A stretch of 64,000 bases of DNA from Strigamia acuminata (taxonomy: Eukaryota; Arthropoda; Chilopoda; Geophilomorpha; Linotaeniidae): positions 498,501-562,500 of the forward strand of contig OX442320.1 of NCBI GenBank assembly GCA_949358305.1, read 5' to 3'. A program made the position numbers and the translations under genes. This document shows positions 1 through 64,000 of this stretch, in pieces (the first letter of the stretch is position 1; each line of letters starts with the position of its first letter). The notes beneath the pieces were generated by a model, which was not told the origin of the DNA, did not search any database, and saw only the letters and a program-made list of their open reading frames with translations.

Positions 1-2055
1 CAAGTCGAGGAAGAGTCACTTTTTTCGTCGGCGCAATACAACATTTACTCAACAATAAAGTTCTTTTGCCCTCCAGATTGACGACAAAAATTGAACAGCC
101 AAATGCCTTTGTGCTTGCGTCACAGAAAACTTCTAAAGTGATGTCTTGACCGGAATAAGTCTGTAGCCAACGTTGAACTTTCAATTCTTTCAATTTTTGT
201 ATGTCTTGACTCCACTCTTCGACTTCTTTTTTCTCTGAGTCAAGAATCTTTTCATCCCAGTTTTTTGTCCTCATCCAGATTGCTTGAACTAACAGTTTCA
301 TTTGAAGCACAACAGGAGCAATGAGTCCCATTGGATCGAATATGGAAGCCATTAATGAAACAACTTCTCGCTTCGTATTTGGAATTTTTTCAATTGTCGG
401 AATGTTAAACATCATGACATCTTCTGCCGTGTTCCACAATATTCCAAGCATTTTTATAATTCCTAAGTCCGAAAACTCCTCTCCTCGCATATGAAAACCT
501 TCTTTTTTCAAATTGTTGAAGACGTCCTTGCTTGAGGTCGCCCACTTCACGAGGGGAAGCTTTCCGTCGTCTAATATCATTTTCAGTTTCTCGCAATGTG
601 AGGTTGTGTCGGCTGTAAAATCTCCTCCTGACGTCAAATCATCCATGAAGATTCCATCATCGAGTGCGTCGACTTCTTTTGCATGAGTTTCTTCAAATTG
701 TTTTGCTTGTTTCCTAATCGTCGCACACAAGAGGAATGGAGAAGAAATGACGCCAAATGGCACGACAATCATTCGCAGAACCATTAGATTATTCCACAAA
801 TTTTGCCAGGAGTATGGCTCTTTGAAATAGTCACGAGCGACCCACAAAAAACGTAAAAAGTTTGTTTGAGTTGGGTTGATCATAACCTGGAGAAACGCTT
901 GCTTAATGTCTGCTATTATTGGAATACAATAGAGACGGAATCTCACAATAACGAGAATTAAGTCTGGGTTGAGGGAAGGTCCCGGAAATAGACAGTCATT
1001 AAGGGAACGCTTTCCTTTCTTGGATGAAGACGCGTTAAACACTACTCTAAATTTCGTCGTGTCTCGATCCTCCTTGATTACAGGGTGGTGAGGTATATTG
1101 TAGGTTCCTTTCTTCAGAAAACGCTCCTCTTTTGGGACCTTCTCCGCGTGATTTTCGTGAATATACTGCCACATGGACTCGTCGTAACGCTTTTTGTAAT
1201 CCTCGTTGGCATCTATTCTTTTGAGCGTGTTAGCCAGTTGGTTCATGGCCAACTCCCAATTGGATTCCAAGTCGACTTCCTGTCCATTGAATGGCAGCAT
1301 GACTTCATAACGTCCATCGTCTAGACGCTTTGTAGTTGATTCGAATCGATCGCGAATAAAGTCGGATTCTTTTTCTCCCGCATTTATTCCGATTGCTTCC
1401 AAGTTCCACAGTTTGTCCAATTTTTCTTGGATGTATTGCAACATGTTGTCATTCCTTCCTCATCTTCGAATAAATTGGTGTTCCCCGCCGCTCCGGACAA
1501 GACCCAACCAAAAATTGTGTTAATGAGTCCAAGGTCGGCGTTTACCTTTTTCTTGCCATCCTTAACGACCTTCCACCACACGTCGACTCCTAAAAGCACA
1601 TCGATTTGAGAAGTCATTAAGGGAACGCTTTCCTTTCTTGGATGAAGACGCGTTAAACACTACTCTAAATTTCGTCGTGTCTCGATCCTCCTTGATTACA
1701 GGGTGGTGAGGTATATTGTAGGTTCCTTTCTTCAGAAAACGCTCCTCTTTTGGGACCTCCTCCGCGTGATTTTCGTGAATATACTGCCACATGGACTCGT
1801 CGTAACGCTTTTTGTAATCCTCGTTGGCATCTATTCTTTTGAGCGTGTTAGCCAGTTGGTTCATGGCCAACCCCCAATTGGATTCCAAGTCGACTTCCTG
1901 TCCATTGAATGGCAGCATGACTTCATAACGTCCATCGTCTAGACGCTTTGTAGTTGATTCGAATCGATCGCGAATAAAGTCGGATTCTTTTTCTCCCGCA
2001 TTTATTCCGATTGCTTCCAAGTTCCACAGTTTGTCCAATTTTTCTTGGATGTATT
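1..2055 (-). pseudogene. BEL-1 copy A pol fragment (RT, broken and duplicated)
   Basis: The minus strand here encodes the start of the BEL reverse transcriptase region (an FRVVFNASSSKKG motif near 1020-1060 and again near 1640-1680) and, towards base 1, the active-site stretch with M-D-D-L (near 640-650). Compared with copy B, 13 bases are missing inside the protease-RT linker (near 1430 and 2048), flanked by the short repeat ATGT, so Gag-protease is out of frame with RT. The deletion is present in both tandem units and therefore predates the duplication. The region cannot make the normal polyprotein. Confidence 0.85.
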
Positions 2056-2229
2056 GCAACATGTTGTCATTCCTTCCTCATCTTCGAATAAATTGGTGTT
2101 CCCCGCCGCTCCGGACAAGACCCAACCAAAAATTGTGTTAATGAGTCCAAGGTCGGCGTTTACCTTTTTCTTGCCATCCTTAACGACCTTCCACCACACG
2201 TCGACTCCTAAAAGCACATCGATTTGAGA
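994..2229 (-). repeat. 618-bp tandem duplication inside BEL-1 copy A
   Basis: Bases 994-1611 are repeated as 1612-2229 with very few differences. The unit covers the end of the protease region and the start of RT. The junction falls in the shared short sequence AGTC, as expected for a microhomology-mediated or slippage duplication. Copy B has one unit only. Confidence 0.92.
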
Positions 2230-3984
2230 AGTCTTAGCTGGTAGGTCTTCAGCAAGTTCAAGGTTTAACTTCTTCACCTTGTCTATTATTGATGAGTTAA
2301 GAATGCCCTGCACTCGTGGCAAATTTTCCACAGAAAGCATTGAAAGTTTCAAATCTTGAGTGTCATTTTTACTCTGCAGTGTGACATTAAACACATCATA
2401 GTCCGTGGCTGCTGGAGACGAGTCGTTGAATCTCTGTGTGGTGGCAGAGACACTGCCGCATTTTTTCAGTTTCAGTCTTTCAACAAATTCTTTTGTGATG
2501 AACGATCGATGGCTTCCCGGGTCGATCATTCCGCGAATGCTGTGAGTTCCTCCTGATTTTGTTTTGAGGTCCGCGGTGAAGATCATTAGTTGTAGAGTCG
2601 TCGAGATTGCGCATGAAACATGTGTTGTTACGTGTGGCTCCTTCGGCTTCTCCGCAGCGCTCGTTGAATTCTTCACCTCGGATTTTTTGCATATTGTGGA
2701 ATGGTGTCGCCCACCACAATGTTTACAAGAAAATTTGACCTTGCAGTCTCCCACTCTATGCCCAGTTCTGAAACAATTAAAACACAGTCGGTTTTTCTTA
2801 ACTATTTCGATTTTCGCGTTAATTTCGAAATCCTTTTTACAAGCGCCGTTTAAATGTTCATCTTCACAAAAAATGCACTTGTTTGTCTTGAAAGGCGTAT
2901 TCTTGCTTTCAGATTTCGGTTCACTCTTCGTTTTTGCACTAGTAGACTGCTTGGCGTCTTGAGTAGTTGCGCACGTGGTCATTGAACCTTTCACTTTCGT
3001 TTTCTCTACGTCCGATTTTTCATTCTTGTCTTTTTTCGATTTTTCCGAGACGTTTTCAGTTCGTTCGGCCATCGCAACTTCATTCACAAAGAAATTGAGC
3101 AACGTAACAATGTTCTTATTTTGAATTCCGTGAACTTGGTAAAATCTTAATGCCATTGAAGTTGGAAACTTGCTAATTATGTCGGGCAATAAGAAAGCTC
3201 CGGAAGTCTGAATAGGAATTTTTAGTTGCTCGAGAAGTCTAATAGTCGCAGAAATCTTTGTCAAATTTGTTTTTATCGCTTTAGTTGGATATACACTTGA
3301 AACAGCTTTTAATTCTCGAATTGATTTTATTAACGCAGTTTGTTGGGCATCCTCATCACCAAAATGTCTTTCGAGTTCTTCTCTTGCAAGGTCGTAGGAT
3401 TCCTCGATCAGGGGAAAAGTTGAGATGAGAATTGCCGCTTCTCCAGTACACATAGTTTGTAAATACTGGAGTTTTTCAATGTTACTCAGGTCTGGATCCT
3501 TGTGTACGGAGGTCTCGAAGTTGCTTTTGAATGTTCTGTACTTCAAAATATCTCCGTCGAATTTTACGGAATCCAGTTTGGGCAGCTTCGAATTTTTTCT
3601 AAACGTTGCTGTTGCGTTCAAGGTTGTATTCTGGTTTGAGCTTGTCGACGTATTTAATCTTCCTCCCAAAGTTGGAAGTGATCGCTTTGAAATTTCGTAT
3701 CTCGTGCGAAGAAGATCCACTCTTGCTTGCATAGTCTCAAGCTTGTCAATGCATTCTAGATAATAGCCGTGGTCCGAATATTCCTGTAGATCATTCAGCG
3801 CACCGACTATTCTCGTTTCTTTCGGGGTCGCAGTTTGCACCAGCGCTTCCAGTTCACCTGGATCTGCTGTCTTCTCCGATATAGACAACAAATGATTCAT
3901 TGCAGTGACTTGCGATTCCCAACGTTGTTGTTGCACTTCGATTTGATCCTCAGTTAGAAGATCTCTCATTGTAGGTTCCGCCAT
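2002..3984 (-). CDS. gag: BEL/Pao Gag and aspartic protease, truncated by frameshift
   Basis: 660-residue ORF starting MAEPTMRDLL, the same start as the intact copy B. It holds the BEL-type Gag (roughly residues 1-360), cysteine-rich CCHC-like knuckles (about 365-440) and a retroviral-type aspartic protease whose active-site stretch reads MIDPGSHRSF, with the conserved GVDVWWK segment near residue 600. The last 20 or so residues are out of frame because of the 13-bp deletion, and the ORF ends at 2002 instead of running into RT. Gag would form the particle and the protease would process the polyprotein. It may still make Gag-protease but cannot make Gag-Pol. Confidence 0.9.
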   Translation of the reverse strand: MAEPTMRDLLTEDQIEVQQQRWESQVTAMNHLLSISEKTADPGELEALVQTATPKETRIVGALNDLQEYSDHGYYLECIDKLETMQARVDLLRTRYEISKRSLPTLGGRLNTSTSSNQNTTLNATATFRKNSKLPKLDSVKFDGDILKYRTFKSNFETSVHKDPDLSNIEKLQYLQTMCTGEAAILISTFPLIEESYDLAREELERHFGDEDAQQTALIKSIRELKAVSSVYPTKAIKTNLTKISATIRLLEQLKIPIQTSGAFLLPDIISKFPTSMALRFYQVHGIQNKNIVTLLNFFVNEVAMAERTENVSEKSKKDKNEKSDVEKTKVKGSMTTCATTQDAKQSTSAKTKSEPKSESKNTPFKTNKCIFCEDEHLNGACKKDFEINAKIEIVKKNRLCFNCFRTGHRVGDCKVKFSCKHCGGRHHSTICKKSEVKNSTSAAEKPKEPHVTTHVSCAISTTLQLMIFTADLKTKSGGTHSIRGMIDPGSHRSFITKEFVERLKLKKCGSVSATTQRFNDSSPAATDYDVFNVTLQSKNDTQDLKLSMLSVENLPRVQGILNSSIIDKVKKLNLELAEDLPAKTSQIDVLLGVDVWWKVVKDGKKKVNADLGLINTIFGWVLSGAAGNTNLFEDEEGMTTCCNTSKKNWTNCGTWKQSE

Positions 3985-4979
3985 TTTCTCTGTCCTCTCT
4001 CACAAAAAATTCGGCTGTGAAATTTGGAAAGAACAGATAAAAACGGGCATGACAATTCAACTTTGTTTTAATTTTTAAGAGAATAAACCTTTTTATTTTA
4101 TCCCCCAAAAATATCTCAATATTCACGGTTTTTGTTTTAACTTTAAAGAGAATAAACTTTTTAATTTTATCCCCCAAAAAGCACTCAATTTTCACGGTCC
4201 TTGGTGACACGTGAGAATTTTAGAATATCAAATGTTTGGCCAATCGAGGATGACCAAAAATTTGAGCGGTTTTTGTGTACGTAAATAAAACGTGACACAA
4301 TACCCTGCACAGTTTGAAAATAATTGACGGTTCGTTTTGCAACAAAGCACGCCAATAAACTCTTTTGAAAACAATTGACGGTTCGTTTTGCAACAAAACA
4401 CGCCAATAACTCCTAACATTAAATTTTGACTCTACTGACAGCTTATTCAACTTGAAACTAGTCAGTTCTACTCGAAATAAATCTAATCTCCCCCGCTTAT
4501 GGCGGTTATAGTGGAGAACTAAGCATGCAATGAAAAAACACTTCAAAAGTTGTAAAATAGACACTTTATCAAAATTTTCCCGAAAACCAACAAATGCAAC
4601 TACCAAAATCCCATAAAGACACTTGATACAGTTCCCCTTAATAACCAAAATCTCCAAAATTTCAATTTCATAAGGCAAAACACTGTAAAATGCAATTATT
4701 CCAGGGGCGAATCCGCTTTCCAACACGACGCGTTGTGTTATCCAGTGTTGTGACCTTGAACTCCAACTGCATGCACACTTTTGTTCGTTTTCGCCGCCAA
4801 AGAAGTCCCCGTCGTAACTTCTGTCACGTTGAACGTTGACTCTTGACATGGGTGACGAAACACGAACGTATTGTTCCTCCGTCGCACCAAACACTTTTTC
4901 AAACGTATTGATGATGCACTGGAAAAACTCACGAATAGCAGACGGAATCCTGGTCACGGCACCAAAAGCTTCGTATCTG
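3985..4979 (-). other. BEL-1 copy A 5' leader with primer-site motif
   Basis: Untranslated leader between LTR and Gag. A motif TTTTGGTGCCGTGACC (minus strand, 4952-4967) lies just inside the LTR and recurs in the kinase element and in copy B; I read it as the primer-binding region but cannot name the tRNA. The leader holds two kinds of small duplication: a roughly 64-bp tandem pair at about 4077-4203, also present in copy B, and a roughly 50-bp pair at about 4310-4410 that is single in copy B. Long open stretches on the minus strand are not supported as genes. Confidence 0.75.
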
Positions 4980-6540
4980 TGTTGCAGGTCAACAAGACAG
5001 ATAGAAAGGAATGGCGATGCGTATCCAAATTCAAGACACTTGAACTCGCCCAAGGTCGTATGGCGTGGCTAGTACGAAAATCGCACTGGAGAGCAATAAA
5101 TCCGCAACAAATGGCATTGTTGTACCGCTGGAACAATGTGGAGAACACCTGCACCAAGTATCCAATAGGTGGCGGAAACATAAGTTGGCCTGAGAATTTT
5201 TAAACTACTCACTACACATTGAATGTGTTTGAAAATAAACCTAAAACAAGAGCTAATAAAACACAACACATTTATTCAAAGGTTGGTTAATAACTGAAGA
5301 AATTACAGCAATTAGATTGGTTCTTAGAGAACCGCACATGCGCAGTACCGAATATGGCACGCGCCAGGCCGATAGCGGCGAAATACAGATACACGAAAGA
5401 TTCCGTTACCATGGTAACGGAGGAAACAAGATTACGGCAAAGTTGGCATTTGCTAAAAAATGCATTAAAAATACATTGAATTACATTGAAATGACCACAA
5501 GAATGCGGTGAACAAAAAAGCTAATCACAACAATGTCCAAAAACACGTTAAACAATGAGATATTTGCAATAAACCGATCTCGGAAAGAAAGGATTGAAAA
5601 TAGCCAATCACAGGCTTCGAATATGACATAACAATCACATTTGAATTTCGATCGGTACAAAAGCACAAAATTATCAAAGAATACATACTGAATAATAACG
5701 CAATGTAAAAGTAAATGCAAATTATGTGATATAAAATACAAAAATAACGGTTACATTGTGTAATCGTCGCTTGGGACAAACATGGCGACCGGCGAACATA
5801 ACAAAGGTGTTGGATCAAACATGGCGTCCGGCGAACATAACATCGGCGGCAAAACTACACGTAAAATGAATGTAAAAACACTAAATGTAAATAATCAATA
5901 AAGTATCGATTAAATTATAAGAATAATTATCAATTCTCTTCACAAAACATCGGAATAAAATACACAGATTGAATAAATACGAATTTATCGGCCAAACGAA
6001 CATTCCCGGCTGCGCTTTTATGGCAGACGGAAACGAACGTTCAAACCAATCAAACGGAACTTCCAAAGCAGTTTTGATGCATCAAGATAGAAAGAGCATG
6101 CTTGAATTAGTCTAAACGAATGCTTAATAAAATTCCAAGGGATTTGAAAAGTACTAAACAAAAGGTTAGAAGACGGAACCGTAACTTTACGGGAAACAGA
6201 AAAATGACGTCACTAGCATCGCAAATGTATGCCAGGGAACGAAATTTGCACCAAAACAGTTCGGAATCAACACAAACTCTCAAAAAACAAGTGAATAAGT
6301 CAATAAATGCACGGAATAAGATATTTGAAATCAATACAAAGCATAAACACTACTAAATATTGAAAAGTATGAATAAAAATCAAGTCAAAACACTTTAATA
6401 AGCAATAAAAATCTGAAAAGTGAAAAAATACCAATTAGGCAAAGGAAATTAAAACACTTAAAGATTTTAATCAACTCAAAGTAAATGGTAAAAATATTGA
6501 CAATAAAATAGCACAACAATTTCTACGCTGTCTTGCAACA
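4980..6540 (-). repeat. BEL-1 copy A 5' LTR (1,561 bp)
   Basis: In sense orientation it begins TGTTGCAAGACAG and ends ACCTGCAACA. It matches the copy B 3' LTR (48754-50315, 1,562 bp) over its full length, and the first 724 bp of the copy B 5' LTR at 56561-57284. It is AT-rich with no supported gene. Confidence 0.93.
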
Positions 6541-7051
6541 ATGTGAAATGAGCTCAAAATTTTTTTTTCAAAATTTATTGCTTGGATGGTGCTAAAACTT
6601 ACATTGGAGCCTTCTACTAAGGTTTAAACACTATTTCTGAACATTCAGAGACATTGGTCTTGTGGTGTTTGTGCTAAGTCAACTATGATGAGATCAAAAG
6701 TCTATTCTCCCAAATAATTGCTTGGATGTTTCTAAAACTTACATTGGAGCCTTCTACTAAGGTTTAAACACTATTTCTGAACATTCAGAGACATTGGTCT
6801 TGTGGTGTTTGTGCTAAGTCAACTGTGATGAGATCAAAAGTCTATTCTCCCAAATCATTGCTTGGATGTTTCTAAAACTTACATTGGAGCCTTCTACTAA
6901 GGTTTAAACACAATTTCTGAACATTCAGAGACATTGATCTTGTGGTCTTTGTGCTAAGTCAACTGCAATGTGAAATAAGCTCAAAATTTTTTTTTCAAAA
7001 TTTATTGCTTGAATGTTGCTAAAACTTACATTGAAGGCTTCTACTAAGGTT
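6541..7051. repeat. Satellite block 1 (about 3.6 monomers)
   Basis: Tandem monomers of the same satellite as blocks 2-4, wedged between BEL-1 copy A and the hairpin element. It begins inside a 147-bp-type monomer (ATGTGAAATGAGCTC, then an A/T tract) and ends with GGTT (7048-7051), the target duplication of the next element. Confidence 0.95.
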
Positions 7052-8964
7052 TGTGACGGTGACGACCACAACTCCCATTTAACAATGGTACCGGGAAGAG
7101 ATCGCAATAAATAAACAGTGAATACAATACGAGATAAATACAAGACAGTTTATTGTTGGCAAACAATATGGATGAGCTAAATTATACATAGGACTAATGC
7201 CGACATTTGGCAAGTTAAATCAGCTATTAAACTATACAAAGAATTGGCCAACTGGCCCTAGAATAATATCACTACGGGTCTGGAATATGGGAGCGGTTTC
7301 CCCATCGCTCGACCTGATTATAGATGTCATCTTAAGCCGGATGGCTGTGTCCTGGAGTCCGATACGGCTTCGCTGGTTTCCTTGGTTCGCTGTGTAAACT
7401 ATCGCACGTCGATAAATCGAATGATCTGAGCATTGCGGTTGACTTTGTCTGCACCGCCACAACTTTGGGAGGATATTGGTGTAAGTAAATGTATTCATTT
7501 ACTTATCAATATTCCACTTATGAATTATATTTAATTCATATCGTTGTGAATTCTTATTTAGATATTTCGGGAATAAGTTGTCGTCAACTTATCGGTTATA
7601 TTGAGTTCAATATGAGATTAAGTCTTCTGACTTGATTTTGGTCCAACTGGTTGTCGAGTTTAAGTTTTTCTGTTATAAATAAAATGAAGATTAAGCTTCC
7701 CGTCGCAACACACAATTGCCATCGATTAGAATATACGCCTTGCCATGCAGAACGGTATCAAGCGTCCCCGGCGTCGCAGCACGGTCGTCCATCGAGTGGT
7801 TGACGGTACCACGTACACAGGGGTCGATAGCTCGCGGCTCCGCACAGCAGTTTTATCTCTCGCGGTACTAATAATAGACCGACTGCTTTGGCATCGAATA
7901 CCATGAGAATCAGCTTGCCAAACACTTGGTGCTACTCGTGGTTACTGTAAAACAGACTGCTTTGGCACCATCAGGTGAAGGAACCGATTCTCAACAATAC
8001 CGATGCTACTCGTGGTAACGGAATACGTTCATACCGAAAAAGACAACTTGGTCCTGTCCGGAGGATACTGAATTGCACAACGGCGGGTTCTCCTTCGGCG
8101 TCGCAACCGTAGACTGTAACATTTATGCAACATAATAATCCCAGCACTTCGACTTCAATTGCCGGCGGTGGCATGATTCTGTAGAATCATGCAACGGTTC
8201 TTTGCGAATAAATCAACAAAGAACCAAAAGGTTTTTTACGTGAACAACGAATCATATTTCTTAAGTAACAATACCAAACAGAAAATAATCAAACAGAGCT
8301 GCGGAATGGCCGATTGTTTGGGTTTATATAACCTGACTGGATTTAAGGATTAATCCAGTCATCCAATTGGAACATGGGTTCCACGAATCCCTCCAATCCC
8401 GTATCACCGGAAGTGGATACGGAGGAGCATTTATGCAAATTATGCTAATCCTTGTTACAACCGGAACTGGATACCCAGGACCGGAAATGGGTTCCACCAA
8501 TCAGATTGATCGGTTGACCGATTGATCGCTAAACATTCTGTCCCGCAGAAATGGAAGTTACATTGTATTTAACAATGTCAGATATTTAATATATATTTAT
8601 ATTAATATTTAACACAATTTATTCACTTGATTAAATATACGTTTATATTTAATCATGAGGTTTTCAAGTTCGTATTCGAATTTATCGCTAATTGCGATCG
8701 CGCCATCTAGTGGCAATATGGAGCATTGACAAATGCGGGTTTTAGCAGACGAATCTTCGTAATTATGCCGTGATACTTTAGTATCATGTGGAAATTAGTG
8801 TTTATTCTTAATAAACGAACATCTTTGTATTTGAAACATCATAAATGACTTTATTCTAGACATTTATCAGTTTTACACAGAATATTGTAAAAATACCATC
8901 ATATTGGCGCAACAGCGCTTTCTTGATAGAAAATAGGCATTTATAGCCATTGTAAACCGTCATA
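7052..8964 (-). repeat. 3' LTR of hairpin element (1,913 bp)
   Basis: Sense ends are TATGACGG...CCGTCACA. The LTR is crowded with perfect short inverted repeats: 10-bp arms at 7482-7491/7496-7505, 8-bp arms at 7520-7527/7532-7539, 8-bp arms at 7573-7580/7585-7592, 9-bp arms at 8171-8179/8184-8192, 11-bp arms at 8629-8639/8644-8654, 6-bp arms at 8771-8776/8781-8786. All have 4-nt loops. Small open frames inside are identical in both LTRs and carry no known domain; I do not call them genes. Confidence 0.95.
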
Positions 8965-8976
8965 CATCCCCCTTAA
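8965..8976 (-). other. Polypurine tract of hairpin element
   Basis: Sense sequence TTAAGGGGGATG directly abuts the 3' LTR. A purine-rich run at this position primes plus-strand DNA synthesis in LTR elements and fixes the orientation as minus. Confidence 0.8.
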
Positions 8977-9559
8977 TAACACAACTATATAATATTTTAT
9001 AGAGTTTTCGTTATTCTCCTAATTAGCATAAATGCTATTTTCGGACTTGATGTATCTTGGAGATACCGTGACTTCCAATTTCGAATTTGAGTTTACATAA
9101 ACTAACTTGAATTATCTAAGTTCTGGATTTCTGCCGAAATAATCTTTTCTAATAGCCTAAATTCAAGTCCAGAATTTATTTCCAAGTCTTCTTTTTGAAG
9201 AAACTTTCGTCATACATAAAATCATCATTTGTGTTATCACAAAATATTTATTTCATATGCCTAGTCAGATGTATCGCTATAAATATACAATAAATAGCTT
9301 TTAGATGATAAGAGTTGACAATTTAAGAATCAAAATGTCCTCCTTAATTGTCATGACCGGAGTCACTTGGTATTCTTTGTACAATTGACTAATTTTAATT
9401 TAAACTAGTTGTCTTTTAATACTGTAATATTACTTTTCGAGAATTGTTAATTTTAACTTTATATTTTGTCCCCCTTTTCTTTAGAAGAGAGGTCATGATT
9501 TTTAGAAGAGGATTTTCTGTTTACACTATAATCGGGGAATCTTTGTGTATCATATCATG
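8977..9559. other. AT-rich noncoding internal DNA of hairpin element
   Basis: No coding frame is supported. It contains further short inverted repeats, e.g. GTATCTTGGAGATAC and AGTTTACATAAACT near 9050-9105. In sense orientation it is the 3' untranslated part after the ORF. Confidence 0.7.
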
Positions 9560-9953
9560 TTAATCAACATGATTCTTTGCTAAATATTGAGCTCGCATAT
9601 TTGCGAATTTCCGAGATCTCTCAGCCTGCTGTACTGATTTCTTTCGACGTTTTTCCTTTGGGCAGTTACATACAGTGTACTGACTTGGCAGTGTAAATGA
9701 CCGTGACGACCCAACTTTTTGTTTTAGGTCATCTCTGGAAAACCATACATGAATGGGACCCTCATTGGAAAACCATACGTGGAAAGGACCCATATTTGGA
9801 ATTGTGAAATCCCGCAACAAACGAGGGGATCTATATTTGACTCTAAGTCGTGGAACTGATGATTGGAAACCTGGGTTTTCAGTCAGTTTTTGAACATGTT
9901 GGTTTGTACTTGAAGTTTCTTCATCACCAGCTGGACTTGGTGACCGAAAACGC
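9560..9953 (-). pseudogene. Out-of-frame C-terminal extension of the hairpin-element ORF
   Basis: An open frame continues the preceding ORF in another frame for roughly 130 residues. The two frames meet at a run of seven A in sense orientation (T7 at 9954-9960), where a one-base length change would connect them. It includes a short internal duplication (GPFHVWFS / GPIHVWFS) and a basic CNCPKEKRRKK stretch. It may be the broken C-terminus of a protein of nearly 500 residues, or it may need frameshifting. There is no recognised domain. Confidence 0.5.
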
Positions 9954-11054
9954 TTTTTTTGAAGTTCTTAATTCCTCTCGTTGAGATGAATTATTCTGGA
10001 TATTGCAGGGTTGCTTTCCAGACGCAAATTGTTGTATCTCCGTCAGATTGACGACTGGGACGGGTTTTAGTCGTTGGTTACGGTATTGATTTCGAAATAC
10101 GAATTGTTGCGCTTCGTTTATATTTTTAAATTCAGCTGAATTTAACTGGTATTGTTTACAATACTGTTCGAATTGATACCGGATCTCCCGTGGGTTAGTC
10201 AAAAAACTTTCTTTTTTAGGTTTAAAATCATTCTCATTATCGTGTTGGTAATACTTTTTCAAGGGAAAAGTTTGCTTGACCTTTTTTCGATTTGAAATGG
10301 GCGTTAGGTAGAATTGTCTTGGCTGGGGACTCTTCTTGGTAGACAAATCATACGTCCGCAAACATGAGTTTGTGATCGGCGATCGGGCACGTTGTTGTAC
10401 GTTATTTGACTGTAAATGTTTGTTTGGAGTCCGAATATCTTTCCTTTGCGTTGATATTGGTGGCCCAAAACTTTTGTTTACGGTTCCCAATTCTTTTGAT
10501 AGCGGTAGGTTAATCGACAGATTAAGGCTAGCCACATATTGTTGTGCTTCAGCTGGATTAGCATATCGAACTGAAATTAGCTGATCTCGATTGTAAACGA
10601 GTTTTAATTTGTTCTGAACAACCGACTGGTTAGTTAACGAACTCTCTGGACGAGAATTATTAGGTTTATAATTCTCTTCCCCCTTATCTACCGAATTAGG
10701 TGGTTTAAACTTTTCTAACTTAGATCCCCTACTGGATGTTTGAAACATAGTATGAGAATCTTGATTCACTAAGTTTCGGCTGTATGTTTGTGGATTCCGT
10801 ACTGGATCTTGATGTGAAGATTGAGATTGGGTACGATCTCGCCAGTTCCTAGCTTTTACATAGTCTGAAGCTTCGATTATATTTTTAAACTTGGTTTTAT
10901 CCAGTCCATGACGATTACAATACAGAGTAAAATGATCGGGAATCTTTTCTGTTTGATCGCCAAGTGGTACAGAACTTAAATTTAAGTTTGTCTGCTTATT
11001 ATTTCCTTTTGGATCGATCATATTCAATGGTTTTTGAGCCATAAAAAAATTCAA
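9924..11054 (-). CDS. Hypothetical protein of hairpin element (376 aa), internal repeats
   Basis: The only substantial ORF of the 9-kb element, starting MNFFMAQKPL. I do not recognise its family. It contains at least three diverged copies of a unit of about 30 residues, near residues 40-75, 150-180 and 293-330. Each has an aromatic/Tyr-Cys start, a central F-K-N-I or equivalent, then E-A-x-x-(Y/F)-V. Between the copies it is rich in Asn, Gln, Ser and Lys and probably disordered. The repeat ending (small FK-x-I-x-EA-x-x-F-V unit) distantly recalls the viroplasmin / RNase H1 N-terminal fold, but key aromatic residues of that domain are not seen, so this is only a lead. There are no zinc knuckles, protease or polymerase motifs. 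A role in RNA binding or packaging is a guess. Confidence 0.6.
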   Translation of the reverse strand: MNFFMAQKPLNMIDPKGNNKQTNLNLSSVPLGDQTEKIPDHFTLYCNRHGLDKTKFKNIIEASDYVKARNWRDRTQSQSSHQDPVRNPQTYSRNLVNQDSHTMFQTSSRGSKLEKFKPPNSVDKGEENYKPNNSRPESSLTNQSVVQNKLKLVYNRDQLISVRYANPAEAQQYVASLNLSINLPLSKELGTVNKSFGPPISTQRKDIRTPNKHLQSNNVQQRARSPITNSCLRTYDLSTKKSPQPRQFYLTPISNRKKVKQTFPLKKYYQHDNENDFKPKKESFLTNPREIRYQFEQYCKQYQLNSAEFKNINEAQQFVFRNQYRNQRLKPVPVVNLTEIQQFASGKQPCNIQNNSSQREELRTSKKAFSVTKSSW

Positions 11055-14000
11055 AATCTGACGATTTTAATTCTTTAATTTATAAAGAAGACGAATATAA
11101 TACACTTTTCAACAAGAAACACTTCTAAACTTTACTTTTGACAAAATAAAATTAAACTTCGCGTTTGTTTGACACGTGTTAGCTTTTGCAGGTTACACGG
11201 CACACAAAATTCGAATCGTGACTGAAATCGGGACGGCGTGGTCAAGATGACTCTGGAACACGTCTTCTGGTCTGGTCTGGATGCGAATGATCAGTATCTG
11301 ATCTGGTCCTCCTTTAATAGCAGGGGGCTGGGGATCCCTAGATCTCCCAACTTCTGATTGGCGGATGTTAGTGTCGGCCAATGGTATAAAGGACGTTACA
11401 TCTATTTAGTAGTTCTCTACTAAGTCCGTTCCCTTCGAGATTCAATTTTACCGATAAAATAAAATTCCTTCGGGAAGACATTCGTAAAATATTGTATTTT
11501 TCAAATGAAAATAAAATAAACTTACTTCAATCTTCTTGAACTTTGGGATTTTTACCAATCCAAATAATTAAATAACTTTTCTTCAAAAAATATTTTTCTT
11601 TTAATTATTCCGTTAGTGTGTGATATCGTTACAACCACAACTTTAATAAAGTTTTCTCAAACTCTCAATTTTTCTTATTCTTATTCAATTATCGTTCAAA
11701 TAATCATTCCTTTGTAATTGAAATCTATTTTCGATTCCCAACATTGTGTATTCATTTCCAATAGGAAGAATAATTTGACCAAGTCTTTACTTTTTCGGGT
11801 TTAAATTCCATTTTTCGAGTGTGAAAAAATAAATTTTCACCATCCATCTCCCCCTTTTTTAACAAATTTTTTTAACAAATAAAAATTCGTTAAAATTCTT
11901 TAAATTTGTTTTGCGAGAAAAATTATCTAATTCTCTAATCTTCCAAAAGAAAATATTCGAAATTTTACTTTAAACGATAAAGTTATTGGTACAAATGTGT
12001 ACTTGTTTTTCGGGAGAAAACTATTCGACAATCCTTTAGACTTTTGGGTAAAAATTATTCATCAAATCTTTCTTTTTTGATGACAATTGCTTTGATTTTT
12101 CGAAAGAAAATATCTAGCTAAATTCCACTTTTCCTGAGCGGACAATTGTTTTCACAATTAGTTATTCCTTTGCGATATTTACGAAGGACGTGTCTTTGAT
12201 TATTCGTTTTAATAATTTTCGTCCCCCTTATCTCTAATAACGAGATGTTTTTGCAGAGATCTTTTATCTTTTGAATGAAAGAATATTTAAATCTCAATTG
12301 TCGTAAATACCTTCATCTGCTGCAGCATTTCCTCAATTTGAACTTTTCAAATGAAAAGACAAATCTGGAGAACTTTCACTGTCAAACTTCTATTCCTATC
12401 GCGCCAAAATTCGTAATTCACTGGTTTGGAATTCCGTATAACACGTGACACAATAACAGTATCGATGTCACAATTAAGCAGTTTACTACTCGGTCCGCGC
12501 GAGGACATGTAAATTACTTTTTTCCGATAAAAATAATTTTTCTTTGAAAAATATTTGAAATTGATTTTTCACAACTACTTTTGAATGAAATAAAATGAAG
12601 TTATTCCAACTTTTCGTTAATTGCTCACACATAACATTCCCTTTACTGTGGGATTTGCATCGAAATTCCATTTTTAAAGAACCTTTCTTTTACTTATCGC
12701 AAATAAAACATATTCAATCGTTTTTCTGATTAAACTTTAACACGTAAATTACGAACGAAATATATGATGACATTCCATTAACCTTTAGGAAAATTGACTA
12801 AATTCTTAATTTTTAGAGAAAAATAATGTATCTAGAATCTTTCCTTTTCCGAATAAAATCTATGTTCAAAATAGAAGATAAATCTTGTGCAATTCTTAGT
12901 TTTTTCGAATGGAAAAATACAACTTTTCATCAGCGGTGATTTATTTGATTTTTCCGAAAGAAAAATAATTACTTTGAAACTTATTTTCTTCGTTTAAATC
13001 AGCTATCTGATTTTAAAGCTTCAATCCAATCAAAAAATATTCGCTCCGTAAATATTTCATGTGGCAAAGTTCATAGCCACAAATGGATTTGTTATTCCGG
13101 TTTTAAGAAATCATGTGGGAAAATGTCCGATTAGATTACTAAAAATATTCGTTGTTTTTCAAACAGCTAAATTTCATTTAGAAATTCTCAAAATTTGGGA
13201 GACCCAAATATCGTTGGAAACTTAAAACACTGTTAAATTTCCGAAAGGAAAGATTGAATGAAATCCTTTTACTTTTCCGAGGGAAAGCGTTTATCGTGAT
13301 TCGTAACTTTCAATGTAAAAAATACTATTCTACGTGGTCGGCAACTTCATTCGCCGCCATTTTATATTTTCTTAATTTCCATTGTCCCGAAGGAAAAAAT
13401 GTACTTTTTGTGAAAATAGTTAATTCCTTCAAATAAAGGTAATATTCATTTCGATTTGCAAATCTTTTCTGCGAAATGGAGTGTGTTGTTTTTCTCCAAC
13501 AACTAAATTATCTTTGGTACCGATGGCAGTGGAAAAATTAGTTCGCGACACTTAAATAAATCTCTACGAACCTTCTGTAACATTTCTCCGCTGTCTTTTA
13601 TCTGTTGTCCGCCATAATTTCCAAGCATTCGTTCGCACCTTGCGTTGAAGGTTTGAGTAGCTTCCCTGCTGCGTTTGATACGGAGATCGACGCGTATTGC
13701 TATGGCGCGTGGTCGCTGGCTATCGGTGTCGACGTACAGTTACAAGAAACTTAATTTCTTGTAAATATTTCCAAATAGTTGCGGTGTTTTCTTCGTTTTA
13801 ACTTTTCAGGTGGAAAGATAAATTCGTAAGAAGTCCGCCTTCTAAACTTGTATGTTTTTTAACTAAATCTTTTAGTTAAATATTTATCTCAAAATTCACT
13901 TTTACAATTCTATCGAATTTAATTGCAACCTAATCTCGGTGGGACCTCCACGTGTGAGATTAGGTGGTAGTCTTTGAAATCCCTTAAATCTTCGAACGAA

Positions 14001-14166
14001 AATAATGAAGGAAAATCTACTACACATTTCTATTTCATCAGTTTAACTTCTTCACATGGAAATATAAACTGAAAAATCTAATCTGTCTATTTTTAACTAA
14101 ATCTTTTAGTTAAAAATATTTATCTCAATATTCACTGTTGCAATTCATTTGAATCAATTGCAACCT
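11055..14166. other. Noncoding leader of hairpin element with repeated hairpins
   Basis: About 3.1 kb of AT-rich DNA between the tRNA-Gln primer site and the ORF. It is packed with short inverted repeats, often of the form TTTTC-nnnn-GAAAA followed by TAAT. Verified perfect examples: arms 12144-12149/12154-12159, 12343-12348/12353-12358, 12809-12814/12819-12824, 13238-13242/13247-13251 (all 4-nt loops) and 13858-13867/13871-13880 (10-bp arms, 3-nt loop). Arm sequences differ while the geometry repeats. A second copy of the primer-site region lies at about 13930-13960. Confidence 0.8.
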
Positions 14167-14184
14167 ATCTCGGTGGGACCTCCA
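14167..14184 (-). other. Primer-binding site, tRNA-Gln type
   Basis: Sense sequence TGGAGGTCCCACCGAGAT begins two bases inside the 5' LTR and is complementary to the 3' end of animal tRNA-Gln (CTCGGTGGGACCT plus CCA), from my knowledge of that tRNA. It fixes the minus orientation. Confidence 0.85.
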
Positions 14185-14186
14185 CG

Positions 14187-16099
14187 TGTGACGGTGACGA
14201 CCACAACTCCCATTTAACAATGGTACCGGGAAGAGATCGCAATAAATAAACAGTGAATACAATACGAGATAAATACAAGACAGTTTATTGTTGGCAAACA
14301 ATATGGATGAGCTAAATTATACATAGGACTAATGCCGACATTTGGCAAGTTAAATCAGCTATTAAACTATACAAAGAATTGGCCAACTGGCCCTAGAATA
14401 ATATCACTACGGGTCTGGAATATGGGAGCGGTTTCCCCATCGCTCGACCTGATTATAGATGTCATCTTAAGCCGGATGGCTGTGTCCTGGAGTCCGATAC
14501 GGCTTCGCTGGTTTCCTTGGTTCGCTGTGTAAACTATCGCACGTCGATAAATCGAATGATCTGAGCATTGCGGTTGACTTTGTCTGCACCGCCACAACTT
14601 TGGGAGGATATTGGTGTAAGTAAATGTATTCATTTACTTATCAATATTCCACTTATGAATTATATTTAATTCATATCGTTGTGAATTCTTATTTAGATAT
14701 TTCGGGAATAAGTTGTCGTCAACTTATCGGTTATATTGAGTTCAATATGAGATTAAGTCTTCTGACTTGATTTTGGTCCAACTGGTTGTCGAGTTTAAGT
14801 TTTTCTGTTATAAATAAAATGAAGATTAAGCTTCCCGTCGCAACACACAATTGCCATCGATTAGAATATACGCCTTGCCATGCAGAACGGTATCAAGCGT
14901 CCCCGGCGTCGCAGCACGGTCGTCCATCGAGTGGTTGACGGTACCACGTACACAGGGGTCGATAGCTCGCGGCTCCGCACAGCAGTTTTATCTCTCGCGG
15001 TACTAATAATAGACCGACTGCTTTGGCATCGAATACCATGAGAATCAGCTTGCCAAACACTTGGTGCTACTCGTGGTTACTGTAAAACAGACTGCTTTGG
15101 CACCATCAGGTGAAGGAACCGATTCTCAACAATACCGATGCTACTCGTGGTAACGGAATACGTTCATACCGAAAAAGACAACTTGGTCCTGTCCGGAGGA
15201 TACTGAATTGCACAACGGCGGGTTCTCCTTCGGCGTCGCAACCGTAGACTGTAACATTTATGCAACATAATAATCCCAGCACTTCGACTTCAATTGCCGG
15301 CGGTGGCATGATTCTGTAGAATCATGCAACGGTTCTTTGCGAATAAATCAACAAAGAACCAAAAGGTTTTTTACGTGAACAACGAATCATATTTCTTAAG
15401 TAACAATACCAAACAGAAAATAATCAAACAGAGCTGCGGAATGGCCGATTGTTTGGGTTTATATAACCTGACTGGATTTAAGGATTAATCCAGTCATCCA
15501 ATTGGAACATGGGTTCCACGAATCCCTCCAATCCCGTATCACCGGAAGTGGATACGGAGGAGCATTTATGCAAATTATGCTAATCCTTGTTACAACCGGA
15601 ACTGGATACCCAGGACCGGAAATGGGTTCCACCAATCAGATTGATCGGTTGACCGATTGATCGCTAAACATTCTGTCCCGCAGAAATGGAAGTTACATTG
15701 TATTTAACAATGTCAGATATTTAATATATATTTATATTAATATTTAACACAATTTATTCACTTGATTAAATATACGTTTATATTTAATCATGAGGTTTTC
15801 AAGTTCGTATTCGAATTTATCGCTAATTGCGATCGCGCCATCTAGTGGCAATATGGAGCATTGACAAATGCGGGTTTTAGCAGACGAATCTTCGTAATTA
15901 TGCCGTGATACTTTAGTATCATGTGGAAATTAGTGTTTATTCTTAATAAACGAACATCTTTGTATTTGAAACATCATAAATGACTTTATTCTAGACATTT
16001 ATCAGTTTTACACAGAATATTGTAAAAATACCATCATATTGGCGCAACAGCGCTTTCTTGATAGAAAATAGGCATTTATAGCCATTGTAAACCGTCATA
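14187..16099 (-). repeat. 5' LTR of hairpin element (1,913 bp)
   Basis: Same length as the copy at 7052-8964 and no difference noticed by eye. It ends against satellite with GGTT at 16100-16103. Confidence 0.95.
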
Positions 16100-17864
16100 G
16101 GTTTAAACACTATTTCTGAACATTCAGAGACATTGGTCTTGTGGTGTTTGTGCTAAGTCAACTGTGATGAGATCAAAAGTCTATTCTCCCAAATCATTGC
16201 TTGGATGTTGCTAAAACTTCTCTTGAAGTCTTCTACTAAGGTTTAAACACTATTTCTGAACATTCAGAGACATTGGTCTTGTGGTGTTTGTGCTAAGTCA
16301 ACTGTGATGAGATCAAAAGTCTATTCTCCCAAATCATTGCTTGGATGTTTCTAAAACTTACATTGGAGCCTTCTACTAAGGTTTAAACACTATTTCTGAA
16401 CATTCAGAGACATTGGTCTTGTGGTGTTTGTGCTAAGTCAACTATGATGAGATCAAAAGTCTATTCTCCCAAATGATTGCTTGGATGTTTCTAAAACTTA
16501 CATTGGAGCCTTCTACTAAGGTTTAAACACTATTTCTGAACATTCAGAGACATTGGTCTTGTGGTGTTTGTGCTAAGTCAACTGTGATGAGATCAAAAGT
16601 CTATTCTCCCAAATCATTGCTTGGATGTTTCTAAAACTTACATTGGAGCCTTCTACTAAGGTTTAAACACTATTTCTGAACATTCAGAGACATTGATCTT
16701 GTGGTCTTTGTGCTAAGTCAACTGCAATGTGAAATAAGCTCAAAATTTTTTTTTCAAAATTTATTGCTTGAATGTTGCTAAAACTTACATTGAAGGCTTC
16801 TACTAAGGTTTAAACACTATTTCTGAACATTCAGAGACATTGGTCTTGTGGTGTTTGTGCTAAGTCAACTGTGATGAGATCAAAAGTCTATTCTCCCAAA
16901 TCATTGCTTAGATGTTTCTAAAACTTACATTGGAGCCTTCTACTAAGGTTTAAACACTATTTCTGAACATTCAGAGACATTGGTCTTGTGGTGTTTGTGC
17001 TAAGTCAACTGTGATGAGATCAAAAGTCTATTCTCCCAAATCATTGCTTGGATGTTTCTAAAACTTACATTGGAGCCTTCTACTAAGGTTTAAACACTAT
17101 TTCTGAACATTCAGAGACATTGGTCTTGTGGTGTTTGTGCTAAGTCAACTATGATGAGATCAAAAGTCTATTCTCCCAAATGATTGCTTGGATGTTTCTA
17201 AAACTTACATTGGAGCCTTCTACTAAGGTTTAAACACTATTTCTGAACATTCAGAGACATTGGTCTTGTGGTGTTTGTGCTAAGTTAACTGTGATGAGAT
17301 CAAAAGTCTATTCTCGCAAATCATTACTTGGATGTTGCTAAAACTTCTCTTGAAGTCTTCTACTAAGGTTTAAACACTATTTCTGAACATTCAGAGACAT
17401 TGGTCTTGTGGTGTTTGTGCTAAGTCAACTGCGATGTGAAATGAGCTCAAAATTTTTTTTTCAAAATTTATTGCTTGGATGTTGCTAAAACTTAGAATTG
17501 GAGCCTTCTACTAAGGTTTAAACACTATTTCTGAACATTCAGAGACATTGGTCTTGTGGTGTTTGTGCTAAGTCAACTGTGATGAGATCAAAAGTCTATT
17601 CTCGCAAATCATTGCTTGGATGTTTCTAAAACTTACATTGGAGCCTTCTACTAAGGTTTAAACACTATTTCTGAACATTCAGAGACATTGATCTTGTGGT
17701 CTTTGTGCTAAGTCAACTGCAATGTGAAATAAGCTCAAAATTTTTTTTTCAAAATTTATTGCTTGGATGTTGCTAAAACTTACATTGAAGGCTTCTACTA
17801 AGGTTTAAACACTATTTCTGAACATTCAGAGACATTGGTCTTGTGGTGTTTGTGCTAAGTCAAC
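16100..17864. repeat. Satellite block 2 (about 12.5 monomers)
   Basis: Monomers of 140 bp (e.g. GTTTAAACAC at 16241 and 16381) mixed with 147-bp units in which the segment CAACTGTGATGAGATC is replaced by CAACTGCAATGTGAAATAAG plus an A/T tract (e.g. spacing 16661 to 16808). Each monomer holds the dyads GTTTAAAC and TCTGAACATTCAGA. The block ends in CAAC (17861-17864), the target duplication of the kinase element. Confidence 0.96.
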
Positions 17865-18822
17865 TGTTTCGAGCAACAGAAAGGAGGAAAGAGAGACCAC
17901 AACTGCTCGTCAATTTGATAGTAGTTTGATTTTATGTGTTCGAAAATGTAAAGAAGAGTTACTAATTTCGGTCTTATAATTGTATTATTTATTTAGCAAA
18001 TATCTAATCTTTTTCTGTTGTAATAGGAATTTTTACATGTCTTTTTTTGTGTGCCAATTTTCAGTAAAGACAATGTTTGTTAGGTATTTTATCTCTTAGA
18101 ATGACAAGGTCAAGGTTTAGGAATTTTTAGTCTTGTTTTCCAATGTTTTCATGCTATGTTTACCTATTTCTAAGTCTTGTCCTGTTCCCAGTTCAGTTGT
18201 GAAGGCGGAATGACGGGTTTGAAGCATCTGAGTTGCTTTAAAGGTGCATTGGAAAAGAAGGAATTGTTAATTTTGTAATGGATTGCAATTAATGCATTTT
18301 TACAGTGTATTTGACTTGCTTTAGATGCGTTATTTGCATATTTAGTTAAGTTTATTCCTTTTCTATTTGTTATAATTCTTTCCAATGGTTTCTGTTAATT
18401 TTAGTTGATTTTATCTCTATTATGAGGCACAATGCAAGCTTTAACTTATGTTATTTATGAATTTAGTCACTAGGTGCCTCATGAATTTGTTGTTGCTATA
18501 GAATTGTTGTTGTTATGAAGTTGTTACACTCTTGTTATGAAGAATTAGAAGTAGTTAAGTTGAATTTGCCTCCATGTTAATGTTTTGAAATGATTAAAAG
18601 CATTATCTGGATTTTTCTACACAAAGGTTTATTTTATTCAACATCCAACATGTGTGAGTAGGGAGAGTTAACCCCAAACTCCCTGGAGCAGCTCCCCTCA
18701 AGATCCAGTGCAGAAACTCAAGTCAACTCATTTCTCCTCTCAGTATAGGCCTATGGGAAATTTGCCAAGAATTCCCCATCGCGTTACAACTCGTCGCATC
18801 ACAGCAGTGGCGAGTTGCAACA
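17865..18822 (+). repeat. 5' LTR of kinase element (958 bp)
   Basis: Starts TGTTTCGAGCAACAG and ends GAGTTGCAACA, so the ends are TG...CA. The terminal TTGCAACA matches the LTR end of both other BEL families in the window. Confidence 0.95.
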
Positions 18823-18823
18823 T

Positions 18824-18839
18824 TTTTGGTACCGTGACC
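18824..18839 (+). other. BEL primer-site motif of kinase element
   Basis: TTTTGGTACCGTGACC directly follows the LTR. Copy A of BEL-1 has TTTTGGTGCCGTGACC and copy B has one extra base, in equivalent places. Conservation across families supports a primer-binding role; the tRNA is not identified. Confidence 0.7.
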
Positions 18840-19992
18840 CAAGGATTTTGTTGTTGCCAACCAGGATTTTCGTCCAGTTCTTCCAGTGGATTTCAGTGCA
18901 CGTCATTGCATTTTTAGCCAGGTGTGTGACGTCGATTTCACGGTGATTTGCGTGTGTGTTCTCAGCTTCACAGTGAGGCAGTGTGTGGCATCTAGTTCGC
19001 AGTAAGCAGTGTGTGGTGCCGATTTTCGTGGTGTGAAGTGTGTGACAACACGTTTTTTGATTTATTTCCACTGGATTATTGTCGCCAATTGCGACAGAAG
19101 TGTGTTTGTGCTGTGTCATCCTTCGCAGTCGTCAGGGAGTTGATTCGTCAGTGGATTTTATGTCAAGTGTAACGAGTTCGGAGTCCTTCTACTGTGGCGG
19201 TCAACATAAGGAGACAAGCAAGCGATTTCCTGGTCAACAATTTGAGAAACACAACGCAATGTCAATCTTCAAGTTCATCTGCAGCTGAAAAAAGAACAAG
19301 ATTAATTTTAATTCAATTGCTGTTAGAATTTAAGAATTATATTTATTTAAATTAATTCTTTATCTGATTTTTCAAGGAAGTTTCTGCCAATTTCGAGCTG
19401 TGTTTGGGGAGTTTAAAAGGGGTTTTTTATGTCAATAATTTTAAATATCAAGTTATTATCTCTTAAGTGCAGAACTATTGTATATGATAGCTAATTATCT
19501 CTTTTGTGCAGCGCTATTATAAACTATAGCTATTATCTCTTTTTGTGCGGGGTTATTGTAAAATATAACTATTTATCTCTTTGTGCGGGGTTATTGTAAA
19601 ATATAACTATTTATCTCCTTTGTGCAGTGTTATTGTAAAAGATAACTATTTATCTCGGTTGTGCGGTTAGATATTAATTATTAATTTCGAACTAAGTGCA
19701 TTTTGGGGGAATTATCAAGATATTTATGTGGATAAGTCAATTTGTGCGGCCAATAATTCCGTCCCATTGTATTACGTATAGTGTGTTAAGTCAATTTGTC
19801 TGTGGTATTTCGGAGTTGAGTTTAGCATTTATTTCGAGGTCGTTTTTCATTTGCACACCGCATTTGAATTAACGATAAGCAAGTATAAGTACGAGTCTGT
19901 GAAGTTCGGAGTATATTCGTGGGAATTTAATTCGAAGTTATTGAGTTGTTGAACAGAATTTTTATTCTCATTCTCTCCTTTCCGATAATTAA
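18840..19992 (+). other. Leader of kinase element with a 38-40 bp minisatellite
   Basis: Untranslated leader. Bases 19457-19670 hold six diverged tandem units of 38-40 bp, each starting TATCTC, with TGTGCGG or TGTGCAG and TTATTGTAAAATATAACTAT-like segments. No coding frame is supported. Confidence 0.75.
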
Positions 19993-22980
19993 ATGGCAAC
20001 TGCAGCTGGTTTAACCGCGGAAGTAGCGGAGGAGAAAGAAACACAATGGCAAGCCAAGGCCCAAGGAGCAGAGGATCTGCTCTTGACATCTGCAAACGTT
20101 CTCGACGGGGGTGAGCTAGAAGCTCTCCACGCAACAATAGACGCACAGTTGAGTGATCTCATTGACGAGCTTGCTGTCTTTAAAGATAAGATAGAACGTT
20201 CAGATTACCTGTTTAGTTTGAGACGTCTTGAAGACATTAGGACAAAGGTCAATCTTCTTAAGCAAAGGACAAAGTTTTCGAAGCAGATGCAGGACAAGTT
20301 TGGGGCCCATCCAGGCGGCAATACGTTAATGAATTCGGGATTTCTGAACAACTCATCAATCATATCACGGAAGACTACAAAGCTTCCAAAGCTGACTCTT
20401 CAGAAATTTGACGGGAATCCGATGGAGTATAAGAGCTTCATGGATATGTTTTCAACCACAGTTGACGCCGATGCCGAGTTATCGAACGTCGAAAAACTTC
20501 AATATCTTAAATCAAGCTGTATCGGGGAAGCGGAAGTGGCAATCAAGTCGTACCCACTTACCAGCGATTCGTATTTAATGGCACTTAGCAGTTTAGAAGG
20601 ACTTTTTGGGTCAGAAGTAGCCCAAAAGAACGCTCTGGCGAGGAAAATTCGTGAAGCCGAAGCAGTTAAAGATTTGTACCCAATCAAGCCAGTAAAATCT
20701 CTATTGACGTCCCTCACCGGTGCTTTCCGAACATTAGAACAGTTGAAGTTCCCAGTTACGACTACTGGATTATTTCTAATCCCGGAATTATTGCGGAAGT
20801 TTCCACCGGAATTGGGAAGACGATTTCATAGGATTTACAAAGGAAACGTGGAAAACGTTAATTTATTTCTCGAATTTGTAGCAAGCGAAGTCAGAGTAGC
20901 AGAATTATCAGACGATAGCGTATTTACCAGTCAGAAAGTCACCAAGAAGAGTGAGAAACCAGCAACTAGAGAGCAAAAAGAAGAATTACGAGGGACCATG
21001 TCATCTTGCGCGGTTGCGCAAAATACGTCATTCGGGTCCAATACGAAAGAATCATTCAAACCAAAATCAGGTCCAGTCCGGAAATTGATCTGTGCCTTCT
21101 GTGAAGGAGATCATTTCAACAATAATTGCGACGCAAATCTGGAAGTTTCGGAGAAATACGACATCGTTAAGCGAAAACGTCTATGCTTTAATTGCCTGAG
21201 ACCAAGCCATATAGTGGGTAACTGCCCTGTAAAATTTTGTTGCCGATCATGCGGTGGTCGACACCATTCTTCAATTTGTAACAGAGGTCATGCGGAAAAG
21301 CCAACTGATACCAAAGAAGAGAACGTCTCCGCCAACGTCTCGTTGTCGGTCTCAAGTGACGTCCAGCTAATGGTTTTCACAGCATTGTTCGTCCGAAAGA
21401 GTGGCGAAACAATCCCAGTTCGTGGATTACTCGATCCGGGTAGTCATCGTTCATATATTACGAAGCGGTTAGCAAAGAAATTACACCTAAACAAGATTGA
21501 GACGTATCACACCATGACCCAGTGTCTGCTGAACAAGGAACCAGTTCCTACAACTCATGACGTGTTTAGATTCGAGTTGCAGTCTCGTCACGACAAGCAG
21601 AAAGTGTCTGTATTTGCTCTTGATACCGACACACTTCCCAATATAAAGGGAGTGGTAGATCACCAGACGCTGCAACAAATCAAGTCGTTTAATCTTGAGA
21701 TGGCAGAACCACATCCCTCCGTGTCAGATGAGGTAGATGTCTTGATCGGAAGCGGAGCATGGTGGAAAATAATTCAAGCGGGAACGAAGAGAATTAGTCC
21801 AGAATTAGGAATGATGAAAACAGTTTTTGGATGGATTTTAAACGGACGAATTAACTCAAAAGAGCCTTCCATCTACAAAGACGATATCTCACTGGGAGAT
21901 GTATCGTGTATGGCGATCGATTCTGGAAAGAAGATGACTTTCAACACTTCAAAAAAGGACAAAGGCGGGTTTGGACAGGCGAATTCCACATCAATGCCCG
22001 ACGAGAAAAGCGAAAAGGGTGGAGTACGAGCAAAAGGCGTCATCGCTTCTCGTTTTGCCGCGAGCCGCTCTAGCGAGCTGGAGGTACGGCATCCTGACGT
22101 CCCCATCGAATTGGAAATAGATGGAAAGCGGACGTTTAAAGGGATAAGGTCGGGCAAGATGGCGATTTCTCAGAGTCCTGACACACTGGAGTCTACGGAA
22201 AAGAAAGGAGAATTTCCGAAAAATTTCAAAAAAGATGAAGAAAAGGGTTTAAGTAAATGGAGGAAGATATTGAAATGGAGTCGCAAGAAACTCACCAATT
22301 CGCACAGAAGATCAAATGAAGTCACAAAGGCCACGGGAAATATACATTTAGTAATTGGCCCAATGTTTTCTGGAAAAACTACTGCTTTACTTAATGTAAT
22401 CCGAAATGAAGAAGAAAATTCTTGCCTGCTTGTTAAGCATTTGACAGACGTTAGATATAGTAAAGATGAAATGGTAAGCCACACCGGACAACGACGTCCA
22501 GCGGTTCGGGTCGCGTCGTTACAGGAAATCAAGAAAATTGCGGAGTCGGTCAAGACGATAGGTATCGACGAAGGGCAATTTTTCGGAGACATCGATTCGT
22601 TTTCCGACGAAATGGCGAACGAAGGAAAGAATGTAATAATTGCCGCTTTAAATGGTGATTTTAAGAGACGGAAATTCAAGGCAGTATCTAATCTCATTCC
22701 ACTAGCGGAAACTATTGTCAAACTTCATGCCAAATGCCACTTTTGTGGAAACCAAGCGTCGTTCACCAAACGAATATCGGGTGAAACGCAAGTTCAGGTT
22801 GTGGGAGGAGAAGAGAGATACAAGCCAACGTGTCGTACCTGTTTTCAGAAATCAATCAATTCTATAGAAGTCAAGAGAAAGCTAATTAATGGAGCGGCAC
22901 ATTTAAGTTTAGCGATTTTGAATCGAAGATTACCTCCATGGGTGGCCAGTCTGATCTGCAAAAAATTGCGCCCACCTTAA
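19993..22980 (+). CDS. Gag-protease-thymidine kinase fusion polyprotein (995 aa)
   Basis: Single uninterrupted ORF. Residues 1-350 are BEL-type Gag. C367/C370 begin a cysteine cluster followed by two CCHC knuckles (C398-C401-H406-C411 and C417-C420-H425-C429). The aspartic protease has active-site D481 in LLDPGSHRS and the DVLIGSGAWW segment near 583. After a lysine-rich linker (about 640-780) comes a complete TK1-type kinase: P-loop GPMFSGKTT at 789-797, IDEGQFF at 858-864 with the expected catalytic Glu (E860), an ALNGDFKRRKF lasso-like segment, four zinc cysteines C915/C918/C947/C950 and the FTKR and GGEERY segments before the last pair. TK1 enzymes phosphorylate thymidine to dTMP. Every key residue I know for the family is present, so activity is plausible. 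No RT or integrase follows. Fusion to Gag would place the kinase inside particles, with release by the protease (inference). Confidence 0.92.
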   Translation: MATAAGLTAEVAEEKETQWQAKAQGAEDLLLTSANVLDGGELEALHATIDAQLSDLIDELAVFKDKIERSDYLFSLRRLEDIRTKVNLLKQRTKFSKQMQDKFGAHPGGNTLMNSGFLNNSSIISRKTTKLPKLTLQKFDGNPMEYKSFMDMFSTTVDADAELSNVEKLQYLKSSCIGEAEVAIKSYPLTSDSYLMALSSLEGLFGSEVAQKNALARKIREAEAVKDLYPIKPVKSLLTSLTGAFRTLEQLKFPVTTTGLFLIPELLRKFPPELGRRFHRIYKGNVENVNLFLEFVASEVRVAELSDDSVFTSQKVTKKSEKPATREQKEELRGTMSSCAVAQNTSFGSNTKESFKPKSGPVRKLICAFCEGDHFNNNCDANLEVSEKYDIVKRKRLCFNCLRPSHIVGNCPVKFCCRSCGGRHHSSICNRGHAEKPTDTKEENVSANVSLSVSSDVQLMVFTALFVRKSGETIPVRGLLDPGSHRSYITKRLAKKLHLNKIETYHTMTQCLLNKEPVPTTHDVFRFELQSRHDKQKVSVFALDTDTLPNIKGVVDHQTLQQIKSFNLEMAEPHPSVSDEVDVLIGSGAWWKIIQAGTKRISPELGMMKTVFGWILNGRINSKEPSIYKDDISLGDVSCMAIDSGKKMTFNTSKKDKGGFGQANSTSMPDEKSEKGGVRAKGVIASRFAASRSSELEVRHPDVPIELEIDGKRTFKGIRSGKMAISQSPDTLESTEKKGEFPKNFKKDEEKGLSKWRKILKWSRKKLTNSHRRSNEVTKATGNIHLVIGPMFSGKTTALLNVIRNEEENSCLLVKHLTDVRYSKDEMVSHTGQRRPAVRVASLQEIKKIAESVKTIGIDEGQFFGDIDSFSDEMANEGKNVIIAALNGDFKRRKFKAVSNLIPLAETIVKLHAKCHFCGNQASFTKRISGETQVQVVGGEERYKPTCRTCFQKSINSIEVKRKLINGAAHLSLAILNRRLPPWVASLICKKLRPP

Positions 22981-23073
22981 AGAGTCACTGGGAATCTAAT
23001 CCTAGATGGATGAGAAGTTTTCAAATTGTTAAGAGGTTCTTCTTCACCTTCTTTTCTTTTCGGCGGCAATCTC
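22981..23073 (+). other. Segment before the 3' LTR of the kinase element
   Basis: 93 bases ending in a pyrimidine run and CGGCGGCAATCTC directly before the LTR. No purine tract is seen there; a purine-rich run (AAAGGAGGAAAGAGAG) instead sits about 14 bases inside the LTR. Confidence 0.6.
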
Positions 23074-24031
23074 TGTTTCGAGCAACAGAAAGGAGGAAAG
23101 AGAGACCACAACTGCTCGTCAATTTGATAGTAGTTTGATTTTATGTGTTCGAAAATGTAAAGAAGAGTTACTAATTTCGGTCTTATAATTGTATTATTTA
23201 TTTAGCAAATATCTAATCTTTTTCTGTTGTAATAGGAATTTTTACATGTCTTTTTTTGTGTGCCAATTTTCAGTAAAGACAATGTTTGTTAGGTATTTTA
23301 TCTCTTAGAATGACAAGGTCAAGGTTTAGGAATTTTTAGTCTTGTTTTCCAATGTTTTCATGCTATGTTTACCTATTTCTAAGTCTTGTCCTGTTCCCAG
23401 TTCAGTTGTGAAGGCGGAATGACGGGTTTGAAGCATCTGAGTTGCTTTAAAGGTGCATTGGAAAAGAAGGAATTGTTAATTTTGTAATGGATTGCAATTA
23501 ATGCATTTTTACAGTGTATTTGACTTGCTTTAGATGCGTTATTTGCATATTTAGTTAAGTTTATTCCTTTTCTATTTGTTATAATTCTTTCCAATGGTTT
23601 CTGTTAATTTTAGTTGATTTTATCTCTATTATGAGGCACAATGCAAGCTTTAACTTATGTTATTTATGAATTTAGTCACTAGGTGCCTCATGAATTTGTT
23701 GTTGCTATAGAATTGTTGTTGTTATGAAGTTGTTACACTCTTGTTATGAAGAATTAGAAGTAGTTAAGTTGAATTTGCCTCCATGTTAATGTTTTGAAAT
23801 GATTAAAAGCATTATCTGGATTTTTCTACACAAAGGTTTATTTTATTCAACATCCAACATGTGTGAGTAGGGAGAGTTAACCCCAAACTCCCTGGAGCAG
23901 CTCCCCTCAAGATCCAGTGCAGAAACTCAAGTCAACTCATTTCTCCTCTCAGTATAGGCCTATGGGAAATTTGCCAAGAATTCCCCATCGCGTTACAACT
24001 CGTCGCATCACGGCAGTGGCGAGTTGCAACA
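23074..24031 (+). repeat. 3' LTR of kinase element (958 bp)
   Basis: Same length and ends as the 5' LTR, followed by CAAC (24032-24035) and satellite. Confidence 0.95.
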
Positions 24032-26301
24032 CAACTGTGATGAGATCAAAAGTCTATTCTCCCAAATCATTGCTTGGATGTTTCTAAAACTTACATTGGA
24101 GCCTTCTACTAAGGTTTAAACACTATTTCTGAACATTCAGAGACATTGGTCTTGTGGTGTTTGTGCTAAGTCAACTGTGATGAGATCAAAAGTCTATTCT
24201 CTCAAATCATTGCTTGGATGTTTCTAAAACTTACATTGGAGCCTTCTACTAAGGTTTAAACACTATTTCTGAACATTCAGAGACATTGGTCTTGTGGTGT
24301 TTGTGCTAAGTCAACTGCGATGTGAAATGAGCTCAAAATTTTTTTTTCAAATTTTTTTGCTTGGATGTTGCTAAAACTTACATTGGAGCCTTCTACTAAG
24401 GTTTAAACACTATTTCTGAATATTCAGAGACATTGGTCTTGTGGTGTTTGTGCTAAGTCAACTGTGATGAGATCAAAAGTCTATTCTCCCAAATCATTGC
24501 TTGGATGTTTCTAAAACTTACATTGGAGCCTTCTACTAAGGTTTAAACACTATTTCTGAACATTCAGAGACATTGATCTTGTGGTCTTTGTGCTAAGTCA
24601 ACTGCAATGTGAAATAAGCTCAAAATTTTTTTTTCAAAATTTATTGCTTGGATGTTGCTAAAACTTACATTGAAAACTTCTACTAAGGTTTAAACACTAT
24701 TTCTGAACATTCAGAGACATTGGTCTTGTGGTGTTTGTGCTAAGTCAACTGTGATGAGATCAAAAGTCTATTCTCCCAAATCATTGCTTGGATGTTTCTA
24801 AAACTTACATTGGAGCCTTCTACTAAGGTTTAAACACTATTTCTGAACATTCAGAGACATTGGTCTTGTGGTGTTTGTGCTAAGTCAACCGTGATGAGAT
24901 CAAAAGTCTATTCTCCCAAATCATTGCTTGGATGTTTCTAAAACTTACATTGGAGCCTTCTACTAAGGTTTAAACACTATTTCTGAACATTCAGAGACAT
25001 TGGTCTTGTGGTGTTTGTGCTAAGTCAACTGTGATGAGATCAAAAGTCTATTCTCCCAAATCATTGCTTGGATGTTTCTAAAACTTACATTGGAGCCTTC
25101 TACTAAGGTTTAAACACTATTTCTGAACATTCAGAGACATTGGTCTTGTGGTGTTTGTGCTAAGTCAACTGTGATGAGATCAAAAGTCTATTCTCCGAAA
25201 TCATTGCTTGGATGTTTCTAAAACTTACATTGGAGCCTTCTACTAAGGTTTAAACACTATTTCTGAACATTCAGAGACATTGATCTTGTGGTCTTTGTGC
25301 TAAGTCAACTGCAATGTGAAATAAGCTCAAATTTTTTTTTTCAAAATTTATTGCTTGGATGTTGCTAAAACTTACATTGAAGGCTTCTACTAAGGTTTAA
25401 ACACTATTTCTGAACATTCAGAGACATTGGACTTGTGGTGTTTGTGCTAAGTCAACCGTGATGAGATCAAAAGTCTATTCTCCCAAATCATTGCTTGGAT
25501 GTTTCTAAAACTTACATTGGAGCCTTCTACTAAGGTTTAAACACTATTTCTGAACATTCAGAGACATTGGTCTTGTGGTGTTTGTGCTAAGTCAACTGTG
25601 ATGAGATCAAAAGTCTATTCTCCCAAATCATTGCTTGGATGTTTCTAAAACTTACATTGGAGCCTTCTACTAAGGTTTAAACACTATTTCTGAACATTCA
25701 GAGACATTGATCTTGTGGTCTTTGTGCTAAGTCAACTGCAATGTGAAATAAGCTCAAAATTTTTTTTTCAAAATTTATTGCTTGGATGTTGCTAAAACTT
25801 ACATTGAAGGCTTCTACTAAGGTTTACACACTATTTCTGAACATTCAGAGACATTGGACTTGTGGTGTTTGTGCTAAGTCAACCGTGATGAGATCAAAAG
25901 TCTATTCTCCCAAATCATTGCTTGGATGTTTCTAAAACTTACATTGGAGCCTTCTACTAAGGTTTAAACACTATTTCTGAACATTCAGAGACATTGGTCT
26001 TGTGGTGTTTGTGCTAAGTCAACTGTGATAAGATCAAAAGTCTATTCTCCCAAATCATTGCTTGGATGTTTCTAAAACTTACATTGGAGCCTTCTACTAA
26101 GGTTTAAACACTATTTCTGAACATTCAGAGACATTGGTCTTGTGGTGTTTGTGCTAAGTCAACTATGATGAGATCAAAAGTCTATTCTCCCAAATGATTG
26201 CTTGGATGTTTCTAAAACTTACATTGGAGCCTTCTACTAAGGTTTAAACACTATTTCTGAACATTCAGAGACATTAGTCTTGTGGTGTTTGTGCTAAGTT
26301 A
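24032..26301. repeat. Satellite block 3 (about 16 monomers)
   Basis: Continuation of the array interrupted by the kinase element. 147-bp-type monomers recur near 24317, 24602, 25308 and 25737. The unit before them typically carries GATCTTGTGGTCTTTG and the unit after begins CAACCGTG, which indicates higher-order structure. It ends in GTTA (26298-26301), the BEL-2 target duplication. Confidence 0.96.
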
Positions 26302-27573
26302 TGTTGCAAACAGACATGTCGAACTCGGAAGTCGCGTGGTACATTCATAGGCAACTGTCCTGTTGCGCATCCATGATCGTATAGTAGAAATTCCAGCAGC
26401 AGAAAGCGTTAGGCCTAGCATTAGGCCTAGTTCTCAAACAGTAGATCAGATGGGAAAAACATCTCAGCTAATGGGCAAGCAAATGTGTCTTCAAGGAGGA
26501 GGAGAGTCAGCTTGGCTCTCTACTCACTCATTCTCTGGGAACTCATTTCAGAAATAATCCAAAGGAAGAACATCAGAGAAAGAGAAAAGAATAACAACTT
26601 ATTTATTCTAAATCAACCATAACAAACTTCTTCTAGCAACAGCTAGTAACAACAGCAACAACAACTAAGCCTAGCAACAACAAGCGCCTAGCAACCGTGA
26701 ACAATGGCGCTAAAATAGGCTTATTTACAAGCGACAATTACTCATTATAAATAACTTATTGCCTCCAAAGAGGGCGCTACGTGTCTCAAACTTAACCCTT
26801 TTACATCAAATTGATAACAAGTAATAAAAGCTTAATCTTAACATCTATTAGAGGCATAAAATACATAAATAAACAAGTATTAACAATTCCCAATCTTAGT
26901 TCCGGAGGAAAGCCAACTTCCCTTCTCAAAGACAAAAGCCAACCGCTCATCATGCAAGATGGCGGCACAGCAACTTGCTAACAGCTGTGCAGGCGAACAG
27001 GAGCGAGCCAGACAGACTTCCATAGCCGCCCTTGACCAGACATCGACGCAAGGACTTTCCAAACAGCGTGGGGACTCGAACGAGAGTCCAAACCAAGGCG
27101 TATCGACGCCGCTCTAGACACACACGCGGATCCGATGCGTCCAAATGCCGTCAACTGTCACGGGAGCTTTACGCCGCTCGCCACCTGCTGCCTCACGTCT
27201 TGGAAAGTCGCTGACCCCCTAAAACATTAAGCAAAAGGTAAACAACAATCAAATAAAATATGCCTATCTCAAAACAACTCTAATAATTCTTAAACTAATA
27301 CACAGAATTACTAAGCCACTAAAACGATCACATCAAAACGACCACAAGTGACCGACAACACATCTCCCGACCAATCCAGGTGCGACTGGCAGCATGACGA
27401 CCGTCAAGGACATCACCAAACAAGACCGCTGGTCAGCCAAACAACCGGACATCTCAGATATGTCTCCAACTTGTGTCAAAAACTAAAAAGCAAATTAAAA
27501 AGTCAAATCTTCTTTTCAGAAGCCAAAACGTGGAAAACTTCTAAATCTTTTTGTTGCGTTCCTGCTCGCAACA
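26302..27573 (-). repeat. BEL-2 3' LTR (1,272 bp)
   Basis: Sense ends TGTTGCGAGCAGG...TTTGCAACA. It matches 57281-57884 (last part) and 62745-64000 (first 1,256 bp on the plus strand) without net length change. A small tandem TAGGCCTAG pair lies near 26409-26430. Confidence 0.94.
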
Positions 27574-27623
27574 TCGCTGCCAGCCGAAAAAGAAGAGAAC
27601 AGCCGGCCGAAAGGTCCGGTGCT

Positions 27624-28819
27624 CTAGTCCAGCTCCAACGCCCGTACGTGTTTGACCGATCGTCTGTATTCTTTTCCGTTTGACGAAAGCACCCGTACGA
27701 CTCGAACGAGACCGTCTTCCCCGGGCATGACCTCGGTGATACGGGCAAGAGGCCAGAAATAGGGATTGCTTCCTACTTTCTCCAGCAAAACCACTTGTCC
27801 AACTTCTGGATTTTTGTATGCGGAATCCCCCTTCACCTCGTGGAAATTCCGGAGCTGCTTTAAGTAGCTTTCCTTCCAAAGCCTCCAAAACTCCCAGAGG
27901 TGAAGTCTCCGCTTCTTCTCTAGATGCAGTAAATCCTTTCTACGAATGGCGTGCAATGGTCGATTTATAACAAACTTCGGCATACCTCCTGTTAAGAAGT
28001 TTTCGGGTGAAATGACGCGGCCCCCGTCAGGTTCCTCGTGTACGTAAGAGAGAGGACGCGAGTTCAGTACCGAACTGACTTCCGCCGACAGTGTCTGTAA
28101 CGTTTCCAAATCGACTGTATGGCAAAGCAACGTCTTCCGTAGCTTGTCCTTCACGGAACGGACGAGCCTTTCTCAAGCTCCGCCCGCCCATGGCGAGAGA
28201 GGTGGGATAAAAGACCAGACTATTCGCTTTTCCGAAAGCAATGTCTTTATCCCGTCCTTAACCAATAACTTCCCCCACGATTGAATCTCTTGGCTACCCC
28301 GCTCGAAGGTCTTTGAATTGTCCGAGAAGACCTTCGCCGGATAACCGAATCGAGCGCCAAAACGACGGAACGCCAACAGAAACTTCTCGACCGATAAATC
28401 AACCGAGACTTCCAAGTGAATGGCTCTCGTCGCCAGGCAGGTAAATAGTAATATGTATACCTTTTTGTCCTTTTCCTTACTCGTGATTTTCAATGGTCCG
28501 AGGTGATCTATGCCCGTGTTTTGAAACGGAGCTGCCGGCGTAACTCTCTCCATAGGAGGATCGCCAGTAGAAGGATTATGACGTCCTAATCGTTCCTTCT
28601 TACAGGTTAGGCAGCTACGAATCACAGACTTAATTGTTCTTCGACCTCGTATCACCCAATAGCGATCTCGGACACGATAAAGTGTCTCGCTAAGGTCACC
28701 GTGCAACAACTGCAGGTGAGCTCGTCTAATGATCAGTTTGGTGACCCAGCTGTCAGGGTGTAACAGAATAGGGTAAGCCTCGTCGAAAGACAGTGTCGAC
28801 TTCCCTAAACGACTTCTCA
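27624..28819 (-). pseudogene. BEL-2 integrase region, one nonsense codon
   Basis: The minus strand encodes the zinc-binding HLQLLHGDLSETLYRVRDRY segment, the integrase core with D in GIDHLGP and D in VFSDNSKTF, the SPWAGGA block, and the BEL C-terminal domain ending VKHVRALELD. A single TGA near 28164-28170 replaces the Trp codon right before the expected catalytic Glu, so the frame is split into 28820-28173 and 28154-27624 without a frameshift. At 28819 the coding sequence stops at the Harbinger insertion and resumes at 31995. Confidence 0.9.
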
Positions 28820-28852
28820 TACCTTGTTCGCACCAAAATGTTTGGGCTAGCC
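28820..28852 (+). repeat. Harbinger left terminal inverted repeat
   Basis: 33 bp, starting TACCTTGTTCGCACCA; pairs with 31962-31994 with a single mismatch. Confidence 0.93.
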
Positions 28853-28947
28853 TAATTTTTAAAACTAGTTCTAGCCTGACATTAGGTTAAAAAGTTCAGG
28901 CTAGAGCGTTCGCACCAAAAGGCATAAAGCCACAAATCCAGGCATGT

Positions 28948-30270
28948 GTGAACGATCAAACAGGAAACAGGAACAATGCAATCCAGGAGGTGATCTCAAT
29001 CATTATCAAAATGGCTGCACTAACAACACAACAATTTGAAATGATGCTGTTTGTTATGTCTTCGAAGTTAAATGAAGTGAACACTCGAATAGCAGCAAAC
29101 CACCACAGATTGATGCAGCTGTTGCGCCATCGCCAGCGCCGCCAAATTCGTCTACGCAAAATGGAGTTAATTATTACCACATACTTGATTCAAATGCAGA
29201 GGGCCCAGCCTGTTTGTTGGTCACAAGTAAAATCAGACGAATGGTGGGTAATTGCGAAAAATATGTCTGACAAGCGGTGGAAAGACAACTTCAGAGTCTC
29301 GAGAGCAACATACAACTATTTGTGCACCCAGATGAATGAAATGACACGTGAAGACACACACTACAGACGGAGCATTGAATTAGATAAACGAGTTGCGATT
29401 GCATTGTACACTCTTGCCTCAACAGCCGAATTTAGAACAATTGGACATTTGTTTGGGATTGGCAAGACGTCAGTCTGCGAGATACTACATGAATTTGTGT
29501 GCTTAGTTGTTGATAAGTTGATGCCTGAACATATAAAGTTCCCACAAACCCGGGAGGAATTGAAAATGAAGGCAGAAGAGTTTAAATTGTTATGGGAATT
29601 TCCTCAGTGCATCGGGGCAATAGATGGTACACATATTAAAATTGGTCCACCCAAAGAACATGCAGTTGATTATTATAACTACAAAAGTTGCTACAGCATT
29701 GTTTTGTTAGCAATTTGTGATGCTGCGTACAAATTCACGTACATTAATGCTGGTGCAGCAGGAAGAAACAATGACTCCCATGTGTTTCAAAATTGTGGAA
29801 TATTTTCTGTAATGACAAAGTGTCAATTATTACATGATCTTGGTGAACTGTATATGGGTAAAAAAATTCCTTTGCTGTTGCTTGCTGATTCTGCCTTTCC
29901 ACTAATGCCAACGGTTATGAAACCTTTTCCAGATAATAATGATTTACCTGATGAAAAAAGATTATTTAACTATCATTTGTCCAAAGCTAGGAGAGTTATT
30001 GAAAATGCATTTGGCCGTTTGAAGGCACGATTTCGATTTGTTAGTAAAAGAATAGAATTAAATTTAGAAAATGTGTCACAAGTAGTCCAATGTTGTTGCA
30101 CATTGCATAATATTTGTGAGCAATTAAATGATAATGTTGAGCAAGCGTGGCTAGATGAATTGAGTGTTGCTGTAAACAACGAGGGTCATGCAACTGTGCT
30201 TGGGGAGAGAGATAATGGAGCTCAAATAATCCGAGAGGCACTTGTTGAATACTTCCAGACCCTCCCGTGA
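28948..30270 (+). CDS. PIF/Harbinger DDE transposase (440 aa)
   Basis: Intact ORF with the nuclease domain known as DDE_Tnp_4/HARBI1-like. The acidic triad is visible: D226 in GAIDGTH, D314 in LADSAFPL and E352 in RRVIENAFGRLKARF. A helix-turn-helix-like stretch precedes it (about 148-190, containing TIGHLFGIGKTSV). Length fits the family. The true start may be the ATG at 29011 (MAALTTQQ), because the residues before it are not conserved-looking. AATAAA-type signals follow at about 30328. It cuts and joins the element ends, and in known PIF/Harbinger systems needs the Myb-like partner to enter the nucleus and bind DNA. Three acidic residues and an uninterrupted frame suggest it is active. Confidence 0.95.
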   Translation: MNDQTGNRNNAIQEVISIIIKMAALTTQQFEMMLFVMSSKLNEVNTRIAANHHRLMQLLRHRQRRQIRLRKMELIITTYLIQMQRAQPVCWSQVKSDEWWVIAKNMSDKRWKDNFRVSRATYNYLCTQMNEMTREDTHYRRSIELDKRVAIALYTLASTAEFRTIGHLFGIGKTSVCEILHEFVCLVVDKLMPEHIKFPQTREELKMKAEEFKLLWEFPQCIGAIDGTHIKIGPPKEHAVDYYNYKSCYSIVLLAICDAAYKFTYINAGAAGRNNDSHVFQNCGIFSVMTKCQLLHDLGELYMGKKIPLLLLADSAFPLMPTVMKPFPDNNDLPDEKRLFNYHLSKARRVIENAFGRLKARFRFVSKRIELNLENVSQVVQCCCTLHNICEQLNDNVEQAWLDELSVAVNNEGHATVLGERDNGAQIIREALVEYFQTLP

Positions 30271-30371
30271 TAAAAATTCCAAAAATAGACTTGTGTACTT
30301 TCTGCATGTAAAACCAACTAAAAAGCAAATAAAATAAATGAGTAATATATGTTTTTATTTATAAAGTGAAT
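30271..30371. other. Convergent 3' intergenic segment of Harbinger
   Basis: About 100 bases between the two stop codons, holding AATAAA-type signals for the transposase strand. Nothing else is seen. Confidence 0.6.
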
Positions 30372-31792
30372 TTATTTTCTGTTTAAATAATCTCCAAACA
30401 TTTGATTGAAATTGCGTTGCAATTCCACACTTTCACTGAAAAGGTTATTTTGATCCTTTAACAAAGTGTGAAATTGTTCATCACTTTTTTGTGATTCCAG
30501 CCGGTCCTTTTTAATTTCTTCCAGCATCTCCACGATGATGGTCTTTGGAGTTTGCTTCCTCCTATTTTTCCGCTCTAGAAATTTAGCTCTAGCAGCGGAA
30601 ATAGTTGGTGTTTGGTCTAAAGTCCCAGTGGCATCCGAGTCTGATATTTCCCTGTTTGCATCTGGGGCCAAAAGGTCACTTTGGGAAGAGTATTCCCCCA
30701 CATCTATAATAAATGATAATTTTAGTTATTTTAAATTTTTTTTTTACTTTTAAGTTGTAATAAATTAACTTATTTGCATATGATGATAAAAAATTAATTT
30801 TTTATGGCTATTTATAGCCATAAATTAATTATGAAGGCTGTAAATGCATTATTTACATGTTAAAACATATTTTGTATACATGGAAATTAATTTTTACAGG
30901 TATAAATACATCTTATACATGTGAAAATTAATTTTTAAATGTATAAATACACCTTATATGTGAGAACATCAATTTTTACAGGTGTAAATACACTTAATAA
31001 ATGTGAAAATTAATTTTTACGGGTGTGAATACACCAAATACATGTAAAAATTAATTTTTACGGGTGTAAATACACTTAATAAATGTAAAAATTAATTTTT
31101 ACGGGTGTAAACACACCTAATACATGTGAAAATTAATTTTTACGGGTGTAAATACACTTAATAAATGTAAAAATTAATTTTTACGGGTGTATATACATCA
31201 AATACATGTGAAATTTAATTTTTACCTGTGCTGAGATCTCCTAAATCATCAGCAACTTCAGTTGTTATTGCCTGAAAAATTGCAGCTGGAGTCTGTGGTG
31301 TTTGGGGAACATTTATTTCTTCTCTGCTGGTGTTGAGATTTCCAAGAGTAGATTCTTGCATTAAATATTCATTGTTGACAGGCAGACAACCAAGAATTTC
31401 ATGGATTGGATAATAAAAGCGCCATGTGGATCTTTTCCCACCTGATGGTCCAATTGCACTTTTTTCTTTCCTGAAATTTAAATCGGAATTAAAATCATAC
31501 TTGAAAATGAGTAATTCTTTATCAATAAATAAACTTACCTGTAGTCTGCAGTGAGGTTTTTTATTTTTCTTTGGATCGCATCCCATGTCCGCGTGTATCC
31601 ATTTTCACTTAAACTAGCCGCCATTTTTTGATAAACAATACGGTTGCGTTTAGTACTCCTTAAATCATCAATGTTTTCCCACCAGACTTGGATGAGAACA
31701 ACAATCTCGCTATCTTTCCACCGCTCTTTCATTGTTTTGTCCTTTTGAGCACGTGGAATTGTCGAAGCTGCACGTTGCTTTTCAGCCGCCAT
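30372..31792 (-). CDS. Harbinger Myb/SANT-like accessory protein, three exons (276 aa)
   Basis: Three exons join in frame: 31792-31539, 31470-31226 and 30703-30372 (254+245+332 = 831 nt). Introns are 31471-31538 (68 bp, GTAAGT...CAG) and 30704-31225 (522 bp, GTAAAA...TAG). The N-terminus is a trihelix/Myb-like DNA-binding domain (about residues 20-85) with RWKDSEIVVLIQVWW and W-D-A-I-Q-R-K-I. A middle Ser/Thr/Pro-rich part is followed by a C-terminal charged helix (about 200-276) likely to form a coiled coil. In characterised PIF/Harbinger elements this protein binds the ends and the transposase. Exact splicing is my inference from consensus sites and frame arithmetic. Confidence 0.85.
30881..31225. 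repeat. 41-bp minisatellite inside Harbinger intron 2
   Basis: About eight diverged tandem units of 41 bp (e.g. GGG positions 31021, 31062, 31103). On the gene strand each unit carries a GTAAAAATTAA-like segment identical or close to the real 5' splice site at 31225, so the repeat appears to have grown from the donor region. Confidence 0.88.
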
Positions 31793-31961
31793 TTAATTTT
31801 AACTGTTGCACGCAGGGAATTGTGGGAAAGTTTTGGGCTAGCTTTGGCAATTATCTAGTTCACAGAACTGGCTTTTAATTATCTGGTTTAAACATTTTTA
31901 AACTAGATAATTTTGGGCCAGATGCGTTCGCACCAAGAAAAAGAACTAGATTTAAACTTTG

Positions 31962-31994
31962 GGCTAGCCCAAACATTCTGGTGCGAACAAGGTA
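31962..31994 (-). repeat. Harbinger right terminal inverted repeat
   Basis: 33 bp, inverted copy of 28820-28852 with one mismatch, followed by TAA. Confidence 0.93.
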
Positions 31995-32966
31995 TAAGTC
32001 TCAAAATCTCTTTTTCGTCAAGAAAAATGTCGAAATTTTTCAGGATTGACTCCTTGTGGACCTTCTCCTTAAGCTCTGTGGCTAATATCTCGTCTCGAAA
32101 GTACGTGTCCTGCGCCAAACGAATAATCTTTTCCTCGGCTAACTCCATCTCGAGGTACTCGAGGTCCCTCCCACGCGAAGAAGAAAAAGGTAGCCAGCGC
32201 CTCATGCGCGCAAACACTTTCACAAGCTTACTAAATGAGCTAAAGCGTTCAAAAAATTTGATTGTGAATGCTTCTCCCAGCATGCTAGCTGTAACAACTT
32301 TCCCTTTTTTCTCTTCCTCAAGCGGAAAAACGACGGTATCTAAATCGATAGGAAGAACTTCTGGTTGGCCAGGTCCATCCCACCAAAGACGGTTAGCCAT
32401 TAGGCTTCTAGCGTCGCAAGGTCGCGTAAAAACGTCTGCTGGATTCCGCTCTGTCGGAATGTATGTCCACTGTTCCGGACTAGACTTTTCTAAAACTTCT
32501 GCAGCCCGATTGGAAACATATGGCTTCCAACGGTTTTTAACGGATCTTATCCAGCCTAATGCTACCATTGAGTCAGAGAAGTAACTGACTTTACCAATGG
32601 GATAGGTAGGCAGGAAATCCTTCCTCAAATACTCTGTCATACGGACGCCCACTACTGTGGCGGTCAGCTCTAGGCGTGGTAGGGATAGCTTGGTCATCGG
32701 AGCAATGCGTCCTTTGCTTAGAAGCAACTGACAATCTCCAGACGCAGCGCGGACATAAATTGCGCATCCATACGCTTGCGGGCTTGCGTCGCAATATACT
32801 TCAAGATCTAATGATTGACCCGAATAAGTTCCCATCCATCGCTTGACCTTTGCGTCAATAAGACGTTGCAAGTCGGTGTACCATTTGGTAACTCGCTCAG
32901 AACTCTCGTCCGAAATCCTATCGTCCCACTTGATCTCTCGCCCCCACATGGACTGCAAAAGCAACT
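31995..32966 (-). pseudogene. BEL-2 RNase H region between Harbinger and gypsy insertions
   Basis: An open minus-strand fragment of about 320 codons with LEVYCDASPQAYGCAIY (RNase H first acidic residue), a LSLPRLELTA block, the SDSMVALGWI segment and TERNPADVFTRP, matching residues about 1,060-1,370 of the copy B polyprotein. Upstream coding (RT) is beyond the gypsy insertion at 45833. Downstream coding (integrase) is beyond the Harbinger at 28819. Confidence 0.92.
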
Positions 32967-33788
32967 TGTGGTGACCCAGTTGGATAAGTGTCCCCCCAGG
33001 GCGGATACTTGTCCTCTGAGTCACTATGAATGAAGAGTCGTTCCCCCCCCGAGTTGGCTCCACCTCCCCATGGCAGGTGTGTGCCCCGAGGGGGAGGAAG
33101 CGGCTGGTGGTCAGCCCCCATTGGTTGATCGCCGGCCCTTCACCCCACTGCATAAAAGGCTGTGTTTCCCGCCTAAAACCAGAACTTACACAAACGACAC
33201 CAAGAACACAGCAACTACCTCACCGTCAGGCCAACTTCAACTACAAGTTAGGATTGATCGAGGATCGCTGAGTAAAGTGCAAACTGTAACTCTCACGAAG
33301 TCACTTGCGAGCTATTCCTGCGAAAGCACGAGAATAGCCCTTGTGAAATCACCCAGAATAATCGCCCAGACGATTATTCGCCGAAGTAAGTGTCCGAGTG
33401 CTTTGTAGGGAACCCCAAAGTTCCTAGACGAGGCCTCTGCGACGCTAAACCAAACCCTAGACAACAGGCACGGATAGAAGACTCGAAAGAGCATTCCACC
33501 GCGTCCGTGAAGACGAATCCGTGACGAATTAACGACAACTCGAGACGCCGCCTTTGTTCCGCCGACCACGCGGAATCGACGACGCCATCTTGAGAAATCC
33601 TTTGTTCGACGCTGACCACGTCGACTCTAGAATTATTACTGAGTGTATTTTAAAGGCATAAAGCCTGGTGAATAAATTACCTGTTTATTTACATACATTT
33701 GGTATTCATTTGGGTATTTGCATAATTGATCACAGGTAAAGTATTACACGTTAGCGCTATTTAAACCTATACCAAGTAGGACGCGACA
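32967..33788 (+). repeat. Gypsy 5' LTR (822 bp)
   Basis: It contains a TATA-like CATAAAAGG (33151-33159), an inverted CCAAT (ATTGG near 33119) and AATAAA at 33671-33676, as expected for a promoter and polyadenylation unit. Open frames within it are not genes. Confidence 0.95.
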
Positions 33789-33790
33789 CG

Positions 33791-33808
33791 TGGGGGCCTG
33801 TCCGGGAT
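33791..33808 (+). other. Primer-binding site, tRNA-Pro-like
   Basis: TGGGGGCCTGTCCGGGAT starts two bases after the LTR. It matches the complement of the animal tRNA-Pro 3' end at 16 of 18 positions, from memory of that tRNA. Confidence 0.8.
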
Positions 33809-33882
33809 TTAGAAATAAATCTCAAATCTGAACTTGTGATCTCTCAATAAGATAACCCAAATCGTAGAATTACCGAAAGAAA

Positions 33883-36800
33883 ATGTCAGACAAAGATGAG
33901 CAATCCACGTCTGAAACCGAGCAGAGAATGCCCGAGAAGGGAAAAAGGACCTCCGACTACCACCTAAGATCGGATGGTCCCGTCCCTGAAATGTCCGCAA
34001 AGGCGAAAGCCCGAGCGAATAAAAAGAGAGCGAAGGCGCAGAAAGAGGAGCAAGCTGCATCGCTCGCGGCCCTAGACGGGCCAGAGCGAGAGCGGGTTCC
34101 CTTGAATATGCAACCCTTCGAAGATACCGATCCGGAAGCCATAGAAAATCGAGAAGAAATTCGCGACGTATCGCCAGGACGAGTATCGATATTGATGACC
34201 GAGGAGACGAATGAAGCTCCGAAAAAAACGGTCACGGTCGGCACGAACCCATCGCCACCCACGGCTCAGACGTCCGTGGAGCAAACCCCACGAAAAAACG
34301 ACGGCGGGACCCCGATAACCCCCCGAGTTACGGCGAGTCCTGCAGTTGTTTCCTTCGAGGTATCTCACCTAATTCGGTTGACACGGCAAGCTGCCCAACT
34401 GAAAGCGATAATAGACATTCCAGTAGGAACGTCAGTCTGGGAATCGATTACTCTGCTCACCGACGCTATCTGCGCGGCACAAGCCCCGACGCCGGTCGCA
34501 AGACCAGCAGCGGAGACGCCCATGCCCCAGGTAACGCCCAGTGACACCGGAGGTTTCGCGCCAGACCCCAACCGAGCACTTCACCAATCCAGAGAGAAGG
34601 CCCGCGAAGAAGCCAGACAAGAAGCGACTAATCGCCAACGAAGACTGAGCGCAGAGCGGCGAGAACTCTGGAAGGAAGAGGAAGAAAGGGAACAACGCGA
34701 GAGAAGAACCACCGAGAGAACAGAGAAACTGGTCCAAAAAATGAGGGAAGAACGAGAAGCTAAAATTCGAAAAGAATGGAACGCCACGGTAGAAGGGCGA
34801 CATCGAGAAGCGCAAGAGTACGAGGACCAATTTCAAGCGCTCGTAGCTCAAAGAAAAGCAGAAAAGCTACAAATGTTGCGAGAAGAAGCCATTCTACAAC
34901 ATCAGAAATGGGAAGAACAACATCGCGAGAGGTTGAGAGAAGAGGAAGCCAGAAAAGAAAAAGAACAGTTCCTGAAAGAGAAAGAGGAATGGGACCGAGT
35001 CAGATGGACCGAAGAGTACAAAGCAAAGAAACAAGCCATAATAGATGAGCAAAAAAGATGGGAAGCCGAAAACTGGGAGAAAGAAACAGAAAAGTTCCAA
35101 AAGGAGTACGAACAAGGTGTCTCGGGCAGGAAGAAAAGGGAAGAAAACCCGAAACGGAAGTCAGAACCCCCAAGCGGCTCTGATACCGACACAGGAGAAG
35201 ATGCAGCAAAGCCGGCAAAAACGGCAAAAAGGGGGAAATCTCAAAAGAGAGACGGATCGGTCCCAAAAACAAAGGACCGTCACCCCTCAAAAAGATCCGA
35301 GACGGGAGCAGCCATCGACGCGTTACTCGAAAAGAAAAACGCAAATAAAAATCGGGAACGCCCCGAAAGCGAGGAAAACAGATGGCATTCTTTTTACGAG
35401 AACAACGACGGAGGGGAGCCGCCGCCATCCGAAGGCTCGAAACAGAAGAAGGCTGGCGGAGAGACCCCACCGAGAGGGCCGAGGTTTCACCCCCAAGGAG
35501 ATCCCTCCGAGCCCTCCGATTCGTCGGACGACGACCATCCGAGTCGACCGTCTACAGGGAGGAGTCAAGAAGGCAGCGATGGGCACCGGTCGAACCGGCC
35601 GAATACTTCAGACCGCTCTTCCCGGAGCTCCAACCCTCGTTCAGAGAAAGGGAACTTTCAGGACTCATCTGGCCGACATTACACGATGTCTGAGCTAGGC
35701 CGAGCCCTGCTGAACTCTTTCAGAAGAGAGGGAATCGATCTAGGCCATCCAGGCGACGAACATAATCGCGCTGGAGAGAGGGTTAAGCGCAAATATGGCG
35801 TACGAAACGAACCAAGCAGTGAAGCCACGGGTAACATCCGCTGGCAACACTATATTCAAACGCGATTTGACGGTTCGTGGAAGGCCGGAGACCGCTTCCT
35901 GGACGAAGTAATGCGTATCAAGAAAGCGACAAAAGCCACCGTCGCCGACATGCTAACCCACGGGCTAGTGGAGCTAACTACGGGGTCAGCTCGAGAATGG
36001 TACCAGGGACTGAAAAACCCAACCTGGGACGATTTTCTCGTCCGTTTCCATCTCCGATACGGCGAGACTCCAGACGAGATCAGTAACAAATTACGTGGTC
36101 TACGACAAGCCCCAGGAGAAACATTAGCCGACTACGACGCCCGAGCGAAACTCCTGTTTGCAAGAGCGCCGTATGAAATAAACCCCGCTGGTTTTACGAT
36201 GATCTTTTACGGAGGATTATCGGCCCACTCGCAAAGAATTCTGCTAGACATGCGTGCACCCCGCACTGGCGATTACCAAGATGTCAGTAACTATCTTCTA
36301 ACAAACACGTTAGAAATAGAACAGCGGTATTACGCCACTCTGCCCCCGGAAGAAGCGGACGCGCACGAGAAACGGTTGCAGACGAGCGCCGAACGTCACA
36401 AGACCTCAGAAAAATTAATGAGGCCAAGTGAATATTTGAGCGGCATAATGAGTCTCACCGAAGCATCCTTCGGACAAATGCTGACGCCTAAAGCAGGCAG
36501 TATTCTTCCAGCCAACCCGATAGCTGCCCCAAAGAAAGCACCGGCAGCGACGGCGATGCAGGTGACCTCGACGGACTCCACCCAGATGGAGAAAGTCGAA
36601 GAGACAACACCTCTCGCCACGGCTAAAGAAGAGGAGCCAGCATCGAGCGACGAGGAAGCCCTAAATGAGCACCTCGAAAACTTATCGACAGGATGCGACG
36701 ATCAAGGTCCCTATTTGCACCATGCACACCGGGCCTTGGCAATCACACAATTCAGAGCACACGTGCAGGCAACAAAAGCGAGAGGAGCATTGGGAGGAAA

Positions 36801-37023
36801 AAGACGATTCCCGACGCCCTTCGTCCCGAAAAAACCGGGATTCACTCCCACAGGGGATAAAAGTAACATCAAATGTTACAGCTGTGGGGAATACGGCCAC
36901 TACTCAGATAAATGTGAGAAAACCGTCAAAGAAAAGGACATCATGCAAACCATGATGAAAATGATGATGGAGTTAAAAACTGATCTGGCAAAAAACTTCC
37001 AAGCGCAGGCGTCGCCGAAATAA
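33883..37023 (+). CDS. gag: Gypsy Gag polyprotein (1,046 aa)
   Basis: Structural protein of the particle. N-terminal 230 residues are Pro/Thr-rich. Residues about 230-420 are an extreme Glu/Arg/Lys-rich stretch with the look of a long coiled coil; 420-640 are charged and Ser/Pro-rich. The retrotransposon Gag core lies near 650-800 (W in AREWYQGL, FLVRFHLRYG). One CCHC zinc knuckle CYSCGEYGHYSDKC sits near 997-1010, followed by a Met-rich end. At 1,046 residues it is far longer than most gypsy Gags, mainly because of the coiled coil. The stop at 37021 is preceded by a frameshift signal into pol. Confidence 0.92.
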   Translation: MSDKDEQSTSETEQRMPEKGKRTSDYHLRSDGPVPEMSAKAKARANKKRAKAQKEEQAASLAALDGPERERVPLNMQPFEDTDPEAIENREEIRDVSPGRVSILMTEETNEAPKKTVTVGTNPSPPTAQTSVEQTPRKNDGGTPITPRVTASPAVVSFEVSHLIRLTRQAAQLKAIIDIPVGTSVWESITLLTDAICAAQAPTPVARPAAETPMPQVTPSDTGGFAPDPNRALHQSREKAREEARQEATNRQRRLSAERRELWKEEEEREQRERRTTERTEKLVQKMREEREAKIRKEWNATVEGRHREAQEYEDQFQALVAQRKAEKLQMLREEAILQHQKWEEQHRERLREEEARKEKEQFLKEKEEWDRVRWTEEYKAKKQAIIDEQKRWEAENWEKETEKFQKEYEQGVSGRKKREENPKRKSEPPSGSDTDTGEDAAKPAKTAKRGKSQKRDGSVPKTKDRHPSKRSETGAAIDALLEKKNANKNRERPESEENRWHSFYENNDGGEPPPSEGSKQKKAGGETPPRGPRFHPQGDPSEPSDSSDDDHPSRPSTGRSQEGSDGHRSNRPNTSDRSSRSSNPRSEKGNFQDSSGRHYTMSELGRALLNSFRREGIDLGHPGDEHNRAGERVKRKYGVRNEPSSEATGNIRWQHYIQTRFDGSWKAGDRFLDEVMRIKKATKATVADMLTHGLVELTTGSAREWYQGLKNPTWDDFLVRFHLRYGETPDEISNKLRGLRQAPGETLADYDARAKLLFARAPYEINPAGFTMIFYGGLSAHSQRILLDMRAPRTGDYQDVSNYLLTNTLEIEQRYYATLPPEEADAHEKRLQTSAERHKTSEKLMRPSEYLSGIMSLTEASFGQMLTPKAGSILPANPIAAPKKAPAATAMQVTSTDSTQMEKVEETTPLATAKEEEPASSDEEALNEHLENLSTGCDDQGPYLHHAHRALAITQFRAHVQATKARGALGGKRRFPTPFVPKKPGFTPTGDKSNIKCYSCGEYGHYSDKCEKTVKEKDIMQTMMKMMMELKTDLAKNFQAQASPK
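36990..36996 (+). promoter_or_regulatory. -1 ribosomal frameshift heptamer between gag and pol
   Basis: A AAA AAC in the Gag reading frame (codons GCA AAA AAC), the classic X-XXY-YYZ slippery form. It lies inside the short gag/pol overlap: the pol frame is open only from 36984, and gag stops at 37021. A structured stimulator downstream was not tested. Confidence 0.8.
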
Positions 37024-40000
37024 ATTCAGCTTCGTCTGCGCCAGCCACGGAAATTAAAAAGAAGAAATATCACACTGGACCCGCAGGTCATGCCTTGGCA
37101 GAGGCACAGATCAAAGACCGCATACAGACCGTTCCGAAGAAGGAGGAAAAAGTGACGTTAACGAGTATGCAAGTGAGAACGAAACCGGAGGTCGACATGG
37201 ATTGGACGGACCTTCCGTTCAATCTGGAGGTTGAGCCCCAGACATTACGCGTATTTCACTGCAATGTCACGAAAGCACATTGCGAAACTCTGTGTATGCT
37301 GCCAGTGGAGATAGAAAACCAAAAATTGTTCGGCCTGCTGGATTCAGGAGCGGATCGTTCATTCATATCCGAAGATATAGTAAAGGACTTGCATATTGGA
37401 AAAAAGGTGGCACAAGTGAACGCGAACGTAGAATTGCTCACCGCCAACGGCTACGTCAAGCCGAAGGGCGTGGTTCGCATCATGATCGACTGGAAGGGAG
37501 GGAACTTGTCCCACCCCTTCATAGTCTTGCCATCCCACGACAAAGTATTCCTCCTAGGGATGGATATCATGGCGAAACTGAAAATTCAGCCAAACCCGAT
37601 AACCCGTTCATGGAACTGGATAAGTCCCGAGGGAGAACGGCCAGTCTCCGTAGTTCCCCAAAAATTACTGGACGAAGCCAAGGACAAAGAGGAATACGGA
37701 AGAGGATTGCGAAAATTCGTCCAAGATTACGATTTCGCAGCCTTCACTCTGGAATTACAGAGGAGTAACGTCGTGGACACCCTGGTCGAGGAGGCAGCAC
37801 TGCGTGTTAACGAGGCATCGCTACTAAGGCGAGTGCTTCGAAAACATGAAAGAATTCTGACCAAGACACCTGGTCGAACGACGGAAGCAACACACGAAAT
37901 AGTCTTAACCACAGACAAGCCGATTCGAGTGCCTTACAAGGGGATGAACCCCCAGAAAAGAGACATTGTGACGCAAATGTGTCAAGACATGCTCGACAAG
38001 GGCATAGTAACGCAAGCCCTGGGCGAATACGCCATGCGGATCGTCCTGGTGATGCGTCCAGGTTCGGAACCTCGACTATGCATCGATTATCGCCCCCTGA
38101 ACGCGATAACGGTTATAGACCCGATTCAGATGCCGTCTATAGACTCGATCCTCCGGGAACTGAGCCCATTTAAGTGGGTAACCACCATGGACCTGTCAAA
38201 GGGGTATTGGCAGGTGGAACTCAAACCCGAAGACAAACTGAAAACAGCTTTCTACTCCCCGATAGGAAGACTAATGTTCAACGTGATGCCGTTCGGGCTT
38301 GTAAATGCCCCGAGCACGTTCCAGAAATTGATCGAAAGCGTGTTGGGAGATATGCTGCACGACTTCGTGTGGGCGTATCTCGACGACATCATAATAACGT
38401 CGGACACATTCGAAGAGCATATAGACCACATCGATAGAGTGGTCTCTCGCCTAGCCAAGGCGGGACTCCACATCCATCCAGGGAAGAGCAAGTTTTGCAG
38501 GAAAGAGCTTGCCTTCCTAGGATATCGAATAGGAGTCGAGGGAATCGCAATTGACCCCGAAAAAGTCAAAGCAATAAACGGATTCCCCGCCCCCGAAGAT
38601 ATAAAAGGTGTCCAGAGATTCATGGGCATGGTCAATTTCTTCGGCCGACTACTCTCTGGTCTGGCTGAAGTGGCCGCGCCTATAACGGATCTCTTACGAA
38701 CGGATAAAGAGTTTGAGTGGACGGTCCAGTGCGAGGCCGCATTTAGCACTATCAAGCAAATGCTGGCTGACGTCGAAAAAATGCCATTGCCGGACCTAAA
38801 CCGCCCGTTCGTGTTGCACACCGACGCGAGTAAAATCGGACTGGGTGCAGCCCTTCTGCAGACCCACGTGTACAACGGAATCTCGCAAGAAGTACCCTGT
38901 ATGTTTATAAGCAGAAAAATACAGGGCGCGGAGAAAAATTACACGGCAACGGAACTAGAATGCCTAGCCGTAATTTGGGCAGTTCGGAAATTTCGCGACT
39001 ATCTGGAGTACACGAACTTCGAGGTTCAGACAGATCACCAGGCACTAAGCTGGTTGATGAAGCTCAAGGAACCCTCCGGCCGACTCGCACGATGGCAACT
39101 GGAGTTAATGGCGTGCGATATAACAATTACGTACCGCTCCGGGAAGTACAATCATGTGGCCGACGCCCTCTCGAGAGCCCCAGCCTCTGACCCCCAAGGA
39201 CCAGACGACGACGGCGAGGACGACACCCACCTCTTGTACTGCCCGACTCCACGGAGAATATGGCGTTTGCGGAAGGCGAACGAGCTACCAGTGATGGGGC
39301 CCGAAGATAGAACGTTTTGTGGTTTTTGGACTCGAACATACCAGCCAGCTGGGACGAACGATTCAACATCCGAAATTCAATCTCCGCCCCCCGGAGAAAC
39401 CCACAAAACACTACTACGCGCCTTCACAACAAAAATTGAAGAAAAAACGCAATACGCTCCACCCACGAGACGTGAGTTCGTCGAGCACCAGGCAGCAGAC
39501 ACAAAATGTCAAATTATAACACAATATTTGCTAAACGGCGAATTTCCGGAAGGGATGACAAACCCCCACCGCCGAAAACAGTTCGTCAAGGAAGCAACAA
39601 GCTACCTCATAGATGATGAACTCCTGGTAAAATACCACCCGACGTTTCAAGATGACCTCAGCGGAGCGGGAAACTCGGTTAAAGTGGTCGTGCCGGCATC
39701 GCTGCACACCCGACTGTTGTGGCTGATGCACGGACACCCGCTCGCCAGCCATTCTGGCGTGGCGAGGACCCTTTATCGAGTAAAACAACTTTTCTTCTGG
39801 CCGGGCGCGCGGCAAAAGATAACGAAATTTATCCGACACTGCTCCCGGTGCCAAGCGTGCAGACCGCGAGATAAAGTAGCCAGAAACGCCATGTCTCTCG
39901 GACCCTACGCACCGTTTGACTGCCTAAGCATAGACTTGATGGGCCCCAAGCCCACAACGGGAAACAAGAACATGTATATTCTCGTAATTATGGATGTGGC

Positions 40001-41132
40001 CACCCGATGGCCGGAGCTGTACGCCCTCGTAAAGCCCTCGGCTGAAAACATAGTCGAGTGCCTTTACGACGTGGCAATGCGATTTGGGTTTCCCAGAAAA
40101 ATCATTTCGGATAACGGCCCCCAATTCCGATCAAGAGTATATAAGGACTTCTGTAGAAAATTTAAAATGGATGCATCAAACACCTCCACGTATAATCCTC
40201 AGACAAACCCAGTCGAGAGATTAAATAAAGACATAAAATATGCGCTGACAGTATTCACCGATATTCACAATCGATGGGACGAATACCTGCGAGAAATCGC
40301 TTTCAGCATTCGCTCAACCGTGTCAAGAACACGCGAATTCTCACCGGCGTACCTCAACTTCGCCTGCGAATTAAGGATGCCATGGGACCCACGCGTTGCC
40401 GAAGCTGTTAACGTATTAGACCCATCGAGCCCACATGAGTACGTGTGCCGGTTGGAACAGACTATATCCGACACATACCAGCATACGATGGCGCATATTT
40501 TCAACATGAGAGAGAGAATCGCAGATAAAGAAGGCGATCTCGCTTTCGCGAACTTTAAAGTGAATGATCTAGTATGGAAGGAGGCACACACGTTGTCCAA
40601 CGCAGCGAGGGGCATCGCCGCCGGTTTAGCCGACAAGAGGGACGGTCCCTATGTAATTGTGGCCGAACACGGCGGCAACGCATACCAACTACGCCGCTTA
40701 GAGGACAACAAAAATTTTCAGTCGATACATGGCCGAGATTTAAGGCCATATCTGCCAGAGTTTCCCCAAGAAATCTGGCTGGAAGGTCAGACACACAGCG
40801 GCCAAGGGGGCACCGTGGTCGACACGTTCCAAAAAACAAATGAAACTGAAAATATAGCGGAGGACGAGGATGAATTCTTCGACGCCGAATCTCCGGCCGA
40901 CGAGGCTCCAGCACAGCCGGAGCAAGCAATTTCGGAGAGGGAGGAAGCAGAAGAAAGTACTTCTGAAATGAAAAATAAAAAAATTAGTAATGAGAAAAAT
41001 GCCAACACATCGGAGATGAACGAGCAAGTAGAGTCACGATCTACGAGCACGTCGAAAATCAACCTTCGACCACGACGAAGCAATAATCCGTTCATTCGGG
41101 ACGGCAAAGTCGTGGGGAAGAACTCAAAATAA
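36996..41132 (+). CDS. pol: Gypsy Pol: protease, RT, RNase H, integrase
   Basis: Open frame of 1,379 codons in -1 relative to gag, with no early ATG, so it is expected as a Gag-Pol fusion. Taking 37095 as residue 1: protease LLDSGADRSF near 80; RT with FGLVNAPSTF and YLDDIII near 428; RNase H with LHTDASKIGLGA near 575; integrase zinc finger (H-x-H...CSRCQAC) near 878-922; catalytic core with D in SIDLMGP (about 945), D in ISDNGPQ (about 1,005) and E in NPVERLNKD (about 1,040). The C-terminus is acidic then Ser/Asn-rich and has no recognisable chromodomain. All active-site residues are present. Confidence 0.95.
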   Translation, partial: LPSAGVAEINSASSAPATEIKKKKYHTGPAGHALAEAQIKDRIQTVPKKEEKVTLTSMQVRTKPEVDMDWTDLPFNLEVEPQTLRVFHCNVTKAHCETLCMLPVEIENQKLFGLLDSGADRSFISEDIVKDLHIGKKVAQVNANVELLTANGYVKPKGVVRIMIDWKGGNLSHPFIVLPSHDKVFLLGMDIMAKLKIQPNPITRSWNWISPEGERPVSVVPQKLLDEAKDKEEYGRGLRKFVQDYDFAAFTLELQRSNVVDTLVEEAALRVNEASLLRRVLRKHERILTKTPGRTTEATHEIVLTTDKPIRVPYKGMNPQKRDIVTQMCQDMLDKGIVTQALGEYAMRIVLVMRPGSEPRLCIDYRPLNAITVIDPIQMPSIDSILRELSPFKWVTTMDLSKGYWQVELKPEDKLKTAFYSPIGRLMFNVMPFGLVNAPSTFQKLIESVLGDMLHDFVWAYLDDIIITSDTFEEHIDHIDRVVSRLAKAGLHIHPGKSKFCRKELAFLGYRIGVEGIAIDPEKVKAINGFPAPEDIKGVQRFMGMVNFFGRLLSGLAEVAAPITDLLRTDKEFEWTVQCEAAFSTIKQMLADVEKMPLPDLNRPFVLHTDASKIGLGAALLQTHVYNGISQEVPCMFISRKIQGAEKNYTATELECLAVIWAVRKFRDYLEYTNFEVQTDHQALSWLMKLKEPSGRLARWQLELMACDITITYRSGKYNHVADALSRAPASDPQGPDDDGEDDTHLLYCPTPRRIWRLRKANELPVMGPEDRTFCGFWTRTYQPAGTNDSTSEIQSPPPGETHKTLLRAFTTKIEEKTQYAPPTRREFVEHQAADTKCQIITQYLLNGEFPEGMTNPHRRKQFVKEATSYLIDDELLVKYHPTFQDDLSGAGNSVKVVVPASLHTRLLWLMHGHPLASHSGVARTLYRVKQLFFWPGARQKITKFIRHCSRCQACRPRDKVARNAMSLGPYAPFDCLSIDLMGPKPTTGNKNMYILVIMDVATRWPELYALVKPSAENIVECLYDVAMRFGFPRKIISDNGPQFRSRVYKDFCRKFKMDASNTSTYNPQTNPVERLNKDIKYALTVFTDIHNRWDEYLREIAFSIRSTVSRTREFSPAYLNFACELRMPWDPRVAEAVNVLDPSSPHEYVCRLEQTISDTYQHTMAHIFNMRERIADKEGDLAFANFKVNDLVWKEAHTLSNAARGIAAGLADKRDGPYVIVAEHGGNAYQLRRLEDNKNFQSIHGRDLRPYLPEFPQEIWLEGQTHSGQGGTVVDTFQKTNETENIAEDEDEFFDAESPADEAPAQPEQAISEREEAEESTSEMKNKKISNEKNANTSEMNEQVESRSTSTSKINLRPRRSNNPFIRDGKVVGKNSK

Positions 41133-41500
41133 AAGAAAATGTGATAACATGGAGCGGAGGCCTTGTAAAATAAAAAGATTTACTTACGAGAGCTGCTGCA
41201 CATGTTGAGACGCGAAAATTTGGCTAAGTCCAAACTTCGCAACGAATTGTCGCAGTCACCACTAACAGACGAGAAGTTATGACGTAGCGGGCGACCACGT
41301 GACAACGAAACCACGCGGTCGACCCCGTAGCGTCATTGCCAGCACAACGGATCTCGCAAAATACGAGACGCGTTCGAGACCCACAATTCTCAGCGTCGAT
41401 AGGCCCAGTTTCCGACTGTTTTTAACACGACGAGACGTGTTTTTGCTTCTCCCCCAAAGAGAAAGACAAAGACCTCTCAAACAAAACTTCATTTATTGAA
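41133..41500 (+). other. Gap between gypsy pol and ORF3
   Basis: No gene is supported. A pyrimidine tract ending CCCCCAAAG (41451-41459) is a candidate 3' splice site for a subgenomic ORF3 mRNA, by analogy with spliced env messages of gypsy-type elements. Confidence 0.5.
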
Positions 41501-44500
41501 ATGGCCGATCGACGCAACCCACGATTAGAGCCGAGCGCATCGTCGAGAGACGAGAGCGACGGCCTAATCGTAAATGCAGAAGACGATGAGAATTGGGACG
41601 AACAACCGCCGTTGCAGGTAAATTAGTGTGATTTCCCCAGAGAAATCACATAATTCTTTGAATCTGTTGCATCCAACCCAGATTGGAGCGTGACTTGTGA
41701 CTGATATATTTCTTTCTGTTTTATTGTTGATTTAAGGCTGGCTAAAAACCCGAGAGTGGACCCAGATTCACCTCGGAGTCAAGGCCGCCAAAAAACTAGA
41801 ACAAAGGAAGTGTTCGCGGAATGGCGTCGTGGCAAACCAAAACCAAAACTAAAGGTTTTCTTTCTTTTAAATTTAAACATCGTAATAAATTAAAATACGA
41901 TTAGAGTTAAAATAAAAAAGTTTAACGTAAGAAATTAAAATTTAACGATCGGTTTTGCCTGCGACCCCTTCCAAAAAAGCGGATCACCTGAGTTCAAAAG
42001 TAGTGTTGGATCAGCGCTACGACGGCGGAGATCATCGCAGAACTGCGAAACAAGAAAATAAGACCGACGGCCGCAACAAAAGAAAGGAGTTGCTGCCACC
42101 GTCGATCTTGAGCATATTTCTGATCCCCATCGTTAACTGGGATTTATTATATTAATCTTGTGATCTAAAATTATTCAGGTCGACCCGCTAGAATCGTGGG
42201 ACGCCCTGCCTCCGACGGCGTCAACCGCCAACAACATCTTTCGCGGAGCCCTGCCGATCTACCTGCGGCAGGCCTATCCTGCGGAGACCAGCGCCTGGAA
42301 AATTCGATTGATGTATTCCAGGACCCTCGAAGAAAAATTCGAGCGATCGAAAACGCTGGTCGAGTGCATGACGAAGGAGATGAGGGAGCGAGTGGGGCCG
42401 CGGATCCCACCCGATGCGGATCCGCCGAGCCCCGTTTACTCCGGGTATCTGGAAGAGGCTTACCCAGGCACGGTGGCCGAGTTGCACACCTCCCACAGGT
42501 GGCGCGAGGCCCCGACCTTGGCAGCCCGCCAGAGAATAGTGGACGACGAGATCAAACGCTTAAAGCGCACCGAGACTCACGGAGTAACCCGAGTTCTCGA
42601 GAGAAACGGTTTCTCCCCCGAAGAAATCCGTAGATGGCTTCGCGACATCGAAGAAGATCATCTGACACCCAGATGGATACCGCCGGCGAATTTTACGGCC
42701 ACACAGTCTGAGATGTGGCAGTTATACCACGCTGGTATCCTGGGAAGTCGCCGCCATCACAGAAGAGCGAAGCGTCCGGCGGTGTCTGCTCCACGCGGAC
42801 CCGCACGAAGAAGACAGGCCGTCTCCCCAACAGAGGCCGGCCCGTCAACGAGTCGCGACTACCGCAGCCGCTCGAGCAGCTCCAGTTCCCGAACTCGAGT
42901 TGTCGTGCGCTCGGAGTGTCGCCGAGTAGTAACGCTCGAGCCTGCCTCGCCAGACGACGCGCGGGCTGAGCGAACAGTCGAATCTTCCGCCCACTGGGCT
43001 GCGAGGACCGAGACACACCAAGATCGAGGAAAGAAAAGATCCTCGTTGTTTATGGCGATTACCACACAATCGTCAGATCAGTCCTCGTCGCGACGAACCG
43101 TCTCATCACACCAGAGACCGGATTCCCCGTCGGACGTCCCCCAGAGGACGGTCCAACGAAGATCCGTCGCGGCCAACACCAGAAGGAACCGGAAACGCAA
43201 AGTACGTCAGAAGATGCGTGCACAATCCCTGATAGCCAAGGGATTAGAGAAGGAGCGAGAGATGGCCGCCGCGAAAAGGTCCGAACCCCAGAGTCTCGGA
43301 CCCACGGCTGGGCCATCCAGGCTCCAAGCGGAGATCGATTTGGGAGAATTGACGGAGGAACAAATGTCCCAAGATGAGTCGGATAAGGATGGACCGGTTA
43401 CAAAGCAGGATCTGGCCGTGGCGTTGAAGAACGCCTTCCGAGGATACGCGGCCAACCGGCCGTCGGGCTCAACACCGGCTGTGCCTACCGCGCTTGTGCC
43501 CCCACAGGTGCAATCGCGATGGCCGCCACTCCTCGAGGGTACAAACCCAGCCGTGACCACGTGGACCCCTCCCCGGATGATTCCGGTGGGAGATCCAACT
43601 CCCAAACGGGTCAGATACGACGACTTGCCCGGGTTGGGCCGTTCACCGTCACCCCCAACGCCACGAGTGTATCGACCTTATCGCAACGCCGAGTGGTACG
43701 CACAGCGAGAGATGGACGCCCGATGCCGGCGTGAAGCGGCCTATCCCCCACTCAGCGAGCTACAGGAATATCTAGCCGAATACGAGAACCCCGCGATTGC
43801 CGAGTTGGCCATACGACAGGCCGACGCCGCCCAAACCCACCACATCAATTGGGCAATCGAACAGATGCGGACGCTGTCACAACAATTCAGTGACAATCCG
43901 GACCGCGCTCACCCCTGCCATCGGAGCAGTTTGAATTTGGCTGTGACGAACGTACTAGCCCAGCTGCTATCCCTGGGCGTCTTCTTGGACAGTCGGCAAG
44001 CTATGGCGGCCTGGGCAATCGTCGACCGTGAGGGAGTTCACCTTCCTCGGGCGTTGTACCAGGTATGGGCCGGATGGACTCCTGAGCCCGCCTCGCTGCG
44101 CTTCGACCTGGCCAGAAATACGGAAAACCCAGGCCTACAGTTTTCAAAGATGCGTTCATTAGCATTCCGCTACCGGAACCCCGGAGTCCACCCTTCCTTG
44201 TTGCGAACAATCCGGGAGGTTCCGGAGGTACCAGGAACAGCGGCGAGCCTCCCACAGGCCATCGAGACCGCCCCCCCAGAGGCGGCGGTCCAACCATACA
44301 TACCGACCCCAAAGCCGGTATTCCCGAAGGAGAAGCGGCACGCGAATCGACCCATATTGATTCCGAAGCGTTCCAAGCGAGGACCCCGAACTCCTCCGCT
44401 GCCCTCTCCTTCACCACCAGCGGCAGGGCTGGCCGCTCTCTCTGCAGAGCCGGCTACGCCACCGTTGGAGAGCCCAATGGAGATTCCGCTTCCACCATCG

Positions 44501-44965
44501 CCTCCGCCGCCCCCAGCAGCGCAGCTTTACTTGAGGTTGGGAGTGGAATACCCATTCCTCCAGATGTCGGAGTTCACGCGACAACGCATCATTGACTCCG
44601 ATGATCACGGCGAGTCGATCCTCAAATGGCTGAACAGAGAGGCCCGATCCACCATGGACGCCGTCTTCCATCGCCGTATCCTACGGGCCCACAGAAAACC
44701 CGGATCGAGCGCCGAGTCGCGAAGGATTCGGCTCGTTCCAGACCGATTCCCTGCATCTACCCGGATTTGGATCCATGAGCGTACGGGGTTGATTGGCGAG
44801 CCAGTCGGCGGTCACCCGCAGTACTTCATCAACGAGCGACAAAATCCTGCGGATCTGACAACCTCTCTACCCCCGGATTTACCACCGCCGCCACCGGCAG
44901 TGCCACCAGTTATCCTCCGCCCATGCAGAGGTGTACTGCCGGCGCTTCGCAGAGGGGAACGATAA
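41501..44965 (+). CDS. Gypsy ORF3, unknown protein in env position, two exons (967 aa)
   Basis: Exon 1 (41501-41617, 39 codons, MADRRNPRLE..., acidic) ends CAG|GTAAAT and exon 2 (42179-44965) begins after TTATTCAG. They join in phase 0, while the unspliced frame meets TAG three codons past the donor. The intron is AT-rich between GC-rich exons. The protein is unfamiliar. An N-terminal globular part of about 230 residues is followed by an Arg/Ser-rich disordered stretch (about 235-400), a second folded-looking region (about 560-720), a Pro-rich linker (about 780-830) and a C-terminal tail. There is no signal peptide, transmembrane helix or furin-like fusion arrangement, so despite its position it does not look like an envelope. 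Nuclear or nucleic-acid-binding function is only a guess from its basic composition. Confidence 0.7.
41618..42178 (+). other. Putative intron of gypsy ORF3 (561 bp)
   Basis: GT at 41618, AG at 42177-42178, AT-rich core (41860-41950). An additional AG near 41735 and a GT near 41850 could define an alternative exon, but that exon starts with an in-frame stop in phase 0. Confidence 0.65.
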
Positions 44966-44998
44966 AATTTGAGATCGCTCCGATCCGAGATCGAAGCT

Positions 44999-45008
44999 GG
45001 AGGAGGGA
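44999..45008 (+). other. Gypsy polypurine tract
   Basis: GGAGGAGGGA two bases before the 3' LTR; primes plus-strand synthesis. Confidence 0.85.
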
Positions 45009-45010
45009 CG

Positions 45011-45832
45011 TGTGGTGACCCAGTTGGATAAGTGTCCCCCCAGGGCGGATACTTGTCCTCTGAGTCACTATGAATGAAGAGTCGTTCCCCCCCCGAGTTG
45101 GCTCCACCTCCCCATGGCAGGTGTGTGCCCCGAGGGGGAGGAAGCGGCTGGTGGTCAGCCCCCATTGGTTGATCGCCGGCCCTTCACCCCACTGCATAAA
45201 AGGCTGTGTTTCCCGCCTAAAACCAGAACTTACACAAACGACACCAAGAACACAGCAACTACCTCACCGTCAGGCCAACTTCAACTACAAGTTAGGATTG
45301 ATCGAGGATCGCTGAGTAAAGTGCAAACTGTAACTCTCACGAAGTCACTTGCGAGCTATTCCTGCGAAAGCACGAGAATAGCCCTTGTGAAATCACCCAG
45401 AATAATCGCCCAGACGATTATTCGCCGAAGTAAGTGTCCGAGTGCTTTGTAGGGAACCCCAAAGTTCCTAGACGAGGCCTCTGCGACGCTAAACCAAACC
45501 CTAGACAACAGGCACGGATAGAAGACTCGAAAGAGCATTCCACCGCGTCCGTGAAGACGAATCCGTGACGAATTAACGACAACTCGAGACGCCGCCTTTG
45601 TTCCGCCGACCACGCGGAATCGACGACGCCATCTTGAGAAATCCTTTGTTCGACGCTGACCACGTCGACTCTAGAATTATTACTGAGTGTATTTTAAAGG
45701 CATAAAGCCTGGTGAATAAATTACCTGTTTATTTACATACATTTGGTATTCATTTGGATATTTGCATAATTGATCACAGGTAAAGTATTACACGTTAGCG
45801 CTATTTAAACCTATACCAAGTAGGACGCGACA
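45011..45832 (+). repeat. Gypsy 3' LTR (822 bp)
   Basis: Same length as the 5' LTR with one noticed difference. AATAAA at 45715-45720. Followed by AACT and the resumed BEL-2 frame. Confidence 0.95.
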
Positions 45833-48753
45833 AACTTCATCGGCAAGATGACCGGTGAGATCAATCCGAGAGGATCGAAGACTGACGCCACCAAAGATAG
45901 GATACCCCTTCTTGTCCTGGTAATCTCAACTCCTTCAGGAATCCTAAACATGATAACATCTTCTTGAACTTTCCAAACAATACCCAACATCTTGATAATG
46001 TCTAAATCCTTAAATTCCTCTGCTCTCATATGAAAGTCTTCTCTCTTAAGCGCGTTGAAAACCTCAGCACTTGAAGTGGCCCACTTTACAAGAGGCAATT
46101 TTCCCTCATCTAGAATAGTTCGTAAATTCACGCAATGTTGCGTCGTCTTTGCAGCGTTATCGTCGCCGAACGTCAGGTCATCCATGTAAATGCCCTTGTC
46201 CAGGGCGTCTGCTTCCTTCGGAAAAAGGACTAAATATAGACGCCCCTGCGCTCAAATAACCGCGCAGAGCAAAAACGGGGATGAGTTGACACCGAAAGGC
46301 ACAACTATCATCCGTAACACAACCAAATGGTCCCATAAGTTTTGCCATGAATATTCGTTCTGAAAATATTCGTCGGAAACCCACAAAAATCTTAGGTAAT
46401 CGCAGTGTTCTAACTTGATCAATACCTGAAGAAAGGCTTGTTTAATGTCCGCTATCGCAACCACACAGTAAAGTCGGAAACGAACAATTACTGGCACAAT
46501 GTCCGGATTAAGGCTCAGACCAGGGTATAAGCAGTCGTTTAAAGAAGGAACTCCTTTCTTTGAAGACGACGCGTTAAAAACTACTCTAAACTTTGTTGTA
46601 TCTCTATCCTCCCTAATCACTGGATGGTGCGGAATAACATAAACGCCAGACTTCTTGTATCTTTCTGCAAGAGGTACTACTTCTGCGTGCTCTTCGCGCA
46701 CGTAGTCCCACATGGCTTTGTGGTAGCGTTCTTTGTGGTCACTGCTGCTGTCAATCCTTCTCAACGTGTGCGACAACTGATTCAATGCCAAATCCCAATT
46801 GGATTCCAACGAACCAATTCGCTCATTGAAAGGTAAGCAAACTTCATAACGACCATCTTCTCTTCTTGTCTTTGTTTTCTCGAAACGATCTCTAATAAAA
46901 TCGGAATCACGCTCGCCGGCACTAATACCAACGGCTTCTAAACTCCATAGCTTCTCCAAGTCTCGGTCTGTTTTAATATCACAGGTGTTGCAGCAAGAAA
47001 CGTCGCGCGAGCTCTCTGAGAAGACATCAGTCGACCCAGCTGCTCCTGATAACACCCACCCAAAGATGGTGTTCACCAAACCCAGTCGACCATCTAGGCG
47101 TTTGCGTCCATCCAAGCAGATTTCCCACCAGACATCAACGCCAAGCAAGATATCAACATTGCCTGCAGTTGAAGGTAAGTCCTCAGCCAATTCAAACCCC
47201 AAATTCTTAACTTTCTGAATAACATCTGGGCTGGCTATCCCATACACATGGGGTAAACTCTTTGCGCTTAAAGCTGTCACCTTGAGCTCTTTGGCTCCGT
47301 GTCGAGACTGAAGCAAGATCTTGTAGACGTCATAAGACGCCGACCCTGCGTTCTCCTCATTGAGACGTTGGGCTGTGGCCTCTATCGACCCACAACTCTT
47401 CAGCCGTATCCGGTCAGCTACGCTCTTAAGAATATAAGAACGGTGACTTCCAGGATCTAACATCCCACGTACCGTGTGCGAACCACCAGATTTCGTCTTT
47501 AATTCCGCTGTAAAAATCATCAATTGGAGCGTTGACGAGATCGCCAAAGAAACGTTAGCACTAACGTCCTTAGGCTTCTCTGCCCCACCTGGACTCGTAA
47601 CGATTGACTTCCTGCAAATGCTGGAGTGGTGTCGACCACCGCACGTCTTACAAGACGTCTTCAATCGGCATCTAATGGCCATATGTCCGCTTTGCAGACA
47701 ATTGTAGCAAAGCCGATTCTTTTGCGCAATGGCAGACTTGTCCTCAACGCTAATCTCTTTTTTGCAAAAGGAGTTAGCGTGCCCTTCTTTGCAAAAAATG
47801 CAAGTCGCTTTATCGACTGTCAACTTGGGATTACTCGAGCTCTTTGTCCCTTGAGCCAATGCACAAGTGGACATTGTCCCTTTTCGTTGCTCTTTTTGGT
47901 CGCTCTTATCGACCTTGTCCTTCTTAATGTGAAGGAGATTGGATCCCATAACGTCTTCTACTTGCTCTAGAAGCTTAACTTCTGTGGCAAAAAAATCCAA
48001 AATCGTCAATAAGTTTGATGATTTGGTACCGTGGGATCTGTAAAACTGAGTGACCATAACCGGCGGGAACTTCCTCAACACGTCAGGTGCTAAAAGAAAG
48101 CCCGCTGTCTGAACAGGAACACTTAACTGCTCAAGCACCCTAATGGTTGCAGACAACTTTGTAAGTTGCGCCTTCACCGCCTTGACAGGGTGTACTTCTG
48201 TGATTGGTTTCAATTCCTTGAGAGACTTGAGCAAAGCTGCCCTTTGCGCTTCGTCGTCCCCATAACTTCGAATCAATTCACTACGAGCTAAGTCGTAGGA
48301 TCCATCCACTTGTCTAAAGGTGGATATTAGCGTTGCTGCTTCACCTGTGCAGAATGACTGCAGGTATTGCAGCTTCTCTACTTCCGAGAGGTCTGAGTTT
48401 GTGTGCACTGTTGAGTCAAATCGATCCAAAAAGGACTTGAACTCAACAACTTCTCCACCAAACTTTGCTATTTCCAACTTTGGAAGTTTAGCGTTGCGAT
48501 TTCTTCGCGCTAATTGTGAAAGACTACTTTGTTGTGAAACATTAGTCTGATTCTGGCTTGTATTGGCAGACAACGTCGACGCATTTGCTGTCCAATGCGA
48601 CACAAATCGTTGCGCCACTTGGCTACGGTGCTTCAACACCGCCATAGGCGTGTAATAACCCTCAATCTCCTTAAGGTTGGTCATGTACTGATCTCTGGGT
48701 ATCAGTGGTTGCATCAAGTTCAGGTCATCAACCATCTTCTTAATCTGTTCCTC
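45833..48753 (-). pseudogene. BEL-2 Gag, protease and RT (5' truncated, one nonsense codon)
   Basis: The minus strand reads Gag (missing its first part), CCHC-like knuckles, protease with MLDPGSHRSY, the GVDVWWEI segment, RT with FRVVFNASSSKKG and, after a TGA at 46252-46254 in place of an Arg codon, the active-site stretch YMDDLTFGDD (near 46185). The frame is the same on both sides of the TGA. It is open right up to 48753, where the BEL-1 copy B LTR begins, so the start of gag was displaced by that insertion and then lost. At 45833 it is cut by gypsy. Confidence 0.92.
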
Positions 48754-50315
48754 TGTTGCAGGTCAACAAGACAGATAGAAAGGAATGGCGATGCGTATCC
48801 AAATTCAAGACACTTGAGCTCGCCCAAGGTCGTATGGCGTGGCTAGTACGAAAATCGCACTGGAGAGCAATAAATCCGCAACAAATGGCATTGTTGTACC
48901 GCTGGAACAATGTGGAGAACACCTGCACCAAGTATCCAATAGGTGGCAGAAACATAAGTTGGCCTGAGAATTTTTAAACTACTCACTACACATTGAATGT
49001 GTTTGAAAATAAACCTAAAACAAGAGCTAATAAAACACAACACATTTATTCAAAGGTTGGTTAATAACTGAAGAAATTACAGCAATTAGATTGGTTCTTA
49101 GAGAACCGCACATGCGCAGTACCGAATATGGCACGCGCCAGGCCGATAGCGGCGAAATACAGATACACGAAAGATTCCGTTACCATGGTAACGGAGGAAA
49201 CAAGATTACGGCAAAGTTGGCATTTGCTAAAAAATGCATTAAAAATACATTGAATTACATTGAAATGACCACAAGAATGCGGTGAACAAAAAAGCTAATC
49301 ACAACAATGTCCAAAAACACGTTAAACAATGAGATATTTGCAATAAACCGATCTCGGAAAGAAAGGATTGAAAATAGCCAATCACAGGCTTCGAATATGA
49401 CATAACGATCACATTTGAATTTCGATCGGTACAAAAGCACAAAATTATCAAAGAATACATACTGAATAATAACGCAATGAAAAAGTAAATGCAAATTATG
49501 TGATATAAAATACATAAACAACGATTACTAAATGTAAACAGTCGCTTGGGACAAACATGGCGACCGGCGAACATAACAAAGGTGTTGGATCAAACATGGC
49601 GTCCGGCGAACAAAACATCGGCGGCAAAATACACGTAAAATGAATGTAAGAACACTAAATGTATATAATCAATAAAGTATCGATTAAATTATAAGAATAA
49701 TTATCAATTCTCTTCACAAAACATCGGAATAAAATACACAGATTGAATAAATACGAATTTATCGGCCAAACGAACATTCCCGGCTGTGCTTTTATGGCAG
49801 ACGGAAACGAACGTTCAAACCAATCAAACGGAACTTCCAAAGCAGTTTTGATGCATCTAGATAGAAAGAGCATGCTTGAATTAGTCTAAACGAATGCCTA
49901 ATAAAATTCCAAGCGATTTGAAAAGTACTAAACAAAAGGTTAGAAGACGGAACCGTAACTTTACGGGAAACTGAAAAATGACGTCACTAGCATCGCAATT
50001 GTATGCTAGGTAACGAAATTTGCACCAAAACAGTTCGGAATCAACACAAACTCTCAAAAAACAAGTGAATAAGTCAATAAATGCACGGAATAAGATTTTT
50101 GAAATCAATACAAAGCATAAACATTACTGAATATTGAAAAGTATGAATAAAAATCAAGTCAAAACACTTTAATAAGCAATAAAAATCAGAAAAGTGAAAA
50201 AAATACCAATTAGGCAAAGGAAATTAAAACACTTAAAGATTTTAATAAACTCAAAGTAAATGGTAAAAATATTGACAATAAAATAGCACAACAATTTCTA
50301 CGCTGTCTTGCAACA
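48754..50315 (-). repeat. BEL-1 copy B 3' LTR (1,562 bp)
   Basis: Ends TGTTGCAAGACAG...CCTGCAACA in sense orientation. Aligns with 4980-6540 throughout with scattered substitutions. Confidence 0.94.
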
Positions 50316-50373
50316 GCGAATTGCCGGCGAGAGGACAGAGATGGAGAACCACGCAAAAAATCACAAAAAAAAA
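50316..50373 (-). other. Segment before BEL-1 copy B 3' LTR
   Basis: 58 bases, T- and pyrimidine-rich in sense, ending CTCTCGCCGGCAATTCGC at the LTR. It lacks a purine tract; compare 23061-23073 and 27574-27600. Confidence 0.6.
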
Positions 50374-53300
50374 TCACTCAAGTTCTAGGGCTCTCACATG
50401 CTTGACTGACCTTTTTAACTCACGTCCATCGGGTAGCACAACTTTTATCACACGGATTTGACCATCCTCACCGGGAAAAATTTCTTTTATCCTGGCAAGT
50501 GGCCAAAAATATGGGTTAGTACCCATTTTTTCTAGAAGCACTATTTGGTCTACTTTAGGGTTTTTGAAGAACTTATCACCTTTGGATTCATAAAAATTCC
50601 TCAATTGCATGAGGTAACTCTTTTTCCAAATTTTCCAGAACTCCCAAATAAATTGGCGTCGTTTAATGTCCAGTTTTCTCAAATCGGATTTTTTAATTGC
50701 ACTCAATTGTTTGTTTATTAGGTATTTAGGCATACCTCCTGTTAAGAAGTTTTCAGGTGCCAAAATTCTACCACCATCAACACTGTCGGGGACATAAGAT
50801 AAAGGTCGTGAATTTAGCACTGAACTAATTTCCAGAGCCAAAGTTTGGAGAGTTTCTAAGTCTACGGTGCTGCGCAACAATGTCTTTCGAAGTTTATCTT
50901 TTACTGAGCGGACTAGACGTTCCCACGCTCCGCCCATCCATGGAGACAGCGGTGGGATGAATGTCCATAGCACCCTTTTTTCAGATAGGAATGTTTTCAC
51001 ATCTTTATGACCGATGAGTTTTCCCCACGATTGTAATTCGAGGCTTCCGCGCTCAAACGTCTTACTGTTGTCAGAGAAAATCTTCCCGGGGTATCCATAG
51101 CGTGCCCCAAATCTTCTCATTGCAAGCAAAAACTTTGGCACAGAAAGGTCCTCTGATACTTCTAAATGTATGGAACGGGTCACCATACACGTAAAAAGCA
51201 AGATATATACTTTTTTCTTTTCTTTCTTGTTGCTGCCGACATAAATGGGACCCAAGTGGTCAACTCCGGTGTTTTGAAATGGCGCCGCTGGTGTCACACG
51301 TTCAGCAGGAAGGTCACCCGTTGAAGGGTTGTTGCGTGCAAGTTTTCCTCGTCGGCAAATCTCACATTCTCGAATAACTGTTTGTATAGTTCTTCGTCCT
51401 CTTATAATCCAAAATTGTTCGCGTAGGTGATACAAAGTTTCGCTTATGTCACCGTGAAGCAACTCCAAATGCACTTTTTTAATTAACAGTCTTGTTATCC
51501 AACTATCATAATGCAAAATAATTGGATACACTTCATCAAATGTCAATAAAGATTTTTTCAAGCGGCTACGAAGTCGAAGTAATCCGTCCTCGTCAATGAA
51601 GAGCTCGAAATTGCGTAGGGTGGAGTGTTTAGACAGTTTTCTTTTGTTTTTCACATCATCAATCTCCTCAGAAAAATGTAATTTCTGAGAAAACTGCAGG
51701 ATCTTCAATTGGTTGTCCTCTAACTCGAGTGGCGAGAGAGGCTCACCGCGTAAAAGTTTGTTTTTCCATCGCAAAATGTATGAGAAAACTCTCAAAAGTC
51801 GGTTGTAATTTCGGAATCGTTTGAAGAATCGACCAATAAAGCTTTCTGTCACTTGAATTGTCATCACAACGATTTTTCGTTCTTCTTCTGGAAGATCCTC
51901 TTGTATAATTTCTCTTTCTTCCAGTTTCGAGACATCAACTCCAAACCACCAAAGTTTATTGTTCATCAATGTTTTTGAGTTATGTGGTCGAGTTAATAAA
52001 TCTGCTGGGTTAAATTCCGTTGGTACATGAGACCATTGTTTGGGTTTGGTTGAAGAAGTAATTTCTTGCACACGGTTCGAGACGTATGGCTTCCACACGT
52101 TTTTGTCACTATTTATCCATGCTAGAGTTATGGTGGAGTCCGAGTAGTATCGCACTTCAGTGACTGGGTACCCGGGAAGAAAGTTTTCTAACAGGTACTT
52201 GGTCATCCTAACTCCTACCACTGCTGCAGTTAATTCAAGTCGAGGAAGAGTCACTTTTTTCGTCGGCGCAATACGACATTTACTCAACAATAAAGTTCTT
52301 TTGCCCTCCAGATTGACGACAAAAATTGAACAGCCAAATGCCTTTGTGCTTGCGTCACAGAAAACTTCTAAAGTGATGTCTTGACCGGAATAAGTCTGCA
52401 GCCAACGTTGTACTTTCAATTCTTTCAATTTTTGTATGTCTTGACTCCATTCTTCGACTTCTTTTTTCTCTGAGTCAAGAATCTTTTCATCCCAGTTTTT
52501 TGTTCTAATCCAGATTGCTTGAACTAGCAGTTTCATTTGAAGCACAACAGGAGCAATGAGTCCCATTGGATCGAATATGGAAGCCATTAATGAAACAACT
52601 TCTCGCTTTGTATTCGGAATTTTTTCAATTGTCGGAATGTTAAACATCATGACATCTTCTGCCGTGTTCCACAATATTCCAAGCATTTTTATAATTCCTA
52701 AGTCCGAAAACTCCTCTCCTCGCATATGAAAACCTTCTTTTTTCAAATTGTTGAAGACGTTCTTGCTTGAGGTCGCCCACTTCACGAGGGGAAGCTTTCC
52801 GTCGTCTAATATCATTTTCAGTTTCTCGCAATGTGATGTTGTGTCGGCTGTAAAATCTCCTCCTGACGTCAAATCATCCATGAAGATTCCATCATCGAGT
52901 GCGTCGACTTCTTTTGCATGAGTTTCTTCAAATTGTTTCGCTTGTTTCCTAATCGTCGCACACAAGAGGAATGGAGAAGAAATGACGCCAAATGGCACGA
53001 CAATCATTCGCAGAACCATTAGATTATTCCACAAATTTTGCCATGAGTATGGCTCTTTGAAATAGTCACGAGCGACCCACAAAAAACGTAAAAAGTTTGT
53101 TTGAGTTGGGTTGATCATAACCTGGAGAAACGCTTGCTTAATGTCTGCTATTATTGGAATACAATAGAGACGGAATCTCACAATAACGAGTATTAAGTCT
53201 GGATTAAGGGAGGGTCCCGGAAATAAACAGTCATTGAGGGAAAGTTTCCCCTTCTTGGATGAAGACGCGTTGAACACTACTCGAAATTTCGTCGTGTCTC

Positions 53301-55614
53301 GATCCTCCTTGATTACAGGATGGTGAGGTATATTGTATGTTCCTTTCTTCAGAAAACGCTCTTCTTTTGGGACTTCCTCCGCGTGATTTTCGTGAATATA
53401 CTGCCACATGGACTCGTCGTAACGTTTTTTGTAATCCTCGTTGGCATCTATTCTTTTGAGTGTGTTAGCCAGTTGGTTCATGGCCAACTCCCAATTGGAT
53501 TCCAAGTCGACTTCCTGTCCATTGAATGGAAGCATGACTTCATAACGTCCATCGTCTAGACGCTTCGTAGTTGATTCGAATCGATCGCGAATAAAGTCGG
53601 ATTCTTTTTCTCCCGCATTTATACCGATGGATTCCAAGTTCCACAGTTTGTCCAATTTTTCTTGGATGTCTAAGTCGCATGTATTGCAACATGTTGTCAA
53701 TTCTTCATCATCTTCGAATAAATTGGTGTTGCCCGCCGCTCCGGACAAGACCCATCCAAAAATTGTATTTATTAATCCAAGATCTGCGTTTACTTTTTTC
53801 TTGCCGTCCTTAACGACCTTCCACCACACGTCGACTCCTAAAAGCACATCGATTTGAGAAGTCTTAGCTGGTAGGTCTTCAGCAAGTTCAAGGTTTAACT
53901 TCTTCACCTTGTCTATTATTGATGAGTTAAGAATGCCCTGCACTCGTGGCAAATTTTCCACAGAAAGCATTGAAAGTTTCAAATCTTGAGTGTCATTTTT
54001 ACTCTGCAGTGTGACATTAAACACATCATAGTCCGTGGCTGCTGGAGACGAGTCATTAAAACGTTGTGTGGTGGCAGAAACACTGCCGCACTTTTTAAGT
54101 TTCAGTCTATCAACAAATTCTCTTGTAATAAACGATCGATGGCTTCCCGGGTCGATCATTCCACGAATGTTGTGAGTTCCTCCTGATTTTGTTTTGAGGT
54201 CCGCGGTGAATATCATTAGTTGTAGAGTCGTCGAGATTGCGCATGAAACATGTGTTGTTACTTGTGGCTCCTTCGGCTTCTCCGCAGCGCTCGTTGAATT
54301 CTTCACCTCGGATTTTTTGCATATTGTGGAGTGGTGTCGCCCACCACAATGTTTACAAGAAAATTTGACCTTGCAGTCTCCCACTCTATGTCCAGTTCGG
54401 AAACAGTTAAAACACAGTCTGTTTTTCTTTACTATTTCGATTTTTGCGTTGATTTCGAAATCCTTTTTACAAGAGCCGTTTAAATGTTCTTCATCACAAA
54501 AAATGCACTTGCTTGTCCTTGAAGGCGCACTCTTGCTGTCAGATTTCGTTTCATTCTTTGTTTTGGCACTAGTAGACTGCTTGGCGTCTTGAGTAGCTGC
54601 GCACGTGGTCATTGAACCTTTCACTTTCGGTTTCTCCACTTCAGATTTTTCATTCTTGTCTTTTTTCGATTTTTCAAAAACGCTTTCAGTTCGTTCGGCC
54701 ATCGCAACTTCATTCACAAAGAAATTGAGCAACGTAACAATGTTCTTATTTTGTATTCCGTGAACCTGGTAAAATCTTAATGCCATTGAAGTTGGAAACT
54801 TGCTAATTATGTCGGGCAATAAGAAAGCTCCGGAAGTCTGAATAGGAATTTTAAGTTGCTCTAAAAGTCTAATAGTCGCAGAAATCTTTGTCAAGTTCGT
54901 TTTTATCGCTTTTGTTGGATAAATACTCGAAACCACTTTTAATTCTCGAATTGATTTTATTAACGCAGTTTGTTGTGCATTCTCATCACCAAAATGTCTT
55001 TCGAGTTCTTCTCTTGCAAGGTCATAGGATTCCTCGATCAGGGGAAAAGTTGAGATGAGAATTGCCGCTTCTCCAGTACACATAGTTTGTAAATACTGGA
55101 GTTTTTCAATGTTACTCAGGTCTGGATCCTTGTGTACGGAGGTCTCGAAGTTGCTTTTGAATGTTCTGTACTTCAAAATATCTCCGTCGAATTTTACGGA
55201 ATCCAGTTTGGGCAGCTTCGAATTTTTTCTAAACGTTGCTGTCGCGTTCAAGGTTGTATTCTGGTTTGAGCTTGTCGACGTATTTAATCTTCCTCCCAAA
55301 GTTGGAAGTGATCGCTTTGAAATTTCGTATCTCGTGCGAAGAAGATCCACTCTTGCTTGCATAGTCTCAAGCTTGTCAATGCATTCTAGATAATAGCCGT
55401 GGTCCGAATATTCCTGTAGATCATTCAGCGCACCTACTATTCTCGTTTCTTTTGGGTTCGCAGTTTGCACCAGCGCTTCCAGTTCACCTGGATCTGCTGT
55501 CTTCTCCGATATAGACAACAAATGATTCATTGCAGTGACTTGCGATTCCCAACGTTGTTGTTGCACTTCGATTTGATCCTCAGTTAGAAGATCTCTCATT
55601 GTAGGTTCCGCCAT
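50374..55614 (-). CDS. BEL-1 Gag-Pol polyprotein, intact (1,746 aa)
   Basis: Full BEL/Pao polyprotein in one frame from MAEPTMRDLL. In order with approximate residues: Gag 1-360; cysteine knuckles 368-440; aspartic protease with MIDPGSHRSF near 487 and GVDVWWK near 600; RT from about 750 with FMDDLTSGG near 910; RNase H with EVFCDASTKAFG near 1,083; integrase zinc module (HLELLHGD) near 1,383; integrase core with D in GVDHLGP near 1,450, D in FSDNSKTF near 1,512 and E in GAWERL near 1,562; and the C-terminal domain to VKHVRALELE. All catalytic positions are filled, so the protein could be functional although its 5' LTR, and hence its promoter, is truncated. It is the best candidate in the window to mobilise the kinase element. 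Confidence 0.95.
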   Translation of the reverse strand: MAEPTMRDLLTEDQIEVQQQRWESQVTAMNHLLSISEKTADPGELEALVQTANPKETRIVGALNDLQEYSDHGYYLECIDKLETMQARVDLLRTRYEISKRSLPTLGGRLNTSTSSNQNTTLNATATFRKNSKLPKLDSVKFDGDILKYRTFKSNFETSVHKDPDLSNIEKLQYLQTMCTGEAAILISTFPLIEESYDLAREELERHFGDENAQQTALIKSIRELKVVSSIYPTKAIKTNLTKISATIRLLEQLKIPIQTSGAFLLPDIISKFPTSMALRFYQVHGIQNKNIVTLLNFFVNEVAMAERTESVFEKSKKDKNEKSEVEKPKVKGSMTTCAATQDAKQSTSAKTKNETKSDSKSAPSRTSKCIFCDEEHLNGSCKKDFEINAKIEIVKKNRLCFNCFRTGHRVGDCKVKFSCKHCGGRHHSTICKKSEVKNSTSAAEKPKEPQVTTHVSCAISTTLQLMIFTADLKTKSGGTHNIRGMIDPGSHRSFITREFVDRLKLKKCGSVSATTQRFNDSSPAATDYDVFNVTLQSKNDTQDLKLSMLSVENLPRVQGILNSSIIDKVKKLNLELAEDLPAKTSQIDVLLGVDVWWKVVKDGKKKVNADLGLINTIFGWVLSGAAGNTNLFEDDEELTTCCNTCDLDIQEKLDKLWNLESIGINAGEKESDFIRDRFESTTKRLDDGRYEVMLPFNGQEVDLESNWELAMNQLANTLKRIDANEDYKKRYDESMWQYIHENHAEEVPKEERFLKKGTYNIPHHPVIKEDRDTTKFRVVFNASSSKKGKLSLNDCLFPGPSLNPDLILVIVRFRLYCIPIIADIKQAFLQVMINPTQTNFLRFLWVARDYFKEPYSWQNLWNNLMVLRMIVVPFGVISSPFLLCATIRKQAKQFEETHAKEVDALDDGIFMDDLTSGGDFTADTTSHCEKLKMILDDGKLPLVKWATSSKNVFNNLKKEGFHMRGEEFSDLGIIKMLGILWNTAEDVMMFNIPTIEKIPNTKREVVSLMASIFDPMGLIAPVVLQMKLLVQAIWIRTKNWDEKILDSEKKEVEEWSQDIQKLKELKVQRWLQTYSGQDITLEVFCDASTKAFGCSIFVVNLEGKRTLLLSKCRIAPTKKVTLPRLELTAAVVGVRMTKYLLENFLPGYPVTEVRYYSDSTITLAWINSDKNVWKPYVSNRVQEITSSTKPKQWSHVPTEFNPADLLTRPHNSKTLMNNKLWWFGVDVSKLEEREIIQEDLPEEERKIVVMTIQVTESFIGRFFKRFRNYNRLLRVFSYILRWKNKLLRGEPLSPLELEDNQLKILQFSQKLHFSEEIDDVKNKRKLSKHSTLRNFELFIDEDGLLRLRSRLKKSLLTFDEVYPIILHYDSWITRLLIKKVHLELLHGDISETLYHLREQFWIIRGRRTIQTVIRECEICRRGKLARNNPSTGDLPAERVTPAAPFQNTGVDHLGPIYVGSNKKEKKKVYILLFTCMVTRSIHLEVSEDLSVPKFLLAMRRFGARYGYPGKIFSDNSKTFERGSLELQSWGKLIGHKDVKTFLSEKRVLWTFIPPLSPWMGGAWERLVRSVKDKLRKTLLRSTVDLETLQTLALEISSVLNSRPLSYVPDSVDGGRILAPENFLTGGMPKYLINKQLSAIKKSDLRKLDIKRRQFIWEFWKIWKKSYLMQLRNFYESKGDKFFKNPKVDQIVLLEKMGTNPYFWPLARIKEIFPGEDGQIRVIKVVLPDGRELKRSVKHVRALELE

Positions 55615-56560
55615 TTTCTCTGTCCTCTCTCACAAAAAATTCGGCTGTGAAATTTGGAAAGAACAGATAAAAACGGGCATGACAATTCAACTTTGTTTTA
55701 ATTTTTAAGAGAATAAACCTTTTTATTTTATCCCCCAAAAATATCTCAATATTCACGGTTTTTGTTTTAACTTTAAAGAGAATAAACTTTTTAATTTTAT
55801 CCCCCAAAAAGCACTCAATTTTCACGGTCCTTGGTGACACGTGAGAATTTTAGAATATCAAATGTTTGGCCAATCGAGGATGACCAAAAATTTGAGCGGT
55901 TTTTGTGTACGTAAATAAAACGTGACACAATTACCCTGCACAGTTTGAAAATAATTGACGGTTCGTTTTGCAACAAAACACGCCAATAACTCCTAACATT
56001 AAATTTTGACTCTACTGACAGCTTATTCAACTTGAAACTAGTCAGTTCTACTCGAAATAAATCTAATCTCCCCCGCTTATGGCGGTTATAGTGGAGAACT
56101 AAGCATGCAATGAAAAAACACTTCAAAAGTTGTAAAATAGACACTTTATCGAAATTTTCCCGAAAACCAACAAATGCAACTACCAAAATCCCATAAAGAC
56201 ACTTGATACTGTTCCCCTTAATAACCAAAATCTCCAAAATTTCAATTTCATAAGGCAAAACACTGTAAAATGCAATTATTCCAGGGGCGAATCCGCTTTC
56301 CAACACGACGCGTTGTGTTATCCAGTGTTGTGACCTTGAACTCCAACTGCATGCACACTTTTGTTCGTTTTCGCCGCCAAAGAAGTCCCCGTCGTAACTT
56401 CTGTCACGTTGAACGTTGACTCTTGACATGGGTGACGAAACACGAACGTATTGTTCCTCCGTCGCACCAAACACTTTTTCAAACGTATTGATGATGCACT
56501 GGAAAAACTCACGAATTGCAGACGGAATCCTGGTCACGGCTACCAAAAGCTTCGCATCTG
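55615..56560 (-). other. BEL-1 copy B leader with primer-site motif
   Basis: Equivalent to 3985-4979. The primer-site motif at 56532-56548 has an extra base (GGTAGCC instead of GGTGCC in copy A), which may weaken priming. The 64-bp tandem pair is kept and the roughly 50-bp duplication of copy A is absent. Confidence 0.75.
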
Positions 56561-57284
56561 TGTTGCAGGTCAACAAGACAGATAGAAAGGAATGGCGATG
56601 CGTATCCAAATTCAAGACACTTGAGCTCGCCCAAGGTCGTATGGCGTGGCTAGTACGAAAATCGCACTGGAGAGCAATAAATCCGCAACAAATGGCATTG
56701 TTGTACCGCTGGAACAATGTGGAGAACACCTGCACCAAGTATCCAATAGGTGGCAGAAACATAAGTTGGCCTGAGAATTTTTAAACTACTCACTACACAT
56801 TGAATGTGTTTGAAAATAAACCTAAAACAAGAGCTAATAAAACACAACACATTTATTCAAAGGTTGGTTAATAACTGAAGAAATTACAGCAATTAGATTG
56901 GTTCTTAGAGAACCGCACATGCGCAGTACCGAATATGGCACGCGCCAGGCCGATAGCGGCGAAATACAGATACACGAAAGATTCCGTTACCATGGTAACG
57001 GAGGAAACAAGATTACGGCAAAGTTGGCATTTGCTAAAAAATGCATTAAAAATACATTGAATTACATTGAAATGACCACAAGAATGCGGTGAACAAAAAA
57101 GCTAATCACAACAATGTCCAAAAACACGTTAAACAATGAGATATTTGCAATAAACCGATCTCGGAAAGAAAGGATTGAAAATAGCCAATCACAGGCTTCG
57201 AATATGACATAACGATCACATTTGAATTTCGATCGGTACAAAAGCACAAAATTATCAAAGAATACATACTGAATAATAACGCAA
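56561..57284 (-). repeat. BEL-1 copy B 5' LTR, truncated (724 of about 1,562 bp)
   Basis: Matches 4980-5703 and stops at GCAA shared with the adjoining BEL-2 LTR. The missing part is the sense-upstream half, where the promoter would be expected. Confidence 0.92.
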
Positions 57285-57884
57285 CTTGCTAACAGCTGTG
57301 CAGGCAAACAGGAGCGAGCCAGACAGACTTCCATAGCCGCCCTTGACCAGACATCGACGCAAGGACCTTCCAAACAGCGTGGGGACTCGAACGAGAGTCC
57401 AAACCAAGGCGTATCGACGCCGCTCTAGACACAGACGCGGATCCGATGCGTCCAAATGCCGTCAACTGTCACGGGAGCTTTACGCCGCTCGCCACCTGCT
57501 GCCTCACGTCTTGGAAAGTCGCTGACCCCCTAAAACATTAAGCAAAAGGTAAACAACAATCAAATAAAATATGCCTATCTCAAAACAACTCTAATAATTC
57601 TTAAACTAATACACAGAATTACTAAGCCACTAAAACGATCACATCAAAACGACCACAAGTGACCGACAACACATCTCCCGACCAATCCAGGTGCGACTGG
57701 CAGCATGACGACCGTCAAGGACATCACCAAACAAGACCGCTGGTCAGCCAAACAACCGGACATCTCAGATATGTCTCCAACTTGTGTCAAAAACTAAAAA
57801 GCAAATTAAAAAGTCAAATCTTCTTTTCAGAAGCCAAAACGTGGAAAACTTCTAAATCTTTTTGTTGCGTTCCTGCTCGCAACA
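57281..57884 (-). repeat. BEL-2 5' LTR remnant (604 bp)
   Basis: Corresponds to 26970-27573 without length change but with a few substitutions (e.g. GGCAAAC versus GGCGAAC near 57304). It ends GCAACA and is followed by the GTTA duplication (57885-57888), closing BEL-2. Confidence 0.93.
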
Positions 57885-60800
57885 GTTAACTGTGATGAGA
57901 TCAAAAGTCTATTCTCGCAAATCATTGCTTGGATGTTGCTAAAACTTCCCTTGAAGTCTTCTACTAAGGTTTAAACACTATTTCTGAACATTCAGAGACA
58001 TTGGTCTTGTGGTGTTTGTGCTAAGTCAACTATGATGAGATCAAAAGTCTATTCTCCCAAATGATTGCTTGTATGTTTCTAAAACTTACATTGGAGCCTT
58101 CTACTAAGGTTTAAACACTATTTCTGAACATTCAGAGACATTAGTCTTGTGGTGTTTGTGCTAAGTCAACCGTGATGAGATCAAAAGTCTATTCTCCCAA
58201 ATCATTGCTTGGATGTTTCTAAAACTTACATTGGAGCCTTCTACTAAGGTTTAAACACTATTTCTGAACATTCAGAGACATTGGTCTTGTGGTGTTTGTG
58301 CTAAGTCAACTGTGATGAGATCAAAAGTCTATTCTCCCAAATCATTGCTTGGATGTTTCTAAAACTTACATTGGAGCCTTCTACTAAGGTTTAAACACTA
58401 TTTCTGAACATTCAGAGACATTGGTCTTGTGGTGTTTGTGCTAAGTCAACTATGATGAGATCAAAAGTCTATTCTCCCAAATGATTGCTTGGATGTTTCT
58501 AAAACTTACATTGGAGCCTTCTACTAAGGTTTAAACACTATTTCTGAACATTCAGAGACATTGGTCTTGTGGTGTTTGTGCTAAGTCAACTATGATGAGA
58601 TCAAAAGTCTATTCTCCCAAATCATTGCTTGGATGTTTCTAAAACTTACATTGGAGCCTTCTACTAAGGTTTAAACACTATTTCTGAACATTCAGAGACA
58701 TTGATCTTGTGGTCTTTGTGCTAAGTCAACTGCAATGTGAAATAAGCTCAAAATTTTTTTTTCAAAATTTATTGCTTGGATGTTGCTAAAACTTACATTG
58801 AAGGCTTCTACTAAGGTTTAAACACTATTTCTGAACATTCAGAGACATTGGACTTGTGGTGTTTGTGCTAAGTCAACCGTGATGAGATCAAAAGTCTATT
58901 CTCCCAAATCATTGCTTGGATGTTTCTAAAACTTACATTGGAGCCTTCTACTAAGGTTTAAACACTATTTCTGAACATTCAGAGACATTGGTCTTGTGGT
59001 GTTTGTGCTAAGTCAACTGTGATGAGATCAAAAGTCTATTCTCCCAAATCATTGCTTGGATGTTTCTAAAACTTACATTGGAGCCTTCTACTAAGTTTTA
59101 AACACTATTTCTGAACATTCAGAGACATTGGTCTTGTGGTGTTTGTGCTAAGTTAACTGTGATGAGATCAAAAGTCTATTCTCGCAAATCATTGCTTGGA
59201 TGTTGCTAAAACTTCCCTTGAAGTCTTCTACTAAGGTTTAAACACTATTTCTGAACATTCAGAGACATTGGTCTAGTGGTGTTTGTGCTAAGTCAACTGC
59301 GATGTGAAATGAGCTCAAAATTTTTTTTTCAAAATTTATTGCTTGGATGTTGCTAAAACTTACATTGAAGGCTTCTACTAAGGTTTAAACACTATTTCTG
59401 AACATTCAGAGACATTGGACTTGTGGTGTTTGTGCTAAGTCAACCGTGATGAGATCAAAAGTCTATTCTCCCAAATCATTGCTTGGATGTTTCTAAAACT
59501 TACATTGGAGCCTTCTACTAAGGTTTAAACACTATTTCTGAACATTCAGAGACATTGGTCTTGTGGTGTTTGTGCTAAGTCAACTGTGATGAGATCAAAA
59601 GTCTATTCTCCCAAATCATTGCTTGGATGTTTCTAAAACTTACATTGGAGCCTTCTACTAAGGTTTAAACACTATTTCTGAACATTCAGAGACATTGGTC
59701 TTGTGGTGTTTGTGCTAAGTTAACTGTGATGAGATCAAAAGTCTATTCTCGCAAATCATTGCTTGGATGTTGCTAAAACTTCCCTTGAAGTTTTCTACTA
59801 AGGTTTAAACACTATTTCTGAACATTCAGAGACATTGGTCTAGTGGTGTTTGTGCTAAGTCAACTGCGATGTGAAATAAGCTCAAAATTTTTTTTTCAAA
59901 ATTTATTGCTTGGATGTTGCTAAAACTTTCATTGGAGCCTTCTACTAAGGTTTAAACACTATTTCTGAACATTCAGAGACATTGGTCTTGTGGTGTTTGT
60001 GCTAAGTCAACTGTGATGAGATCAAAAGTCTATTCTCCCAAATCATTGCTTGGATGTTTCTAAAACTTACATTGGAGCCTTCTACTAAGGTTTAAACACT
60101 ATTTCTGAACATTCAGAGACATTGGTCTTGTGGTGTTTGTGCTAAGTCAACTATGATGAGATCAAAAGTTTATTCTCCCAAATCATTGCTTGGATGTTTC
60201 TAAAACTTACATTGGAGCCTTCTACTAAGGTTTAAACACTATTTCTGAACATTCAGAGACATTGGTCTTGTGGTGTTTGTGCTAAGTCAACTGTGATGAG
60301 ATCAAAAGTCTATTCTCCCAAATCATTGCTTGGATGTTTCTAAAATTTACATTGGAGCCTTCTACTAAGGTTTAAACACTATTTCTGAACATTCAGAGAC
60401 ATTGGTCTTGTGGTGTTTGTGCTAAGTCAACTATGATGAGATCAAAAGTCTATTCTCCCAAATGATTGCTTGGATGTTTCTAAAACTTACATTGGAGCCT
60501 TCTACTAAGGTTTAAACACTATTTCTGAACATTCAGAGACATTGGTCTTGTGGTGTTTGTGCTAAGTCAACTATGATGAGATCAAAAGTCTATTCTCCCA
60601 AATCATTGCTTGGATGTTTCTAAAACTTACATTGGAGCCTTCTACTAAGGTTTAAACACTATTTCTGAACATTCAGAGACATTGATCTTGTGGTCTTTGT
60701 GCTAAGTCAACTGCAATGTGAAATAAGCTCAAAATTTTTTTTTCAAAATTTATTGCTTGGATGTTGCTAAAACTTACATTGAAGGCTTCTACTAAGGTTT

Positions 60801-62744
60801 AAACACTATTTCTGAACATTCAGAGACATTGGACTTGTGGTGTTTGTGCTAAGTCAACCGTGATGAGATCAAAAGTCTATTCTCCCAAATCATTGCTTGG
60901 ATGTTTCTAAAACTTACATTGGAGCCTTCTACAAAGGTTTAAACACTATTTCTGAACATTCAGAGACATTGGTCTTGTGGCGTTTGTGCTAAGTCAACTG
61001 TGATGAGATCAAAAGTCTATTCTCCCAAATCATTGCTTGGATGTTTCTAAAACTTACATTGGAGCCTTCTACTAAGGTTTAAACACTATTTCTGAACATT
61101 CAGAGACATTGGTCTTGTGGTGTTTGTGCTAAGTCAACTATGATGAGATCAAAAGTCTATTCTCCCAAATGATTGCTTGGATGTTTCTAAAACTTACATT
61201 GGAGCCTTCTACTAAGGTTTAAACACTATTTCTGAACATTCAGAGACATTGGTCTTGTGGTGTTTGTGCTAAGTTAACTGTGATGAGATCAAAAGTCTAT
61301 TCTCGCAAATCATTGCTTGGATGTTGCTAAAACTTCCCTTGAAGTCTTCTACTAAGGTTTAAACACTATTTCTGAACATTCAGAGACATTGGTCTTGTGG
61401 CGTTTGTGCTAAGTCAACTGCGATGTGAAATGAGCTCAAAATTTTTTTTTCAAAATTTATTGCTTGGATGTTGCTAAAACTTTCATTGGAGCCTTCTACT
61501 AAGGTTTAAACACTATTTCTGAACATTCAGAGACATTGGTCTTGTGGTGTTTGTGCTAAGTCAACTGTGATGAGATCAAAAGTCTATTCTCCCAAATCAT
61601 TGCTTGGATGTTTCTAAAACTTACATTGGAGCCTTCTACTAAGGTTTAAACACTATTTCTGAACATTCAGAGACATTGGTCTTGTGGTGTTTGTGCTAAG
61701 TCAACTATGATGAGATCAAAAGTCTATTCTCCCAAATCATTGCTTGGATGTTTCTAAAACTTACATTGGAGCCTTCTACTAAGGTTTAAACACTATTTCT
61801 GAACATTCAGAGACATTGGTCTTGTGGTGTTTGTGCTAAGTCAACTGTGATGAGATCAAAAGTCTATTCTCTCAAATCATTGCTTGGATGTTTCTAAAAC
61901 TTACATTGGAGCCTTCTACTAAGGTTTAAACACTATTTCTGAACATTCAGAGACATTGATCTTGTGGTCTTTGTGCTAAGTCAACTGCAATGTGAAATAA
62001 GCTCAAAATTTTTTTTTCAAAATTTATTGCTTGGATGTTGCTAAAACTTACATTGAAGGCTTCTACTAAGGTTTAAACACTATTTCTGAACATTCAGAGA
62101 CATTGGACTTGTGGTGTTTGTGCTAAGTCAACCGTGATGAGATCAAAAGTCTATTCTCCCAAATCATTGCTTGGATGTTTCTAAAACTTACATTGGAGCC
62201 TTCTACTAAGGTTTAAACACTATTTCTGAACATTCAGAGACATTGGTCTTGTGGTGTTTGTGCTAAGTCAACTGTGATGAGATCAAAAGTCTATTCTCCC
62301 AAATCATTGCTTGGATGTTTCTAAAACTTACATTGGAGCCTTCTACTAAGGTTTAAACACTATTTCTGAACATTCAGAGACATTGGTCTTGTGGTGTTTG
62401 TGCTAAGTCAACTATGATGAGATCAAAAGTCTATTCTCCCAAATGATTGCTTGGATGTTTCTAAAACTTACATTGGAGCCTTCTACTAAGGTTTAAACAC
62501 TATTTCTGAACATTCAGAGACATTGGTCTTGTGGTGTTTGTGCTAAGTCAACTATGATGAGATCAAAAGTCTATTCTCCCAAATCATTGCTTGGATGTTT
62601 CTAAAACTTACATTGGAGCCTTCTACTAAGGTTTAAACACTATTTCTGAACATTCAGAGACATTGATCTTGTGGTCTTTGTGCTAAGTCAACTGCAATGT
62701 GAAATAAGCTCAAAATTTTTTTTTCAAAATTTATTGCTTGGATG
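57885..62744. repeat. Satellite block 4 (about 34 monomers)
   Basis: The longest uninterrupted satellite stretch. By the first bases after CTAAGT, monomers fall into classes: CAACTGTG, CAACTATG, CAACCGTG, TAACTGTG with CTCGCAAATC, and the 147-bp CAACTGC(A/G)ATGTG types. Class order is not random: CAATGTG units are preceded by a GATCTTGTGGTCTTTG unit and followed by a CAACCGTG unit at about 58727, 60712, 61985. It ends in GATG before the next LTR. Confidence 0.96.
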
Positions 62745-64000
62745 TGTTGCAAACAGACATGTCGAACTCGGAAGTCGCGTGGTACATTCATAGGCAACTG
62801 TCCTGTTGCGCATCCATGATCGTATAGTAGAAATTCCAGCAGCAGAAAGCGTTAGGCCTAGCATTAGGCCTAGTTCTCAAACAGTAGATCAAATGGGAAA
62901 AACATCTCAGCTAATGGGCAAGAAAATGTGTCTTCAAGGAGGAGGAGAGTCAGCTTGGCTCTCTACTCACTCATTCTCTGGGAACTCATTTCAGAAATAA
63001 TCCAAAGGAAGAACATCAAAGAAAGATAAAAGAATAACAACTTATTTATTCTAAATCAACCATAACAAGCTTCTTCTAGCAACAGCTAGTAACAACAGCA
63101 ACAACAACTAAGCCTAGCAACAACAAGCGCCTAGCAACCGTGAACAATGGCGCTAAAATAGGCTTATTTACAAGCGACAATTACTCATTATAAATAACTT
63201 ATTGCCTCCAAAGAGGGCGCTACGTGTCTCAAACTTAACCCTTTTACATCAAATTGATAACAAGTAATAAAAGCTTAATCTTAACATCTATTAGAGGCAT
63301 AAAATACATAAATAAACAAGTATTAACAATTCCCATTCTTACTTTCAGAGGAAAGCCAACTTTCCTTTTCAAAGACAAAAGCCAACCGCTCATCATGCAA
63401 GATGGCGGCACAGCAACTTGCTAACAGCTGTGCAGGCGAACAGGAGCGAGCCAGACAGACTTCCATAGCCGCCCTTGACCAGACATCGACGCAAGGACCT
63501 TCCAAACAGCGTGGGGACTCGAACGAGAGTCCAAACCAAGGCGTATCGACGCCGCTCTAGACACACACGCGGATCCGATGCGTCCAAATGCCGTCAACTG
63601 TCACGGGAGCTTTACGCCGCTCGCCACCTGCTGCCTCACGTCTTGGAAAGTCGCTGACCCCCTAAAACATCAAGCAAAAGGTAAACAACAATCAAATAAA
63701 ATATGCCTATCTCAAAACAACTCTAATAATTCTTAAACTAATACACAGAATTACTAAACCACTAAAACGATCACATCAAAACGACCACAAGTGACCGACA
63801 ACACATCTCCCGACCAATCCAGGTGCGACTGGCAGCATGACGACCGTCAAGGACATCACCAAACAAGACCGCTGGTCAGCCAAACAACCGGACATCTCAG
63901 ATATGTCTCCAACTTGTGTCAAAAACTAAAAAGCAAATTAAAAAGTCAAATCTTCTTTTCAGAAGCCAAAACGTGGAAAACTTCTAAATCTTTTTGTTGC
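62745..64000 (-). repeat. BEL-2-family LTR, running off the window (1,256 of 1,272 bp)
   Basis: Begins TGTTGCAAACAGACATG in satellite and matches 26302-27557 without net length change, sharing some base states with the 57281-57884 remnant (e.g. AAGGACCTTCC). The last 16 bases and anything beyond are outside the window, so it may be a solo LTR or the 3' LTR of another minus-strand element. Confidence 0.92.

What the first reader, a model, noticed from the sequence alone, without database searches (positions are those of the whole stretch)
19993..22980. A retrotransposon that swapped its polymerase for a thymidine kinase
One uninterrupted frame joins BEL Gag and protease to a TK1-family kinase with P-loop (789-797), catalytic E860, lasso-like segment and four zinc cysteines (915, 918, 947, 950). 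RT, RNase H and integrase are absent between two near-identical LTRs with a clean CAAC duplication. I know of no described LTR retrotransposon carrying a TK. Known parallels are dUTPase fused to nucleocapsid in betaretroviruses and TK genes of large DNA viruses, both serving dNTP supply. A Gag-linked kinase could raise dTTP where reverse transcription happens, which would help in non-dividing cells. The element looks like a parasite of autonomous BEL elements that pays its way (inference).
Basis: partly seen in the sequence, partly recalled or inferred. Interest (0 to 1): 0.95.

Follow-up and report, generated by a model that had tools for sequence, protein, structure and literature searches.

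The report
Polymerase-less retrotransposon carrying thymidine kinase
A jumping genetic element in an unnamed animal genome has an intact-looking DNA-building-block enzyme (thymidine kinase) where its copying enzyme should be; it exists in dozens of copies and the enzyme is preserved by selection, which suggests that selfish DNA profits from carrying it.

Summary
Window 17865-24031 is a complete LTR element (958-bp LTRs, one mismatch, CAAC duplication). Its single 995-aa frame joins BEL Gag and protease to a full TK1-type thymidine kinase, without RT, RNase H or integrase. It is a family: 84 of 150 scored TK matches in the genome lie in 995-1013-aa frames (lineages A, A', B), and 25 examined A copies have 19 distinct flanks. 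The kinase is under purifying selection (dN/dS 0.11 A/A'; 0.12-0.17 within B), and five motifs are intact in 36 of 38 fetched Gag-linked copies. Homology to an ordinary BEL polyprotein in the window stops just after protease. Its LTR end resembles those of apparently autonomous BEL elements, and one Pol-less relative is a Gag/protease mosaic with such an element, so mobilisation in trans is the best reading. Against a strict need for the kinase: a sister family with an eroded kinase (one copy read) has 19 full-length frames. Twelve TKs sampled from this genome form one clade, some in large dispersed repeats without LTRs found. dTTP supply for reverse transcription is plausible but untested. 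Four answered literature searches showed no precedent; three aimed at it timed out.

The parts
17861..17864 (+). target-site duplication CAAC, left
   Evidence: sequence
17865..18822 (+). 5' LTR (958 bp)
   Evidence: 1 mismatch to the 3' LTR; 40 LTR matches scored of 101 candidates in the genome, 98-100% identical
18827..18840 (+). primer-binding-site-like TGGTACCGTGACCC; a similar core follows the 5' LTR of a B copy, of L067 and of BEL elements in the window
19443..19664 (+). 39-bp tandem repeat, 5.7 copies, in the 5' leader
19993..22980 (+). single ORF, 995 aa: Gag-protease-linker-thymidine kinase-tail (stop included)
20407..20838 (+). Gag domain DUF1759 (residues 139-282)
21415..21885 (+). 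aspartic protease region (residues 475-631); end of homology to BEL Gag-Pol
21886..22332 (+). fast-evolving linker (residues 632-780), little or no homology to the BEL polyproteins compared
22336..22845 (+). TK1-type thymidine kinase (residues 782-951)
22846..22977 (+). C-terminal helical tail (residues 952-995), recognisable also in the kinase-eroded family D, but weakly constrained
23064..23086 (+). internal/3' LTR junction motif CGGCAATCTC|TGTTTCGAGCAAC, similar in Pol-less and apparently autonomous BEL elements
23074..24031 (+). 3' LTR (958 bp)
24032..24035 (+). target-site duplication CAAC, right
   Evidence: sequence
50374..55614 (-). ordinary BEL Gag-Pol (1746 aa) in the same window, used for comparison; LTRs 56561-57284 and 48754-49477, 724 bp, 100% identical

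Best explanation
A family of non-autonomous BEL/Pao-type LTR retrotransposons whose only protein is Gag-protease-thymidine kinase. Shown by sequence: the element encodes its own Gag and protease, carries a TK1-type kinase with intact catalytic and zinc motifs preserved by purifying selection, lacks Pol, and has inserted at many sites. Inferred: its RNA and Gag-TK protein co-assemble with Gag-Pol of autonomous BEL elements that have a similar LTR end and primer site, and the helper's RT and integrase copy and insert it. Inferred: the kinase, made as part of Gag and probably carried into or beside the particle, phosphorylates thymidine so that local dTTP supports reverse transcription when cellular dTTP is low (non-dividing cells). 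Confidence by step: anatomy and family 0.97; mobilised in trans by BEL helpers 0.9; kinase enzymatically active 0.85; its use is dTTP supply for the element's own (and helper's) reverse transcription 0.5.
For: ORF, domains and LTRs. 84 of 150 scored PF00265 matches (205 candidates) in 995-1013-aa frames: 32x995, 5x1002, 34x1013, 13x1009 (my tally). 25 A copies examined: 19 distinct 40-nt 3' flanks, 10 in satellite at various registers and both orientations, 8 not, 1 an LTR-to-LTR tandem. dN/dS A/A': TK 0.112, protease 0.069, Gag part 0.073, linker 0.45, tail 0.36; B/B2 TK 0.120, B/B3 0.155, B2/B3 0.173. Five motifs intact in 36 of 38 fetched Gag-linked TKs, a sample enriched for best scores. 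Model pLDDT 81, lower (62-66) around the lasso and zinc part; best PDB match human TK1 1xbt, E=1.4e-18, TMt 0.85, TMq 0.61, 44% identity. Gag-PR 38% identical over 636 columns to the BEL polyprotein in the window, ending at residue 631. Junction pattern: 32 hits in 661,540 bases (both strands counted), 31 in Pol-less and 1 in a BEL with a 1768-aa frame, 0 in five shuffles; the pattern was drawn after seeing the junctions and the hits are in effect four families. Pol-less L066 has a Gag 75% identical to L084 but a protease only 44% identical.
Against: No activity, expression or packaging data. Sister family D keeps the Gag-PR frame and C-tail but in the one copy read (L063) has lost the catalytic core (GKT to GKK, no DEGQ, no zinc pairs), so the kinase is not indispensable for spread. 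Between closest copies the kinase is not visibly constrained (W/L001 1.15, W/L006 0.86, from 4-5 changes). A' (L002), L065, L067 and L084 do not match the strict junction pattern; the three last resemble it by eye. The LTR of A does not align with those of the window BEL or L067; the LTRs of L074 and L084 were not compared. No purine-rich tract was recognised just before the 3' LTR.
Confidence: 0.62

Rival explanations
1. The kinase fold is kept for structure, not catalysis: TK1-type enzymes form tetramers, so the domain could help Gag assembly or carry the C-terminal tail, and catalysis is incidental.
For: The C-tail is recognisable in kinase-eroded family D; TK sits at the end of Gag. Tetramer formation of TK1 is recalled knowledge.
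Against: P-loop, DEGQ and both zinc pairs are shared between lineages whose kinases are only 56% identical; a scaffold would not need the nucleotide and catalytic residues. The tail itself is weakly constrained (dN/dS 0.36 A/A', 0.84 B/B2). Family D spread without the fold.
Confidence: 0.17
2. Passenger gene: the kinase was captured by chance, copies spread because of LTR, Gag and helper, and the reading frame is kept only because Gag must be translated.
For: Family D lost the kinase and still spread; the few kinase changes between near copies look unconstrained.
Against: Kinase dN/dS 0.11-0.17 across A/A', B/B2, B/B3, B2/B3, beside an adjoining linker at 0.45 (A/A') and 0.38-0.84 (B pairs, only 32-33 codons). 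A 3'-terminal domain behind Gag-PR could be truncated without harming Gag.
Confidence: 0.06
3. The kinase serves the host or a competition between elements (for example dNTP supply for host germ cells, or starving or favouring rival elements), not the element's own reverse transcription.
For: The same TK clade occurs in repeated loci not linked to Gag, R1, R2 and R3, R1 in a large dispersed repeat, and 4 of 5 R3-type loci have a dUTPase exon-like match 15-21 kb away, so TK is not tied to reverse transcription alone.
Against: In this element the kinase is fused to Gag, which points to particles; no host phenotype is known.
Confidence: 0.15

Closest known systems
BEL/Pao LTR retrotransposons (ICTV Belpaoviridae; abstract start of PMC8742986 seen in the listing)
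   Same: Gag DUF1759, protease, primer-site core, LTR end of some members; Gag-PR 38% identical to an intact BEL polyprotein in the window
   Different: no RT, RNase H or integrase; a thymidine kinase instead
TR-GAG elements of plants (PMC8704663, passages read: Gag-only LTR elements that transpose)
   Same: two LTRs, one intact Gag-bearing ORF, no Pol, mobile, presumably helped in trans
   Different: the TR-GAG described there encodes Gag alone and is a plant element; here Gag-PR is fused to a kinase and belongs to BEL in an animal
dUTPase-bearing retroelements: betaretroviruses (recalled) and bdelloid rotifer LTR elements (PMC5408684, abstract and outline seen)
   Same: nucleotide-metabolism enzyme carried by a retroelement; in rotifers, extra enzyme ORFs shared by different retroelement classes
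   Different: different enzyme; the rotifer elements keep gag and pol; here the enzyme takes Pol's place
TK1-type (type II) thymidine kinases of animals and large DNA viruses
   Same: sequence motifs, predicted fold (44% identity to human TK1)
   Different: C-terminal domain of a Gag polyprotein with an extra helical tail; lies apart from the poxviral and named animal TKs sampled

Membership tests
LTR retrotransposon | two near-identical direct LTRs with TG..CA ends flanked by a target-site duplication | tested here: met
   CAAC on both sides
LTR retrotransposon | primer binding site just after the 5' LTR | tested here: met
   TGG core 4 nt after the LTR, similar in B, L067 and window BEL elements; the matching tRNA was not identified
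LTR retrotransposon | polypurine tract before the 3' LTR | tested here: inconclusive
   T-rich stretch plus CGGCGGCAATCTC, not purine-rich; L067, L080 and L084 look alike
BEL/Pao | BEL Gag and protease | tested here: met
BEL/Pao | own RT, RNase H and integrase (autonomous member) | tested here: not met
   no such domain listed for the ORF, no other long frame
TR-GAG-like non-autonomous element | Gag-bearing ORF without Pol, multi-copy and mobile | tested here: met
TR-GAG-like non-autonomous element | Gag only, no further enzyme | tested here: not met
   TK domain
TK1-type thymidine kinase | P-loop, DEGQ catalytic Glu, two CxxC zinc pairs, fold | tested here: met
TK1-type thymidine kinase | phosphorylates thymidine | not testable with these tools
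   needs purified protein
Helper-dependent (mobilised in trans) | cis ends shared with an autonomous element in the same genome | tested here: met
   junction motif in L080 by pattern, in L067 and L084 by eye; mosaic L066/L084. Only L067 was tested for RT and integrase; L080 and L084 are called autonomous by frame length and by eye. LTR of A does not align with that of the window BEL or L067

The most novel reading that the evidence does not exclude
In this animal lineage one thymidine kinase became a shared cargo of unrelated selfish elements: a Gag-fused form that travels with BEL particles as a helper-dependent retroelement clade, and free-standing forms in large (at least about 14.5 kb) dispersed repeats, one class of which may also hold dUTPase. 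Pre-loading particles with a kinase would let retrotransposition go on in dTTP-poor, non-dividing cells, with the satellite-like element feeding its helper as well as itself.
Probability: 0.3. Interest if true: 0.94.

Novelty: new variant of a known kind. Interest (0 to 1): 0.88.

Why it matters
dNTP supply can limit reverse transcription, and large DNA viruses and some retroelements carry TK or dUTPase. A transposon family that gave up its polymerase, keeps a selected thymidine kinase fused to Gag, and has kinase-eroded and kinase-free relatives in the same genome makes the role of nucleotide supply in retrotransposition, and the idea of a parasite of parasites that brings an enzyme, directly testable.

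Tried and rejected
Assembly artefact or single decayed copy: rejected. Satellite amplification as the sole source of copies: rejected, 19 distinct flanks of 25, though some copies were duplicated with their flanks (L012-L015; L008/L009; L019/L020; L006/L010). Frames of 1118 and 1999 aa looked like TK plus Pol but hold long runs of N. Poxviral origin of the kinase: not supported; the one poxvirus sampled falls among animal TKs away from this clade. A single loss of Pol at the root of all Pol-less elements: suggested by the first Gag-PR tree, withdrawn after L084 grouped with Pol-less L066 by Gag. Gag-TK fusions elsewhere: a search of 5.77e9 proteins with the kinase part, limited by the tool to proteins of about 547-1741 aa, gave 1 protein (605 aa, Trebouxia), not examined for Gag. 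Searches with A1 and R2 (7200 and 1023 proteins at E<=0.001, best 120 of each listed) could not reach a 1000-aa fusion because of the length limit. Host identity: cox1, cox2 and cox3 lie side by side on contig C157; from memory I suspected a chaetognath (and saw the abstract of PMC2678813), but atp6 is present and the guess was dropped. Whether the host has an ordinary intron-bearing TK1 could not be told, because only 150 of 205 candidates were scored. Other captured nucleotide enzymes: dUTPase gave 6 matches and dNK 7, none in a long frame (longest 148 and 194 aa). Literature with TK as a term: answered (listings and starts of abstracts seen; many listed papers have no occurrence of TK, one search found none); one search was on TR-GAG.
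Full report
What is there. The window holds a complete LTR element at 17865-24031: 958-bp LTRs with one mismatch, TG..CA ends, CAAC on both sides, inserted in a 140-bp satellite. Between the LTRs lie a 1.17-kb leader with a primer-site-like TGGTACCGTGACCC four nucleotides after the LTR and a 39-bp repeat array, and one uninterrupted frame of 995 aa, followed by 93 bp and the 3' LTR. The frame consists of BEL Gag (DUF1759, E=4.9e-15), a protease region (E about 1e-3, a few bits below the curated cut-offs), a linker, a full PF00265 domain (E=2.5e-54, all 176 profile positions) and a 44-residue tail.

Pol is replaced. The ordinary BEL polyprotein in the same window (50374-55614, minus strand, 1746 aa) matches residues 7-631 at 38% identity (E=1e-141); the match ends just after the protease, where that polyprotein goes on towards RT (read by eye, the similar L067 frame has BEL RT, integrase and DUF5641 models). 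None of the three BEL frames of the window aligned significantly beyond residue 661. RT, RNase H and integrase models were not listed for the ORF at E<=1.

It is a family. In a 237.5-Mb genome 205 PF00265 candidates were found and 150 scored: by my tally, 84 lie in open frames of 995-1013 aa (32x995, 5x1002, 34x1013, 13x1009), 8 in shorter or interrupted frames of the same lineages, 58 are not Gag-linked. That the 84 are Gag-TK was read directly only in fetched loci; for the rest it rests on frame length and on a protease search that hits matching places. Lineages: A (window), A' (L002, 74% identical over 716 columns), B (L023 and others, 49% over 731 columns), with B2 and B3 inside B. Of 25 A copies examined (24 loci plus the window) 19 have distinct 40-nt 3' flanks: 10 in satellite, 8 not, 1 an LTR-to-LTR tandem. 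One B copy has LTRs identical over the 1186 bp fetched of its 5' LTR. So copies arose by repeated insertion, with some later duplication of whole segments; the identical or nearly identical LTR pairs seen point to recent insertion.

The kinase is kept by selection. Nei-Gojobori dN/dS, A versus A': Gag part 0.073, protease 0.069, kinase 0.112, linker 0.45, tail 0.36. Kinase B/B2 0.120, B/B3 0.155, B2/B3 0.173; linker in these pairs 0.38, 0.69, 0.84 (only 32-33 codons); tail 0.84, 0.28, 0.24. A versus B is saturated at synonymous sites in the kinase. Near-identical pairs (W/L001, W/L006) give 1.15 and 0.86 from 4-5 changes and say little. In 38 fetched Gag-linked copies, mostly the best-scoring ones, 36 have all five checked motifs; L044 has a stop and L052 a changed P-loop. 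The model of residues 765-995 (pLDDT 81; 62-66 in the lasso and zinc part) matches human TK1 best (E=1.4e-18, TMt 0.85, TMq 0.61). I infer a working thymidine kinase; activity is untested.

How it moves. The LTR of A does not align with those of the window BEL or of L067 (the LTRs of L074 and L084 were not compared), but the ends are alike. At the internal/3' LTR junction: A CGGCGGCAATCTC|TGTTTCGAGCAACAG; B CGCCGGCAATCTA|TGTTGCTAGCAACAT; D CGGCCGGCAATCTT|TGTTGCTAGCAACAA; L065 CGCGCGGGCAATCTC|TGTTGCGAATCAACAG; L080 (copy with a 1768-aa frame) CGCCGGCAAGACGC|TGTTGCTAGCAACCG; L084 CGCCGGTAACGT|TGTTGCCAGCAATTT; L067 GCGGCCGCCAACTTCGC|TGTTTCTAGCAGCG (the bar is fixed to the base by an LTR pair and target-site duplication only for A, and set by likeness in the others). 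A pattern drawn from A, B, D and L080 after seeing them occurs 32 times in 661,540 bases (both strands counted) and not in five mononucleotide shuffles; the hits are at these junctions and in effect are four families; L002, L065, L067 and L084 do not match it. The window's own BEL (1746 aa) has another end. The TGG..CCGTGA primer-site core is shared more widely. Pol-less L066 carries a Gag 75% identical over 419 columns to that of L084 (an apparently autonomous element by eye; no family search was run on it), but a protease only 44% identical: a mosaic best explained by template switching between co-packaged genomes. I infer helper-dependent mobilisation by L067-, L074- or L084-like elements.

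Relatives that bear on function. A family of 892-aa frames (D; 19 of 26 matched copies full length) has Gag-PR and a terminal tail like A and B. In the one copy read (L063) the kinase is eroded: GKT is GKK, DEGQ and the zinc pairs are gone; the stretch still scores E=1.5e-9 with the kinase-plus-tail profile against a best of 0.18 among 999 shuffles. If the others are alike, D spread without a working kinase, so the kinase is helpful at most, not needed. L065 (one copy) and L066 (three copies) end in membrane-spanning-like segments instead. Trees: A, A' and B are one clade by Gag-PR (99/98), A and B by Gag (97/92) and, less firmly, A, A' and B by protease (94/95); D, L065 and L066 are not firmly placed. 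A single loss of Pol is not shown.

Origin of the kinase. In a tree of 49 TKs the 12 from this genome lie on one side of a branch (97/93); Gag-TKs form one subclade (98/95) and the R1, R2, R3 TKs the other (98/89). The 37 outside rows were picked by hand. R1 TK sits in a dispersed repeat of about 14.5 kb or more (large pieces 94-99% identical between two places; right end not reached), R1/R2 TK dN/dS is 0.127. Of five R3-type loci (two fetched, three assigned by frame and score) four have a dUTPase exon-like match 15-21 kb away and one 64 kb away; a sixth dUTPase match has no R3 beside it. So TK seems to be a recurrent cargo of repeated DNA here; which form came first is open.

Mechanism and doubts. 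Fusion to Gag puts the kinase in or at the particle (inference). The likeliest use is local dTTP supply for reverse transcription in cells with low pools, by analogy with dUTPase in other retroelements (recalled). Rivals are a structural role, a passenger, or a role in the host or in competition among elements.

Novelty. Gag-only LTR elements (TR-GAG; PMC8704663, passages) and retroelements with dUTPase, esterase or exonuclease ORFs (PMC5408684, abstract) are known; a term search of the text of PMC3118150 on BEL/Pao gave no hit for kinase or non-autonomous. I saw no report of a TK in an LTR element in the listings of four answered searches with TK as a term; three others aimed at it timed out, so this is weak evidence of absence.

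Noticed in passing
L059, L060, L033, L076, L077, L082, L083 (G000 C1 about 66514195 onward; C9 about 2784206 onward): A dispersed repeat of about 14.5 kb or more, few long ORFs, carries an intact 185-aa TK (R1; 40 of 150 TK matches have the 190-aa frame). Left end seen, right end not; no LTR or terminal inverted repeat recognised in the span.
   Followed up: partly
G000 C3:1802431/1819602, C13:7699905/7714646, C5:11777646/11756499, C5:11292289/11273333, C13:1129651/1193782: Each R3-type TK locus has a dUTPase exon-like match nearby (15-21 kb in four, 64 kb in one), so a large repeat may carry two nucleotide-metabolism genes, one perhaps with introns.
   Followed up: no
L063 and the other 892-aa frames: Sister family of the Gag-TK element with intact frame and C-terminal tail and, in the copy read, an eroded kinase.
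   Followed up: partly
L065, L066: Pol-less BEL Gag-protease frames that end in membrane-spanning-like segments.
   Followed up: partly
window 21433-21444; L063-L067, L085, L086, window BEL frames; L084: Protease active site reads D-P-G-S in the Gag-TK element and in many BEL frames read here; L084 has D-T-G-S.
   Followed up: no
window 33883-41132 (+): Long Gag-like (1046 aa) and Pol-like (1345 aa) frames of a gypsy-like element (labelled by eye, not searched).
   Followed up: no
window 28948-30270 (+): 440-aa frame that looks like a Harbinger-type transposase (by eye, not searched).
   Followed up: no
L082 1-3720 (C9 2780000-2783719, minus): Copia-like Gag-Pol frame of at least 1240 aa beside an R1 repeat (by eye).
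   Followed up: no
L081 (C157): Mitochondrial cox1-cox2-cox3 packed side by side (17 nt from the cox2 stop to the recognised cox3 block), ARAGORN (bacterial settings) found no tRNA there; atp6 is elsewhere on the contig.
   Followed up: partly
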